NCBI GenBank assembly: GCA_017515325.1
Contig: JAFWGA010000015.1
Span: 1 to 55,109 of the forward strand
Source: Blautia sp.
GTDB lineage: Bacteria > Bacillota > Clostridia > Lachnospirales > Lachnospiraceae
Length of the DNA stretch: 55,109 bases
Direction: 5' to 3'
The notes below the pieces were generated by a model. The model saw only the letters and a list, made by a program, of their open reading frames with translations. It searched no databases and had not been told where the DNA came from. Made by a program: the position numbers and the translations under genes. This document shows positions 1 through 55,109 of this stretch, in pieces (within the stretch, counting starts at the first letter, position 1; the number at the start of each line of letters is the position of its first letter).

Positions 1-3000
1 ACCAGGTAAACGGTGTTTCCGTCTTTGTCCTTCGTCCCCTCGATGGAGGCTGTCACAGTGCCGTCTTCCGTCACGCTGATCCTGATGTCTGTCGTCACCT
101 TGCCGTAGCCAACGGGGGCGTTCTCCTCGCGGAGCACGTATTCCTCGCCTGCTTCCATCTTGCCGCCGAAGTCATGTGTCTCATCCTTCTTGGATGTCCA
201 GCTGTCTACCGCTTCCGCGTCTTCTTTGAGGTTTCCGTCCTCATCAAGGTCAGACTCCTTGTACAGGTACATCTCGGCGCCTTCCACTTCTTCGCCGTTT
301 CCGGCATCCACCTTGTTCACGGTGAAGTGGAGCGCATCATCCTCGATCAGGTAAACGGTGTTTCCGTCTTTGTCCTTCGTCCCCTCAATGGAGGCTGTCA
401 CGGCGCCGTCTTCCGCCACACTGATCGTGATGTCTGTCGTCACCTTCCCGTAGCCAGTGGGGGCGTTCTCCTCACGGAGCACGTACGCCACGCCCGCTTC
501 CATCTTGCCGCCGAAGTCATGCGTCTCATCCTTCTTGGATGTCCAGTTGTCTACCGCTTCCGCGTCTTCTTTGAGGTTTCCGTCCTCATCAAGGTCAGAC
601 TCCTTGTACAGGTACATCTCGGCGCCTTCCACTTCTTCGCCGTTTCCGGCATCCACCTTGTTGATGGTGAAGTGGATTGCGTCATCCTCTACCAGGTAAA
701 CAGTATTGCCATTTTCATCCTTGCTGTCCGCCTTCCTGAGGCCTGTCGTAACGCTGCCGTCTTTTTCCACAGTGAATTCGATATCGGTAGTAATTCTGCC
801 ATAGCCTTCAGGAGCTACTGTCTCACGAAGCATATAGGACTTTCCAGCCTCCAGATCTTTACCGAAATCGTGCCTCTTCTCTTCTTCACTGGATATCCAG
901 GATGCCGCTTCCTTTATTGTCTCTCCATTCGCATCCAGTTCATAGACGACCAGCGTTGCGCCGGGAAGCTCATTTCCTCCGCCGACATCTGTCTTGGATA
1001 CGACGAAATGCAGCAGAGAATCTTCTACGAGATAAACTTTCCTGGTTGAAGCACTCTCCCCTTCGCCTTCGGTAACATCCTCAGACGAAACAGTATTTCC
1101 GGCAGCATCCTTAGAGATGGTAATACTGCCATTCTTCTCCACCGTGAATTCGATATTGGAGGAATAAGCGTATCCCTGCGGTGCTACGGTTTCCACCAAG
1201 ACATATGTCTCACCAGCGGTAAGTGCCGGGCCAAAGTTATGGTCTTTACCCACTTCAGATTCCCAGTAATCTACCGGTGTGGCGCCACTACGCACACTGC
1301 CGTCGTCATTAATGTCCGCCTTGTGATAGACCTCGATTTTAGCACCGTTGATTTCTTCGCCTCCGCCAAGGAGCTTCTTATTCACGTAGAACGCTAATGC
1401 GGTGTCCTTGATGAGGATAACATTATAAGAATCGATCTCTTCGTCATCTTCATTCTTTACGCTAACAGTTTTGTTATTTCCTTCTGTCTTCGCCTTCACA
1501 GTTCCGTCAGCAGCAACCGTGAACTCCACATCCGTAGAAATGGCATAGTAGCCCACAGGCGCAACAGTTTCCCTCAGATAATAGGTTCCGGCCGCCAGAC
1601 CGACAATCTCATGGATTACTCCTTTTTCGGAATCCCACTCGAGAGAAGCCGCATCGACACCAGCTTGCTCTACTTCATCCTTCTGCCCATTCAGAACGAC
1701 AAGATGAGCGCCGGCAAGCTCTTCTTCTCCGGTGATATCGGTCTTACTGAACCTGGCTACTGTAGCCTTATTAGTAAAGACCATTGCCTCCTTCGATACA
1801 TTATTCTCGCCACTTACCGTATCATTGTAAGTGAAACTCTTATCCGCATCAGCGACAAAGACCTTCCCATTCCCATCATCCGAAACCTTGATGGTAACAG
1901 TGTAAGTTCCGCCATCATTTACGATACCGGCGCAATTTCCAGACTCGGTCACAGTATAGGTATAAGTCTTTCCGGCATTCGCAAGAGATAGCCTGATCTC
2001 GCCAAAATCAATTGGTGTAATCGTTCCGACCTGCGGATTGATCTCTACGGTCGAACGCTCCGGCATAGGTGCGCCCTCGGAGCCGGCAACCGTAAAGATC
2101 CAGGAATCACCATTGACAAACTCTCTTCCCTCAATCTTCTTCAGGCCGTTAAGCTTAAAGCTGCCTTCTGCCCCATAGATATTCTTGAAGAATTCCGAAA
2201 CTTTATAGTCTTTTGCCGTCCCGTCCGTATCCCATACATTGTAGGTCTTTTTACATGTCAGGTATCCTATATGCTCTTCATCCGATACCTCTACTGTCAC
2301 TGCATGGGCGTTCTGGTCATTGGTGACTCCGTCAACAGTGCCGGATTCTGAGATCAGGTAGGTGTAATGTTTTCCACTGTCTTCAAGGGTATAGACAATG
2401 TCCCCAAAGCTTGCTGTAATCTCTGTCCCGGACTCCGGTTTTACGGTAACCGTATCCACAATGTTGTCTTCCGCATCCTTGGGAAGCGGACCGCCATCCA
2501 GTGCCGTCAGCGTGAATGTCCATTCGTCACCTTTCTTAAATTCACGGCCTTCGATCTGCTTGGTGATATCGATCGATGTACTGCCGGATGCATCGTAGGT
2601 ATTCACAAATTCAGCCTGGGAGACAGTTTCGTAGCTTCCTTCGGTATCAGGCGCTGCCAGGTAATATACCGGCTCCTCTGCGTACAGGCTTCCATTCAGG
2701 TCATCCTTAACAACAATCTTTACGATATACTCTGCCGTCGAAACCTCGATACCGTTTATGCTCTCTGATGTCTCGCGCAGTTTATAGTAGTAAGTACCAA
2801 CCTGACTATATTTCAGGTTCGTAAATGTAACTGATCCACTTGCGTTGTTCTTCGCGGTGCGTTTTACCGGGTTGCTGTTCTCGGTATGAAGAATGGCATC
2901 CGTGGAATACAGGGTGTCATCCTCTTCCGGTACAAACGCCTCCAGCTCAAAGGCAAATTCATTTGCCTGTAAGTCTTTTCCGTCACGATACAGCAAAGTC

Positions 3001-6000
3001 TTCCGGGCTGTAATGGCAGCGGCCGCGTCATTAACCGCATAATAGGTATTCTCAAATGTAAAGAGACCCGTCACATTCCCTTCACTGCCATTGACCTTCT
3101 GATCTTTAAATGCCAGGGTTCCGTCACCATTGTCTTCTACTACGAACTCTAAAACAAGCGGCTCTGAGCTGATCGTAACACCAATTGCTTCATACTGGTC
3201 AGCCTGATCCTGGTCTTCCTCTATTGTCACACGATGCCTTCCCGCATCGGTCAGGGAATAGGAAAGCTCCTGGGCGATCTTACCTGTATTCGCTTCCGAA
3301 ACAGTATGATATTCTTTTGTGTCTGATGCTTGATCATTACCATCCAGTTTCTCATCGGTGATGGTAAAAGCGAATACATCTCCCTGAGAAATATCTCTGC
3401 CGCCTGTGATAATCTTCTTTCCGTTCAGAGGAAGACTTCCCTTAGCGGTATATTCATTCCGGAATGTTAAGGCGTTTTCCGATCCATACGTGACATTCAG
3501 ATCCAGCTCGCCTGTCTTTTTCCCGCCAGTCAGCTTCTCGCTTACTTTGACCGTCACTGTGTGGATAGCTGTAGTGTCGACATCATTCGCAACGCCGGCT
3601 ATCTGTCCTGACTCTGTTATAGTATATACATAGGTTCTGCCGACATCTGAAAGATCAAAGACAATTTTACCAAAGCTTCCCTCCACGAGATTATTCGTAC
3701 CGATCTCATTTTCAGAAGGAGAAATGGTAATCTCTGCCTTCTCAGGCATAGGTGCATCTTCTGAATTAGATGACACCTTCAGTTTCCACTCGTCGTTCTC
3801 CTTAAAGGGACGGCCAATCAATTCTTTAACCGCTTTCAGCTCAAGCTCGCCTGATGTTGAATAAGTGTTGACGAACACCAATCCTCGTTCAGGATCAAGA
3901 CTTTCTGCTGTCAGGTTCTGTTCTTCCCGATAATCGACTGTTACATCCAGTGTTCCATTCTTGTTCGTATCTTTGACAGTGACATAAACATACCTTACGG
4001 CATCTTCATTTGTAACACCATCAACCTTAACGTCCGCATTCTCACTCACCTTATAAACGAATATTATGCCGTTCAGGTAATTGCCTTCACTATCTTTGAG
4101 ATCTTCCAAAGAGTAAGTCAGGTTTCCGAGTCTCACATTCTGAGATGACTTCCCTATTGCATAACTGGTTCTGGAAACAACGATATCGACTGCTCCGTTA
4201 ACCGCTGCACTTGGGAGCTTATCGGTGGTCTCCTCCAGGGAATTCCCATCCAAGCCAAGAACATCTACAGACTCAATATCAAGCTTCCACTTGTCTCCTT
4301 CCTGGAATTCACGACCTTCAATTTCTTTCGTTGCTGAAAGAGCAATGTTTCCTGCAGCACTATATTTGTTCTCAAAGGCGAATTCGTTTTCCTCTACACT
4401 GCTATTGCCGATCTTATATACCTTTGATACAGAGAGATTTCCCTCTCCGTCATCATTAACCGTAATCTCGACAGTGTGCTTTCTCGTATCATTTGTCACG
4501 CCTGACACATTCCCGGATTCTTTGAAGCGATAGGTATATGTTTTTCCAGCGTCCGCTTCCGTAAAGGTAATATTGCCAAAGCTGACTGTGTCTGTCTTCC
4601 CTTCCAGTTCTTCATCCTTTACGTAGATAGCTTCGGTATTTTGCGGTAATGGAGCACCCGGTGTTTCTGTTGAAACCGTGAATGTCCATGTATCCGAAGC
4701 AAGAAGATCACGCTTATCCAGGCTCTTTATTACCGATAGATCAATGTCCAGATCTGTTTCATACGTGTTGGTAAAGCTCAGTTTTGAGCCGTCACCATAT
4801 ACATATGTCGGAGTAATCTTACCTTTACCATCATCTGCCAGAGTAACATAAACCATATGAGAGGCACTATCATTTGTCACTCCTGGCCTGACTTCTTCTG
4901 CATTCTCCTCCCTCACAGCGTAAACGTATGTCTTTCCTGCATCGTTCTGGGTAAAAGTAATTTTCCCAAAGTTGATCTCAGCAGTATTGGTAGTGCTGCC
5001 ATTAATCGCTAAGGAAGATACATTCTCTTCTAATGGAGCTGGTGTCGGTGCAGCCGGATCATTAGATGTAACCGTAAAATTCCAGGCATCAGCGTCATTT
5101 TCATTGAAATTACGGCCCGTCATCTTTTTTGACCCTGCGAAAGTCAATTCACCAACAGAAGTGTACTCATTCGTAAACCGAAGAACCTGCGGTGACACTT
5201 TTTCACCATCCACATAATACTCAGGCACCGCTGTCAGCTTACCATCCTGATTATCATCTGTAACGGTAACGACAATCGTATGTTCCTTTGTATCATTGGT
5301 GATACCGGTCCCGTCTTCGTTCTTTAAGCTTTCACTGCCGGATTCTGTCACTTTATAGGTATAAGTACCCGCTTTAGTATACTTTATCGTACCAAATTCA
5401 AAGGGTGCTGTATTCCCAGATGCAGGGTTAATGGAATCTTCGCGTCCTTCCTGTAAGGGCATCGGGACTTCATTAACAGGAACCTCATCAGTCCCGACGG
5501 GAGAAAGCGTAAATTTCCACTCATCTCCGGACTGGAATGATCGTCCTGTGATCAGCTTATCTCCGGAGAGTTTCAATTCTCCCTCCGCGCCATAGGTATT
5601 GGTAAAGCTCAGGCCAGTGTCTGAACTACTATTACCTTCCGTAATCTTAACATACAGTTTCCCATCGCTTAATGCGCTAATCTTTTCAGACTCTTCCTTG
5701 CCCTCATTTGCTTCTGCAAGCTCCTCAGAGGTCAGAGACTGCTTGTCCTTAACGACAACAGTCACAGTGTGTGTTTTTGTATCATTCTGAACACCTGCTA
5801 TTTCACCTTCTTCGGTGACAGTATAAACATATGTTCCTACATCTGCCAGGGTATAGTTGATAGCACCAAATGGTATGCTGACAGAAGTGTTTCCTGGTGT
5901 CGGCTCAACTGTCACCCTTGAGGGATCAGGAAGAGGCACGTTCGCTTCTGAGTCATTGATCTTCTCCCCTGTCACAACAAATGACCATTTATCATCTTTC

Positions 6001-9000
6001 TTAAAGGCTCTGTTCTCAATTCGCTTGACACCATTTCCAAACTGGGCAACGGCTGAAGCATTATAGGCATTGGTAAAGGCAAAACCATTAGCTCCGTCAC
6101 TGTAGGTCTGTGTAATGGCAAGACGACCATCAAGATTATCTGCAATAGTCACTTTAACAGTATGCTCCGCGCTGTCTAATGTTACACCCGGAATATTGCT
6201 GTTTACATTCTCTTCTTTAATAGTGTAAGTATAACTTCCAATATCGTCCTGAGTTACCTTGACAGGAGCAAAGCTAATCGTTGCAACATTACCAGATTCC
6301 GGTGTAATAATGACAGTTTGATTTTCTGGCAAAGGAGCCGGTTTTGAACTGGTAGTATCGTCATTTTCGCCTTCAATCGTAAACTTCCAAGTATCGCCTG
6401 TCTGGAAGGAACGCCCGGTTATAGATTTAGTCCCTGCAAAGGAAAGATCCGCTTCAGCTTTGTACATATTGGTAAAAGTGAGTCCTAAAGCGTTTTCATC
6501 ACCAGTGCTCGAATAAGGCGTGACATCAACCTCTAAGGTGCCATCTGAATTGTCGGTGACAGACACTCTGACCTGGTGAGACCCCGGTGCAAGCGTCTTT
6601 CCATAATCAGCGGAATTAACATCTGCGTTGACATCGGGTGTCACCCCGCTGACATTTCCGGATTCAGCTACTGTATAGATATACGATTTACCGATATGTG
6701 CTTCAGTAAAGTAAATCGGCAGGAAGGACCACGTATATTCATTACCACTTTCAGGATAAATTATGACATTACTGTTTTCCGGAAGCGGGCCAGCGCCATC
6801 TTCTCCTTCTTCCGCTGTAACAGTAAATGTCCATTTATCCCCGGCTTTAAAGGTACGACCCTGCAGTTCCTTCGTTCCATTCAGCTTAGCCTGTCCGCTT
6901 GCGTGATATATATTAGTAAAGGTTAAACCACTATTAGTGCGTACTCCGTCAACATAATAAATTACATTATCTAACGGAACCGTCACCTCACCTGTCGCCG
7001 AATTGTATGCGGGAGTCACTTCGACGGTATGTACTTTTGTATCATTCTCTACACCGTCCCCGTTTCCGCTCTCAGTAATGGTGTAAGTGAATGTTTTTCC
7101 GGCATCATCCTTGGTAAAGGTAATGTCATCAAACATGAAAGTCTGCCTGTTACGATCTGCGCCTTCTCCCAAAGAGTCAAACCACTCTTGTGTCGGTGTA
7201 ACCCACTGGGTTCTTTTTGCCACTGGAGGCAGAGGGGTGTCAGTCGTATTGGCGGAAATGGTAAAGCTCCAGGAATCACCGATTTTTAAATCCCTGTTCA
7301 GCAGTATTTTTGTTCCCGTTAGCGAGAATTCTCCTTTAGCGTCAAAGGTGTTTGTGAACTTTTCAGATCCTCCGCCACTTGCACTGGTATCTGATGATGT
7401 TTTTGTGGAGGAAGAATTATCCGAATAAGTTGTGATAGCCCTTAAATTTCCATTACCTAAATCCTCAATCTTAACACTGAGCAGATGGGCATTCGTATTC
7501 ACCGTGTCAAGGGTGACCCCATCGATCGCACTACCCGTATTTGTCTCGGTAATGCGGTAATAATATGTTTCTCCAGCATTCTCAAGAGTGTAATTGATTG
7601 GTCCAAACGCAGTAAAGGATTTGTCATTTCCGTCACTGTCAGAAAGATTATTCAACGTATACGATGTTGAACCAGACATAGGAGTTTGTCTCTCATTGCC
7701 CGAATTGCGTTCTTCATCCTCTGCCAAACTAAAGTTCCATGTATCGCTTTCTTTAAACTTACGGTTTTCCAGATGTTTGGTGATATCAAGACTAATGGAA
7801 ACATCACTTGCCGTATAGGTATTATCAAATTTCAGCTTTTTATCCTCTGATGTTATTCCATTATTGGTAACAGAAACATCTGCTTTAAGTGTTCCATTGC
7901 CGTTATCACTAATCTGCACACTTACTTTGTGAACCGCACTATCATTCTGAACATTCGGGACTTCTCCCGATTCTGTTACGATATAATGATATGTATGTCC
8001 TATATCTGTCTCATCGAAATCAATATTTCCAAAGTGAAATGACGCTGTTCTCCCTTCTGTCGCTGTTACAGGAATACTGTTCGAAGATGGAAGAGGGGCA
8101 TCAGCACTTGCTGCATCACTTGGATCAGGTTTAATCGTAAACGTCCATTGATCCGGGACAAGTTTCAAAGGAGTCACTCCTGTAAAGTCACGTCCCGTGA
8201 TTGTTTTTTCTCCTTCCAGAACAACGGAAGTTGAAGCCTTATACTGGTTATCAAACTGTGGAATTGTATCCCTTCCTTCATCATCGACGAGCTTATTCTG
8301 TGGTACAATTCCATAAACATTGTCTTTGTAATATGTGACAGTTGCACTCAGATGACCCAATTGAAGTTCTCTTTCCGTGCCGAGAGATGGATCTACAATC
8401 GTTTGAAAATCTGTCACGTTTACGACAGCCAGGTAGGTATTCGTGTCTGGTGTGATACCATTTCCTGCGGTGGATGTCTCACTTATTCTGTATATATAAG
8501 TCCCGGCCTGAGAATAAGATAAACCATCAAAACTGACTTTTCCTTCCTCGTCATTGGCGGCTGATAATACATCCCCTGTGTTCATATCCGGGATATTATT
8601 TCCCTCCGGGTCAACAGAACTAACCTTTTCTATTGCAAAGGAAAACTCATCATCGTTCAACGGATAATTAGCTCCCCGGCCTGTGACGCGTTTTCTGGCC
8701 TCAATCTTCGTAGTTGTTGGTTCTACATAATAAGTATTGACGAAATCAAAAGCGGCATCACTATATACGGAAACCTTTTGAATGCCATCACTATTCTCAT
8801 ATACAGAACAAGTGAGATTGTGTTCTCTTGTGTCATTGTCGACATGGTCGACATCTCCGCTCTCTGTCACAGTATAGTAGAAAGTATTCCCAACATGGTT
8901 TTTGCCAAAAACGATATTGCCGAAATCAAATGCCACTGAATTATCCGACACTGTAACAACCACATTAGCATTCGATACGTTAACTTCAGTATCGTTTACG

Positions 9001-12000
9001 TACAGTTTATCAATTGAGCCAGCATTTGTACCCGGTTCCTTCATTTTGATGGTGATTTTTTTCAGTTCCATCTCCTTCCCGTTTACCATAATCGTCGGCC
9101 ACGGAGCATCCACCTTGGGGCTGGATGAAGAAGCAGAAACAGTAAATGTCCACTCGTCACCATCCTGAAATCCTCTGTTTAAAAGTGTTTTTGTCCCTTG
9201 CAATTCCTCCTCAATTCGTGGCTCAAGAATCGTATTTGTGTGCAAAACGGACAAATTATCGGCTCCGTTCACATCACCGGCTCTATATGTTTCATCGCCA
9301 TATACATATGTTACATTCCTGATAACTTTTAATCCATTCTGCTCTCGTACTCCTACTGTTAAATATACAGGGTCTGTAATGTAATCAATATCATACTCAG
9401 TATAACCATCTTCATCATTTCCAATACGAACTCTTTGTTTTATGGAAGGTACAACCTCTTTTATTCTGAACCTGTAAGTTCCTGGTGCCATAAAACCAAT
9501 TTCTTCAAATTGGGCAATTTTATTGCTTGATACTGTAGCTGTCGCCTTATTACTATCAGGCATAACAACAGCGTCTGGATCTCCGTCGATCAATTCTATC
9601 TCATAAGTAAAACCATCTGAAGGCCAGTACAGGTTTCTGACTTCTTTACCTGGATTGCTTTCATAAACAAGCCTCTTAGTTATCTTTGGTGCCAGAACCG
9701 GCATCTTTTTATTTTCAAATGTTAAGGTCGCTGTCTGTGGATTTGTTTGTGCAAGTGCATCTTCTAGAGTAAGGTAATAGTTTACAATGGCAACATTCGA
9801 AGTAACATCAAAAGAAGCATTAACACTCTGGAAGGTAACTCGTACATAAAATTCACTATTATCGAGTTTATATGATGTATCATTCGAGACAGCAGCGTCT
9901 TCCGTGATCCGATAAATAATCACATTTTCCTCACCATTTATGGTGTTACCCACCGGAGCCGGAATTGTGAAGGTGATATTTGCTCCGATATTCTGTTCTG
10001 AGTTAATTGTAACATTCTGACCTGTCTTAGGATCTCTGTAAGTCACCGGGATCCAAACAGGCTGTTCATTATCGATGTCGTACAATTGTTTGATGCCAAA
10101 ATCAAATATTTCAGAACTATTTGCTGAAATTCCATCAACCTTTTTGCCCAGGTTGATTGTAGACTTTTCTGTACCTGGCATTCCTTTATAGACGCCATGC
10201 CACTCAGTAGCCCAGCCAACATACTCGACTGTAACAGTCTGACCAGACACCAGCCAGCCAGAAGCAGTCTGCTTAATATTTACGTTAGCCTTCGGGGCTA
10301 ATACTACACCAGCTGATTCATGAAGATTAACTTGAGTCGCATTGGGAATATTCCAAATGAGATGCTCAGCTATTGTAGCTATCTTGTCATTCTGTTCCCT
10401 TGTAAGTTGTGCTGCTTGTTCTGTTCTCGTGTCCCAAGCAGGCTCTGTATTACCATTTAGTATTTCATGTAGGTTGCCATCAGTATCTTTGGAATATAAA
10501 TTGTATTGAAAACCTCTAATCCCGACGTAGTCATTTTCAGGATAATTGATAACCAAAATTTGATGCTCAAGTATTTTTATGACGCCAGACCGATCCCATC
10601 CAGCATGGTCATCATTCTGAGCAATACCAAATTTATCAACCATCGAGTTACCATTGACATAAATCACTTCATAATCCGGAAGACCTGTTGTATCAATTCC
10701 CCACCATTCTGCATTCACAGTAGGATGCTCGGCAAGTTTTTGGGACTTCCCGGTAATATCATTAATTATCGGATTTACTATCTGATCTCTTATCTGATCT
10801 CCGCTTGTTTTAAATAAGACAACGTCTGTAAAATCATTTTCGGTATTACGGAGCTGAATCTTTTCTGCATCGGCATAATTATATACATACACGTCCTCGG
10901 GTTCACTTTTACCAGGAGGTGTCTCAAGTCTCAACATTTTGTCAGCTGGCCTTAAGTTACTCTCACCTTTTCCGGATGCTTCATATTCTGTTTTAGTAAT
11001 CGTGTGAGCTTCCGTTATCTGATCTGCGTCATTGCTATCAATAATGATTGGAATTGCTCCAATTCTATTTTCGATTGAAATGTTTAAGATCTTACCATCT
11101 GCAATTTTTCCTATAGCAAGAGTCCCAGGATTTGACGCAAGATCAGGGCGCACATTATCAAAATTAACATAACGATCTGAAGTATCAAAACCCGTTGTAT
11201 ACTCATTAACTGCGAAATTAGTCTGTAAATGGCCGTACTGATCAATTTTGTCTGCCACAATTCCATAGTACAAAGCTTGACCCATAAGCTCAGATAAGAA
11301 GTCTTCCGTATCTCTAATTTCCAGATAATCTGTTATCTCTATCTGTCCAACATCATCATTTCTGACTCGCGTAATGTAATTAAAGTCACATGGTGTGCCG
11401 ACGATCTTATCCCCGGAACCATATTTTTCGCCATTAATAGCCTCTGCCAGCGAAGGAATCTCAGACGATTCTATCAAATAATAAGTCAGTGCTTCATTTC
11501 CGGTAAATCTATCACCAGCAGAACCATCTGCTTTTTTCCAATCACCATTTGTTACTATTATTGTATTGTCATTTGAGCCAACATTGATTTGTTTTAATAC
11601 ATATGTGGGTTCTGTCGAAGAATGTTCTGCCTCAACTAAAATAAAATAGTTTTTCTCGGTTACACTAAGCTTGTCAGCCCCCTTGACGTTCAATCGGAAA
11701 ATCTTCTGACTCTCTTCTCGCACAATAATATTTGTAATATAATTTCCAACTCTTGTATTACTGACAAAATCGTAACCGGTAATGTTATCATTTCCTGTTG
11801 CGGATATTCTTCCTTCAGCTTCATTATAGGAAACAGATGGATTGCCGTTAAAAATACGAGTTCTCATGGAATGCCCTGATTCCGGATTATAGGTAATCGA
11901 CTGTCCTTCGGAACCAGAACCAATACCTGTAAATTCCTGCGAATCTTCAATGGAAATTGTCGTAACGCCATTTTCTTCATTCCATGTTATATCAAGTATG

Positions 12001-15000
12001 GTATACGCAATATCTCTATTATTACCGTCTCTTATGTATGCAAGTAACTTATACCCGTTTGATATCGGTGGGTTTGGAGCAGCTTCTTCGCCTTCAGCAT
12101 TCAGAAATCTTATATTAACAATATGATCCCCTGCCTGTTCCTGCTGTTCTTCCTCGTCATCCTCTTTTTCAGTTGCCACTATATTCACAATTGCGCTAAC
12201 AGAAAGACTATCAAGGAAAAATTCCACCATCTCCCGTCCTTTGACGTTCGCGGTCTGGTCACCTACAAGCTCTGCCGTAACATCCTCAGCTTTGATCTCT
12301 TCTACCGCTGCCTGCGTACTATCTGCTACTGCCATAACCTCATCCGCCACCGGCAAATGAATGACAGCGATATCCTCTGCCTTCTCCGCCCCCAGTTCCT
12401 GAGTCAGCTGCTCCTTCTTAAAGCGAAAGCTCACCTTCACAGCATCGCTTGCAGGCTTAATCTCAACAAACTCCCCTTCAATGACATTCCCATTCTCATC
12501 CGCCTTGGGCGCATAGAAGGCAATATCATAAAGCAGGGTATTCGTCGCGTCGTAGGTCTGGGCAGACTCCTCCCCCTTCTGGGTGGCGATATCCTCTGCC
12601 TGGTCGTTCATGGCCTGAATATAGGCATCAAAAGCAGCGCCGTTGCTTTCCGGTGTAATCTGGGTGACACGGAACTTGGCGTCGTCCGGGATCGCGGCGG
12701 GGTCTTCCACGCTGGCCACGACATAGACGTTCGGATCCGTATAGGTATAGCGGGTCTTCTTTGCCGTCACCGCATAGTGAAGGAGAATTTCCGTATTCTC
12801 CTCCAGGGTGATGAAATTCAGTCCGTCTGTAGTGTAAGAATATACATAAGTGAATGCATCCGATGCCGCAAAGACATCCTCATCTTCCGTCTTGCCTACC
12901 ACAAAGAGATCTGCAGCGTCCGTATCGGTATCGGTCTTGGCATCGCTTGCGCCGGCCTGGAAGATCTCTTCTGCCGTTGCATCCTCGGTGTCATCCTGGC
13001 CTGCTGCAAAGACATCCGCGCCGGTACTGCCTACCATGGCAGTCTCAGCAGCGTCTTCAGTCTCTGCCGCCTGGTCTGCGTTTTCCTCTGCGGAAGCATT
13101 CTTGGCATCTGTCGTCACGCCAGCGTCAGCAGCCTCTTTCTCGGTTTCCTCCGTTTCTGCCTTCTGCTCATAGACCTTGGTCTGCAGCAGGGCCAGAACC
13201 TTTTCTCCCCCGATGGTGGCATAGTCATAATCAAAGCTCTCGACATAGAGGCGGTTAGTTCCTTCTACCTCAGCTGCCTTCGTCACGTCCACTCCCACAG
13301 GATCCATAGTCAGATCCAGGGTTCCTTCAAATTCCGGAAGAGTCAGGGCATCATATTCAGAGCCAATAGAATTTCCCTCGGCGTCCACCGCACGGACAAG
13401 GAGGTCGATCCCGACAGCAGGCTCGGAAGCCTTTGCCTCAGCTTCCCTCTCCTCCTCGCCGTCAACCACATCGTTAGAGCCAACCTTCTCCTGGCCTTCT
13501 TCTGTTGTGGCACTTCCTTCGAAAAGATCCGTGTCCTTCTGGACATCTTCTTTCTCTTCTGTATCCGCTTCCTGGTCAGCATTCTCAGCCTCGTCACCAG
13601 CAGCAAACACATCTATCTCTTCCGTTCCGACAGGGGCAGTATCCTCGGCGGCTTCCCTGACATCCTCAGAAGCGGCGTCATCCTCCTCGCCGGCCTCAAA
13701 CAGGTCTGTCTCTTCTTCCGCCTTTACGGCAGAATCATCACCCTCGGCAGCTTCCCTGGTATCTTCGAACACATCCTCAGCCTCGCTGCTGGCTTCAAAC
13801 ACATCGATTATTTCATCTGCTTTGCCGGCAGTATCAAGCTCCTGTGCGGCTTCCAGGGTCTGTTCTCCGGCAGGCTTCTCTTCCTCAGCCACATCGGCTT
13901 GCTGTCCTGCTTCGGCTTCAGTGCCCTGGGTTTCCACGAAAAGATCATCATCCGCGGCATCCTCGTCACCTGTCAGAAGGGCATCCTGTTCTGCGTCCGC
14001 CGTTGCCTCAGCCGCAGTGTCAGTCTTATTCTCCGGTTCCAGGACTTCAATCGTCTCATCAGAGCTTTCCTTCTGAGTTTCCTGGGAAATAACAGTAATC
14101 ACATCTTCACGTTCATCAGCAGCCGTTGCCTCTGCCTCAGTTTCCTGGAAGATCGGGCCATATACGTCCTCAGCTTCTGTTGCTTCGGTAGTATCTACTT
14201 CCTCTTTCTGAGGCGGCTGTGCCTGGTCCTCTGTCAGGTCAGAATCCTCCAGGACAGGGACAGACTCAGCGCTTTCATCTTTCAGATCCAGCAGTTCGAT
14301 CTGAACCGGCTCGGATTCTTTGGCATCCATTTCTTCCTGGTCTGTCTCGTCCGAAAGGGAATCTTCCCTGGACTCATCCTTGGCGGGGGCAGACTCCTCC
14401 CCGGGAAGGACCGTGAGAATATCCTCACCGTCGGCTGCGGAGTTTTCCGTTTCATCATTCAGAACAGGAACCTGGGTTTCATCCTCCAGAACAGGAACCT
14501 CGTCCTGGACAGAAGGCATAGTATCCCCTGCCTGATCCTCAAGGATAGGGATCTGATCCGGTTCTTCGGGCATGATATCCTCAATTGCCTGGCCATCCTC
14601 ACCAGAAGGAGCCTGGCCAAAAAGGCCGCTCAAATCCTCCGAAAGGTTCTGGTTCTGACTGCTTTGCTGGTCTGTAGCGACATCCGATCCCAGGCTGTCG
14701 CCCCCCGAGGTAAAGAGATCCACCTCTAAATCGAGAATCTCCGCCGGTATGGGTGTAGGCGAAGGAGTCGGGGTCATTGTCGGGGTAGGAGTCGGGGTCA
14801 TCGTCGGAGTGGGGGTAGCAGCCCCCATCCCTGTCCCGCTGGTAAACAGATCCTGACTGTCTCCGACAGCGGATGTCTGGGGGCGCATATCGATCTGGGT
14901 ATCGGTCTGCGGCGCGCCAGTAAAAATATCCATATCGCTCGCCAGCGAGACCGTGCTCGTCTGCTGCAGGATCATGCAGATCATAAGCAGCAGGGATATC

Positions 15001-15026
15001 GCTCGGTGCAACTTTCCTCGCTTCAT
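1..15026 (-). CDS. Giant fibrillar adhesin with FctA and CnaB/SpaA domains (partial, 3' end outside window)
   Basis: One minus-strand frame stays open from an ATG at 15026 to the left edge (about 5,008 codons); GGAGGA lies 7-8 bases upstream of the ATG. Residues 1-29 are a Sec signal peptide (MKRGKLHRAISLLLMICMIL...). A Thr-Pro run (about 70-95) and a Glu/Asp/Ala-rich spacer reach about residue 530. Around residues 1400-1640 the phrases HLIWNIPNATQVNL and GVVLAPKANVNI resemble choice-of-anchor A/pAdhesive-type heads. From about 9300 down to 1900 there are about 17 FctA (Spy0128-like) domains of about 145 residues, each with GTKxLxGR, WxFTV, YTVTESG and FTNTY; the Lys, Glu and Asn of these motifs are the expected intramolecular isopeptide residues. 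Positions 1750-1 hold five CnaB/SpaA prealbumin-like domains (FTVNKVD, LREENAPxGY). The cell-wall anchor would lie off the window. Known of the families: rigid, protease-resistant surface stalks. Inferred: adhesion. I did not see a frameshift; antisense shadow frames keep one register throughout. Confidence 0.93.
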   Translation of the reverse strand, partial: MKRGKLHRAISLLLMICMILQQTSTVSLASDMDIFTGAPQTDTQIDMRPQTSAVGDSQDLFTSGTGMGAATPTPTMTPTPTPTMTPTPSPTPIPAEILDLEVDLFTSGGDSLGSDVATDQQSSQNQNLSEDLSGLFGQAPSGEDGQAIEDIMPEEPDQIPILEDQAGDTMPSVQDEVPVLEDETQVPVLNDETENSAADGEDILTVLPGEESAPAKDESREDSLSDETDQEEMDAKESEPVQIELLDLKDESAESVPVLEDSDLTEDQAQPPQKEEVDTTEATEAEDVYGPIFQETEAEATAADEREDVITVISQETQKESSDETIEVLEPENKTDTAAEATADAEQDALLTGDEDAADDDLFVETQGTEAEAGQQADVAEEEKPAGEQTLEAAQELDTAGKADEIIDVFEASSEAEDVFEDTREAAEGDDSAVKAEEETDLFEAGEEDDAASEDVREAAEDTAPVGTEEIDVFAAGDEAENADQEADTEEKEDVQKDTDLFEGSATTEEGQEKVGSNDVVDGEEEREAEAKASEPAVGIDLLVRAVDAEGNSIGSEYDALTLPEFEGTLDLTMDPVGVDVTKAAEVEGTNRLYVESFDYDYATIGGEKVLALLQTKVYEQKAETEETEKEAADAGVTTDAKNASAEENADQAAETEDAAETAMVGSTGADVFAAGQDDTEDATAEEIFQAGASDAKTDTDTDAADLFVVGKTEDEDVFAASDAFTYVYSYTTDGLNFITLEENTEILLHYAVTAKKTRYTYTDPNVYVVASVEDPAAIPDDAKFRVTQITPESNGAAFDAYIQAMNDQAEDIATQKGEESAQTYDATNTLLYDIAFYAPKADENGNVIEGEFVEIKPASDAVKVSFRFKKEQLTQELGAEKAEDIAVIHLPVADEVMAVADSTQAAVEEIKAEDVTAELVGDQTANVKGREMVEFFLDSLSVSAIVNIVATEKEDDEEEQQEQAGDHIVNIRFLNAEGEEAAPNPPISNGYKLLAYIRDGNNRDIAYTILDITWNEENGVTTISIEDSQEFTGIGSGSEGQSITYNPESGHSMRTRIFNGNPSVSYNEAEGRISATGNDNITGYDFVSNTRVGNYITNIIVREESQKIFRLNVKGADKLSVTEKNYFILVEAEHSSTEPTYVLKQINVGSNDNTIIVTNGDWKKADGSAGDRFTGNEALTYYLIESSEIPSLAEAINGEKYGSGDKIVGTPCDFNYITRVRNDDVGQIEITDYLEIRDTEDFLSELMGQALYYGIVADKIDQYGHLQTNFAVNEYTTGFDTSDRYVNFDNVRPDLASNPGTLAIGKIADGKILNISIENRIGAIPIIIDSNDADQITEAHTITKTEYEASGKGESNLRPADKMLRLETPPGKSEPEDVYVYNYADAEKIQLRNTENDFTDVVLFKTSGDQIRDQIVNPIINDITGKSQKLAEHPTVNAEWWGIDTTGLPDYEVIYVNGNSMVDKFGIAQNDDHAGWDRSGVIKILEHQILVINYPENDYVGIRGFQYNLYSKDTDGNLHEILNGNTEPAWDTRTEQAAQLTREQNDKIATIAEHLIWNIPNATQVNLHESAGVVLAPKANVNIKQTASGWLVSGQTVTVEYVGWATEWHGVYKGMPGTEKSTINLGKKVDGISANSSEIFDFGIKQLYDIDNEQPVWIPVTYRDPKTGQNVTINSEQNIGANITFTIPAPVGNTINGEENVIIYRITEDAAVSNDTSYKLDNSEFYVRVTFQSVNASFDVTSNVAIVNYYLTLEDALAQTNPQTATLTFENKKMPVLAPKITKRLVYESNPGKEVRNLYWPSDGFTYEIELIDGDPDAVVMPDSNKATATVSSNKIAQFEEIGFMAPGTYRFRIKEVVPSIKQRVRIGNDEDGYTEYDIDYITDPVYLTVGVREQNGLKVIRNVTYVYGDETYRAGDVNGADNLSVLHTNTILEPRIEEELQGTKTLLNRGFQDGDEWTFTVSASSSSPKVDAPWPTIMVNGKEMELKKITIKMKEPGTNAGSIDKLYVNDTEVNVSNANVVVTVSDNSVAFDFGNIVFGKNHVGNTFYYTVTESGDVDHVDNDTREHNLTCSVYENSDGIQKVSVYSDAAFDFVNTYYVEPTTTKIEARKRVTGRGANYPLNDDEFSFAIEKVSSVDPEGNNIPDMNTGDVLSAANDEEGKVSFDGLSYSQAGTYIYRISETSTAGNGITPDTNTYLAVVNVTDFQTIVDPSLGTERELQLGHLSATVTYYKDNVYGIVPQNKLVDDEGRDTIPQFDNQYKASTSVVLEGEKTITGRDFTGVTPLKLVPDQWTFTIKPDPSDAASADAPLPSSNSIPVTATEGRTASFHFGNIDFDETDIGHTYHYIVTESGEVPNVQNDSAVHKVSVQISDNGNGTLKADVSVTNNGITSEDKKLKFDNTYTASDVSISLDITKHLENRKFKESDTWNFSLAEDEERNSGNERQTPMSGSTSYTLNNLSDSDGNDKSFTAFGPINYTLENAGETYYYRITETNTGSAIDGVTLDTVNTNAHLLSVKIEDLGNGNLRAITTYSDNSSSTKTSSDTSASGGGSEKFTNTFDAKGEFSLTGTKILLNRDLKIGDSWSFTISANTTDTPLPPVAKRTQWVTPTQEWFDSLGEGADRNRQTFMFDDITFTKDDAGKTFTYTITESGNGDGVENDTKVHTVEVTPAYNSATGEVTVPLDNVIYYVDGVRTNSGLTFTNIYHASGQAKLNGTKELQGRTFKAGDKWTFTVTAEEGEDGAGPLPENSNVIIYPESGNEYTWSFLPIYFTEAHIGKSYIYTVAESGNVSGVTPDVNADVNSADYGKTLAPGSHQVRVSVTDNSDGTLEVDVTPYSSTGDENALGLTFTNMYKAEADLSFAGTKSITGRSFQTGDTWKFTIEGENDDTTSSKPAPLPENQTVIITPESGNVATISFAPVKVTQDDIGSYTYTIKEENVNSNIPGVTLDSAEHTVKVTIADNLDGRLAITQTYSDGANGFAFTNAYNASAVAQFGNGVKRIENRAFKKDDKWSFVVTGEKINDSEANVPLPDPSRVTVEPTPGNTSVSIPFGAINYTLADVGTYVYTVTEEGEIAGVQNDTKTHTVTVVVKDKQSLTSEELAEANEGKEESEKISALSDGKLYVKITEGNSSSDTGLSFTNTYGAEGELKLSGDKLITGRSFQSGDEWKFTLSPVGTDEVPVNEVPMPLQEGREDSINPASGNTAPFEFGTIKYTKAGTYTYKVTESGSESLKNEDGTGITNDTKEHTIVVTVTDDNQDGKLTAVPEYYVDGEKVSPQVLRFTNEYTSVGELTFAGSKKMTGRNFNENDADAWNFTVTSNDPAAPTPAPLEENVSSLAINGSTTNTAEINFGKITFTQNDAGKTYVYAVREENAEEVRPGVTNDSASHMVYVTLADDGKGKITPTYVYGDGSKLSFTNTYETDLDIDLSVIKSLDKRDLLASDTWTFTVSTETPGAPLPQNTEAIYVKDEELEGKTDTVSFGNITFTEADAGKTYTYRFKESGNVSGVTNDTRKHTVEITVNDDGEGNLSVSKVYKIGNSSVEENEFAFENKYSAAGNIALSATKEIEGREFQEGDKWKLDIESVDVLGLDGNSLEETTDKLPSAAVNGAVDIVVSRTSYAIGKSSQNVRLGNLTYSLEDLKDSEGNYLNGIIFVYKVSENADVKVDGVTNEDAVRYVYVTVKDTNKNGTLDVTVDYREEQNLTAESLDPERGLVFVNTYSTSGELELKAVKELIGRPFKENDEWKLKVSSNSEDAPMPEKAEITISPSENEIGTNNLVEGSFGKIVFDLSDVGRTYVYTITESGQIAGVANDVDTTAIHTVTVKVSEKLTGGKKTGELDLNVTYGSENALTFRNEYTAKGSLPLNGKKIITGGRDISQGDVFAFTITDEKLDGNDQASDTKEYHTVSEANTGKIAQELSYSLTDAGRHRVTIEEDQDQADQYEAIGVTISSEPLVLEFVVEDNGDGTLAFKDQKVNGSEGNVTGLFTFENTYYAVNDAAAAITARKTLLYRDGKDLQANEFAFELEAFVPEEDDTLYSTDAILHTENSNPVKRTAKNNASGSVTFTNLKYSQVGTYYYKLRETSESINGIEVSTAEYIVKIVVKDDLNGSLYAEEPVYYLAAPDTEGSYETVSQAEFVNTYDASGSTSIDITKQIEGREFKKGDEWTFTLTALDGGPLPKDAEDNIVDTVTVKPESGTEITASFGDIVYTLEDSGKHYTYLISESGTVDGVTNDQNAHAVTVEVSDEEHIGYLTCKKTYNVWDTDGTAKDYKVSEFFKNIYGAEGSFKLNGLKKIEGREFVNGDSWIFTVAGSEGAPMPERSTVEINPQVGTITPIDFGEIRLSLANAGKTYTYTVTESGNCAGIVNDGGTYTVTIKVSDDGNGKVFVADADKSFTYNDTVSGENNVSKEAMVFTNKATVARFSKTDITGEEELAGAHLVVLNGQKDEVEQAGVDAASLEWDSEKGVIHEIVGLAAGTYYLRETVAPVGYYAISTDVEFTVAADGTVKAKTEGNNKTVSVKNEDDEEIDSYNVILIKDTALAFYVNKKLLGGGEEINGAKIEVYHKADINDDGSVRSGATPVDYWESEVGKDHNFGPALTAGETYVLVETVAPQGYAYSSNIEFTVEKNGSITISKDAAGNTVSSEDVTEGEGESASTRKVYLVEDSLLHFVVSKTDVGGGNELPGATLVVYELDANGETIKEAASWISSEEEKRHDFGKDLEAGKSYMLRETVAPEGYGRITTDIEFTVEKDGSVTTGLRKADSKDENGNTVYLVEDDAIHFTINKVDAGNGEEVEGAEMYLYKESDLDEDGNLKEDAEAVDNWTSKKDETHDFGGKMEAGVAYVLREENAPTGYGKVTTDITISVAEDGAVTASIEGTKDKDGNTVYLIEDDALHFTVNKVDAGNGEEVEGAEMYLYKESDLDEDGNLKEDAEAVDSWTSKKDETHDFGGKMEAGEEYVLREENAPVGYGKVTTDIRISVTEDGTVTASIEGTKDKDGNTVYL
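6..695 (-). repeat. Two near-identical 345-bp tandem repeats encoding CnaB domains
   Basis: The sequence beginning at 6 recurs at 351 with only a few base changes, and a more diverged unit begins at 696. The period of 345 bp equals 115 residues, one CnaB/SpaA domain, so the reading frame is kept whatever the copy number. The near identity of units one and two, against the clear divergence of the unit starting at 696, points to recent duplication or gene conversion. More copies may continue past the left edge. Confidence 0.9.
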
Positions 15027-15033
15027 AACTAAG

Positions 15034-15040
15034 CTCCTCC
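15034..15040 (-). promoter_or_regulatory. Strong ribosome binding site of the FctA/CnaB adhesin
   Basis: Minus strand AAGGAGGAGCTTAGTTATG. This Shine-Dalgarno core decides the ATG at 15026 as the start. A competing minus-strand frame starting at 15072 has no such site and does not continue into the adhesin frame. Confidence 0.85.
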
Positions 15041-15157
15041 TTGATATGAAAAAATATTGAATAGGTAAACATCCGGTCTTTTGCAACGGAGCCGGAGTCT
15101 TGATGTCATCCCATGCCCTATACCCGAAAAGGGCAAAGTATGCCGATAATCTTGTAT

Positions 15158-15186
15158 ATTATATCTCATTTTATGCATAATCACAA
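15158..15186 (-). promoter_or_regulatory. Sigma-A type promoter for the FctA/CnaB adhesin
   Basis: On the minus strand, TTGTGA (15186-15181) is followed by exactly 17 bases and then a perfect TATAAT (15163-15158). Transcription would start near 15151, leaving a leader of about 125 bases before the ATG. The leader can form GCCC...GGGC (near 15117-15136) and TCCGG...CCGGA (near 15073-15098) stems. Confidence 0.7.
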
Positions 15187-15546
15187 GACTTTTTGGCAAA
15201 TTTAGCAGACAAATATCAAAATATTATAATGTGAACGAATTATTAACGAAATTTTTCGTATTGTTTTTTTCTGCCGGCAGAGGACATCCGCCATCATTTT
15301 TCCTGTTTACCAATTTATACCAATGAAGTTTAAATAGATTAATATAGTATTCAATGCGACTGTCTCCACCTCATATAGAATTACTCGACTAAGCATAGAC
15401 AATTTATAGGGTATTCGCTCTGAACTAATCCCTACCGTTTGTTGATCCTCAACCCGGCCTTTAGCCCTGAGCCATCAAAAGGGAAAGCGAAAATGTAACG
15501 AAAAAATTACATCTCTTATGCTGAAGCATTTGGCTGAGACCAAGGA
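15187..15546. other. Intergenic region between the divergent adhesin and plus-strand genes
   Basis: AT-rich, with no convincing gene. It contains a perfect 6-bp inverted repeat ACGAAA-TT-TTTCGT at 15246-15259, about 60 bases upstream of the adhesin -35 box, and ATGTAA...TTACAT near 15493-15512. I do not see a strong promoter for the plus-strand genes. A -10-like TATAGT lies near 15343 but has no good -35 partner. Confidence 0.5.
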
Positions 15547-15747
15547 ATGGATCTGATCAGGAAATGGTGGATAAAAGAACCGTTCTATGATAAGATAGGA
15601 GCAGAAGAGGAGATGAAAAAAGATCTGGATCCAAAAGAATATGCCATGTTCAGAGTACTGATTCCCGGAGCAGGTGAGTGTTATGGCTTAAACAAAGATG
15701 AAGCTGAAACTTATGTCAAAGAAGTGACCGGACTCCAGTTGACATGA
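15547..15747 (+). CDS. Small hypothetical protein, 66 aa (doubtful)
   Basis: An ORF of 66 codons begins MDLIRKWWIKEP and is rich in Lys and Glu with no signal peptide. An AAGGA sequence sits immediately before the ATG, too close for efficient initiation, and a stop lies in frame just upstream at 15535. A short second peptide, MLKHLAETKEWI, overlaps it in another frame from 15518, which gives the region the look of a decayed gene. The ORF ends 36 bases before the start of the next gene in the same direction. I do not recognise a family. It could be a real small cytoplasmic protein or a gene remnant. Confidence 0.35.
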   Translation: MDLIRKWWIKEPFYDKIGAEEEMKKDLDPKEYAMFRVLIPGAGECYGLNKDEAETYVKEVTGLQLT

Positions 15748-15782
15748 CAAAAACATCGAAAAAAATAGAAGGAGATATCATA

Positions 15783-16940
15783 ATGAAGTACAGACAGATC
15801 AGATTATTGGCATTAGCAGCTTCTATTTCCCTTGTGACAGTTACGGCAGGCCTGTATACGGGCCAGGCAGAAGAAGCAGTAGATGAGATTGCCGTAGAGG
15901 AATTTTCTCCGGAAGGCCTGGACAACGCCCTTGACCAGGAAGTGTCCAAAGCCCCAGCCTCTGAAGAAAACCAGGCGCGCTTTCAGGCATCCTGCAACTA
16001 TTTTACCGTCTCGGTTCCCATGGATATCGTAGCCATAGCCGATATCGAAGTCGAGCCGGACGGCGTCTCCTTCTATGAGAAGCTGTCCCATTCTTTATAC
16101 GGCGGCTTTGTCGGGAAGATTACCCTCTTTGAAAAAGAAACGGATTACTGCTACTACCCCAGCTTCGGAAGAGGTGGTGAGATCGTTTTCTCCGACGGCT
16201 CGAAGAAGGATGTCGTCCTGCTCTACCCCAGCGACGTCCAGAGCGATCTGGAGAATCCGGAAAGCATGGACAACTGGAGAAAAATCCGCGATGCCCTCGA
16301 TTCAGACATTGTGGGTTCCCTCCTCCCCTCTGACGGTACCTATATCCCGCAGGATGAGGTGGATAATACCAGCATATACCGGGAAACCCTGGACAAGCTC
16401 TCCTCCCTCCTTCAGGAGAAGGCAGATCAGGAGACTCTTGAAGCTGCCGGCTTCAGTTATCTGTATGCCTTCCTTTACGAAACAGAGGAAAACCCTCTGG
16501 AGACAGTCAGATATGCCTATGTGAATGTGTCATACGCCGGTTATCCGGAGCTGGCCATTATGCATGAAGGGGAGGATGTCATCTACGATCTCTTCGCCCA
16601 GGAAGACTCTCAGGTGACCCATGTTTGCTCCGGCGCCGCGAGAGACCGCTTCAGCCTTTACGGACATGGCGGGCGATCCCTTTCCATCCGCGAGGACGCT
16701 TCCTCCGGCGCAGACATGTCTGAAATCAGCTTCTATGGCCTGGATGTAAACACAAAGGACCTCTTCCCCCAGGTCAGCTTCATCTATGACGGGCAGAAGG
16801 ATCCGGAAAACCCCTGGTTCGTCCGGTACACGCATGAGGAGGACCCCGAACCGCTGACGGAGGAGGAATGGCAGTCCAGGCTCAGCAACTTCGGAGAGCT
16901 CTACACGCCTGAGGCTGCCCCCTTGTCTGACATAGGGTAG
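15783..16940 (+). CDS. Secreted protein of unknown function, 385 aa
   Basis: The start is placed at the ATG at 15783 because AAGGAG (15769-15774) lies 8 bases upstream; the same frame has an earlier ATG at 15744 without a site. Residues 1-29 are a typical signal peptide (MKYRQIRLLALAASISLVTV, likely cleaved after GQA). The mature protein is acidic with no transmembrane segment, no cell-wall anchor and no lipobox. The middle part has alternating hydrophobic, beta-rich sequence (FTVSVPMDIVAIADI, YGGFVGKITLF, DVVLLYPSDVQ). I do not recognise a named domain. It stops 59 bases before the AAA-ATPase-like gene on the same strand and could be co-transcribed with it. That neighbour is predicted to be cytoplasmic, so a shared function is not obvious. 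Confidence 0.8.
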   Translation: MKYRQIRLLALAASISLVTVTAGLYTGQAEEAVDEIAVEEFSPEGLDNALDQEVSKAPASEENQARFQASCNYFTVSVPMDIVAIADIEVEPDGVSFYEKLSHSLYGGFVGKITLFEKETDYCYYPSFGRGGEIVFSDGSKKDVVLLYPSDVQSDLENPESMDNWRKIRDALDSDIVGSLLPSDGTYIPQDEVDNTSIYRETLDKLSSLLQEKADQETLEAAGFSYLYAFLYETEENPLETVRYAYVNVSYAGYPELAIMHEGEDVIYDLFAQEDSQVTHVCSGAARDRFSLYGHGGRSLSIREDASSGADMSEISFYGLDVNTKDLFPQVSFIYDGQKDPENPWFVRYTHEEDPEPLTEEEWQSRLSNFGELYTPEAAPLSDIG

Positions 16941-16999
16941 AGGCAAGCCCAGCGGAAGCCCTCCCAGAGGAGTTGTAACTTTTGAAAGGAGTCGTCCGA

Positions 17000-18670
17000 T
17001 TGGAAAAAATGATTGTGCTTGGCACAGACATCTTTGATCAGTTTATCAGAGATGACGGCTACTATGTCGATAAAACAGAAATCCTTTATGAACTGGCAGC
17101 TCTCAGCCGAAACAAGGTATCCCTGTTCACTCGCCCCCGGCGTTTTGGAAAGACCCTTACCATGAGCATGATGGAGAGCTTCTTCGATATCCGCAGAGAC
17201 AGTACAAGGGTATTCGAAGGCCAGAAGATCCTTATGAATCATCCGGATTTCTGCAGGGAGTGGATGAACCAGTATCCTGTTCTCTTCCTTTCTCTGAAGG
17301 ATGTGGAAGGATTGACCTTTCTGTCCGCCTTTAAGATGCTCAAAAAGGCCATAGCTGATGTATGCAAGAAGCTTTCTTTTCTTTCGGCAGAAAAGAAAGT
17401 CGATCCGGATGATGCTGTGACTTTCCATAGGCTAAAGGCTGAAACCGCCGGAGTCGAGGATATAAAAGCCTCTCTTAAAACCATCATGCGCATGATGGCT
17501 GCTGTCTACGGAAAACCGGTAATTCTCCTGATCGATGAATACGATGTTCCGCTGGCCAAAGCTGAAGGGAGCAAAAACAAAGAATACTACGCCCAGATGC
17601 TTGATGTGATACGTGGTATCATGAGTATCTCGCTGAAAACAAATGAATATCTGAAATTTGCGGTTGTGACCGGCTGCCTGAGAATTTCCAAGGAGAGTAT
17701 CTTTACGGGGGTAAACAACTTTGCCTGCTACTCGGTGACAAACCGGAAGTTCAGCCAGTATTTTGGCTTTACAGAGGATGAGGTTGTCAAACTCCTGGAA
17801 GCCTTTGGCTTATCCGACAAGATTGATCTGCTCAGGAAATGGTATGATGGATACATTTTTGGGGACACAGAAGTGTTTTGCCCTTGGGATGTGGCCAGTT
17901 ACGTATCGGCCGTTCTTTACGACGAAGAAGAAGAACCACAGAACTTCTGGGCCAACACAAGCTCAAATGAGATCCTGGATGAATTTGTGAACCACAGAAA
18001 GATTGACGCTTCAGATAAATTCGAAATGCTTTTGAATGGTGGTACGATTACGGAAGAGGTTTCCGAAGAACTGACCTACGACAGGATTTCAGAATCAGAG
18101 AAAAACCTGTGGAGTGTCATGCTTATGACTGGGTACGTGTCAAAGGCCGACAAGTCGGTGTCCAAAGGAAGAATGAAGCTCCGTATCCCGAATTCAGAGA
18201 TTGCCGATATCTTCAAGGACGCTGTGGTGGCCAGGTTTGAGAGAACCTTAGATGCCGGGTATGTGGATGCTTTTATCACAGCAATGTGGAACAGGGATGA
18301 AGAAACCGCCACAGAAATGCTCACAGGGATTCTCTGGAATTCCATCAGCTTTTTCGATTATGGAGAGGATTATTACCACGGAATGCTGAATGGGATATTT
18401 ACATCCCGTGGATATACACCCGATTCCAATGATGAAGCCGGTCTCGGAAGACTGGATCTGAGAGTGAAGGATCGCGGAAGCAGAAGCATCCTGCTGATGG
18501 AATTCAAGCGTTCCAGAACAGAAACTGACCTTGACGCCGATTGTGACAAGGCCATCGCGCAGATCATCAAAAACGGATACAACAGAATTATACCGGAAGG
18601 GTATGAACAGCAATTAGTCTATGGAATTGCATTCTATGCAAAAAAGGCAAAAGTAAAGCTGATGAAGTGA
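17000..18670 (+). CDS. AAA-ATPase-like protein with C-terminal PD-(D/E)XK nuclease fold
   Basis: This is a cytoplasmic protein of about 556 residues. The best start is the TTG at 17000, 8 bases after AAAGGAG (16985-16991); the next ATG is at 17009. It opens with the family signature GYYVDKTEILYEL. It has a Walker A-like FTRPRRFGKTLTM (residues about 43-55), Walker B VILLIDEYDVPLAKA (about 172-187) and, near the C-terminus, GRLDL...LLMEFKRS (about 483-503), which supplies the D and ExK of a PD-(D/E)XK fold. This is the AAA-ATPase_like (PF09820) plus PDDEXK_9 (PF08011) architecture. The family is abundant in anaerobic Firmicutes and Bacteroidetes and its role is not established; a link to mobile DNA or defence is only a guess. 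A second member lies at 19745-21445 on the opposite strand. Confidence 0.92.
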   Translation: MEKMIVLGTDIFDQFIRDDGYYVDKTEILYELAALSRNKVSLFTRPRRFGKTLTMSMMESFFDIRRDSTRVFEGQKILMNHPDFCREWMNQYPVLFLSLKDVEGLTFLSAFKMLKKAIADVCKKLSFLSAEKKVDPDDAVTFHRLKAETAGVEDIKASLKTIMRMMAAVYGKPVILLIDEYDVPLAKAEGSKNKEYYAQMLDVIRGIMSISLKTNEYLKFAVVTGCLRISKESIFTGVNNFACYSVTNRKFSQYFGFTEDEVVKLLEAFGLSDKIDLLRKWYDGYIFGDTEVFCPWDVASYVSAVLYDEEEEPQNFWANTSSNEILDEFVNHRKIDASDKFEMLLNGGTITEEVSEELTYDRISESEKNLWSVMLMTGYVSKADKSVSKGRMKLRIPNSEIADIFKDAVVARFERTLDAGYVDAFITAMWNRDEETATEMLTGILWNSISFFDYGEDYYHGMLNGIFTSRGYTPDSNDEAGLGRLDLRVKDRGSRSILLMEFKRSRTETDLDADCDKAIAQIIKNGYNRIIPEGYEQQLVYGIAFYAKKAKVKLMK

Positions 18671-18707
18671 CAACAAGACAGAGCATCCAGGCAAAAGACA
18701 GTTTCCA

Positions 18708-18736
18708 TTGACACATCTCCCCAGATATGATAATTT
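18708..18736 (+). promoter_or_regulatory. Possible promoter in front of the LRR relic
   Basis: A perfect TTGACA (18708-18713) is followed by 17 bases and TAATTT (18731-18736), a weak -10. AAAGGAG at 18743-18749 lies just downstream, inside the nominal ORF, with no start codon at a suitable distance. This would fit a once-functional promoter and ribosome binding site whose start codon has been lost. Confidence 0.35.
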
Positions 18737-19695
18737 TCAAAAAAAGGAGAAACTGCTCAAAAAAACACCAGAAAAATCACCATTACCCCAGGGAAAAAGC
18801 AGTCATCTATTCAGATCAGGCCTATATCAGAAGAGACGGAGTTTATGATTTTACCCTGAGTGATCTGGGGAGCAACATGAATACCGGCTGGTATATCATA
18901 AAAGCAAATTCCAATGCCCGTACCCGTACCAGCATCAGTGAACTGAATGATGACTGTGAGATTCAGGTCGGAAGAGTTTATTCTTCGACAACCTCAGACG
19001 GAGAAACCTTGCTGACACCGGATAGCTTTTTCACCGTAAAACTGTATAAAGGAAGAACCTATCGGCTGAGAGCAAAGGCGGAAACCGCCAAAGAGGAAGT
19101 GCAGTACAGCTTCCGGATCCTGCCCTTTACGACCAATGTGGTATTGACAGAGGGCAGCTGTGGAGCCAATGTCCGTTACCAGGTAAAGCCCTTGTCTGCA
19201 GACGGCCTTACTTTCTATAACCCCAACCACGATGACACCTGGGACGGGTATTCCCATGAGATGAGTCTGGAACTAGTGATTTCAGGTTCGGAACCCATGG
19301 AAGACTATCTCTACTTATTCAATGGCACGAGATTTGATGACCCGGCAAACCACAATCCGGTTTGGATTCTGGATGGTTTTATGATCAGGCACATTGCCAA
19401 GGTAACGGTGGAAAACGGCGTAACCCATATTGGAAATTGCGCCTTCCACCACCTCGAAAACCTGTCCCAGCTTTCGCTTGCCGGCAGTATCAAAAGCATC
19501 GGAGACAATGCCTTCGAGACCTGTAAAAGTCTTACGGAAGTGACGATTCCGGAAGGAGTGGTTTCCATCGGGAAAACTGCCTTCCAGAATTGGCCTACCC
19601 TTAATGGACGGGGCAATCCTAGCCATGCAATAGGGACAGGCACTTTGCGAAACACTTCACAAAGTGCCTGTCCCTTTTATATTTCTTTATTATAG
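18727..19695 (+). pseudogene. BspA-type leucine-rich-repeat protein, decayed at both ends
   Basis: The frame reads 322 codons. Residues about 30-150 form a beta-rich N-terminal domain (YIRRDGVYDFTLSDLG ... KLYKGRTYRLRAKAETA). Residues about 230-290 hold LRR_5/BspA units (VTHIGNCAFHHLENLSQLSL, SIGDNAFETCKSLTEVTIPE). Relatives are secreted, but this frame starts with a Lys-rich stretch (MIIFKKRRNCSKKHQKN) and has no signal peptide. After SIGKTAFQNWPTL the LRR pattern breaks off, and the last 30 residues read through the hairpin at 19632-19675, so they are not genuine LRR sequence. I infer a truncated, probably inactive copy of a secreted LRR gene, related in style to the LRR proteins at 44981-53209. 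Confidence 0.7.
19632..19675 (+). terminator. Long hairpin with T-rich tail
   Basis: AGGGACAGGCACTTTG (19632-19647) pairs with CAAAGTGCCTGTCCCT (19660-19675), a perfect 16-bp stem with a 12-base loop that can add a GAA/TTC inner stem. TTTTATATTTCTTTATT follows on the plus strand, so it could terminate the plus-strand genes. The GGGACAGGCAC core also recalls REP-like palindromes found as dispersed elements in other bacteria. It may be an inserted repeat that became the end of the LRR relic. Confidence 0.7.
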
Positions 19696-19696
19696 T

Positions 19697-19725
19697 AAAC
19701 GAACAAAATGTTTGCGTTTTGATTC
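19697..19725. repeat. Hairpin repeat, copy 1 (CAAAATG/CGTTTTG)
   Basis: The stretch ACGAACAAAATG..TTTTGATTC here recurs at 49665-49690. The stem CAAAATG-tttg-CGTTTTG (19704-19721) differs from CAAAATG-ctta-CATTTTG at the second site. One stem position is G-U in one copy and A-U in the other, so pairing is kept. It sits between the two converging genes. Confidence 0.55.
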
Positions 19726-19744
19726 AGTACCGGACTGCAATGCT

Positions 19745-21445
19745 TCAATGTGCCGATAAACCGGTACGATACGACGGCTGCTTCTTTACCAACGCGCTCT
19801 TGCGGAAAAAGGCAATGCCATAGCAAAGCACCTGCTTATAACCTGCCATAGCATCCGCATACTGCCCCTTAGCAATCTGGAGGAGTGCTTCTTCACACCA
19901 ATACTCCATCCGCTCCTCACTCTCAGCTTTCTTCATCTCAATAATCATAGCGCGTCTGTTGTGTTTGTCCCTCAGATCCAGATCAGGTCTTCCCAGTCCA
20001 CGCCCTTTATTGGAAGAAACCACATATCCGCCCCTTCCTTTGAAGACTCCAGCGACAAAGGCATGGTAATAATCCTCATGGTAATCCAGGTAACTGATGG
20101 TTTGCCAGAGGAAATCAGAAAGAATCTCGGATGCCTTCTTTTCATCCCCATCCCACAGCGCACGCATCAATTCTCGCTGTTTCGACTCATCAACACTCTC
20201 TGTAAAGTGATCGGCAACAGCCGTTTGAAAGATACTGGCTATTTCCCTGTTGGGAATGCGCAGCTCTACTTCACACTGCCCCTCATCGCCAACATAATCC
20301 TCCCGCTGTATGGGTGTTACATAACCAGTCATCAGAAGAATGCTCCATAGATTTCTCTCGGATTGATAAGCCTGATCATAGGTAAGCGCGTTAGTTACCG
20401 TTTCCTGAATGGTTCCCCCGTTCAGAAGGGTTTCAAATTTATCCGAGACGTCCACATTCTCCAGGCCGAAGAAAGCTTTTATAGCATCATTTCCGCTGGT
20501 GTTCTCCCAATAATTCCTGGGCTTTGCGTTCTCCCTCTTCATCAGGGCAGCAACATAATTGACAACATCCCATGGGCAGAAAACCTTCGAATTTCCAAAT
20601 ATGTAGCCATCATACCATTCTTTTATGGTTTCCATCTTTTCAGAACGATTAAATGACGCAAGCATTTGGGCTGCTTCATCCTGTGTGAAGCCAAAGCCAT
20701 CCGAAAAATCCTCATCCAGCACCGAGTAGGAAGCAAAGTTATTCACACCAGTAAAAATGCTCTCTTTCGGAATCCTCAGACATCCTGTCACGACCGCAAA
20801 CTTCAGATAGTCGTTCGTCTTTAGTGATGTACTCATCAGCCCCCGGGTCACGTCAAGCATCTGGGGATAGAATCCATTGACATATGCTTTAGCCAAAGGA
20901 ACATCATACTCATCTATTAACAGAATTACCGGCTTTTGGTAGGCTGCATTCATCATACGGGTAATGGTTTTGAGCGAATTCTGGACATCTGACTCCGTAC
21001 CTGTTTCGCTCTTTAATCGTTTGAACCGCATGCGGTCGTCTTCATCAGTGCGCTCATCCTCAGCCAGAAAAGAGAGCTTCTTGCATACATCTGCAATTGT
21101 GGTCTTTAGTTTATCATAAGCCAGCTCAAAGCTCCGTCCCTCCACATCCTTCAGGGTAAGAAATACTGTGGGATACCGATTCCTGTACTCCGCACAGAAT
21201 TCAGAATGATTCAGGATCGCCAGACCTTCAAACACATCGGCGTAATCCTTCATAAATATGCTGAAGAAGCTCTCCATCATTCTCATGGTGAGAGTTTTCC
21301 CAAAACGGCGGGGGCGGGTAAACAGAGTAACCGTATTATTTGTCTCCACCAGATCAAATAACAATTCTGTCTTATCAACGTAGTATCCCTTCCCTCTGCG
21401 CAGCTTCACAAAGTCTTCTCCGCCGACAGCAATCTTCAATGCCAT
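19745..21445 (-). CDS. AAA-ATPase-like protein with C-terminal PD-(D/E)XK nuclease fold (second copy)
   Basis: The ATG at 21445 (MALKIAVGGEDF) is chosen because GGAAGGAGGAGG lies directly upstream; an upstream ATG at 21490 in the same frame would add 15 residues ahead of that site. The protein has 566 residues and no signal peptide. GYYVDKTELLFDL opens the family domain. Walker A-like FTRPRRFGKTLTM is at about residues 40-55, Walker B VILLIDEYDVPLAKA at about 168-183, and GRPDL...IIEMKKA near 483-503 gives the PD-(D/E)XK residues. It is clearly a paralogue of the protein at 17000-18670, identical over many blocks but divergent in the linkers. The two genes converge on the LRR relic. Function is unknown for the family. 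It has its own promoter and lies downstream of the giant gene's terminator, so it is probably monocistronic. Confidence 0.93.
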   Translation of the reverse strand: MALKIAVGGEDFVKLRRGKGYYVDKTELLFDLVETNNTVTLFTRPRRFGKTLTMRMMESFFSIFMKDYADVFEGLAILNHSEFCAEYRNRYPTVFLTLKDVEGRSFELAYDKLKTTIADVCKKLSFLAEDERTDEDDRMRFKRLKSETGTESDVQNSLKTITRMMNAAYQKPVILLIDEYDVPLAKAYVNGFYPQMLDVTRGLMSTSLKTNDYLKFAVVTGCLRIPKESIFTGVNNFASYSVLDEDFSDGFGFTQDEAAQMLASFNRSEKMETIKEWYDGYIFGNSKVFCPWDVVNYVAALMKRENAKPRNYWENTSGNDAIKAFFGLENVDVSDKFETLLNGGTIQETVTNALTYDQAYQSERNLWSILLMTGYVTPIQREDYVGDEGQCEVELRIPNREIASIFQTAVADHFTESVDESKQRELMRALWDGDEKKASEILSDFLWQTISYLDYHEDYYHAFVAGVFKGRGGYVVSSNKGRGLGRPDLDLRDKHNRRAMIIEMKKAESEERMEYWCEEALLQIAKGQYADAMAGYKQVLCYGIAFFRKSALVKKQPSYRTGLSAH

Positions 21446-21499
21446 CTCTGCCTCCTCCTTCCTGCCAGGACAAAACAAATACGGTTCCATCGTAAAGCC

Positions 21500-21528
21500 A
21501 TTATAAGGCTCCGTACTTCAATTGACAA
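21500..21528 (-). promoter_or_regulatory. Promoter of the second AAA-ATPase-like gene
   Basis: On the minus strand, TTGTCA (21528-21523), 17 bases, then TATAAT (21505-21500). The leader is about 50 bases and ends in the strong GGAGGAGG ribosome binding site before the ATG at 21445. The spacing and the perfect -10 box make this one of the clearest promoters in the window. Confidence 0.75.
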
Positions 21529-21602
21529 GGCTTTGGCGCCTTTCCATTTGATATGGAATCGCGTTTTTTCAACAAGCGCTCTTGTGAAGAAATGGGGGCG
21601 GG

Positions 21603-21649
21603 AAAAAGCCCTGTTGCGGATAGCTTATCCATCCGCAACAGGGCTTTTT
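21603..21649. terminator. Bidirectional rho-independent terminator after the 7,509-aa gene
   Basis: AAAAAGCCCTGTTGCGGAT (21603-21621) and ATCCGCAACAGGGCTTTTT (21631-21649) form a perfect 19-bp stem with a 9-base loop. Both strands end in a run of T. It lies about 60 bases after the stop of the giant gene (21711) and upstream of the promoter of the next minus-strand gene, so it separates the two transcription units. Confidence 0.9.
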
Positions 21650-21710
21650 CATTTGCTGTTCCACACTCTGGCTGAGCCAACAGCTTCAGCCAGCCTGCGG
21701 AAACAGGTCA

Positions 21711-24700
21711 TTATGCAGCAGTAGTCGGTATCTCTTCGGCAGACTCGGTCACCTCAGAAGCTTCTTCGTCAGCTTCCCACCTGCCATCGATCTGAATGTA
21801 GGAATTGCCTTCCAGATCCTCTGCGGAATCTGCTCCGGTCCGCTCCGCCCAGATCGGCTGGTCAGCCTTGACCGTAATCTTATAGTTTCCGTCGATGATG
21901 CCTTCCACCCTGATATAGTCGGATTCAAAGGCTTCCTCATCCACAACTGCCTGATAAGCACCATCGAACAGGGAGGTTTCCCCTTTGGTCCCGTCCGTTA
22001 CGATCAGGAAGTGATCGCCAAGGCTGTAGACCGGCAGATCCGTACCTTCAATCCTATGGCCGCGGAGTTCGATCTCGAGCGTAAGCGGCATCTCCAGGTC
22101 ACGTCCATCCAACACGTCTGTCACAACCTTCACCAGGCTCTTCTTTCCTTCCGGCGTATCGAAGAACAGCACATTGTATTTCTCTTCGCCCATACGGTCA
22201 GATTTGCTGTCACGGAAAAGGTAGAGAGAAACATCGATCGCATCCTCTTTGGCTTCGATCATGGCTGGGCTGGTGCGGAAAGCATCTACTTCGTTATCCC
22301 TTTCGTCCACCGTGAGATAAATCAAAGTCTGATTCTCATCCTCTGCTGTCTCAGGTCTTGCCCCAAGCCAGTAAATCTTCCTGCCGTCCTTTTCCCCGTC
22401 TTCGGTCAGGCCTTCCACAATCACGCCTTCCGGCAGGCTTTCGCCATCGCTAAGGACATAGGCATTGGAAGCTTCCGGATCTGCCTCGAACCAGCGCAGG
22501 AAGTTCTCGTTGAAAACCTTAATCAGCCAGGAGGCGGAAATCTCGTGCAGGTAGAGTTCATAATCCGCTTCGTTCGGAAGGGTCAGAACACCGCTGGCAA
22601 AATCCAGAGAGCCTGTACTGCCGATAGGAACTACCGGTTCCTTGATCCTCTTCTCCGTCAGCGCTGTGTAGATATCAACGTCATAAGCCTCTTCCCCGCC
22701 AAGCAGATTAACGCGAAGCACCTCAGATACGAAATCAAGCTTCGGTCCGCCGGCATACAGCTTTGTGGCGTTCGGAAGCAGGTAGATCACCTCATGAGTG
22801 ACCGAATTCGTCCACAGTCTGTAGCCTGCCAGCCGTTCCTTACCGAAGGATACATCCTTAGTCAGTATGTTTTCCAAAGCAGTAACAAAGATCTTATCAG
22901 CGGCCTTTTCTTCCTCTTCTCCATAACGGGCTTTGTAGACAGAAGGCTCTGGAGAACTCGTGCGGTCTATCCCATCTGCAGCACTGAGAACCTTTTCAAT
23001 ACTGATAATGGAAGGATCGGTCAGATCTGCCATCATTGCTTCAACGCTTGCATATGGCGCATTGGAGATTGCCCCATACCAATCCGGGAACAGGTCATCG
23101 ATATTGACGTCAATGACACCCTGGGCATAGGCCTGAATCGTGGCAATGTTTGCCATTGCAGTATCGTAAATATCCTGATAGCGGGAACTCAGGTCTTCAA
23201 CCTCCGAAGGCTGGATATCAGCAGCCGTGCCTCCCTGTTCGCAGAAATCGCACAAAGCCTGAATCTTCCAGGCCCTTTGTATCTTTCTCGTTTCAGCCGC
23301 CAATTTGATGAACCAGACCTTTATTACTTTTGTATCAGCCTGAAAATCCTGCAACACAATGCTCTCCTGGTTAATAAAGGTAATGGGATGAGGTGCTTTG
23401 TGGACAACGCTTCCGTTCGTTGCTTTAAGCTCGACATTTTTCGTATTACTGCTGCGAACCTGGTTGACCTGATTTCCTGTCACATCCACAGTAGCAGCGA
23501 CCTTGCCTAGGCTATAGAGACGTCCATAGGAATGACCTCTCAGGTTTGTTCTGTTGTCAATACCGGAACTCAACCTGCCAGTATCCGCCTGGACGCTTAC
23601 ATTCTCCCCGGTAATATCAGCATTGTCTATCCACACGCCATTTTCCAGGCCGCTGACAATCCATGTCGTCATATTGGCATAGCCTACCAATCCTGCAGCC
23701 TCACCATGGGCATCAGCATTTGCCTTTAATTTTTCTGTTGAAGCGTAGATATCAACGTTGCCTTTGACCTTCTCATCCGGGGCGAGGCTGGTAATTGTTG
23801 TCCTGACAGCCTCGGCGTCATTGGCTTTAGCAGGCTTCCTGTTAATTCCGACATAAGCAGAGAAATTCAACACATTCTTTGCCACGACATGGGGGAGAAC
23901 CCCGAGGCCTGCTTCAGTAACATTTGCCAGGGTATTAATGCCATAAGTCCGACTGCCGTTTGCTCCTTCCTTATAACTGGTAGAAATGGCGTGCAGCTTG
24001 ACATCTTGACCCTTCAATGTCACTCCCTTGCCCACTATCGTATCATTCCTGGAGGTGATTTCCGTTGTTGCATTTGCGTCACCAATAGCTATTACTCCAC
24101 CACTTGCGACATGAGCATTAGTTTTGATGGATTCATTTCTGCCGGAGATATTCTGGATCGAAAGATTTCTGCCTTGAGCGTCAATCGTCGCACCGTCTCC
24201 GATCCTGACCTGGCTTGTCCGCTTGATATAGTTCTTTGCATAGGCAGCATTTCCGGATAGCAATGCTCCGCCAAAGAGCAGTGTCTCCGCCTGTGCATTT
24301 GTCGCTGTATCCATCGAAATCAGAATTCCGGACCTGGGATCTGTATGATCGATTTTGGCAAGAACAGCTCCATTGCCGATGTCTATCGTGCTTTCCTGGT
24401 CGATCACATTCATGCCCATCATCACGTTAGCGTTAAAGGCAAAGCTCAGGGATTTGGATTCAATGACAGATTTCGCAGAAGGCCGGTTGACATTGTTAAT
24501 GTTAATATTGCCCTTTGCCTCAATCTTTGCATTCTCACCTATGCTCACCTGTGTGCTGTACCAGGATTCCGTCGGCAGTGTGGAAACCTCAACCGATGCA
24601 GCGGATACTGATGTACCGTTATCAAGTTTGGATTCGACATTTCCATAGTTGACAGCATCAAGATACAGATTATTCGTGATCAGGGTAGTATTTTTACCGA

Positions 24701-27700
24701 TAACGACAGCTGCTGTTTCCTTATCATCCTTGCTTCCGATTCTGGCATTTGCGTTTGTCTTGCCGCCATTGACAAGGGATACCTTACCGGGGGTGTAGCC
24801 TAAAGCATAAGAATCCGTATTCGTCTCAGCCTTAATCACCGTATCCCCATTTTTCCGGATTTCCGCATGCATGCCATCGAACATGGCGTAGAAGCTGTCA
24901 GAGCTGATCGCCCTTGCGTCAAGATTTCCTGCCGTTACCAGGCCAAGGGTCATGCCTCCGTCTGTCCGGGCGATTGCCTTGGTCTTTCCCTCTGACTCAT
25001 TTCCGGAAATAATCGTCAGCCCACTGGCTTTGAATGTATTCCTGTCAGCGTCAAACTTTTCCACCTCTACAGTCTTCTCTACAATCCTGGGCACCCATAC
25101 CAGCTCATCATACTCACCGTACGGATGATAATACTCTATCGGTTCAATAGAGCCCGGATCTGTAACACTGGGAGAATACTTAAGTGGTTCTACCCGCTTG
25201 CACACGGAATCCGGATCCGTTACGTAGATCGTACCGGTTTTGGGATCCAGAAGATCGTATCTGATAATATCGGTTTCGTCGTAATATCCGGGTCGGAAAA
25301 CATATTTATGCAGATTAGGATCTATTTCATATTCGCCAGGAACGTAGGCATATACCGGGATTTCCACCATCCAGCCATTGTTTTTAAATGATCCGTATTT
25401 GGAGATGTATTTGCTGCATGCCTTACCGTATTCAGAGCCATCCCAATGATGATCATTCCAATATTCCTGCAAGGTTGTATAGACAGTTTTGGGCAGCAAT
25501 GTCGTTTTTCCGGTTTTTTGATCCCTGACAACAACACCTTCGTCAGAAATCTTATTGTAGTCATAGCCCCAAACCTTTTGCAGCTCATACTGTCCCTTAT
25601 CCATTTTGACGGTATACTTATCGGTACCAAAATACCCACCGATCACGCCTGCGGTACTGGACATATTTTCTTTCGCATAGGCTTTGTTGTCATCCCTTGA
25701 AGCCAGTGATATTTTGATATCTCCTGCTCCGCCAGGAGTGCCAAGAGAAGCAGTAGCTACGCCATTGTTGGTTTTCAGGACATCCTCATAGGAAAGTGTA
25801 ATGAACCGATCCACTACGGAATCCGCCATCTTTTGAACATCATTCTGCAATACATGCTCAAGCAGCGTCAGGTCTTCTACTTCCTTGCCTGATTTCTCAT
25901 TGATACGAGTGGTAACCTGATAGATCTTCATTTCACCATAATCGTATCGCAGGTGATTTCCTTTCTTGTCATACCGGTCCTCAACCTTGCCGGCTTCATG
26001 ATAATGCTCCAGCAGGCCGCGCTTGATGGCTGTCACATCAGTACCCCCGCCATTGACAAGGGATTGCACATCTACGATACCGCCTACCGTTACCTCGCCT
26101 CCGACACGCATGGTTGCGGTCTGCTGCATGGACAGTTCAGAGTCAGCGATATTCTGCCCTGCACTGATGACTTCCGCCGAAACAGACGGTTCATCGAATT
26201 TCGCGGGTGCAATCTTAGCACTCGTTGACGCCCCTCCAAGAGTCTTGACAATTACATTCCCGCCAATGGCAGTTTCCGTATTTAAGGCTTCAAAGGAAGC
26301 GCCGGCACTGGCTGTATTCTTTGCCATGGCTACGTTCTGGCCGATGCTGGCAAGTTTGACGGAAAGACCCCCACTGGAAGGACTGACGTCAGCATCACTC
26401 TTGACAAAATAATTGGTCAGAACATTGACGTCGCCGACAACATTATCGTATTCTCCCGCCAGCCTGATTCTGGTGGTGAAGACGTCCTGTGTATATGCGG
26501 CACCATACAGAGCGGTGGCACTGATTGCGCTGAATTTACCGTTCTCGATTTTTGTATTGGCAACATCTATTCCGGTATTGGTGGAGCTGATGTTTTCAAG
26601 GTTGGCTTCTTTGTTGATTTCCACATCGACAACAGACCGCATACGCCCATAAGCCAGGCCAACGGTCAAAGCAAAATCCAGGAGAGAACCGCCGCCGGAA
26701 ACAACATGCGCGGTGGTAGAGCCCCTCTGTGTCGCGTCAAAAACTGTCAGTGGAATAGGATCGACAGCCGATTTCTGCCTGGATGTCAGTTTTGCCGGTC
26801 TGACAAGGGTAATGGCGCTTGCGTCGTTCAGGGCCACTACTGCCGTCGCGGATACATTTCCGAGCGATATCTCAAATCCCTCTACCTCTGCATTTGCTGT
26901 AGCGTCGCCATAAGCGTGAACCACAAGATCACCGCCAGTCATTTTCAGCTCGTTTGCGCCAAGGATGTTTGCGTAATTCTTGGTATTATTCCGCGCTATA
27001 GCAGCGTTCAGATTGGCTGTAGCAAGACCGACTGCTGCGGAGACTGTATGCGCATTAGCCAGAGTAGAACTATTCTTCCCTACTCCGGTACGTACATTTA
27101 AGTCCCCGGTAAATTCCATCGCTCCGCCGCTGGTATCGACAATCGCCTGGTTCAGAGCCTGGATATCGGCATAATTTACGCTCAGGCCTGCCGCAAGACC
27201 ACCGATCGCAGCAGATGCCAGGACAGACTCTGCCGTTCCGCCCAGATCAGAAATCACGTCCACATCATCGGCTTTGATCGCGGCGTTAATCAACCTGGCT
27301 CTTGCCTCCGTCCGGTTGAAGGCCAGCAAAACGTTTCCGCCTGCAGCCACTCCTCCTATGGCGACGGACAGAACCTTTGGCGTAGATGTGCTGCTTACGT
27401 CATTGCGTATTTTCACATCTCCTCCTGCTGTCACATCGACCGGGGAAAGACTGGCATCATTTTCGCCGATGTAGGTGTGCAGATTCGCTTTTACATCCGA
27501 GACTGCCGCGTTCATCACGATCGCAGCCGCTCCAACGGCTATACCTACCAGATAACTGTTCGCCTCAGTGTCCGAATCAGCCCGAACATTCACGTTGCCG
27601 CCGGTCTTCACTTTGGCTCCGGCACGGATTCCCGTACTCTGTGTCAACCGGTTAAAGGCCAGGCCTACACCCGCATTGATCGCTCCGCCAAGGCTTGCTC

Positions 27701-30700
27701 CGGCCGTGGCCGCAATAGCGTTCACACCCACTCTTGAGTTGGTGTAAACATTCACGCTGCCCACCTCCGTCGCCTGCGTCGTATCCACCACGGTGCCGCG
27801 CAGGATGGCTGCATCCACTTTCCCGTTTGCCTGAGCTACCGCTACAGACGCATTCGCGGCAACGGTTCCGCCAAAGGAGACAGCTCCGGTTGCTGAGAGG
27901 ATGTTGTCATAAAGGTGAGCTGACTTCACAGTGACATTGCGGGCATTTTCCACTCTTCCACCCAGGGTAGCCTGTGTATTGTTATCCGTCAGCAGGACGG
28001 ATACACCGACAGCCACGCCGGCAGCGGCTCCTGCTCCCATGGCAACGCCCAGGGAACGGATCGAACGTTTGGAGGGATCAAGCTTATCGCCCAGGAGCTT
28101 AGCGGATGCGCTGTCGCGTTTGGCTGATGCTTCGTCCTGTTCCATCTCTCCAGCGTAAGAGCCTGCCGCAACAGTGACACCTGTTTCATCAGCTCTGGTA
28201 ATAATACCCTTGCTGGAGGCGACAACATTGCTGTGAAGAATGGCAACCGTAGTGGTGATAGCCACGCCGATATTCCCGACTCCGATCGATACGCCGGCAA
28301 GGTCTGCCGCCACCGGCTGAGAAGCAATGACATTCACGCCGCTCGCGCTGACCGTTGCATCCTTTGTAATGACAGCTATGACAGCATCCGATGGCGTCTG
28401 ATCATCCTTGTATTCATACATACCAAGATTCTTTGCGTTTGCGACATCATCGGTATCCTTGGCCTCCAGGTTCTCGCCCCGTCCCTTGCCGGAGCTTTCC
28501 TTATAGCTGCTGTTCTTGTTGAAGTCTGAGCTGCGGTAGCCGCTGCTGCCGTCAAAGGCACCATGGGCACCTTCGCCGTTGCCCTCATCCTCCACGTGGC
28601 CGACATTGCTCTTCTGGCTCTCACTATAGCCGTTTCCGGACAGGTCGGATGCCAGAGTGCTCCCGCTTACTATTCTGGCCGGTGCATCCTCATCACTGTC
28701 TTCCTCGTCGTCCTGATAGTATTTGCTCTCAATCCCATTGGACTCCATGTTTGCCATAAATCGATTGGCGTCAAAGGCAGTTCCCTGCTTCTTTACCTTG
28801 TTGCCATTCTTGTCAAGTACATACTGACCCTTTTCATCCTTTTCATACTTATCGTCATCATTGCCATAGGCCAGCATATCCGCGGCATCCTGACTCATCT
28901 TTGCCCCTGCTACCAGCACAAGGACATTCACGCCTGCGCCGGCCTGCCCGGCAGCAAGAGAAGCCAGAATATTTACCACATCCCTGGAATCCCTGCTCTT
29001 CACATTCACCGTACCGGCTTCACCTGTGGTTGCTGTTCCTTCCAGCTCAGCCGTCGTATTGCTCTTCATCACACTGACTGACGCATTCACAGCAGCTGCT
29101 GCCTGGCCACCTCCGGCAACCGCGGCGCTGGCTGACCGCAGCGTGTACTTGTTGGTTGCAGTGATGTCGAGAACAGCCTCATTTTGCAAGTTACTCAGCA
29201 GCCTCAGCGAAGTATTTTTGTTTGCGCCGGCATAGGTCTTATCCTCGCTGACAAGCACTCCGACCGCGCCGGAAATACCTGCCGTTCCGCCAAAGGATGC
29301 CCCTACCGTAAACATATTCACATCTTTGCTGGCATTTGCCTTGATCGATGCGTTGCCCCTGTCGATTATCGCCGAGCTGCCTTCTTTCATCCTGGCATCT
29401 GTCTTGCCCTGGAAATATGTGACATTGGCAACAGGGGTCGCTGCAATCTTGCCACCACCGGCAACAACGCCGGCAATGTTGAGCAGGTCCGTGTGATTGT
29501 CCGCTGTGAGGTCCAGATTATTAGCATAGGTTCTTACCTGTCCGCCTATATTGGCTATGGCCTTGCTCTTAAGAACCTGTACCGTAGCCCCGATGGAGAC
29601 TGCGTTTTTCAGTCCTACCCCTGCGTTGACAGCAATCTGGGACAGGTCATCCTTGTTGTAGGCTGAGACTGTCACTCCAGTGGATGCCATCACATTATTT
29701 GCCAGAGCCTTGACCTGCTTCTTGGATACCACGGTATTTACGGCAGCTCCTGCCGCATTGCTCAGGCCAAAGCTGATTCCGCCTGCAATCAGAGTCTGTT
29801 TTGTATCGGCTTTCGCCGCAACCCTTACTCTGCCCTTGGAAACATCATACACATCAACCTTCCGAATGCCTGTTTCTATTTTATAAAGGTCGTCAACGCT
29901 TCTGTAATAGACGTATGGATGAGATCTGGAGCCGGTGGGATTATCATAATATGCCCTTCGGCCAGCCTGCATGGCAGCGGCCGCAGTTTCTAAGTCTACC
30001 TCATAGTATTTTCCGCTCTCCTCATCACGCAGATAGGTATGCTCATAGGCCGGTACCTTTTCTCTGTACGTCTGGGATTTGGTGTACTTATTTCCCATAG
30101 CCTTCAGGTCAGCCATGGAAGCATCAGCCTGCACCTTATCAGAGAAAACCAGTACGTTCACAACGCCGTTGACTGCGTTATCGCCGCCTGCAGCGATACC
30201 TGCTCCTGCAATGAACTGGGTTTCCCTGGCATCTGCCGAAACATTAATCCCCTTGTCACCGGACGCATGAATCAGGCTCCTGCCAAGGTTGGTCTGCACT
30301 TCATTGCTCTTGACCACGGTAATGACAGTGGCTCCCATGGCGTCATCTGTGTTGGACATAGCAATGGAGCCAGCCGCGTTAACCAGCATATCGGTGTAGT
30401 CGGTTGACAGAGTTGCATCGTGGTATGCCCTGATGTAAAGCCCTTTGTCCACCTTGTACTCATTACCGTCTTTATCCGTTCTGATCTCACAGATTTCCGT
30501 CAGGATCTTGCTGGAGGCAACGTTAACCTGAACCGTCCCGGAAAGGCTTGAGCCTTTCGTTGAGCCTGAGGCGGCCAGTCCGGCCATGATCGCTGTGTCG
30601 CTGCCACTCGCCTTGATGATAACGTCTTCGCTTGCCTCGATATCCTCTTCGCCCTGATTTTCCGTAAAGGAATCCCTGCCGTCAAAATGGACAATGGATT

Positions 30701-33700
30701 CTCTTCCGATGACATTCACGCCGATAGCCATGCCGACAGCCGTCTTTTTTCCGCCTGCCGCAGACAGCATGGCGTTAATGATACGGGTATCGGAATCCGA
30801 GGTTACCTTTACCGATCCGCCACCATCGGCTAAAAGCTTAGCCTTGCTCCCCACATCTACCCTGGAGGAAGAGTGATCCACCAGAACATTGACAGCCCCG
30901 GCGCCGGATTTTCCTTTTGCGGCAGCCGACATGGCAAGCATGGCCGAGATCATGTCAGCGTTTACCTGGGAGGAAAGCTCAATCCCATAGTCTGAGGCGT
31001 GAAGCTTTCGGCCTGCCCCGATACTGGTATTGGCCTTTGTCTGATCCACCACGACACTGACTGTACCGCCCGCCGCGGTTTCACCGCTGGTGCCGGCAAG
31101 GGAACCGGATGCCAGCAGAATGTCCATATTGGCAACAGATTTCGAAGCCAGCTTATGATGTGAATCAATGGAACCGTTTTTCCCGTTTTCGTTGATGGCT
31201 TTGTTCTTTGTGACAACGACGTTGACTGCTCCGGCACCTGCTTTGCCATCCTTTTCGCCTACCGCGACGGCTGCCGCCGCCGTAAAGACCTGGATCTTTC
31301 CGCTGGCATTGGCGGACTGGCTGAAATTATTGCCGGATGTGATCTGGGCATTGTCTCCGATGTGGGTCAGCACTTCATCCTGATCCACAGATACTCCCAC
31401 TGTCACGCCTGCACTCTTCTTAGCCTTTCCGGCAGATATCGCGCCTGCGATGATACGGGTATTGGAAATGCTCTCTCCATTAATGTTCACATCGTGAGTG
31501 GCGTTAAGTATGACATTGTTTCCCAGAGAGGTGTTAACCTTGTTCGAGAAAACATTGACCGCCACGGAACCGGCAGCGGTGTAATCCGCACTGTCCTCTC
31601 CAGCGACAACAGAACCGCCGATGGCTTCCGCATAGTAATTGGTATAGGCCAGGCCGTTGAGGACCTCCATTCCCTTCAGCACGTCATTGGTCGACATATT
31701 CATCTGAATGGTGTAGTGCTTGTCATCCTTGCCTTTGCGGATGTCGATCAGACCCTTCTGGGTAGACTGTCTCTGCTCCTCTGTCAGCTTGGAGGAATCC
31801 GTGATCAGGTTTTTCCAGGACAGCGGGAATTTATAGTCGCTCGAGTTAACCTCCTCCTTCTCTGCGGAAAGGGTAAACTGATGCACGTTGATCTTTGTAT
31901 AGTCGCCAATGACAGCGCCAACCTCGTTATTGCTTACCAGAACCGCGGCGGAAAGTCCCATACCCTTGCTGGAGCCCTTGGAAATACTCAGGCCGCCTGC
32001 CCGGATACCGAGTTTGGACTTATCTGTCGCCCTAAAGCTGGTATAATCTCCGCCGATAATACGCTGGTCTTTGTCACTGCTGCCGCCCTTAACCTCAACC
32101 TTGGATTTGGCATTGCTGACAGCAACCGAGACTGCACCGGCAATCGACTCGTCGGATTTCGCTCCGGAAACCGCCCCGGCCACAGCCTGAGCTGCCAACC
32201 GGTTCAGGAAAGCTCCGTCCATGTTCTGGGTCAGCTTGGAGTCAACGGTCAGATCCCCGGTCTTGGCAACGATGTTCTTGTCCAGCTCCGTATTCGCCTT
32301 ATTGTTGCTGACACTCACGGCTACGGCTGCTGCCACAGAACCGGCGCCCTCCGCTCCAGACATGGCGGCTCCGGTTGCCAGGGTCGCAAAATTCGCCGCG
32401 TTTTCCGTGTGAATCGTGGCATTCTTTCCGGCAAATACATAGCTCCTGACCAGAACGTTGGCCTTATGGCTTGCCACGGTCACACCGACGGCAGCCGCCA
32501 GCTGGAAGGATTTTTTCTCTTCTTCCTTCTTCTCGCCGGAGAAGCTCTGTCCGGTCGTATTCTCCAGTTCCTTGGAGGCATCGCCGATCGCACTGTCAGA
32601 CTCTTCCGAACCGGGAATCTGCACATTCTGATTCCTCAGAATATTGCTGGAAAGGGAAAGATTATTGCTGGCCTCGGTGCCTTCCTTCTCTTCCTCGGAT
32701 TTCCCTTCGTTGTCCTTGTTCAGCCTGCTGTTGATCATGGACGCCGTCTTGTTCTTGGCATTGCTGCCCTTCTTATCCTTATCCTTCTTTTCTTCCTCTG
32801 CCTTCTTGTTAAAGATAGATCCGTCCAGAAGGCTCTGGGCTTTCTTCTGCCCCTTCTCCAGCTTCGCGTTCAGCTTATTGATCGAGCGCTGCACATCCGC
32901 TCCCATGGCCGTAGCCAGGGCAGAGGTGTAATCCTCGGAATAGCTGACGGCGGAAACATCAATATTTCCGTTGGATGAGAGTCCGTTGTTCAGCTCTACG
33001 TTGACGTCTGTCTGTGAAATGTTCACTGCCACAGCCGCGCCTACTGCGGTGGAGTTGCCTACGGCAAATCCGCTGGCACGGGTATTGGTGACTGACCGCT
33101 CAGCGGCTTTCAGCTTGGTGTTTCCGAAATCATCTGCTGTACCGGAATCGGAAGCTGAGGTCTTCGGGGTACCGGACTCAATCCGTTCATCCTCAAGCGG
33201 TGTTCCCTTGATCACCTTGACCGAATTGTCCAGGATGTTCAGCGCCACAGCGGCATCCAGGGCAAAGTCCTTGGTGGGGTTATCCTTATCGTCGGCCGTT
33301 CCCTTCAGGGGATCTGTTCCGGCCACTGCCGTGACGTTTTCCTGGTGGTCCGAAGACGCATTGACAGTTACATTGGCTGCCGAGAGATTTCTGTCAGATA
33401 TCCTCGAGTAAACCTCAGAATCCCCATAGATCATGGAGAAGGAAGCACCGACGCCAACACTCTGTCCCTTGTCATTCTTGGTCTCCTTGGTGTTGTCCAC
33501 ACCCTTGGTAAACCAGACATCGATACTGGTCAGGCTCTCCTCGGGCATGAGGAATTCGTAAACATACTCATCCTCCGTGCAGGATCTCAGGGTAGAGACT
33601 GCCACTTCATAACTGCTTCCCTTGAGATAGCGGATCTCATCCAGCATATATCCGTCGGGGATCTTTTTCCTGTCAATCTTCACCAGGATGATGTCGTCCG

Positions 33701-36700
33701 CCTTGGCTTCAAGGGAGGCTGTATCTTCTTTCTGGCCGCCGACCGGAGCCGCCGCATTATCCTTCACCTTCCGGGAGGTGATGGCAGATTTCTTGTCCCT
33801 GCCTTCCACCGTCACGGTTACGGTATCATTGGGTATATCCACCCCTGACTCGTCGGTGGCTGCCGTCACTTCCATTACCTGCAGGAACTTATCCGCTGCC
33901 TCGGCGGTGATGACAACCTTATAGGTCTTGGTAGGATCAACATCGTCGATCACTGTCGCGGCGGTAGGAGCTGCGACCGAGGTATCATTCCCGTCCTTAT
34001 CCTTGGACGCTTCAGCATCTGCCGCTGCATTAGCCTCCTTTTCCTCTTCTACCAGCTTCGCTTCCGCCTGCTTCATCTCGGTATAGAGATCGTCCAGATC
34101 GATGAAATACCGATTCTGGCTTATCTCATTTCCGCTCTCGTCCTTTCCCTTCACTGTCTCGGTCTGTACCTGCAGCTTACCGGTATGGGTGTCCCCGTTT
34201 CTGTCTTCGTAGCTGTAGGTCGGGGAATCGTCGGCATCGGTAGAGATCTGGAAACCGTCATTCTCAGGTGACAGGTATATCCTCTTCTCATTGGCCTTAT
34301 CCTTTTGCACGACAAGGCCAACTCCCTTATCCACGGCCACATTGTCAGTGATATATTCCAGGTTCTTTCCGCCGCTTCCGGTATCAGCCTTCTCTTTATC
34401 CCCGGCTTCCTTGTTCTGGTCGGCATTGCCCTTGTCGTCTGTCGACGCGGAAGCGATGTTTTTCAGCCTGCGGCCTTCTGCGGCTTCTATGAGCAGGTTG
34501 CCTTCAGCGTCGATATTGTCTCCCTTTGTCATTTCCGCCGTTGTCTTCGCATTATAGACGGTAATGGCCACACTGCCGGCTACACCCACATTCTTGGCTC
34601 CGACACCGGAAATAGCCTGTGTGTTGATGACATTCTTGTTTGTGTTGTCCTCCGGAGTGGCAAGAGTAATGTCGATTTGCCCGACCAGTTCATCAATGAG
34701 GATGTTCTCCATGTCAACCGACGCCTTCTTCAGATATTCACGGACGATATTCTCCCCCGTCTTTTTCCAGTCGGTGTACATGATTTTGTCGACAAAGGCA
34801 TCATAATCGAAGAGCTTGGTCTTGATGATGGTGACCAGGTCTGTCGCTATCTTGGTGAATACCAGCTTAGGCGTATTTTCATCCCCTGTTTTCACAGCCT
34901 GGATGCCGGCCTTTACCGTATCAACCAGTCCCTCCATATTCTGGCGGGAGAGAACGGGGATCTCTGCGGCAAGCTTGGTAAAGACGTCTTCTATTATCTT
35001 TTCCGTCAAAAGCTGCAATTCCGCATTGAAGAGATTCTCCAGCTGCTTGTCAAATTTCTTCTGCAGCTTCTCCTTTGTAATCTCATTGCCCTTGATGGCT
35101 TCATTCATGCACTGCACTGCCGTCGTAATCAGCCCGTCCACAGCCTTCTGTCCCAGGGAAGCCATGGTGGAGCCGACAATCACAGGCATCTGTACTGCGA
35201 TTTCGTTCAGGATGGTGTTGAGCAGGGACTTAAAGTCCTCGGTGGAATAGCCTTCCATATCCTCCAGCTCATAGGCTGCGGTCATGATCGGTCCCAGCAT
35301 CAGTTCCGGAATACTCTTGAGGATAGTCAGCTTGTCGTTGAGCAGGGCCTTCGCCTTGGTCATCTTTTCCTCAAAGCTTCCGGTTCCCAACAGCTTCTGC
35401 AGGCCTGTCTGTTCCAGGATCAGGTTGACGAAATCATAGGCTGCGGCAGAAGCCATGTCTCCGAACACATCCGTCGGCAGCCCTTTACTCCTGATCCATT
35501 CATTGATGGTATCGCCCAGGGAATTTGCCAGCTGCAAAACCATCTGGTCCTTGGTCCGGATGGTTACCGGCTTGACGACTTTCTTCAGCGTGCTGACTGC
35601 GTCAGGCATAACGGCCTTCAGAGTCAGGGTATCTACGGTTATGCTGCCGCTGCCGATCAAAGCCGTATTCTCCGAATTCACCACGTTGACAGCCACGCCG
35701 ACGCCGACTCCCGTATCGGATTTGGTGGTACTGGAATTGGCCTTTATGTCGACTTCGCTGCGGTTAATCGAAAAAACAGAAAGCTTGGCTTTTTCTATTA
35801 CCGCATTTCCCTCTTCGTCCTTGACGGGCATCGCGGAAATGTTCACCCCGTCAGCGATCGCAGCTGCAGAACGATTGGAGAAGACATTCACTACGACGGA
35901 ACCCGCCCCCGCTACGCTGCCTTCACTTGTCTGGGCCTGCTGGCGGTTCTGGGCATCCTTCATGCCACTGGAATTGCCGTTCTTGGATGCCAGCCTGGAT
36001 ACGCCTCCCAGGATATTGTCTGTCTGCTTATCCGTGCTTCCCTTGCTCCCATCGCTCTTCTTGGAGCCCTTCTGGCCGCCGGCTGCGCTTGCCGTAGCCG
36101 TCTCCTTCAGAACGACCTGGGAATCGGATTTGATATTGAGCTTTCCGCCGGAGGAAATGCTCTGGTAGAGGGTTGCGCTGGTGTCGCTGTTGACGACGGA
36201 CACGGCAATGGCTGCCCCAACGGCTGTTTCCGCCCCTGCGGCAGAAGCATCCGCTGTTATGGTATGGGTTCCTTTGTGGGTGGCTGTAAGTGTCAGCACA
36301 TCCTTGGCCCCGTTTTTCAGAATGCCAAGGGCAGTCGTGGGTGACCCCTTGACCTTCAGATTGCCAAGATAAGCCTTCGCCTCAGAGGAGGTGACGTCAA
36401 CTGCCACGACGGGTACACCGGCGCTGCCTCCCTTTGCTCCTGCCTTTGCCGCTACCGTATCCTTTACCGTAGAGGAGGAGGTGACAGTGACTGCGGAAAG
36501 ACTGTCTCCCTTGGCATAATTCAGCTGGATACCGTCCTGGATTCCGGCTATGGTTTCCGCGCTGTTTACCGCCACGGCGATTCCCGCGCCGACGCCGGTG
36601 CCGGATGCCTGGCCGTTTCCGGAAGCATCACCGATCACGTTGTAGGTATAGGCGCCTGTGGCAGTGGTAGTAAGACTACCTGTGGTAAGGTCTGTTCCTG

Positions 36701-39700
36701 TCTTAATGAAACCCTTGTTCTCGTTTGAGGTCACGTGCACCGCGATGCCGCCGCTGACCCCGGTGGCTGCCTTGGAAAAGCCTGCCTTCGCGGTTGTGGT
36801 AATGACATCCGTTCCCTTGGCATTCACATTTGTGCCGCTGGTAGCACTGATCGTGCCGCCGCGGATTTCCGCGAAATTGTCAATATTGGAAACCGTGACA
36901 GCGATGGCTGCGCCAAGGCTGGTCTCATACTCCTGGGTATTGTCATAGCCCTTTTCGAATTCACCGGTCATGGTGATGGTGACATTGTTCTTGCTGAGCT
37001 GTTCGTCATCAATGCCAGCCGGGATCGTGAAGGCATAGGTTCCGCCCTCCTGGCGTTTGAGGACAACCTGCCATGTCTTTGTGCCTGCACTGATGTTGAC
37101 CTTGCCGGAGCCTTCCTTGAGGATGTAGCCGCTTTCCGGCTCCACCTTGACCTGAACCTGGTCTCCCTTGTCCGCCCGGGCTGCCGTGAAGGTCATCTTG
37201 CCGTGCTCCAGCTCCTTGCCGGTTTCGGCATCCGGAAGGGCGATCATTTTATAGCCAAGGTCAACGCTGAGCTTCGCTTTGGGGTTTTTCTCTGCGTCCA
37301 TGTCTGACGGCAGGATGTATTTGCCCTTTTCTTTGGCGAGCTTGGCTGTAACCGTTTCCCCCTTGTCGTTCACATACTCAAGGTTTACCGCGACAATCTT
37401 CCTGCCTTCCTTTGCCGCGTCGTCCGTCACCTTGAGTTCAACGGAATCTCCAGGCCCGTACAGAAGACTCTCATTCGGGTAGGTAACCAGATCAGTGCTG
37501 CCGATGCCCTTGACCACACCGATCGCCCTGGTGGTAAAGATGGCGTCCACATAAAGCTCTTTATCCTTGCCCAGCTGCGGCATGTTGAACTTTGCCTTTC
37601 CCTCATTGTCCACCTTAATGATCTGTGTCTCATCCATGCTGCTCAGTGGATCGGTATAGGAGATCTTTACCTTGTCGGGCTTGTATCCATTGTTCGCCTT
37701 GAGCGTAACGGTGACCTCGTCCGTAGCCTTCGCGCTGTCCTTGCTGAAGGAAATGGTACCGCCCTTTTTCTTGGGATCATAGTCATGCGCAAAGGTATCT
37801 GTCAGATCCTTCGGCGTAAGCTTATGGTTATCCTCGGCGAAAACCACATGCACAACCACCGGGTTGCCGACAGAGCCGACCCCTGAAATGTCACCGTCCG
37901 TGAAATACCAGTAGCTGGTGGCCAGATCCAACGTAAGAGGTTTCTTCTGTACGGCTCCGCTATTGTCCTTGTATTCTACCCAAAGGACGTTTACATCAGC
38001 TTTATGGGTAGACTCATTGACATTGTCCTTTACCGTATAGCCGTTTGCCTTGTCAGGTCTCACGTCAAAGAGGTATTTGATGACGGTCTTCCCGTCTTTG
38101 TCTGTCTCCTCCAGGGTGCGGACATAGTAAACATTGCCCATCTTCTCGCTGCCCACATCATAGGGATCCTCATCCTTGGGCAGCTTCAGGGCATTGTAGC
38201 TGACGCTGATGGGGAAAGACATGGACTTAGCGTCCTGTGTTTCCACATTGCCGTCCTCATCCTTGGCCTTCTCATCGTATACGAAGCTGATATCCACTTT
38301 CGCCCCTTTGTCGATGGGGAAGGAGGTAAGGTTGAGACGGAAGGTTCCGTCCTTCTCTCTCTGGAGCTCCTGGCTGACAGGCAGTCCGGCAAAGGTATAG
38401 GAGATAATTGCCTTTACCCCGCTGGTCACAGCCTTGTCGCCCTGCTTCGGTGTGAAGGTATAGGTATAGCCGCCTGCCTTGACATCCACCGTGCCGCCCT
38501 CCACCTTGGATACCGTAACGGCGTACTCATGGGCAGGGACAATGTACATGTCTGAAAGTGTCTTCTGCTCGCGGGCTTTTGGCTTGTCGTCCTTCTTCTC
38601 CCCCGCATTGGCGCTTTCCTTGCTGATGGCCGTGCCGTCCGCGACATTCTCTATGGTCACAGCCTCTGTCGCGTTGACCGTCAGGGCGCCGCCGGCCGTA
38701 ATCTTGCTGCCGGCCTGGACCGCCGCCGTATTGTCGACATCCGCCACGGTGACGGCTACCGCACCGCTCAGCTGGGTAGAAGAGGTATTCCCCTTCTTTG
38801 TGGCAGCACCTGCTTCGAACTTGCTTTTCACCTGGAAGCTATAGGTCTTTCCTGCGGCATCCTTGTAGGAATCCTTCACCATATCCGAAGGAACCTTGAA
38901 GGAATAATAGCCGCTCTTGTTCTTTTCCAGGACGATGGTTTTCTCCTCCTGGACTCCACCTTCCTTGGATACGTAATAGCTCACCGTAAGGCCGCCTTCA
39001 GCCAGCTTGAAGCCGTCCCGGAGGTTGACCACGAAAAGAACCTCTTCCTCTGCGGCGGCTTCGGTGATGCTGCGGCCTACCAGCTCGCCGTTCTCCTTCA
39101 CGATGTTGTACTTTTTGGTCAGGATAGCGCCGTAGAGACCTTTTTCATCCTTATCGTCTTCATCCGGAACGATCCGGAAGGCGATCTTCTGCGGCTCGGA
39201 TGATCCTTCCGAACCGTTTTCCTCCTCATTTTCCGGCTCTTCGGCATTCTCCTGCGTTCCGCTGGTGGCATCCTTGATGGCCTCGTCGATGTTGATATCG
39301 GACTTCTCCTTCTTTCCGCCGAAGATCTCATCTTCCTCGTCACCATCGTCCACATCATTGATGGAATAAGAGGGATTGTTGTCCCAGATGGCAAAAGGAT
39401 CGTCCCCATCCCCGACCTTTGAGGTATCCTCAAGGCCTTCTACGCTGTTGATGGAATGGGAATCGTCGACATCCTGGATGTCCTCGCGTTCGTCCGCCTT
39501 CTTTTCCTTGTAATCGATGTATACGTAAATCTCCTTATTGGTCTGCAGGAAGTTCCAGCATTTCTTTTCCTGATTATAGGTAGCCTGCCTGATGGTGTAT
39601 TGATCCGCCGCCCCCTTGTCGTTGTCGAGGTAGCGATAGTACACTCTCTCAACCGTATAACCGGACCAGGGCTTGACATAGATTTCGGCGATATTGCCCG

Positions 39701-42700
39701 AACCGTCAGGATTGGAAGCCGTCTTGATGTCCACGTCTCCCTTTGACTCGCTGTCGTCCGCCATCTGGATGGTATAGTCTGAGCCTGCGACGGATTTGAT
39801 CTTTTTGTCCAGCTCCTCCATCTTCTTTTCGGCGTCGGATTTGCCATCGCCATTGGAGCCCATCATTCCCTGGATAGAAGGCTTCATTGCCGTCCATATG
39901 GAACCGAGGACGCTGAAGCCCAGGGCGGTCCGCTGCTCTGCTGCGGAAGGCTTCTGGTTGTAGCCTGCCGCAGCGTTTGCCTTTGCCGTCAGCTTTTCTG
40001 TGGCATCCGCCGTGACATTGACACCCTTTCCCGCCGAGAGGACAGCTCTGCTTCCCACCTCTGCCTGTACATTCTGCTTTGCCACCTGGACTGCCACGTA
40101 ACCGCCGGAGGTAATGCCTTCCTGCTGGATGGCCGTGGTATCCCCGGTCTGTACCCCGGCAGCCTTTACGTTGATGCTGCCGCCCGCCGTCAGGGTTCCC
40201 TTGGCGAAGGAGGTTGCGTTCCCATAGAGAACCGTCGTGGAAATGGCCAGGGGGAAACCGCCCAGACCGGAACGGGAGCCAGCTTTAGCAGTGGCTTCGT
40301 TTTTGGCCTCCAGGGTGATATTGCGGCCTGCCGTAACGCTGGCGCCTTCTTCCACCTCTACCTCTGCGTTCTGGATTGCCACATTCACCGCGATGGGGGA
40401 GGTGGCTGCCAGTCCGTATCCCGCTTCCAGCACGGCCTTTACGGTAGCCGCGAGGCGGACATTGCCGTTTGTGGTAGATGCCTCTTTTATAACATTTCCG
40501 GATTTCTCATAGCCGGCCCAAAGCTCGGCTCCCTTCTTTACGGTGACAGAGGCAGAGCCGATCTTGACATTCGCCGGATTGAAAAGGGTCATGACCGACA
40601 GGATTTCTCCCTTTTGATCGATGGAAGCGACCAGGTCAATATCATTTTTCGCGATGAGCTTCGCGTCTTTTTCCACTGTGATCTTTGCGCTGGCGGAAAG
40701 GTTCACCATATCCAGCAGCATTTCACCAATACTCTCAGCGGCAGCGCTTACGCTCTGTAAGCTGAGCTGATGGGAATACATGCCGAAATTGTCACCGGCA
40801 TTGGCTATGATGTTCTTTGCCTGAGCCGTTCCCGTAAAGGTAATGTCCTCCCCTTTGACGCGGAGGTTCAGATCCTGGACGTCCACATCTCCCACCTTGA
40901 TATGGAAAATGTTATTCTTGGCTCCGTAGCTCTGGTCGATCAGGATATCGGAAAGGGTAAGCCCGGCGGCCATTTCCGGCTTGAGGGCGATGCCGGTTAC
41001 CGTCATGGTATTGTCCGCACCGTTTCCGGATACAGTGTATTGATCGGCCACATAGCTGGTGAAATCAGAGAACTGTCCGCTCTTTACGGCATCGCTCAGA
41101 AGTACCTGCTTCTTGTTAAACAGCTCGTCCGTCAGGTTCTCAAATGTGGAAACACCTTTGACGGAAAGGGTGGCTTTTCCCATGAGGGCATTGTCGATGG
41201 CCTGCCGGACGGTCTCGGAAATCGTCTGGGTATATCCGTATTTGGTTCCGTAGACCGAAGCCCGGATGGTGTCCTTTTCCGCATCATCCCAGCCCAGGCG
41301 GGCATCCTCTGCCAGCTCCGGATCCAGAATACCGGTAATGTGGAGACGGTCTCCTACCGTATCCGGGCCGGCGATAACCTCCACGCCCTCCTCTTCTTCA
41401 TCCTCTTCGTTTTCCTTGACAATCTTTACGTTGTCATTCCCGCCGTCCACGTTGATGAGATCAAAGGTATAGGCAGCGGAAAGATCCAGATCCAGGCGGT
41501 CAGCACCCTTGCCCAGATTGATGTCAACGGATCCGATATTATTGTGGGCTACAACAGTGTCTGTCTTCTTTAAGCCAACCGTATCGTCGCCGGCCCCGGC
41601 CTCTATGGTAAGGTTGCTGGCTCCGAACTGGGCGTCGACGTTGATGGCGTCATCCCCTTCAGCGGTATCGATCAGGGTTCCCCCTGCGCTGGAAAGGGTA
41701 GCGTTCACGGTATCGTTGCCTGCTCCGCCAAGGATATCCACCTTGCCTGCCCCGTCCAGAATCTTGGCGGTAATCTTCTCATTTCCCGCTCCGCCATCTA
41801 CCACGGCACTGCCGGAAATGGCAGTCAGGGTGATGGTGTCATTTCCGTCTCCTGTATAGACGTTCGCGTATTTCGCGCCGCCTGCCAGGGTCACATCCAC
41901 CGTGTCCTTACCCTCGTACATATAGATGTCTGCGGAGGCCTTATTCCCCAGCTGAACCGTCAGGGTTTCATCCTTCTTGTTTCCGTAATACTGCAGGTTG
42001 CCGCTCTTCATGGAGAGGATCTTCTTGGCAGTCAGGGTGACGCCCTGGATCAGGACATTCACTCCGTCAAAGGAAAGATTGCCGTCGATGAAGGCCTTGC
42101 CGTCGCCATCTCCTGCATACCTGACGGGCTTTTCTTCCTCTTTTTCCCCGTCCTTCTTTTCCTCTTCTCCCTCTTTCTTTTCTCCTTCTCCTTCTTTCTT
42201 TTCCTCTTCTCCCTCTTTCTTTTCCCCTTCTTTTTCTTTCTTTGCGGCTTCTTCTGCCGTCTTTTTTTCCTCTTCTTTTTTCCAGTCCAGCTCGCCCAAC
42301 TTCGCGGATGTCTCTGCAGCGATGAGCTTGATGGTCATTCCTTCATTATCGTCAAAATACTGCTTCATCCAATCCGTGGCTTTGATCGTCACATCACCTT
42401 CGTAGGTTTCGATCGTATCGATGGTGATGACGATTTCCTTTGTTTTTTCCGTCAGGCCGTTGAGCTTCTCCATGATCTGCTTCTGCAGCTCGCTGCCCCT
42501 GACCTCATTGGTTGCCGAACCGGAAGCGGCCGTGGTCGATGGCTTGTCTGCCCCAACCTGATCCATCTTCTGCTCGGAAGCCTCCGTGGATATCCCTACC
42601 CGTTCACTCCTGGTGCCGGCGCTCTCAGCTGCCAGCTTGTTCAAGGCCAGCGCCATGGCAGATTCTTCCGCTTTCTCGGTGGAAGCCGGCTGAACTTCCT

Positions 42701-44240
42701 CCTGGTTCGCTTCTTCTGCGATCCCTTCCTTCGGAAGGATCTGGTCTGCCGATTCTTCCGCTGCCTCTTCCCCGGCCTTGGCTTTGCCGTCCTCGGTCTG
42801 GCCTTCTGCCGCAGCCTGGGAAACCGTCTCCAGGTAAACAGGCGCCGCTGCTGCCGCTGTCGCGATGCCCATCTCCTCCGCCGCCTGCTTAGCCGCGTCC
42901 GCCTGGCTGCTTTCTTCTCCTGCTTCAGCTGCTTTGGTCAGGTTTTCTTCTGCTTCGGTCTCCTGGGCTTTGCTTTCTTCGGAAGGATTCTCCGGGGTCT
43001 TTCCCTGTGAAGAATCTTCTTGCTTTTTATCCTTGGATCCTTCTTCAGAATCTTCAGATTTTTCAGAAGCTGTCTTGTCTTTTTCTGCTGCTTCTTTTGA
43101 TTCTTCCGCCTCTTGGGCTTCCTGTAACAGGATGTCTTCCCCTGTAGGGGGCTTTTGCAGAGCAGAAGGCTGAGCGGTCTCAGCTGCTTCCTTTTCTGCC
43201 TGATCTGCAGCTGCAGCATCGGCAGCGGGAGCTTTTTGCTCTGCAGAAGGCTCTGCCTGGGCTGCTTCTTCCGGGGATGCCGTTTTCTGAACTGCTTCCT
43301 CGCCGGCAGGCTCTTCCGGGGCTGTTTCTACCGAGGATGACTCTGCCTGAGCCGCCTCTTCGCCGGCAGGCTCTTCCGAAGATGTCTCCTCCTGAGCCGC
43401 CTCTTCACCGGCAGGCTCTTCCTGGGCTGCTGCTTCCGGAGATACCTCTTCCTGAGCCGCTTCCTCGACGGCAGGCTCTTCCTGCGCTGCCGCTTCCGAG
43501 GATGCCTCTTCCTGAGCCGCTTCCTCGACGGCAGGCTCTTCCTGCGCTGCCGCTTCCGAGGATGCCTCTTCCTGAGCCGCTTCCTCGACGGCAGGCTCTT
43601 CCTGCGCTGCCGCTTCCGAGGATGCCGCTTCCTCGACGGCAGGCTCTTCCTGCGCTGCCTCCTCTAAAGGGGGTTCTTCCTCAGCCGCTTCCTCATAGGA
43701 AGCTTGCTCCTGAACCTCTTCCTGACCGGTTTCCGCTACCTGGGCCGGCTCCTGCTCGGCTGTCTCCTCAGAAGCTGCCTCGTTGGAAGGCTCTGGCTGA
43801 GCTGCTTCTTCATAGGAAGGCTCTTCCTCATAGATAGGCTCTATCTGAGCCGTTCCCGTGCCGTTTGCCTCTGTCGGGGCCGGCTCTTGACTGGGAATGT
43901 TTTCCTGAACCGCTTCCTGAGCAGGCGGCGCTTCGTAGGAAGGCTCTTCAGATAGCATGTTTTCCTGAACCGGCTGCTGAGCAGGCGGTTCTTCGTAGGA
44001 CGGTTCGGCCGTTTGAGGGCTTTCATCAAGCCCAACGTCCGCGGACGAAGCGTCCTCCTCTGTTGCTTCAGGAACTGATTCTCCCTCTGTGACCTTCAAC
44101 AGTGCGAGGAACGCGTCCTCATCTGCAGCATAAACCAAACCACTGCCTGCCACCGTCTGCATGACGGGATTCAGGGCCAGCACAATGGCCAGAATCCAGG
44201 CGGATAACTGTCGAAGTCTGTGCTTAGAATCTTTTTCCAT
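21711..44240 (-). CDS. Giant secreted beta-repeat protein, 7,509 aa, filamentous-adhesin-like with RTX-like segment
   Basis: AAAGGAG precedes the ATG at 44240. Residues 1-38 are a signal peptide ending LVYAADED. Residues about 40-480 are Glu/Ala/Pro-rich with 20-residue repeats (EEASSEAAAQEEPAVEEAAQ), and about 650-708 are Lys/Glu runs. Residues about 780-893 carry RTX-like nonapeptides (GDGNDTITL, GGAGNDTVNA, GAGDDTVGL). Bacterial-repeat/InlB-like segments lie near 1490-1580 and 1910-2430, and a helical block of about 310 residues near 2880-3197. Most of the rest is a long series of beta-strand repeats such as AVGAAIAVSVVNSDTSATL, with DxSxxxxxI-type turns. This texture resembles filamentous haemagglutinins and the LktA-family adhesins, and I infer beta-helix structure. 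The C-terminal 500 residues are less repetitive. The last residues (EEIPTTAA) show no LPxTG, no hydrophobic anchor and no SLH domain. Role (adhesion, matrix or toxin) is inference. Confidence 0.95.
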   Translation of the reverse strand: MEKDSKHRLRQLSAWILAIVLALNPVMQTVAGSGLVYAADEDAFLALLKVTEGESVPEATEEDASSADVGLDESPQTAEPSYEEPPAQQPVQENMLSEEPSYEAPPAQEAVQENIPSQEPAPTEANGTGTAQIEPIYEEEPSYEEAAQPEPSNEAASEETAEQEPAQVAETGQEEVQEQASYEEAAEEEPPLEEAAQEEPAVEEAASSEAAAQEEPAVEEAAQEEASSEAAAQEEPAVEEAAQEEASSEAAAQEEPAVEEAAQEEVSPEAAAQEEPAGEEAAQEETSSEEPAGEEAAQAESSSVETAPEEPAGEEAVQKTASPEEAAQAEPSAEQKAPAADAAAADQAEKEAAETAQPSALQKPPTGEDILLQEAQEAEESKEAAEKDKTASEKSEDSEEGSKDKKQEDSSQGKTPENPSEESKAQETEAEENLTKAAEAGEESSQADAAKQAAEEMGIATAAAAAPVYLETVSQAAAEGQTEDGKAKAGEEAAEESADQILPKEGIAEEANQEEVQPASTEKAEESAMALALNKLAAESAGTRSERVGISTEASEQKMDQVGADKPSTTAASGSATNEVRGSELQKQIMEKLNGLTEKTKEIVITIDTIETYEGDVTIKATDWMKQYFDDNEGMTIKLIAAETSAKLGELDWKKEEEKKTAEEAAKKEKEGEKKEGEEEKKEGEGEKKEGEEEKKDGEKEEEKPVRYAGDGDGKAFIDGNLSFDGVNVLIQGVTLTAKKILSMKSGNLQYYGNKKDETLTVQLGNKASADIYMYEGKDTVDVTLAGGAKYANVYTGDGNDTITLTAISGSAVVDGGAGNEKITAKILDGAGKVDILGGAGNDTVNATLSSAGGTLIDTAEGDDAINVDAQFGASNLTIEAGAGDDTVGLKKTDTVVAHNNIGSVDINLGKGADRLDLDLSAAYTFDLINVDGGNDNVKIVKENEEDEEEEGVEVIAGPDTVGDRLHITGILDPELAEDARLGWDDAEKDTIRASVYGTKYGYTQTISETVRQAIDNALMGKATLSVKGVSTFENLTDELFNKKQVLLSDAVKSGQFSDFTSYVADQYTVSGNGADNTMTVTGIALKPEMAAGLTLSDILIDQSYGAKNNIFHIKVGDVDVQDLNLRVKGEDITFTGTAQAKNIIANAGDNFGMYSHQLSLQSVSAAAESIGEMLLDMVNLSASAKITVEKDAKLIAKNDIDLVASIDQKGEILSVMTLFNPANVKIGSASVTVKKGAELWAGYEKSGNVIKEASTTNGNVRLAATVKAVLEAGYGLAATSPIAVNVAIQNAEVEVEEGASVTAGRNITLEAKNEATAKAGSRSGLGGFPLAISTTVLYGNATSFAKGTLTAGGSINVKAAGVQTGDTTAIQQEGITSGGYVAVQVAKQNVQAEVGSRAVLSAGKGVNVTADATEKLTAKANAAAGYNQKPSAAEQRTALGFSVLGSIWTAMKPSIQGMMGSNGDGKSDAEKKMEELDKKIKSVAGSDYTIQMADDSESKGDVDIKTASNPDGSGNIAEIYVKPWSGYTVERVYYRYLDNDKGAADQYTIRQATYNQEKKCWNFLQTNKEIYVYIDYKEKKADEREDIQDVDDSHSINSVEGLEDTSKVGDGDDPFAIWDNNPSYSINDVDDGDEEDEIFGGKKEKSDINIDEAIKDATSGTQENAEEPENEEENGSEGSSEPQKIAFRIVPDEDDKDEKGLYGAILTKKYNIVKENGELVGRSITEAAAEEEVLFVVNLRDGFKLAEGGLTVSYYVSKEGGVQEEKTIVLEKNKSGYYSFKVPSDMVKDSYKDAAGKTYSFQVKSKFEAGAATKKGNTSSTQLSGAVAVTVADVDNTAAVQAGSKITAGGALTVNATEAVTIENVADGTAISKESANAGEKKDDKPKAREQKTLSDMYIVPAHEYAVTVSKVEGGTVDVKAGGYTYTFTPKQGDKAVTSGVKAIISYTFAGLPVSQELQREKDGTFRLNLTSFPIDKGAKVDISFVYDEKAKDEDGNVETQDAKSMSFPISVSYNALKLPKDEDPYDVGSEKMGNVYYVRTLEETDKDGKTVIKYLFDVRPDKANGYTVKDNVNESTHKADVNVLWVEYKDNSGAVQKKPLTLDLATSYWYFTDGDISGVGSVGNPVVVHVVFAEDNHKLTPKDLTDTFAHDYDPKKKGGTISFSKDSAKATDEVTVTLKANNGYKPDKVKISYTDPLSSMDETQIIKVDNEGKAKFNMPQLGKDKELYVDAIFTTRAIGVVKGIGSTDLVTYPNESLLYGPGDSVELKVTDDAAKEGRKIVAVNLEYVNDKGETVTAKLAKEKGKYILPSDMDAEKNPKAKLSVDLGYKMIALPDAETGKELEHGKMTFTAARADKGDQVQVKVEPESGYILKEGSGKVNISAGTKTWQVVLKRQEGGTYAFTIPAGIDDEQLSKNNVTITMTGEFEKGYDNTQEYETSLGAAIAVTVSNIDNFAEIRGGTISATSGTNVNAKGTDVITTTAKAGFSKAATGVSGGIAVHVTSNENKGFIKTGTDLTTGSLTTTATGAYTYNVIGDASGNGQASGTGVGAGIAVAVNSAETIAGIQDGIQLNYAKGDSLSAVTVTSSSTVKDTVAAKAGAKGGSAGVPVVAVDVTSSEAKAYLGNLKVKGSPTTALGILKNGAKDVLTLTATHKGTHTITADASAAGAETAVGAAIAVSVVNSDTSATLYQSISSGGKLNIKSDSQVVLKETATASAAGGQKGSKKSDGSKGSTDKQTDNILGGVSRLASKNGNSSGMKDAQNRQQAQTSEGSVAGAGSVVVNVFSNRSAAAIADGVNISAMPVKDEEGNAVIEKAKLSVFSINRSEVDIKANSSTTKSDTGVGVGVAVNVVNSENTALIGSGSITVDTLTLKAVMPDAVSTLKKVVKPVTIRTKDQMVLQLANSLGDTINEWIRSKGLPTDVFGDMASAAAYDFVNLILEQTGLQKLLGTGSFEEKMTKAKALLNDKLTILKSIPELMLGPIMTAAYELEDMEGYSTEDFKSLLNTILNEIAVQMPVIVGSTMASLGQKAVDGLITTAVQCMNEAIKGNEITKEKLQKKFDKQLENLFNAELQLLTEKIIEDVFTKLAAEIPVLSRQNMEGLVDTVKAGIQAVKTGDENTPKLVFTKIATDLVTIIKTKLFDYDAFVDKIMYTDWKKTGENIVREYLKKASVDMENILIDELVGQIDITLATPEDNTNKNVINTQAISGVGAKNVGVAGSVAITVYNAKTTAEMTKGDNIDAEGNLLIEAAEGRRLKNIASASTDDKGNADQNKEAGDKEKADTGSGGKNLEYITDNVAVDKGVGLVVQKDKANEKRIYLSPENDGFQISTDADDSPTYSYEDRNGDTHTGKLQVQTETVKGKDESGNEISQNRYFIDLDDLYTEMKQAEAKLVEEEKEANAAADAEASKDKDGNDTSVAAPTAATVIDDVDPTKTYKVVITAEAADKFLQVMEVTAATDESGVDIPNDTVTVTVEGRDKKSAITSRKVKDNAAAPVGGQKEDTASLEAKADDIILVKIDRKKIPDGYMLDEIRYLKGSSYEVAVSTLRSCTEDEYVYEFLMPEESLTSIDVWFTKGVDNTKETKNDKGQSVGVGASFSMIYGDSEVYSRISDRNLSAANVTVNASSDHQENVTAVAGTDPLKGTADDKDNPTKDFALDAAVALNILDNSVKVIKGTPLEDERIESGTPKTSASDSGTADDFGNTKLKAAERSVTNTRASGFAVGNSTAVGAAVAVNISQTDVNVELNNGLSSNGNIDVSAVSYSEDYTSALATAMGADVQRSINKLNAKLEKGQKKAQSLLDGSIFNKKAEEEKKDKDKKGSNAKNKTASMINSRLNKDNEGKSEEEKEGTEASNNLSLSSNILRNQNVQIPGSEESDSAIGDASKELENTTGQSFSGEKKEEEKKSFQLAAAVGVTVASHKANVLVRSYVFAGKNATIHTENAANFATLATGAAMSGAEGAGSVAAAVAVSVSNNKANTELDKNIVAKTGDLTVDSKLTQNMDGAFLNRLAAQAVAGAVSGAKSDESIAGAVSVAVSNAKSKVEVKGGSSDKDQRIIGGDYTSFRATDKSKLGIRAGGLSISKGSSKGMGLSAAVLVSNNEVGAVIGDYTKINVHQFTLSAEKEEVNSSDYKFPLSWKNLITDSSKLTEEQRQSTQKGLIDIRKGKDDKHYTIQMNMSTNDVLKGMEVLNGLAYTNYYAEAIGGSVVAGEDSADYTAAGSVAVNVFSNKVNTSLGNNVILNATHDVNINGESISNTRIIAGAISAGKAKKSAGVTVGVSVDQDEVLTHIGDNAQITSGNNFSQSANASGKIQVFTAAAAVAVGEKDGKAGAGAVNVVVTKNKAINENGKNGSIDSHHKLASKSVANMDILLASGSLAGTSGETAAGGTVSVVVDQTKANTSIGAGRKLHASDYGIELSSQVNADMISAMLAMSAAAKGKSGAGAVNVLVDHSSSRVDVGSKAKLLADGGGSVKVTSDSDTRIINAMLSAAGGKKTAVGMAIGVNVIGRESIVHFDGRDSFTENQGEEDIEASEDVIIKASGSDTAIMAGLAASGSTKGSSLSGTVQVNVASSKILTEICEIRTDKDGNEYKVDKGLYIRAYHDATLSTDYTDMLVNAAGSIAMSNTDDAMGATVITVVKSNEVQTNLGRSLIHASGDKGINVSADARETQFIAGAGIAAGGDNAVNGVVNVLVFSDKVQADASMADLKAMGNKYTKSQTYREKVPAYEHTYLRDEESGKYYEVDLETAAAAMQAGRRAYYDNPTGSRSHPYVYYRSVDDLYKIETGIRKVDVYDVSKGRVRVAAKADTKQTLIAGGISFGLSNAAGAAVNTVVSKKQVKALANNVMASTGVTVSAYNKDDLSQIAVNAGVGLKNAVSIGATVQVLKSKAIANIGGQVRTYANNLDLTADNHTDLLNIAGVVAGGGKIAATPVANVTYFQGKTDARMKEGSSAIIDRGNASIKANASKDVNMFTVGASFGGTAGISGAVGVLVSEDKTYAGANKNTSLRLLSNLQNEAVLDITATNKYTLRSASAAVAGGGQAAAAVNASVSVMKSNTTAELEGTATTGEAGTVNVKSRDSRDVVNILASLAAGQAGAGVNVLVLVAGAKMSQDAADMLAYGNDDDKYEKDEKGQYVLDKNGNKVKKQGTAFDANRFMANMESNGIESKYYQDDEEDSDEDAPARIVSGSTLASDLSGNGYSESQKSNVGHVEDEGNGEGAHGAFDGSSGYRSSDFNKNSSYKESSGKGRGENLEAKDTDDVANAKNLGMYEYKDDQTPSDAVIAVITKDATVSASGVNVIASQPVAADLAGVSIGVGNIGVAITTTVAILHSNVVASSKGIITRADETGVTVAAGSYAGEMEQDEASAKRDSASAKLLGDKLDPSKRSIRSLGVAMGAGAAAGVAVGVSVLLTDNNTQATLGGRVENARNVTVKSAHLYDNILSATGAVSFGGTVAANASVAVAQANGKVDAAILRGTVVDTTQATEVGSVNVYTNSRVGVNAIAATAGASLGGAINAGVGLAFNRLTQSTGIRAGAKVKTGGNVNVRADSDTEANSYLVGIAVGAAAIVMNAAVSDVKANLHTYIGENDASLSPVDVTAGGDVKIRNDVSSTSTPKVLSVAIGGVAAGGNVLLAFNRTEARARLINAAIKADDVDVISDLGGTAESVLASAAIGGLAAGLSVNYADIQALNQAIVDTSGGAMEFTGDLNVRTGVGKNSSTLANAHTVSAAVGLATANLNAAIARNNTKNYANILGANELKMTGGDLVVHAYGDATANAEVEGFEISLGNVSATAVVALNDASAITLVRPAKLTSRQKSAVDPIPLTVFDATQRGSTTAHVVSGGGSLLDFALTVGLAYGRMRSVVDVEINKEANLENISSTNTGIDVANTKIENGKFSAISATALYGAAYTQDVFTTRIRLAGEYDNVVGDVNVLTNYFVKSDADVSPSSGGLSVKLASIGQNVAMAKNTASAGASFEALNTETAIGGNVIVKTLGGASTSAKIAPAKFDEPSVSAEVISAGQNIADSELSMQQTATMRVGGEVTVGGIVDVQSLVNGGGTDVTAIKRGLLEHYHEAGKVEDRYDKKGNHLRYDYGEMKIYQVTTRINEKSGKEVEDLTLLEHVLQNDVQKMADSVVDRFITLSYEDVLKTNNGVATASLGTPGGAGDIKISLASRDDNKAYAKENMSSTAGVIGGYFGTDKYTVKMDKGQYELQKVWGYDYNKISDEGVVVRDQKTGKTTLLPKTVYTTLQEYWNDHHWDGSEYGKACSKYISKYGSFKNNGWMVEIPVYAYVPGEYEIDPNLHKYVFRPGYYDETDIIRYDLLDPKTGTIYVTDPDSVCKRVEPLKYSPSVTDPGSIEPIEYYHPYGEYDELVWVPRIVEKTVEVEKFDADRNTFKASGLTIISGNESEGKTKAIARTDGGMTLGLVTAGNLDARAISSDSFYAMFDGMHAEIRKNGDTVIKAETNTDSYALGYTPGKVSLVNGGKTNANARIGSKDDKETAAVVIGKNTTLITNNLYLDAVNYGNVESKLDNGTSVSAASVEVSTLPTESWYSTQVSIGENAKIEAKGNININNVNRPSAKSVIESKSLSFAFNANVMMGMNVIDQESTIDIGNGAVLAKIDHTDPRSGILISMDTATNAQAETLLFGGALLSGNAAYAKNYIKRTSQVRIGDGATIDAQGRNLSIQNISGRNESIKTNAHVASGGVIAIGDANATTEITSRNDTIVGKGVTLKGQDVKLHAISTSYKEGANGSRTYGINTLANVTEAGLGVLPHVVAKNVLNFSAYVGINRKPAKANDAEAVRTTITSLAPDEKVKGNVDIYASTEKLKANADAHGEAAGLVGYANMTTWIVSGLENGVWIDNADITGENVSVQADTGRLSSGIDNRTNLRGHSYGRLYSLGKVAATVDVTGNQVNQVRSSNTKNVELKATNGSVVHKAPHPITFINQESIVLQDFQADTKVIKVWFIKLAAETRKIQRAWKIQALCDFCEQGGTAADIQPSEVEDLSSRYQDIYDTAMANIATIQAYAQGVIDVNIDDLFPDWYGAISNAPYASVEAMMADLTDPSIISIEKVLSAADGIDRTSSPEPSVYKARYGEEEEKAADKIFVTALENILTKDVSFGKERLAGYRLWTNSVTHEVIYLLPNATKLYAGGPKLDFVSEVLRVNLLGGEEAYDVDIYTALTEKRIKEPVVPIGSTGSLDFASGVLTLPNEADYELYLHEISASWLIKVFNENFLRWFEADPEASNAYVLSDGESLPEGVIVEGLTEDGEKDGRKIYWLGARPETAEDENQTLIYLTVDERDNEVDAFRTSPAMIEAKEDAIDVSLYLFRDSKSDRMGEEKYNVLFFDTPEGKKSLVKVVTDVLDGRDLEMPLTLEIELRGHRIEGTDLPVYSLGDHFLIVTDGTKGETSLFDGAYQAVVDEEAFESDYIRVEGIIDGNYKITVKADQPIWAERTGADSAEDLEGNSYIQIDGRWEADEEASEVTESAEEIPTTAA
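41560..41900 (-). other. RTX-like calcium-binding repeat segment in the giant protein
   Basis: The translated segment holds a series of GxGxD-type turns: YEGKDTVDVTL, GDGNDTITL, GGAGNEKITA, GGAGNDTVNA, AEGDDAINV and GAGDDTVGL, spaced about 18-25 residues apart. In RTX proteins such turns bind calcium in a beta-roll. Here they sit near the N-terminus, whereas secreted RTX toxins carry them near the C-terminus, and no type I export genes are in the window. Confidence 0.75.
43441..43645 (-). repeat. 60-bp tandem repeat in the acidic region of the giant gene
   Basis: The 60-base unit starting at 43501 is repeated exactly at 43561. The unit at 43441 differs at one position near its start, and a partial unit follows from 43621. 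Each unit encodes 20 residues of Glu/Ala-rich sequence. Exact copies in a protein-coding stretch suggest slippage-driven length variation. Confidence 0.9.
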
Positions 44241-44286
44241 CGCTTTCTCCTTTCTACAGTTTAAAAATACTTACCGCAGTATATCT

Positions 44287-44316
44287 ATTATATGATTGTT
44301 AGTGTCAATTTGTCCA
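44287..44316 (-). promoter_or_regulatory. Candidate promoter of the 7,509-aa gene
   Basis: On the minus strand a perfect TATAAT (44292-44287) lies 18 bases after TGGACA (44316-44311), giving a leader of about 40 bases. A perfect TTGACA (44308-44303) also lies here, but only 10 bases before the TATAAT; at 17 bases its partner would be the poor GATATA. Confidence 0.6.
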
Positions 44317-44550
44317 TCTTTTTTTCACAATTTTTTTACAATAATTGCTTAATGGTTTTAAATCATTCATCTATATCGAAAATTCTTCGACCATTTTCGC
44401 AATTTATTTGTGCATATTGTCAAAAAGAATCAGTGCTGCAGATCTCACAAGGAACCGATGTGAAAAGGGAAAAAGCTCTTCGGTAAAGTAGTTATGAAAT
44501 GATGCGTTGGTGTATCCAGAGTGGAAAAATGATGAAAAAAGAACAACCAG
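44317..44550. other. AT-rich intergenic stretch upstream of the giant gene
   Basis: Long T and A runs with no convincing gene. A 64-codon plus-strand ORF at 44292-44486 has no ribosome binding site and no recognisable features, and overlaps the giant gene's promoter. I see no terminator or known RNA here. Confidence 0.5.
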
Positions 44551-44790
44551 ATGTGGGAGAGAAACCGGAATGGACAACTGTGGGATGGGCCAGAAATCGA
44601 TCGTTATACTCCGGTTAAGAATATGAACAGTGTGAGGGAGATCAGCTTAGGAGGGGATTACACTGCGATATCAAAGACCGATAGATGCCTGTGGATGTGC
44701 GGCGTGAATGAAAACGGCAAGCTGGGAGATGGAACGAAGACAGATCGTCTGACTCCGACACAAATACAGATAGGAGTCAGATCTGTTGCT
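44551..44790 (+). pseudogene. RCC1-repeat fragment
   Basis: The plus-strand frame reads RNRNGQLWDGPEIDRYTPVK, then VREISLGGDYTAISKTD and NENGKLGDGTKTDRLTPTQI. This matches the RCC1 beta-propeller pattern (WGxNxxGQLGDGTxxDRxTPV ... GxxHTxAxxxDG) over about one and a half blades. The motifs are damaged: GQLWDGP stands where GQLGDGT is expected and CG where WG is expected. The frame then runs into unrelated sequence after about 44785. There is no signal peptide, start region or full propeller. I infer a relic of a secreted RCC1-type protein, oriented opposite to its neighbours. Confidence 0.7.
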
Positions 44791-44980
44791 TCGCCCCATT
44801 TTCCCGGCCACATCATTATGCAGATGCTTCCCTGCCCTCATTCTCGTTTCTCCGCCATGCCTCTTCCTCGTCAGCGAATGCCCCACCTTCTTAGGCTCTC
44901 CGCGCAGGCAGTTCCTTGCCCGGAGGCAATACGCAGTGGGAATGGATTCCGGCTATGGGACTGTCGTGGAGCAGTCGACC
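44791..44980. other. Non-coding gap between the RCC1 relic and the LRR gene
   Basis: No convincing ORF, promoter or terminator is visible here. It follows the stop of the minus-strand LRR gene at 44981 and may hold decayed coding sequence that I cannot identify. Confidence 0.4.
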
Positions 44981-45946
44981 CTATCGATAAACAATACCAA
45001 AACCATGAGCCTGTGCAAAAGAATCCCCTACCGTTCCCCTGTCACATTCGATACAGATTCCGGTACACCCTTCAAACGCATCCGCTGCTATGCTCTCCAC
45101 GCTGGCGGGAATACTCACATAAGCCAGGGCGGTGCAGTTTCTGAACGCGCGAGAACCGATGCGCTTCAGCCCATCCGGCAGCACCAGTTTCTCAAACCCG
45201 CAGCCCGCAAAAGCTTCGACATCAATTTTTATGGTCCCGGAAGGAAAGACCAGTTCCGGGCAGGACACAGTCAGCTTTGCCTTTTTCGACTGTATCGTGA
45301 TCTGATCGCTGTCGGTGACTTCACAGTACACCGTCATGCCATCCAACCGGGCGTTTGCCATACCGGCAAGAGTCGAGCCCGTCGCTTCGGCCCTGGTATA
45401 GCCGGACTCAGCGGGCAGCTTGTAGTACCAGGCGTAGGTCACATCCCTCTTATTGACATCCACAACAAAGGTGTATCTGTCTCCACTGGCAGCCTGAGTA
45501 TTTATCGGGTGATTCACAAAGCTCAGAGCGGTGCCGCCCACAGAAATCTGATAGAGGCAGGTCTGATCCGGAACCGTGGTATAGGTATAGTAGACATAAC
45601 TCTCCCACCGCTTAGTGTTGATATTCCACTTCGTGCCCGTATTGGGCACGCGTACACTCCCTGAAAGAATCCCAGAAACGGTAGCCTTACCACTCCGAAG
45701 CCCCCTGATTGTGCAGTAACGGCCATTGGGTTCGACACTGACCACAGTGCTGTCCGAGGTCGTCCAGGAATAGGCATACAGCGACAGATTATCGGCTGAA
45801 CAGGGATTGTAAAGAGTCTGATTTTCGTTAATCTGGATGCTCATCTCGTTATCGGCGAACGTTGTACATGGCAGCATCAATAACAGAAACAACATTCCGC
45901 CGACAAAAAGTGCCTGTGGCATAATCCTACGGTTCGTGTTCTTCAT
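44981..45946 (-). CDS. Secreted BspA-type LRR protein with Ig-like domains, 321 aa
   Basis: The ATG at 45946 follows GGGGGAGGAAGG. Residues 1-31 form a signal peptide (QALFVGGMLFLLLMLPCTTFA, cleaved before DNEMS). Residues about 32-110 resemble a BIG2/Ig-like fold (YSWTTSDSTVVSVEPNG, GKATVSGIL). A second Ig-like stretch with TFVVDVNKRDVTYAWYYKLP, EATGSTLAGM and YCEVTDSDQITIQSKKAKLTV follows to about 230. Residues about 235-320 carry LRR_5/BspA units (FEKLVLPDGLKRIGSRAFRN, LAYVSIPASVESIAADAFEG) and end in CDRGTVGDSFAQAHGF, the usual cap. There is no anchor. It lies 126 bases downstream of the vWA gene on the same strand, so co-transcription is possible. Known family roles include adhesion to host proteins; here that is inference. 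Confidence 0.88.
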   Translation of the reverse strand: MKNTNRRIMPQALFVGGMLFLLLMLPCTTFADNEMSIQINENQTLYNPCSADNLSLYAYSWTTSDSTVVSVEPNGRYCTIRGLRSGKATVSGILSGSVRVPNTGTKWNINTKRWESYVYYTYTTVPDQTCLYQISVGGTALSFVNHPINTQAASGDRYTFVVDVNKRDVTYAWYYKLPAESGYTRAEATGSTLAGMANARLDGMTVYCEVTDSDQITIQSKKAKLTVSCPELVFPSGTIKIDVEAFAGCGFEKLVLPDGLKRIGSRAFRNCTALAYVSIPASVESIAADAFEGCTGICIECDRGTVGDSFAQAHGFGIVYR

Positions 45947-46072
45947 TTCATTCCTTCCTCCCCCACACAGAATCGTCTTGTCCCATATCGACTTTACTAA
46001 CTAGGATTTCTACCCTGACAGGATACACGACCCCGACAGAAGCAGTCAGGTTTTACAATGACTGATGAATGG
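45947..46072. other. Short gap between the vWA and LRR genes
   Basis: Contains CCTGAC...GTCAGG (6-bp stem, long loop) but no T-run, so termination between the two genes is doubtful. No clear promoter is seen for the downstream gene. Confidence 0.4.
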
Positions 46073-49000
46073 TTATTCCTTGATTCTCAAAGCATCTTGA
46101 GGATCATCTTGCAAGCCGGGTGTACATTCTAAATACGTCATATGTAAAGGAATCTCATTTCCAGCAGAAGCTGCGTAAACATCCGTATTTTTCTGTATCT
46201 CAATTGCATCAGATAAAACACCTTTGTTTTTCAGCCACTGGCTGGCATAACTTCCTGTTTCACAAATAATTTTTATTCGAGGTGAGTTTTCAAAGGCATC
46301 ATCGGCAATATATACCACAGAATCAGGGATATTAATCTGCCTTAAGTACTGCATATCAGAGAAAGCCTTGGATTCAATCTGTTTTGTGCCCTCTGGAATA
46401 ACAACCTGTTGGAAAATGGTTGACCTGAAGGCTTCCGTCTTTATCATCCTGGTGTATGCGGGAAGGTGCAGAATATTTGTATTTTTTCCCAGCACGTAAA
46501 CATAGAAAAAGTAATCTTTCAGGCTCCAGCCAGTCGCGAAATGATCTACAGGAAAGACAGATACGGTAAATCTCGTCTTCCCCAGCTTTTCCCAATCCGT
46601 GATGCTAAGCCGGAGCTTGATCTGCATGGCACCGCCATCAATGTACCAGGCACTGACCTGTTCCCAGCTCCCAGAATCTAAATAAGCAAAATACCCGATG
46701 AATTTGTGCTTTCCGCTTTCATAAGGCGCGGATGTATAGATAGTTGCTGTGATCTGAACCGTATCTCCTACGTTACATACATACGTTTCCTGATCAAGAC
46801 CGATGGAAATACTGTAGGACGGATACTGGTCTATAACAATAATATCATCTTCTTCCGAAATATGCCCTTCCATTCCTGATTCTACCGTTATTTCCTCACT
46901 GACTTTACCCTTTTTGATTTCATTACCCTTTACCTCTGCAGCAAGTACAATCATGTCTCCCGAACCGGTTGCAGAAAAAGTTACCTCCCAATCATCTGGC
47001 ACCAGACACACTTTCATGTAATCTCCGCTTCCATTTTCAGTTTCCATCACATGGAAATATGGTTTGTACTCATTCGGACATTTCACTGTATCCGACAATG
47101 TGGCAACCAGATTTCCAGAAGCATCAGTTACATAAACGGTCACCGGACAGGCAATCATAATGACCTTCGCATTTTCCCGAAGGGTCACTATGCCAGTCTC
47201 CGGATGATAAATGAAATTTGAATCGTGGCAATGAATATTGGAAATCCGCATTTTCTCTACAGCACCAATAGCGATCGCGGTGGAATACCAACTGGCCTTT
47301 TTAACTTCCATCTCCTTCTGAATCGGAGTTAACGGTCCGTTAGCCAAAGGAGGCAAGCGTAGGATTCGTTGAGATTCCTGTAAGCATAAAGTTTCATACT
47401 CCATACCAAAATCACAAAGCATCAGGGAAGCACAGCGCCAGATCCGAATAGCCTCGTCAAAACGACAAGCCATGGTAAAGGGGTCATTATATGTCGGAAT
47501 ACTCATCCCCAGGTCGTCTGCCAGCTCTGCAGCATAATTTGCCAGATAATACATATGGCATACCATGGAAGCAGCATACGCACGATCATCGATTGTCGTA
47601 CCGACTTCTACAAGCAGCATCGTACCAGATGCTACAGCACCTATCGCTTTTCGAGCAAGATTGAATTCACGAACATATGGTATACATTCGGCTAAGAAGT
47701 TCAGCAAGGACTCACCTGTATTACTTGCTATATTGCTCAAACCTTTTTTTGCAAGGTTCAAAGCCACGGAACTGATTTTCGTCGCATCCGGTTGAGAGTT
47801 TTCCAAAAAACTCTCGATCGCTGAAATCAAAGAAGCAGCATAATACCGTTCGTCCAGATTAGCAATCTGGATATGCTGCTGCGCAATTATTGCAAGACCG
47901 ACCAAAGATTCTTTTAACATATCATTCGCGGTACAATAGGCATCATAGCAGGCAAAATAGGTCATCACATCTGATGCAGTGTCTATTATAGATCCTGTAA
48001 TTGCACCAGCTACTGCTCCCAAAGCCTCCCCCTTCTTACCTTCAAAGATTTTTAGCTTTTCATGGCTCTGATGCTTATTGATATACTTATCCACCGTAAT
48101 AGAACATTTTCCAAACAGCCTCCCATATTCCGCGGGATCGTCTGTGATGTTCATCTGATCAAGATTCCGAGCAAGTTCTTCCCATTCAGCACGTAAAATC
48201 TGTTCACTGATACCCGTTTTTACTGATAATTCTCCCAATTGACCGAATATCTCGTCAACCGTTTTACCAAGAATCGCCCCAATATCATCTTTTACCGCAA
48301 ACCATGCCGCTTCTTCAAGATTTTCCCGAAATTCCGGACTGGTTACAATATCTGCCAGTAATAATTCATAATTCGTAGTCGATGCATTGACAAAATCAAA
48401 TTTGAAATTTATGGAATTAACAAAAACCCTCGCAACCGAATAGCCAATCAGGGAACCGCTGTTCGCAGCATCAACAACAAGATTTCCAAGCATTTCATTG
48501 GTTGTTTCATAAGTGGGGCTGTCAGGCGCCGAAATTTCCGTAACCTCCTCATGAAATGTATGTTCATAATAAGTGTTGTGTTGTTTTACATATTCCTCCC
48601 GGATCCAGGTCTGAGTCATTTCATGAGCCACATCTTCAAAAGCAAAATATAATTCATCAGGATCCGTGACAATATAATTTCCTTTGTTTTGGATGTCTGC
48701 CATAAATCTTTTGCCAAATTCCAGCGTATTTCCATTCATATTATGAAAGAAACCCAAAGTATAAATATTATACTTTGATTTTAATGTTTCCATCTGATTA
48801 TACACAGCATTTGCATATTTATAATTGGAATAATCCGAACTGGTATACGGTCCCTGTAAAGACGTCTCTCCATCCTGAGGCAAACCATCCGAACACAGGA
48901 TAATGTTTTTGATCACGTGTCTGTCTGACGGCGAGTCAGCAATCTGGGACAAAGTGGTATCCGCAATCTTCAAGGCGGCAAACATATTTGTGGAACCGCC

Positions 49001-49321
49001 CGTTGAAAGGCTTGTGATGCTGTTCTTGACTCTTGTCAGGTCATTTGTAAAGCTTTGAACCAGCTGAGCCGAACTGTTCAGTTTAACAATGGCGACATAG
49101 TTCTCTCCACTCGCTGAAAGCATACTTTCACAGAATTTGGTGGCAGCTTCCTTCTGTGCGGAAGCAGGTCTTCCATCCATACTTCCGGAGGTATCTAAAA
49201 CCAACACCGTATAACGGACCGTACCATTTTCAACTGCCTGGACAGAACTAAAAATATTGATACATGTGATCAAGCATAAAATCATAATATGCCAGAAAAT
49301 AGTCTTATTCAATCTTTTCAT
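46073..49321 (-). CDS. Secreted von Willebrand factor A-domain protein with BspA-type LRR tail, 1,082 aa
   Basis: The start is placed at 49321 (MKRLNKTIFWHIMILCLITC), directly after GAGGAAAGGAG. The same frame runs up to 49393 but would put 24 non-signal residues in front. A signal peptide ends near SSVQAVENG. The vWA domain (about 35-260) has a complete MIDAS: DTSGS (about 39-43), the Thr of GGSTNM (about 109) and the Asp of CSDGLPQDG (about 141). Residues about 280-680 are mainly helical and unassigned. Then come beta-rich segments (VTVYVTDASGNLVATLSD; SISIGLDQETYVCNVGDTVQ) and LRR_5 units near 947-1040 (FQQVVIPEGTKQIESKAFSD, LRQINIPDSVVYIADDAFEN) with the CETGSYASQWLKNKG cap. No LPxTG or transmembrane anchor. 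I infer a metal-dependent adhesin or a scaffold for other surface proteins. Confidence 0.9.
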   Translation of the reverse strand: MKRLNKTIFWHIMILCLITCINIFSSVQAVENGTVRYTVLVLDTSGSMDGRPASAQKEAATKFCESMLSASGENYVAIVKLNSSAQLVQSFTNDLTRVKNSITSLSTGGSTNMFAALKIADTTLSQIADSPSDRHVIKNIILCSDGLPQDGETSLQGPYTSSDYSNYKYANAVYNQMETLKSKYNIYTLGFFHNMNGNTLEFGKRFMADIQNKGNYIVTDPDELYFAFEDVAHEMTQTWIREEYVKQHNTYYEHTFHEEVTEISAPDSPTYETTNEMLGNLVVDAANSGSLIGYSVARVFVNSINFKFDFVNASTTNYELLLADIVTSPEFRENLEEAAWFAVKDDIGAILGKTVDEIFGQLGELSVKTGISEQILRAEWEELARNLDQMNITDDPAEYGRLFGKCSITVDKYINKHQSHEKLKIFEGKKGEALGAVAGAITGSIIDTASDVMTYFACYDAYCTANDMLKESLVGLAIIAQQHIQIANLDERYYAASLISAIESFLENSQPDATKISSVALNLAKKGLSNIASNTGESLLNFLAECIPYVREFNLARKAIGAVASGTMLLVEVGTTIDDRAYAASMVCHMYYLANYAAELADDLGMSIPTYNDPFTMACRFDEAIRIWRCASLMLCDFGMEYETLCLQESQRILRLPPLANGPLTPIQKEMEVKKASWYSTAIAIGAVEKMRISNIHCHDSNFIYHPETGIVTLRENAKVIMIACPVTVYVTDASGNLVATLSDTVKCPNEYKPYFHVMETENGSGDYMKVCLVPDDWEVTFSATGSGDMIVLAAEVKGNEIKKGKVSEEITVESGMEGHISEEDDIIVIDQYPSYSISIGLDQETYVCNVGDTVQITATIYTSAPYESGKHKFIGYFAYLDSGSWEQVSAWYIDGGAMQIKLRLSITDWEKLGKTRFTVSVFPVDHFATGWSLKDYFFYVYVLGKNTNILHLPAYTRMIKTEAFRSTIFQQVVIPEGTKQIESKAFSDMQYLRQINIPDSVVYIADDAFENSPRIKIICETGSYASQWLKNKGVLSDAIEIQKNTDVYAASAGNEIPLHMTYLECTPGLQDDPQDALRIKE

Positions 49322-49340
49322 CTCCTTTCCTCTTCCTATA

Positions 49341-49377
49341 GCAAACGGCAAATATCGTTTGCTGCACCGAATTAATG
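49341..49377 (-). repeat. Hairpin repeat in the leader of the vWA gene
   Basis: GCAAACG (49341-49347) pairs with CGTTTGC (49356-49362), a 7-bp stem with an 8-base loop, ending about 20 bases upstream of the start codon. The sequence CGTTTGCTGCACCGAATT here recurs as CGTTTGCTGCGCCGAATT at 49691-49708. The stem lies close enough to the ribosome binding site to influence translation. Confidence 0.55.
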
Positions 49378-49403
49378 CCTCATCTATCGGCATATTTCCA
49401 AAG

Positions 49404-49466
49404 TCACTGCATGCCGCAGTTCGAGGTCAGTACAATGGCCAGTATCCAGGCGGATAACTGTCGAAG
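49404..49466 (-). pseudogene. Relic of the giant gene's signal-peptide coding sequence
   Basis: The minus strand reads LRQLSAWILAIVLTSNCGMQ followed by a stop. Residues 9-21 of the 7,509-aa protein are LRQLSAWILAIVL. At DNA level, 49431-49467 matches 44181-44217 at 35 of 37 bases. The similarity fades on both sides, there is no start codon, and the frame stops after 20 codons. I infer the stub of a second gene of the giant's type, or a small duplicated piece, lying upstream of the vWA gene in the same orientation. Confidence 0.8.
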
Positions 49467-49660
49467 TATCAGATGAATAGAATATCCAGGACAATCAGAA
49501 ATGCCATTCATAGGCAAGTAATTGGATGCCAACAGACTCCTCAATTTAGCATTCCCTTAGGATGTAGTCCAGGCTGCTAAGTTGTACAGACTTTTTGTTG
49601 AGGATAGCAGAATAGTTGCTACAGCAAATATTCTGCCATCCCTGTCAGGCCTTAATATTA
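49467..49660. other. Non-coding part of the subtilase-vWA gap
   Basis: No gene, clear promoter or terminator is seen. It lies between the signal-peptide relic and the hairpin repeat, and probably contains further decayed sequence. Confidence 0.4.
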
Positions 49661-49745
49661 GAATACGAACAAAATGCTTACATTTTGATTCGTTTGCTGC
49701 GCCGAATTTACGCCGCTGCAAGCGGCATGATTTCGCAGTAAATTC
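49661..49745. repeat. Structured intergenic repeat, copy 2
   Basis: Three nested or adjacent stems: CAAAATG-ctta-CATTTTG (49670-49687); GAATTTAC (49704-49711) with GTAAATTC (49738-49745); and, inside the latter, GCCGCT-TGC-AGCGGC (49712-49726). Parts are shared with 19697-19725 and 49341-49377. It begins about 30 bases after the stop of the subtilase gene and may act as its transcript end, although a T-run is weak. Confidence 0.6.
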
Positions 49746-49777
49746 GTGTGCATACTATAGTTGTTCGATCAAACAGA

Positions 49778-52700
49778 TCATTTCATTCTGTCTCTGTACC
49801 TGTATTCCGTATGTGACCCGGTTACATATGACTGCTGCGATGCACTCTGGTTATACCAGGTAACATTAGCACATGACGATGTCCTTGACCCATTGTATTC
49901 CACCTGTCCTCCCGAGAATACCTGCCTTACACCAAGCGGCGAGTCAAAAGGTCCGCAGTATTCCCACATACCGCCTGAAGAGTAATAGCTCTGACCACTA
50001 CAATCCCACCAGGTTGAATACCATTTTCCGCTTGTATGCAGGTAAGTAAAGCGACTGTAGCTGTAAACCGTCTTTGTTCCATAATCCGTTACGGATCTTG
50101 TCTCCACCTGGCGATTGGTATCGGAAGCCACGGCTGTGGTTGACCAGCCGCTCCAGCTGCCAAAGTCATTCAATCGCCAGCGGGCATAAAGGGTCAGCGG
50201 CTCTTCGCGGTCAAATGAGCTGGCGGCAGACACCAGGTTTCCACCGTTAATCTCGTCATACCATCCTGCAAAAGTATAATATGGTCTGTCTGCGGAAGGC
50301 ATATTTCCAATGGCTTCTCCACATGTGGCTGTCATGGAGTCGATGCCCGCTGTACCTCCATTTCCATCAAAAACAATCTGGTATACAGCCGGCTTCACTT
50401 CTATCTGCTTCTGATCCTTTACCGACCTCTTTGCTCTGCATAATGCAGTAATGGTAACGGTCCCTGTTGCAACAGGACTCACAATACCGTTCTTGTCTAC
50501 GGTTGCAACACTGCTATTGCTGGATTTCCAGAGAACCGTCTTATCATCAGCACTTGCCGGCAGGACTTCTGCGCTCAGCTGAAGTGTCTGATCCAGACGA
50601 ACACTTGTATCTCCGGAAATGGTCACGCTTTCCGGAAGCATGATCGTATGAATCGTCTGATACCCCATGACGCCGTTTTCTGCCTGCGCCCCTACAATAA
50701 CAGAACCAATACCGATTACATCCAGCAATCCATCTTCATTAAGAGAAACAATCCCTTGGGGAATCTGAGCCTGCACACTCCAGGTCACCTCCTGATCCGC
50801 ATCCGCAGGAGTAACCAATGCATTAAGCTGTACCTGTGCACCCACTTCAACTGTATATGTCCCATCTGAATTCCTGTCCCGGTCCTGCACATCTATAGTA
50901 ATGGTGAAGTGTTCTTTCCATTGAGCATAGATCGTCATGTTCTTTGTAATCTTTGTAGCTTCGGTCACGGCGTTTCCACCGGTTTTTGCTGTATACCATC
51001 CTTCGAAGGAATACCCATCGCGAGCCGGCGAAGGCAAAGCTCCCAATGCACCATATGTCCACTGGGCATACAGGGTGTCTGCTGCATCGTCCGCATAAGT
51101 CGCGCCTGCAGAATATTTCGTTCCCGATCCTTCCGCTTTCCAACCGGCAAAGGTGGCTTTCACTGTTCGTTTGTCTGTCGTACCTGTTCCGTAGTCCAAT
51201 GTCACTGTACAGATCCTGGTTGGCTTCGCGGTGCTCAAAACCAGGTCCACGCCCTGGGTTTTGATCTGGCTCTCTGGTTCGCCTGTTCCACCATTAGCGT
51301 TATAGGTAATGGTATAGATTTTTTTCCATTGAGCATAGATCGTCATGTTCTTTGTAACCTTTGTAGATTCGCTCACGGCGTTTCCACCGGTTTTTGCCGT
51401 ATACCATCCATAGAAAGAATACCCATCGCGAACCGGAGAAGACAAAGTTCCCAATGTTCCATATGTCCACTGGGCATACAGGGTGTCTGTTGCATCTTCC
51501 GCGTAAGTCGCGCCTGCAGAATATTTCGTTCCCGATCCTTCCGCTTTCCAACCGGCAAAGGCGGCTTTCACTGTTCGCTTGTCTGTTGTACCTGTTCCAT
51601 AGTCCAATGTAACCGTACAGGTCCTGGTTGGCTTCGTCGTGCTCAAGACCAGATCCACGCCCGGGGTTTTGATCTGGCTCTCTGGTGCGCCTGTTCCACC
51701 ATTGGCGTTATACGTGATCGTGTAGCTCCCGCTTCCTGCCAGCTTGTCCAGCTGCATCAGCCCATACCCGTAGTTGTTTACGTCCGGAATCACATCCTTG
51801 AGCCTACGGCAAATAACGGGCAGGTCTTCTTCCGTGTGGTTTTTGTCCAGCTTTACCAAGGCTAAAGCCGTGGCCACCATCGGAGCCCCAAAAGACGTTC
51901 CTTTGCGCACCATCGAAGGATAGGCGGAGGTGGTCACATAGGAATCCGGTGCGCAGAATGTAATGTTAGCTCCGTAGTTTGAAGTGTTGGACAGCTCATA
52001 ATCATTGTCGATGCCGGAAACCGCGATAACCCCCTGAACATTGGCGGGGTATATTTTTGAGATGTCCCTTTTACTGTTACCGGCCGCTGTCACTACATCT
52101 ATACCGGCAGCAACTGCCTTGTCAATCCAGTAGCTGACGTAGTCGTTTTCTTCAAAGTTCAGGCTCAGGTTGATCACATCCACGCCGCGGCTTATCGCAT
52201 ACTTGATGCCAAGACCAATCATGGTCAGGTTCGCCACGCCGCTTTCAGATACCACACGGACAGGCAGTATCTCCACGCCGGTGTCTCCTGCGCAGTCCCC
52301 GATAATGCCCGCAATCATGCTCCCGTGCAGGAGCTTATCATTCGACCATTCCGGATCCCCTGATACAAGGCTGATGCCGTCCGTCCGCAGCCTGTCCGAA
52401 TAGGCTGCATTTTTCTGCACGCCCGAGTCAATCACCGCAATCAGAGTGCGCCCTGAATTCTGTTCCGCCACATATGGGGCATAGGCCTCAAAGCCCATAG
52501 GGTCTTTCGTGTCCCACACATTGGCGTCCACAGAGCTGGCATCAATAACATCTTCAATGACCTCCACGCAGGCATCATTTTCTACAAACACCACACCCGC
52601 ATTTCCCTTGAGTGCGTTGTAGGCATCAATGGTATCCTCCACCGAGCCAAATTGCACGAAGAAAACACCGTCCCCCTCCTGGAGGATCTTTTCCGGGCTG

Positions 52701-53209
52701 TAAGCAGAAATATCCGGCAGATGGTTTCCTCCCATACGCACAATCAGACGCATGGTCATGAAATCCGCGCTCTGAAGGATCGACGTCGTGCCTCCATGAG
52801 CCGTTACCAGTTCCAAAGCTTTTTCGAGAAAACTGCTGCCCTCCTCCAGGAGGTCGCATGAGAAACCATGCGACAGGGCATAAAGCTCTCCTGCCGTATC
52901 CGGGAAGGCCTGAAAATGGATATCGCCGCAGCCCGAAAAAGCATCCGGGGCGATGGACAGATTCGAATTATTTCCGAGAATCACTTCCTTCAGGTTCACA
53001 CAGCCGGCAAAGGCCTTTGACTGGATGCTTTCTACCGATTTGGGGATCATGACGGATGTAATGCTTTTGTCATTCGCAAAAGCCTCTTTTTTCACCACCT
53101 TCATCTTCGAAGGCAGCATCAGTATATCCTGATCCGCCTCCACACATAACGGGAAGCATAGTGCAAAAAACAAAACAAGCATTCCTGCCATCAGACTTTT
53201 TTTCTTCAT
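49778..53209 (-). CDS. Secreted subtilisin-like serine protease (S8) with LRR cap, InlB-like repeats and Ig-like domains
   Basis: The ATG at 53209 (MKKKSLMAGMLVLFFALCFP) is preferred to the one at 53215 because GAGGA lies 6 bases upstream. After a signal peptide ending VEA, residues about 25-110 are BspA-type LRR units (VKKEAFANDKSITSVMIPKS). The peptidase S8 domain (about 240-480) has all catalytic residues: Asp in VIDSGV (about 258), His in LLHGSM (about 294) and Ser in GTSFGAPMVA (about 438). Two 136-residue Listeria-Bacteroides (InlB B-type) repeat units follow (about 497-770; YTITYNANGGTG, FEGWYTAKTGGNAV). Next come two BIG2-like domains, one further InlB-like unit (FDGNGGTAG) and an aromatic C-terminal domain (WSGWSTTAV to YRYRDRMK). 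No wall anchor. Residues about 110-240 may be a propeptide. The serpin gene lies 64 bases upstream on the same strand, suggesting an operon. Confidence 0.95.
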   Translation of the reverse strand: MKKKSLMAGMLVLFFALCFPLCVEADQDILMLPSKMKVVKKEAFANDKSITSVMIPKSVESIQSKAFAGCVNLKEVILGNNSNLSIAPDAFSGCGDIHFQAFPDTAGELYALSHGFSCDLLEEGSSFLEKALELVTAHGGTTSILQSADFMTMRLIVRMGGNHLPDISAYSPEKILQEGDGVFFVQFGSVEDTIDAYNALKGNAGVVFVENDACVEVIEDVIDASSVDANVWDTKDPMGFEAYAPYVAEQNSGRTLIAVIDSGVQKNAAYSDRLRTDGISLVSGDPEWSNDKLLHGSMIAGIIGDCAGDTGVEILPVRVVSESGVANLTMIGLGIKYAISRGVDVINLSLNFEENDYVSYWIDKAVAAGIDVVTAAGNSKRDISKIYPANVQGVIAVSGIDNDYELSNTSNYGANITFCAPDSYVTTSAYPSMVRKGTSFGAPMVATALALVKLDKNHTEEDLPVICRRLKDVIPDVNNYGYGLMQLDKLAGSGSYTITYNANGGTGAPESQIKTPGVDLVLSTTKPTRTCTVTLDYGTGTTDKRTVKAAFAGWKAEGSGTKYSAGATYAEDATDTLYAQWTYGTLGTLSSPVRDGYSFYGWYTAKTGGNAVSESTKVTKNMTIYAQWKKIYTITYNANGGTGEPESQIKTQGVDLVLSTAKPTRICTVTLDYGTGTTDKRTVKATFAGWKAEGSGTKYSAGATYADDAADTLYAQWTYGALGALPSPARDGYSFEGWYTAKTGGNAVTEATKITKNMTIYAQWKEHFTITIDVQDRDRNSDGTYTVEVGAQVQLNALVTPADADQEVTWSVQAQIPQGIVSLNEDGLLDVIGIGSVIVGAQAENGVMGYQTIHTIMLPESVTISGDTSVRLDQTLQLSAEVLPASADDKTVLWKSSNSSVATVDKNGIVSPVATGTVTITALCRAKRSVKDQKQIEVKPAVYQIVFDGNGGTAGIDSMTATCGEAIGNMPSADRPYYTFAGWYDEINGGNLVSAASSFDREEPLTLYARWRLNDFGSWSGWSTTAVASDTNRQVETRSVTDYGTKTVYSYSRFTYLHTSGKWYSTWWDCSGQSYYSSGGMWEYCGPFDSPLGVRQVFSGGQVEYNGSRTSSCANVTWYNQSASQQSYVTGSHTEYRYRDRMK
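50905..51720 (-). repeat. 408-bp tandem duplication inside the subtilase gene
   Basis: The sequence around 50921 recurs at 51329 with few changes, a period of 408 bases or 136 codons. Each copy encodes one List_Bact/InlB-like unit plus its insert (TLDYGTGTTDKRTVKA, AGWKAEGSGTKYSAGATY). The frame is kept. The copies differ mostly by single bases. Confidence 0.85.
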
Positions 53210-53273
53210 AGCCATTCCTCATTTCTGTCTCGCTCCCGGTTCTGATCCATGGAAGCGAAAAGAGTCGTGATTT

Positions 53274-54620
53274 TTACGGATAATACACTGCTCCAATGAA
53301 CAGCGGTACGTTCTTTGGGCCAAGTAAAGCAAACATAAAAGGACGATCCAGTATAAAATCCACTTCCTTCTCCGGCATGAGCAGTGCTCCTAAAACATTT
53401 GAAATCGTCACTGCAGCAGCTTCTATCCCTTCCTCGTCCATCTTCACCCTTGCCAGCTGCAGCAATGAGGAAACGCTGAGAGGATCATTTGAAACAAGTA
53501 TTTCGGAAAAATCCGCCTTTTCCTCACTGAAAATATCGACTATGCCCATGCTTTCAAGACTGCTGTTCAAAGACAGCTCAGATTCAAGATCCAGCTTAGG
53601 CATAGAAAAAGTGACCATCAATTCTTCCTGATTTTCCCAGGTTTCCGGGGAATCAAGAAAACGGAAAACTTCAGAATCCTCCACAAGTTCTTCTATAGAT
53701 GTTGTAGAATCCGGCAGCACAAAGGCTGCTTTCTGCGATTCCCCTACTCCACGGATACATGCGGTAAAGCCTGTACCATAATATAGGGTGTCTCTATCGC
53801 GCGCATTCAGAAAATCCAGTTCGATATCATTGTCCGGAGCATGGAACACCGATGGTGACGTGTCCTCAACCAGAAACGGCGTCTCCCATCTCCCGTTGCA
53901 ATAAAGTGTTGACGCGGCCGAAAGCAGCGCGTTCTGATCAAACTGCAGTGATGACACAGCCTCATCCAGCTGCCCGCGAGTCATTTGATTGATCCAATAT
54001 TGAAGAGCATGGTTATATTCCGGATTCCGCACATCACCGTGAAAAACGGAAGTCATATGTTCTGTACTAAGCTCACTGACATCTCCCTCATCTATCCCCA
54101 CCTTTTGGTCCAGCCACAGGGAAACGCCTGGAATGCAGGCTGCTTTGCCATCATCCCAGTATTGAGAACGCCATAGTGACTCTGTCTGCGCGGACAGGCT
54201 CTCAAGAGTCTCCTCGCCAAGGACATCTAATATCTGGCTCCGGCTCTGCCCGGTCGTAAGCTGCGCAATCAAATCCAATTCAAGCCATAACGACAGCGGC
54301 GAGTATATCATATTCTCCGGAATTTCGGACTTCAAGAGGGAACGTGAGCTGTTCTCCACAAAACGTTTCAACCCATCCGGATTTTCAATTTCAGCATTCT
54401 GCCGTGTTTCCAGCGACTCCCACCAGGCATCAAAGGCTTCCATATTTTCCGGCAGCGACAGATCCGCATCCATACTCAGAGCCTGCGGAAAAGTCCCGTA
54501 ATCTGCCTGCGAGATTGCGTAATCATCTAATATCGTATGCTCTTCTCCCAATACTGTACAGCACCCCATTACGCACAGCAATGCGAAAAAGGACACCATT
54601 CCCAGGAAACATCTGCTCAT
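53274..54620 (-). CDS. Secreted serpin-type serine protease inhibitor, about 448 aa
   Basis: The preferred start is the ATG at 54620 (MSRCFLGMVSFFALLCVMGCC), after GGGGGAGGG and at the head of a signal peptide. The frame extends to an ATG at 54665 (MKSLNQMIIMNGGG) that also has a GGAG site. VMGC could act as an imperfect lipobox. The serpin fold is recognisable from NMIYSPLSLWLELDLIAQLTTGQS through TLYCNGRWETPF and MVTFSMPKLDLESELSLN to the end DRPFMFALLGPKNVPLFIGAVYYP. The hinge EEGIEAAAVT (residues about 393-402) matches the inhibitory-serpin consensus EEGTEAAAAT except for Ile at P14. Counting 17 residues from P17 puts Ala at P1 and Leu at P1' (VLGA|LLM), which would suit elastase-like or subtilisin-like proteases. 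It precedes the subtilase gene by 64 bases on the same strand. Confidence 0.92.
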   Translation of the reverse strand: MSRCFLGMVSFFALLCVMGCCTVLGEEHTILDDYAISQADYGTFPQALSMDADLSLPENMEAFDAWWESLETRQNAEIENPDGLKRFVENSSRSLLKSEIPENMIYSPLSLWLELDLIAQLTTGQSRSQILDVLGEETLESLSAQTESLWRSQYWDDGKAACIPGVSLWLDQKVGIDEGDVSELSTEHMTSVFHGDVRNPEYNHALQYWINQMTRGQLDEAVSSLQFDQNALLSAASTLYCNGRWETPFLVEDTSPSVFHAPDNDIELDFLNARDRDTLYYGTGFTACIRGVGESQKAAFVLPDSTTSIEELVEDSEVFRFLDSPETWENQEELMVTFSMPKLDLESELSLNSSLESMGIVDIFSEEKADFSEILVSNDPLSVSSLLQLARVKMDEEGIEAAAVTISNVLGALLMPEKEVDFILDRPFMFALLGPKNVPLFIGAVYYP

Positions 54621-54810
54621 ACTCCCTCCCCCGTTCATGATAATCATCTGATTCAAGCTTTTCATCTCCCTTCCTCTTTGCGGAAACTTTGTCGTAACTG
54701 CTCGGTACTTTGTGCTTCATAGTTAGAGCATAAAGGCGTGGCTCCTATCGTCGTAGTGGAAGTACGCCTTCTGCTCACTACCCATACTGTCGCATACGCA
54801 GCTCGTAGCA

Positions 54811-54840
54811 AGTATGAACTGCCAGCCTGAGTAGTGACAA
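54811..54840 (-). promoter_or_regulatory. Weak candidate promoter for the serpin-subtilase pair
   Basis: On the minus strand TTGTCA (54840-54835), 18 bases, then CATACT (54816-54811). The -10 is poor. A 7-bp inverted repeat AAGGCGT...ACGCCTT lies in the leader near 54731-54768. Confidence 0.35.
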
Positions 54841-55109
54841 GATTCCATCTATAGTCTTAATGGTCTTCCCGTAATTTTTATACTGCTCTGTGATTATCTT
54901 GGAAAAAACAATGTGCTGAAGCAGTATATCTCCCATTTTTGAAGCATAAAGCACTTTTGAAGAATTACCCTAAGATCAAACGAGATTTGGACATACACGT
55001 TTATATGGCACACCCAAGTCTCTAAAAGTTCCCTACATTTCCACACACAAATGGGAGAGGCAGAGAGATTTCCTATTAGCCATCTGAGTTACTACATTGG
55101 TTGAGTTCG
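54841..55109. other. Right-edge region without an intact gene
   Basis: No ORF with a start and a ribosome binding site is seen. Around 54948-55020 the plus strand reads ALLKNYPKIKRDLDIHVYMAHPSL before a stop, followed by another protein-like phrase in the same frame. This could be a broken coding sequence such as an insertion-sequence relic, but I cannot assign it to a family. Confidence 0.35.

Follow-up and report, generated by a model that had tools for sequence, protein, structure and literature searches.

A putatively surface-anchored serpin encoded directly upstream of an LRR-capped subtilase in Blautia, and possible protease-sensing serpins linked to ECF sigma factors among its relatives

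Background

PinA of Clostridium thermocellum inhibits subtilisins and, in the accessible portions of the reports, is proposed to protect the cellulosome against both own and foreign proteases (PMC8201313, PMC6718151, PMC12484212); going by the same portions, a serpin that may restrain its producer's own subtilase and guard a complex on the cell surface has already been suggested in the literature on this species (PMC8201313, PMC6718151). The siropins of Eubacterium siraeum, as far as the available text of their description extends, are inhibitors of neutrophil elastase and proteinase 3 but do not act on subtilisin (PMC5127057). In a superfamily tree, most bacterial serpins fall into two related groups (T and U), the targets of which are given as poorly known in the available part of that work (PMC8233489).

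Here we analyze a contig of Blautia sp. in which a serpin gene lies directly upstream of a gene encoding a subtilisin-like protease with an LRR cap; the whole stretch of DNA analyzed, 55,109 nucleotides, is referred to as the window. A literature search, conducted mostly without subscription papers, returned no description of a serpin gene placed directly before a subtilase gene. Our best explanation, to which we assign a probability of about 0.5, is that the product is a surface-anchored inhibitory serpin that would act as a general guard of the envelope against subtilisin-like or elastase-like serine proteases.

Methods

Family serpin loci (117, flanks of up to about 7 kb included) were scanned with a home-made S8 profile built from 40 of 43 candidate sequences, and adjacency was counted from the serpin loci. 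The short serpin fragments G132:C371, G132:C305, G069:C69, and G069:C76 were left out of the family loci, as was one order relative (G942:C37, 27% identity) out of the order loci, while locus L246 gave no serpin ORF. Chance expectations were derived from the S8 frequency in 109 genomes (4.1 matches per genome) using a model in which genome size, gene length, and a same-strand factor are assumed. Linkage to ECF sigma genes was scored in 155 serpin ORFs, namely all those of at least 300 aa from the family and order loci retrieved, together with L079.

Results and discussion

The serpin gene and the probable location of its product

53274..54620, minus strand: serpin gene, 448 aa (Pfam match and predicted fold)
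54561..54620, minus strand: signal-type N-terminus, residues 1-20, ending in the weak lipobox VMGC (from the sequence; putative anchor)

The serpin ORF extends over 54665..53274 on the minus strand. The start at 54620 that had been chosen in the original prediction is the better one, because GGAGGGAGT stands just 5' of its ATG and translation from there opens with a signal-type N-terminus. The 448-aa product matches Pfam Serpin (PF00079) with 172.8 bits (cut-off 27; E 1.6e-50); this is its sole Pfam domain, with no dockerin found in the Pfam scan, and a search of the whole genome identified the window gene as the single serpin match. The predicted structure resembles solved serpins, the fold spanning the whole domain. 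Several of its best structural matches are cleaved or latent serpins with the hinge inside sheet A, and these were given little weight because predictors may favour that state.

The VMGC motif (residues 17-20) departs from the usual lipobox pattern. Clearer lipoboxes are seen in aligned relatives such as P0019 and P0021, and a lipobox or membrane segment is present in many serpin relatives; because of these relatives and its own weak lipobox, we consider that the window serpin is likely to sit on the outer face of the cell membrane, perhaps anchored as a lipoprotein. Inspection of its sequence revealed no cytoplasmic-type N-terminal segment. The nearest relative found is P0002, a metagenome serpin with 43% identity overall, which is the sister row of the window serpin in a tree of 97 serpins inferred by a quick method (99% SH-aLRT).

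Hinge and reactive loop

53370..53435, minus strand: hinge and reactive loop, residues 396-417, EEGIEAAAVTISNVLGALLMPE (alignment of 26 serpins)
53382..53387, minus strand: codons of the predicted P1-P1' pair Ala412-Leu413, the predicted cleavage site (17-residue rule applied to the alignment)

The inhibitory-type hinge EEGIEAAAVT, read earlier from this sequence by itself, was recovered in the alignment of 26 serpins, with Gly at P15 (G398), Ala at P12-P10 (AAA), Val at P9 (V404), and Thr at P8, that is, with the P15 Gly and small P12-P9 residues by which inhibitory serpins are recognized. Inhibitory serpins typically carry Thr or Ser at P14, where the window serpin has Ile399, a residue unusual among known inhibitors, and Gln388 and Ser237 occupy what we take to be the classical shutter His and Asn positions. 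These departures are what would favour a protein whose inhibitory power was lost or never present and which serves as a substrate or as a structural protein. We regard this as improbable, given that the remaining hinge is of the inhibitory type, that members of the window serpin's clade commonly have a hydrophobic P14 and commonly have Gln or His as the shutter residue, and that the loop is kept in P0002, with identity at 7/12 residues from P7 to P5'. In most other aligned relatives the loop differs. The Ala-Leu centre predicted for P1-P1' fits an elastase-like or subtilisin-like target, as first proposed; P1 in P0002 is Leu.

The downstream LRR-subtilase and the gene junction

49778..53209, minus strand: LRR-subtilase gene, 1143 aa, with LRR_5, S8, Flg_new, and Big_2 domains (Pfam)
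52901..53116, minus strand: LRR_5 stretch, residues 32-103 (Pfam on the first 480 aa)
52562..52750, minus strand: predicted pro-domain, residues 154-216 (predicted strands and helix; structural matches)
51842..52447, minus strand: S8 catalytic domain, residues 255-456, with D261, H295, N378, and S439 (Pfam and alignment)
53210..53273: 64-base spacer including the subtilase ribosome-binding site (sequence)

The subtilase matches PF00082 with 82.9 bits (cut-off 21.8; E 3.4e-23); a Pfam run on the whole 1145 aa did not list this family, which the first 480 aa alone returned at E 1.3e-22. The earlier description of a secreted S8 protease with an intact triad is upheld for a secreted-type subtilase: D261, H295, N378, and S439 are invariant in 23/23 aligned proteins. 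Its N-terminal LRR cap corresponds to the LRR_5 stretch. The best structural matches of the predicted pro-domain are to unprocessed pro-subtilisin E. Where subtilisin has SLGG the window subtilase has SLNF, Asn being found at that position in 16 of the 23 aligned family members. Subtilisin engineering provides the background for the idea that such a change could narrow the S1 pocket, which may suit a small P1 Ala; our literature search found no direct support for it.

Outside the own genome, the first 480 aa of the subtilase had no match above 38% identity at E 1e-25 or better, whether in 397 genomes of the family or in 391 of the class. A protein search, which carries no genomic context, retrieved 47 proteins (P0121-P0167) covering 92-100% of this segment at 34-91% identity; P0121 is probably the own-genome copy on C22 described below.

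Serpin and subtilase lie on the same strand 64 bases apart, as had been reported, with the subtilase ATG at 53209 and AGGA six bases 5' of it; the gap is 58 bases if the first ATG (53215) is counted. No minus-strand terminator-like site occurs in the spacer (8 found overall versus 4.9 expected), promoter-like sites are at chance (10 found, 7.9 expected), and the RNA structure of the spacer is unremarkable (z -0.54). The subtilase is likely to be cotranscribed with the serpin, judging from this arrangement.

The window is one whole contig, which leaves 489 bases of sequence 5' of the serpin start. Its description as a giant-adhesin island held in part: one giant ORF (5028 aa, window 3-15086, minus strand, running off the contig), scanned over 4900 aa, contains 18 FctA stretches and 4 of SpaA, and the other (7509 aa) matches no Pfam family in its first 4900 aa. 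Two genes, each matching AAA-ATPase_like plus PDDEXK_9, are found among the giant genes (16982-18670, plus strand, and 19745-21490, minus strand).

Pairing of serpin and subtilase in relatives

Serpins are spread across the family, with a match in 91/250 genomes (one genome per genus, own genome included). A subtilase was found within about 7 kb in only 2/117 family loci, versus 2.1 expected by chance; in both this count and that given below the chance figures are upper estimates, because S8 matches count split domains twice, and a neighbour may be missed at many loci because contig ends cut them. One of these loci (L228) has its subtilase 3.4 kb from the serpin, and in the other (L218) only 227 bases separate the serpin from a codirectional subtilase downstream. 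The L218 subtilase ORF keeps the Asp and His stretches and stops before the Ser, and Pfam found no LRR in it; L218:6063-8404 (genome G093, contig C17) is thus a second serpin with a broken subtilase directly behind it.

Within the genus, 20/64 genomes have a serpin match (own genome included). With flanks of about 1.5 kb, 24 genus loci contained no S8, and among the matches listed, coordinates place an S8 match 5.1 and 5.3 kb from the serpin, on the opposite strand, in at least 2 species. In the order, 48/363 genomes (own genome included) contain a relative at E 1e-20 or better, and a subtilase was seen in 0/20 loci, for which the better loci were taken (best serpin of each 27-38% identical). 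A scan of viral_contigs yielded one remote serpin (21%) and zero subtilases, while the single serpin from the genome_contigs scan, L079, neighbours an ECF sigma gene.

Apart from the window, 1 adjacent pair was observed versus 0.25 expected in 177 serpins (P about 0.22). Conserved adjacency of the two families was therefore not borne out in the relatives checked, the counts being at chance level; its absence had been named at the outset as the first half of what would refute the pairing, and a conserved serpin-subtilase operon was rejected on the 117 family loci, the 20 order loci, and the genus positions.

Copies within the genome

Among the matches listed, the genome has three S8 matches, all belonging to the family of the window LRR-subtilase. 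An open copy of 736 aa with a different C-terminus lies at C22:5634-7844 (L080), and a broken one at C35:5545-7619 (L081). The intact C22 paralogue has no serpin in front of it, and its DNA similarity to the window starts inside the serpin stop codon.

C6:2210-2346 preserves the junction at 85% identity to the window, from 21 codons at the serpin's 3' end through the spacer to the first subtilase bases. The surrounding C6:1634-2346 (L083) contains decayed serpin pieces, the spacer, and a subtilase-like start around a short LRR gene, and from its sequence we read it as the remains of a second copy of the serpin-subtilase pair. The linkage of the serpin to the subtilase start therefore predates that duplication. 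We take the pair to be young and private, because pairs in the relatives checked are at chance level, the intact paralogue has no serpin, and the decayed site keeps the junction.

General guard or dedicated partner

In the general serpin mechanism, loop cleavage is followed by insertion of the hinge and covalent trapping of the protease. Applied to the window serpin, a protease would cut the exposed loop near Ala412-Leu413, the hinge would then slide into beta-sheet A, and the protease, dragged along with it, would end up covalently trapped on the serpin. Serine proteases reaching the envelope would in this way be disabled, the neighbouring subtilase being one possible target. For the window serpin we infer lipoprotein anchoring, inhibition, and targets alike.

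A general guarding function is consistent with the serpin fold, the inhibitory hinge, the loop kept in P0002, the lipoboxes of relatives, the occurrence of serpins throughout the family, and subtilase adjacency at chance level. The Ile at P14 and the weak lipobox count against it, and three observations favour a link between the two genes instead: the serpin-spacer-subtilase junction occurs twice in the genome (one decayed), the S8 matches listed are all of one subtilase family, and L218 provides a second serpin directly before a (broken) subtilase.

Such a link would be explained by the chief competing hypothesis, in which one transcript yields both the LRR-subtilase and a serpin dedicated to it as cognate inhibitor, and subtilase maturing prematurely near the surface is trapped. 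The shared strand, the 64-base gap without a terminator-like site, the single duplication of the junction, the restriction of the listed S8 matches to this family, and the possible fit of SLNF to a P1 Ala all point in that direction. Against it, adjacency shows no excess over chance, the C22 paralogue is intact without a serpin, a pro-domain is predicted within the subtilase itself, and P1 in P0002 is Leu rather than Ala. Because the relatives that could be checked show pairs at chance level, we treat a dedicated partnership as a possibility only, and a somewhat unlikely one; a general envelope guard is the likelier function, because the subtilase has its predicted pro-domain and an intact paralogue without a serpin.

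Serpins linked to ECF sigma genes

Sigma-serpin examples: L199:7042-9146, L223:5994-8062, L307:7012-11621, L312:6207-8257, L302:6168-8203, L079:2703-4842, and others

An ECF sigma match lies directly upstream on the same strand in 25 of the 155 serpin ORFs, out of 40 sigma matches in total among all scanned ORFs. With the home-made profile, 22 of these 25 score at least 190 bits, and the Pfam sigma-70 model was above cut-off in 6/6 sigma ORFs checked. Many of the linked serpins start with a short cytoplasmic-type segment such as MKKEDLFDAMGEINEEFIRNA, behind which come basic residues and then a stretch of membrane type. When the first 60 aa of one linked serpin served as the query, only three serpins were retrieved. 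On the quick tree of 97 serpins, ECF linkage changes 20 times (at least 9 of these forced by starred branches) and is not clustered, 104/500 shuffles being as low, a pattern that fits repeated gain or loss of the linkage.

The simplest reading, suggested by gene order and N-termini, is that the linked serpins are membrane proteins that hold the sigma factor and report protease attack, making them possible protease-sensing sigma/anti-sigma pairs. No description of such a sensor role was found in our literature search, including the available portion of PMC10059941. This lead is stronger than the pairing originally proposed and may matter more, as the linkage would make serpins sensors of extracellular proteases.

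The window serpin itself could in principle be such a sensor, with its sigma factor encoded elsewhere, since 18/64 wider-clade serpins have an ECF sigma gene directly upstream and the linkage changes often on the tree. We hold this to be very improbable: the 489 bases upstream of the window serpin contain no sigma gene, its N-terminus lacks the cytoplasmic-type segment, and the quick tree does not place it inside an ECF-linked group.

A broader proposal, which we consider unlikely, is that the window encodes a young protease-antiprotease cassette in which SLNF is matched to the P1 Ala, both proteins are exported jointly, and the serpin kills protease maturing at the surface of its producer, the whole being built from a serpin stock repeatedly recruited to supply the outer partner in ECF sigma/membrane-serpin pairs, which would act as one-shot protease sensors. 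If true, gut Clostridia would use serpins to sense as well as to disarm proteases.

Comparison with known systems

Should the window serpin trap its neighbour, it would represent a clean bacterial case in which a protease and its suicide inhibitor are encoded together, and the idea advanced for C. thermocellum would be put to the test; as a general guard, it would add a divergent lineage to the bacterial serpins. By description, in the portions of the reports available, PinA resembles the window serpin in being clostridial and secreted, whereas PinA is a cellulosome component and the window serpin has no dockerin by Pfam. The siropins, likened to it by the available description as gut commensal serpins with inhibitory activity (PMC5127057), act on host elastases, which we count in favour of a general guard. 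P0002 has nearly the same loop, differing at P1 (Leu for Ala). Pro-subtilisin E and its kin share the S8 domain, the D-H-N-S set, and the predicted pro-domain with the window subtilase, which is unlike subtilisins in its LRR cap, its Flg_new and Big_2 domains, and its SLNF in place of SLGG.
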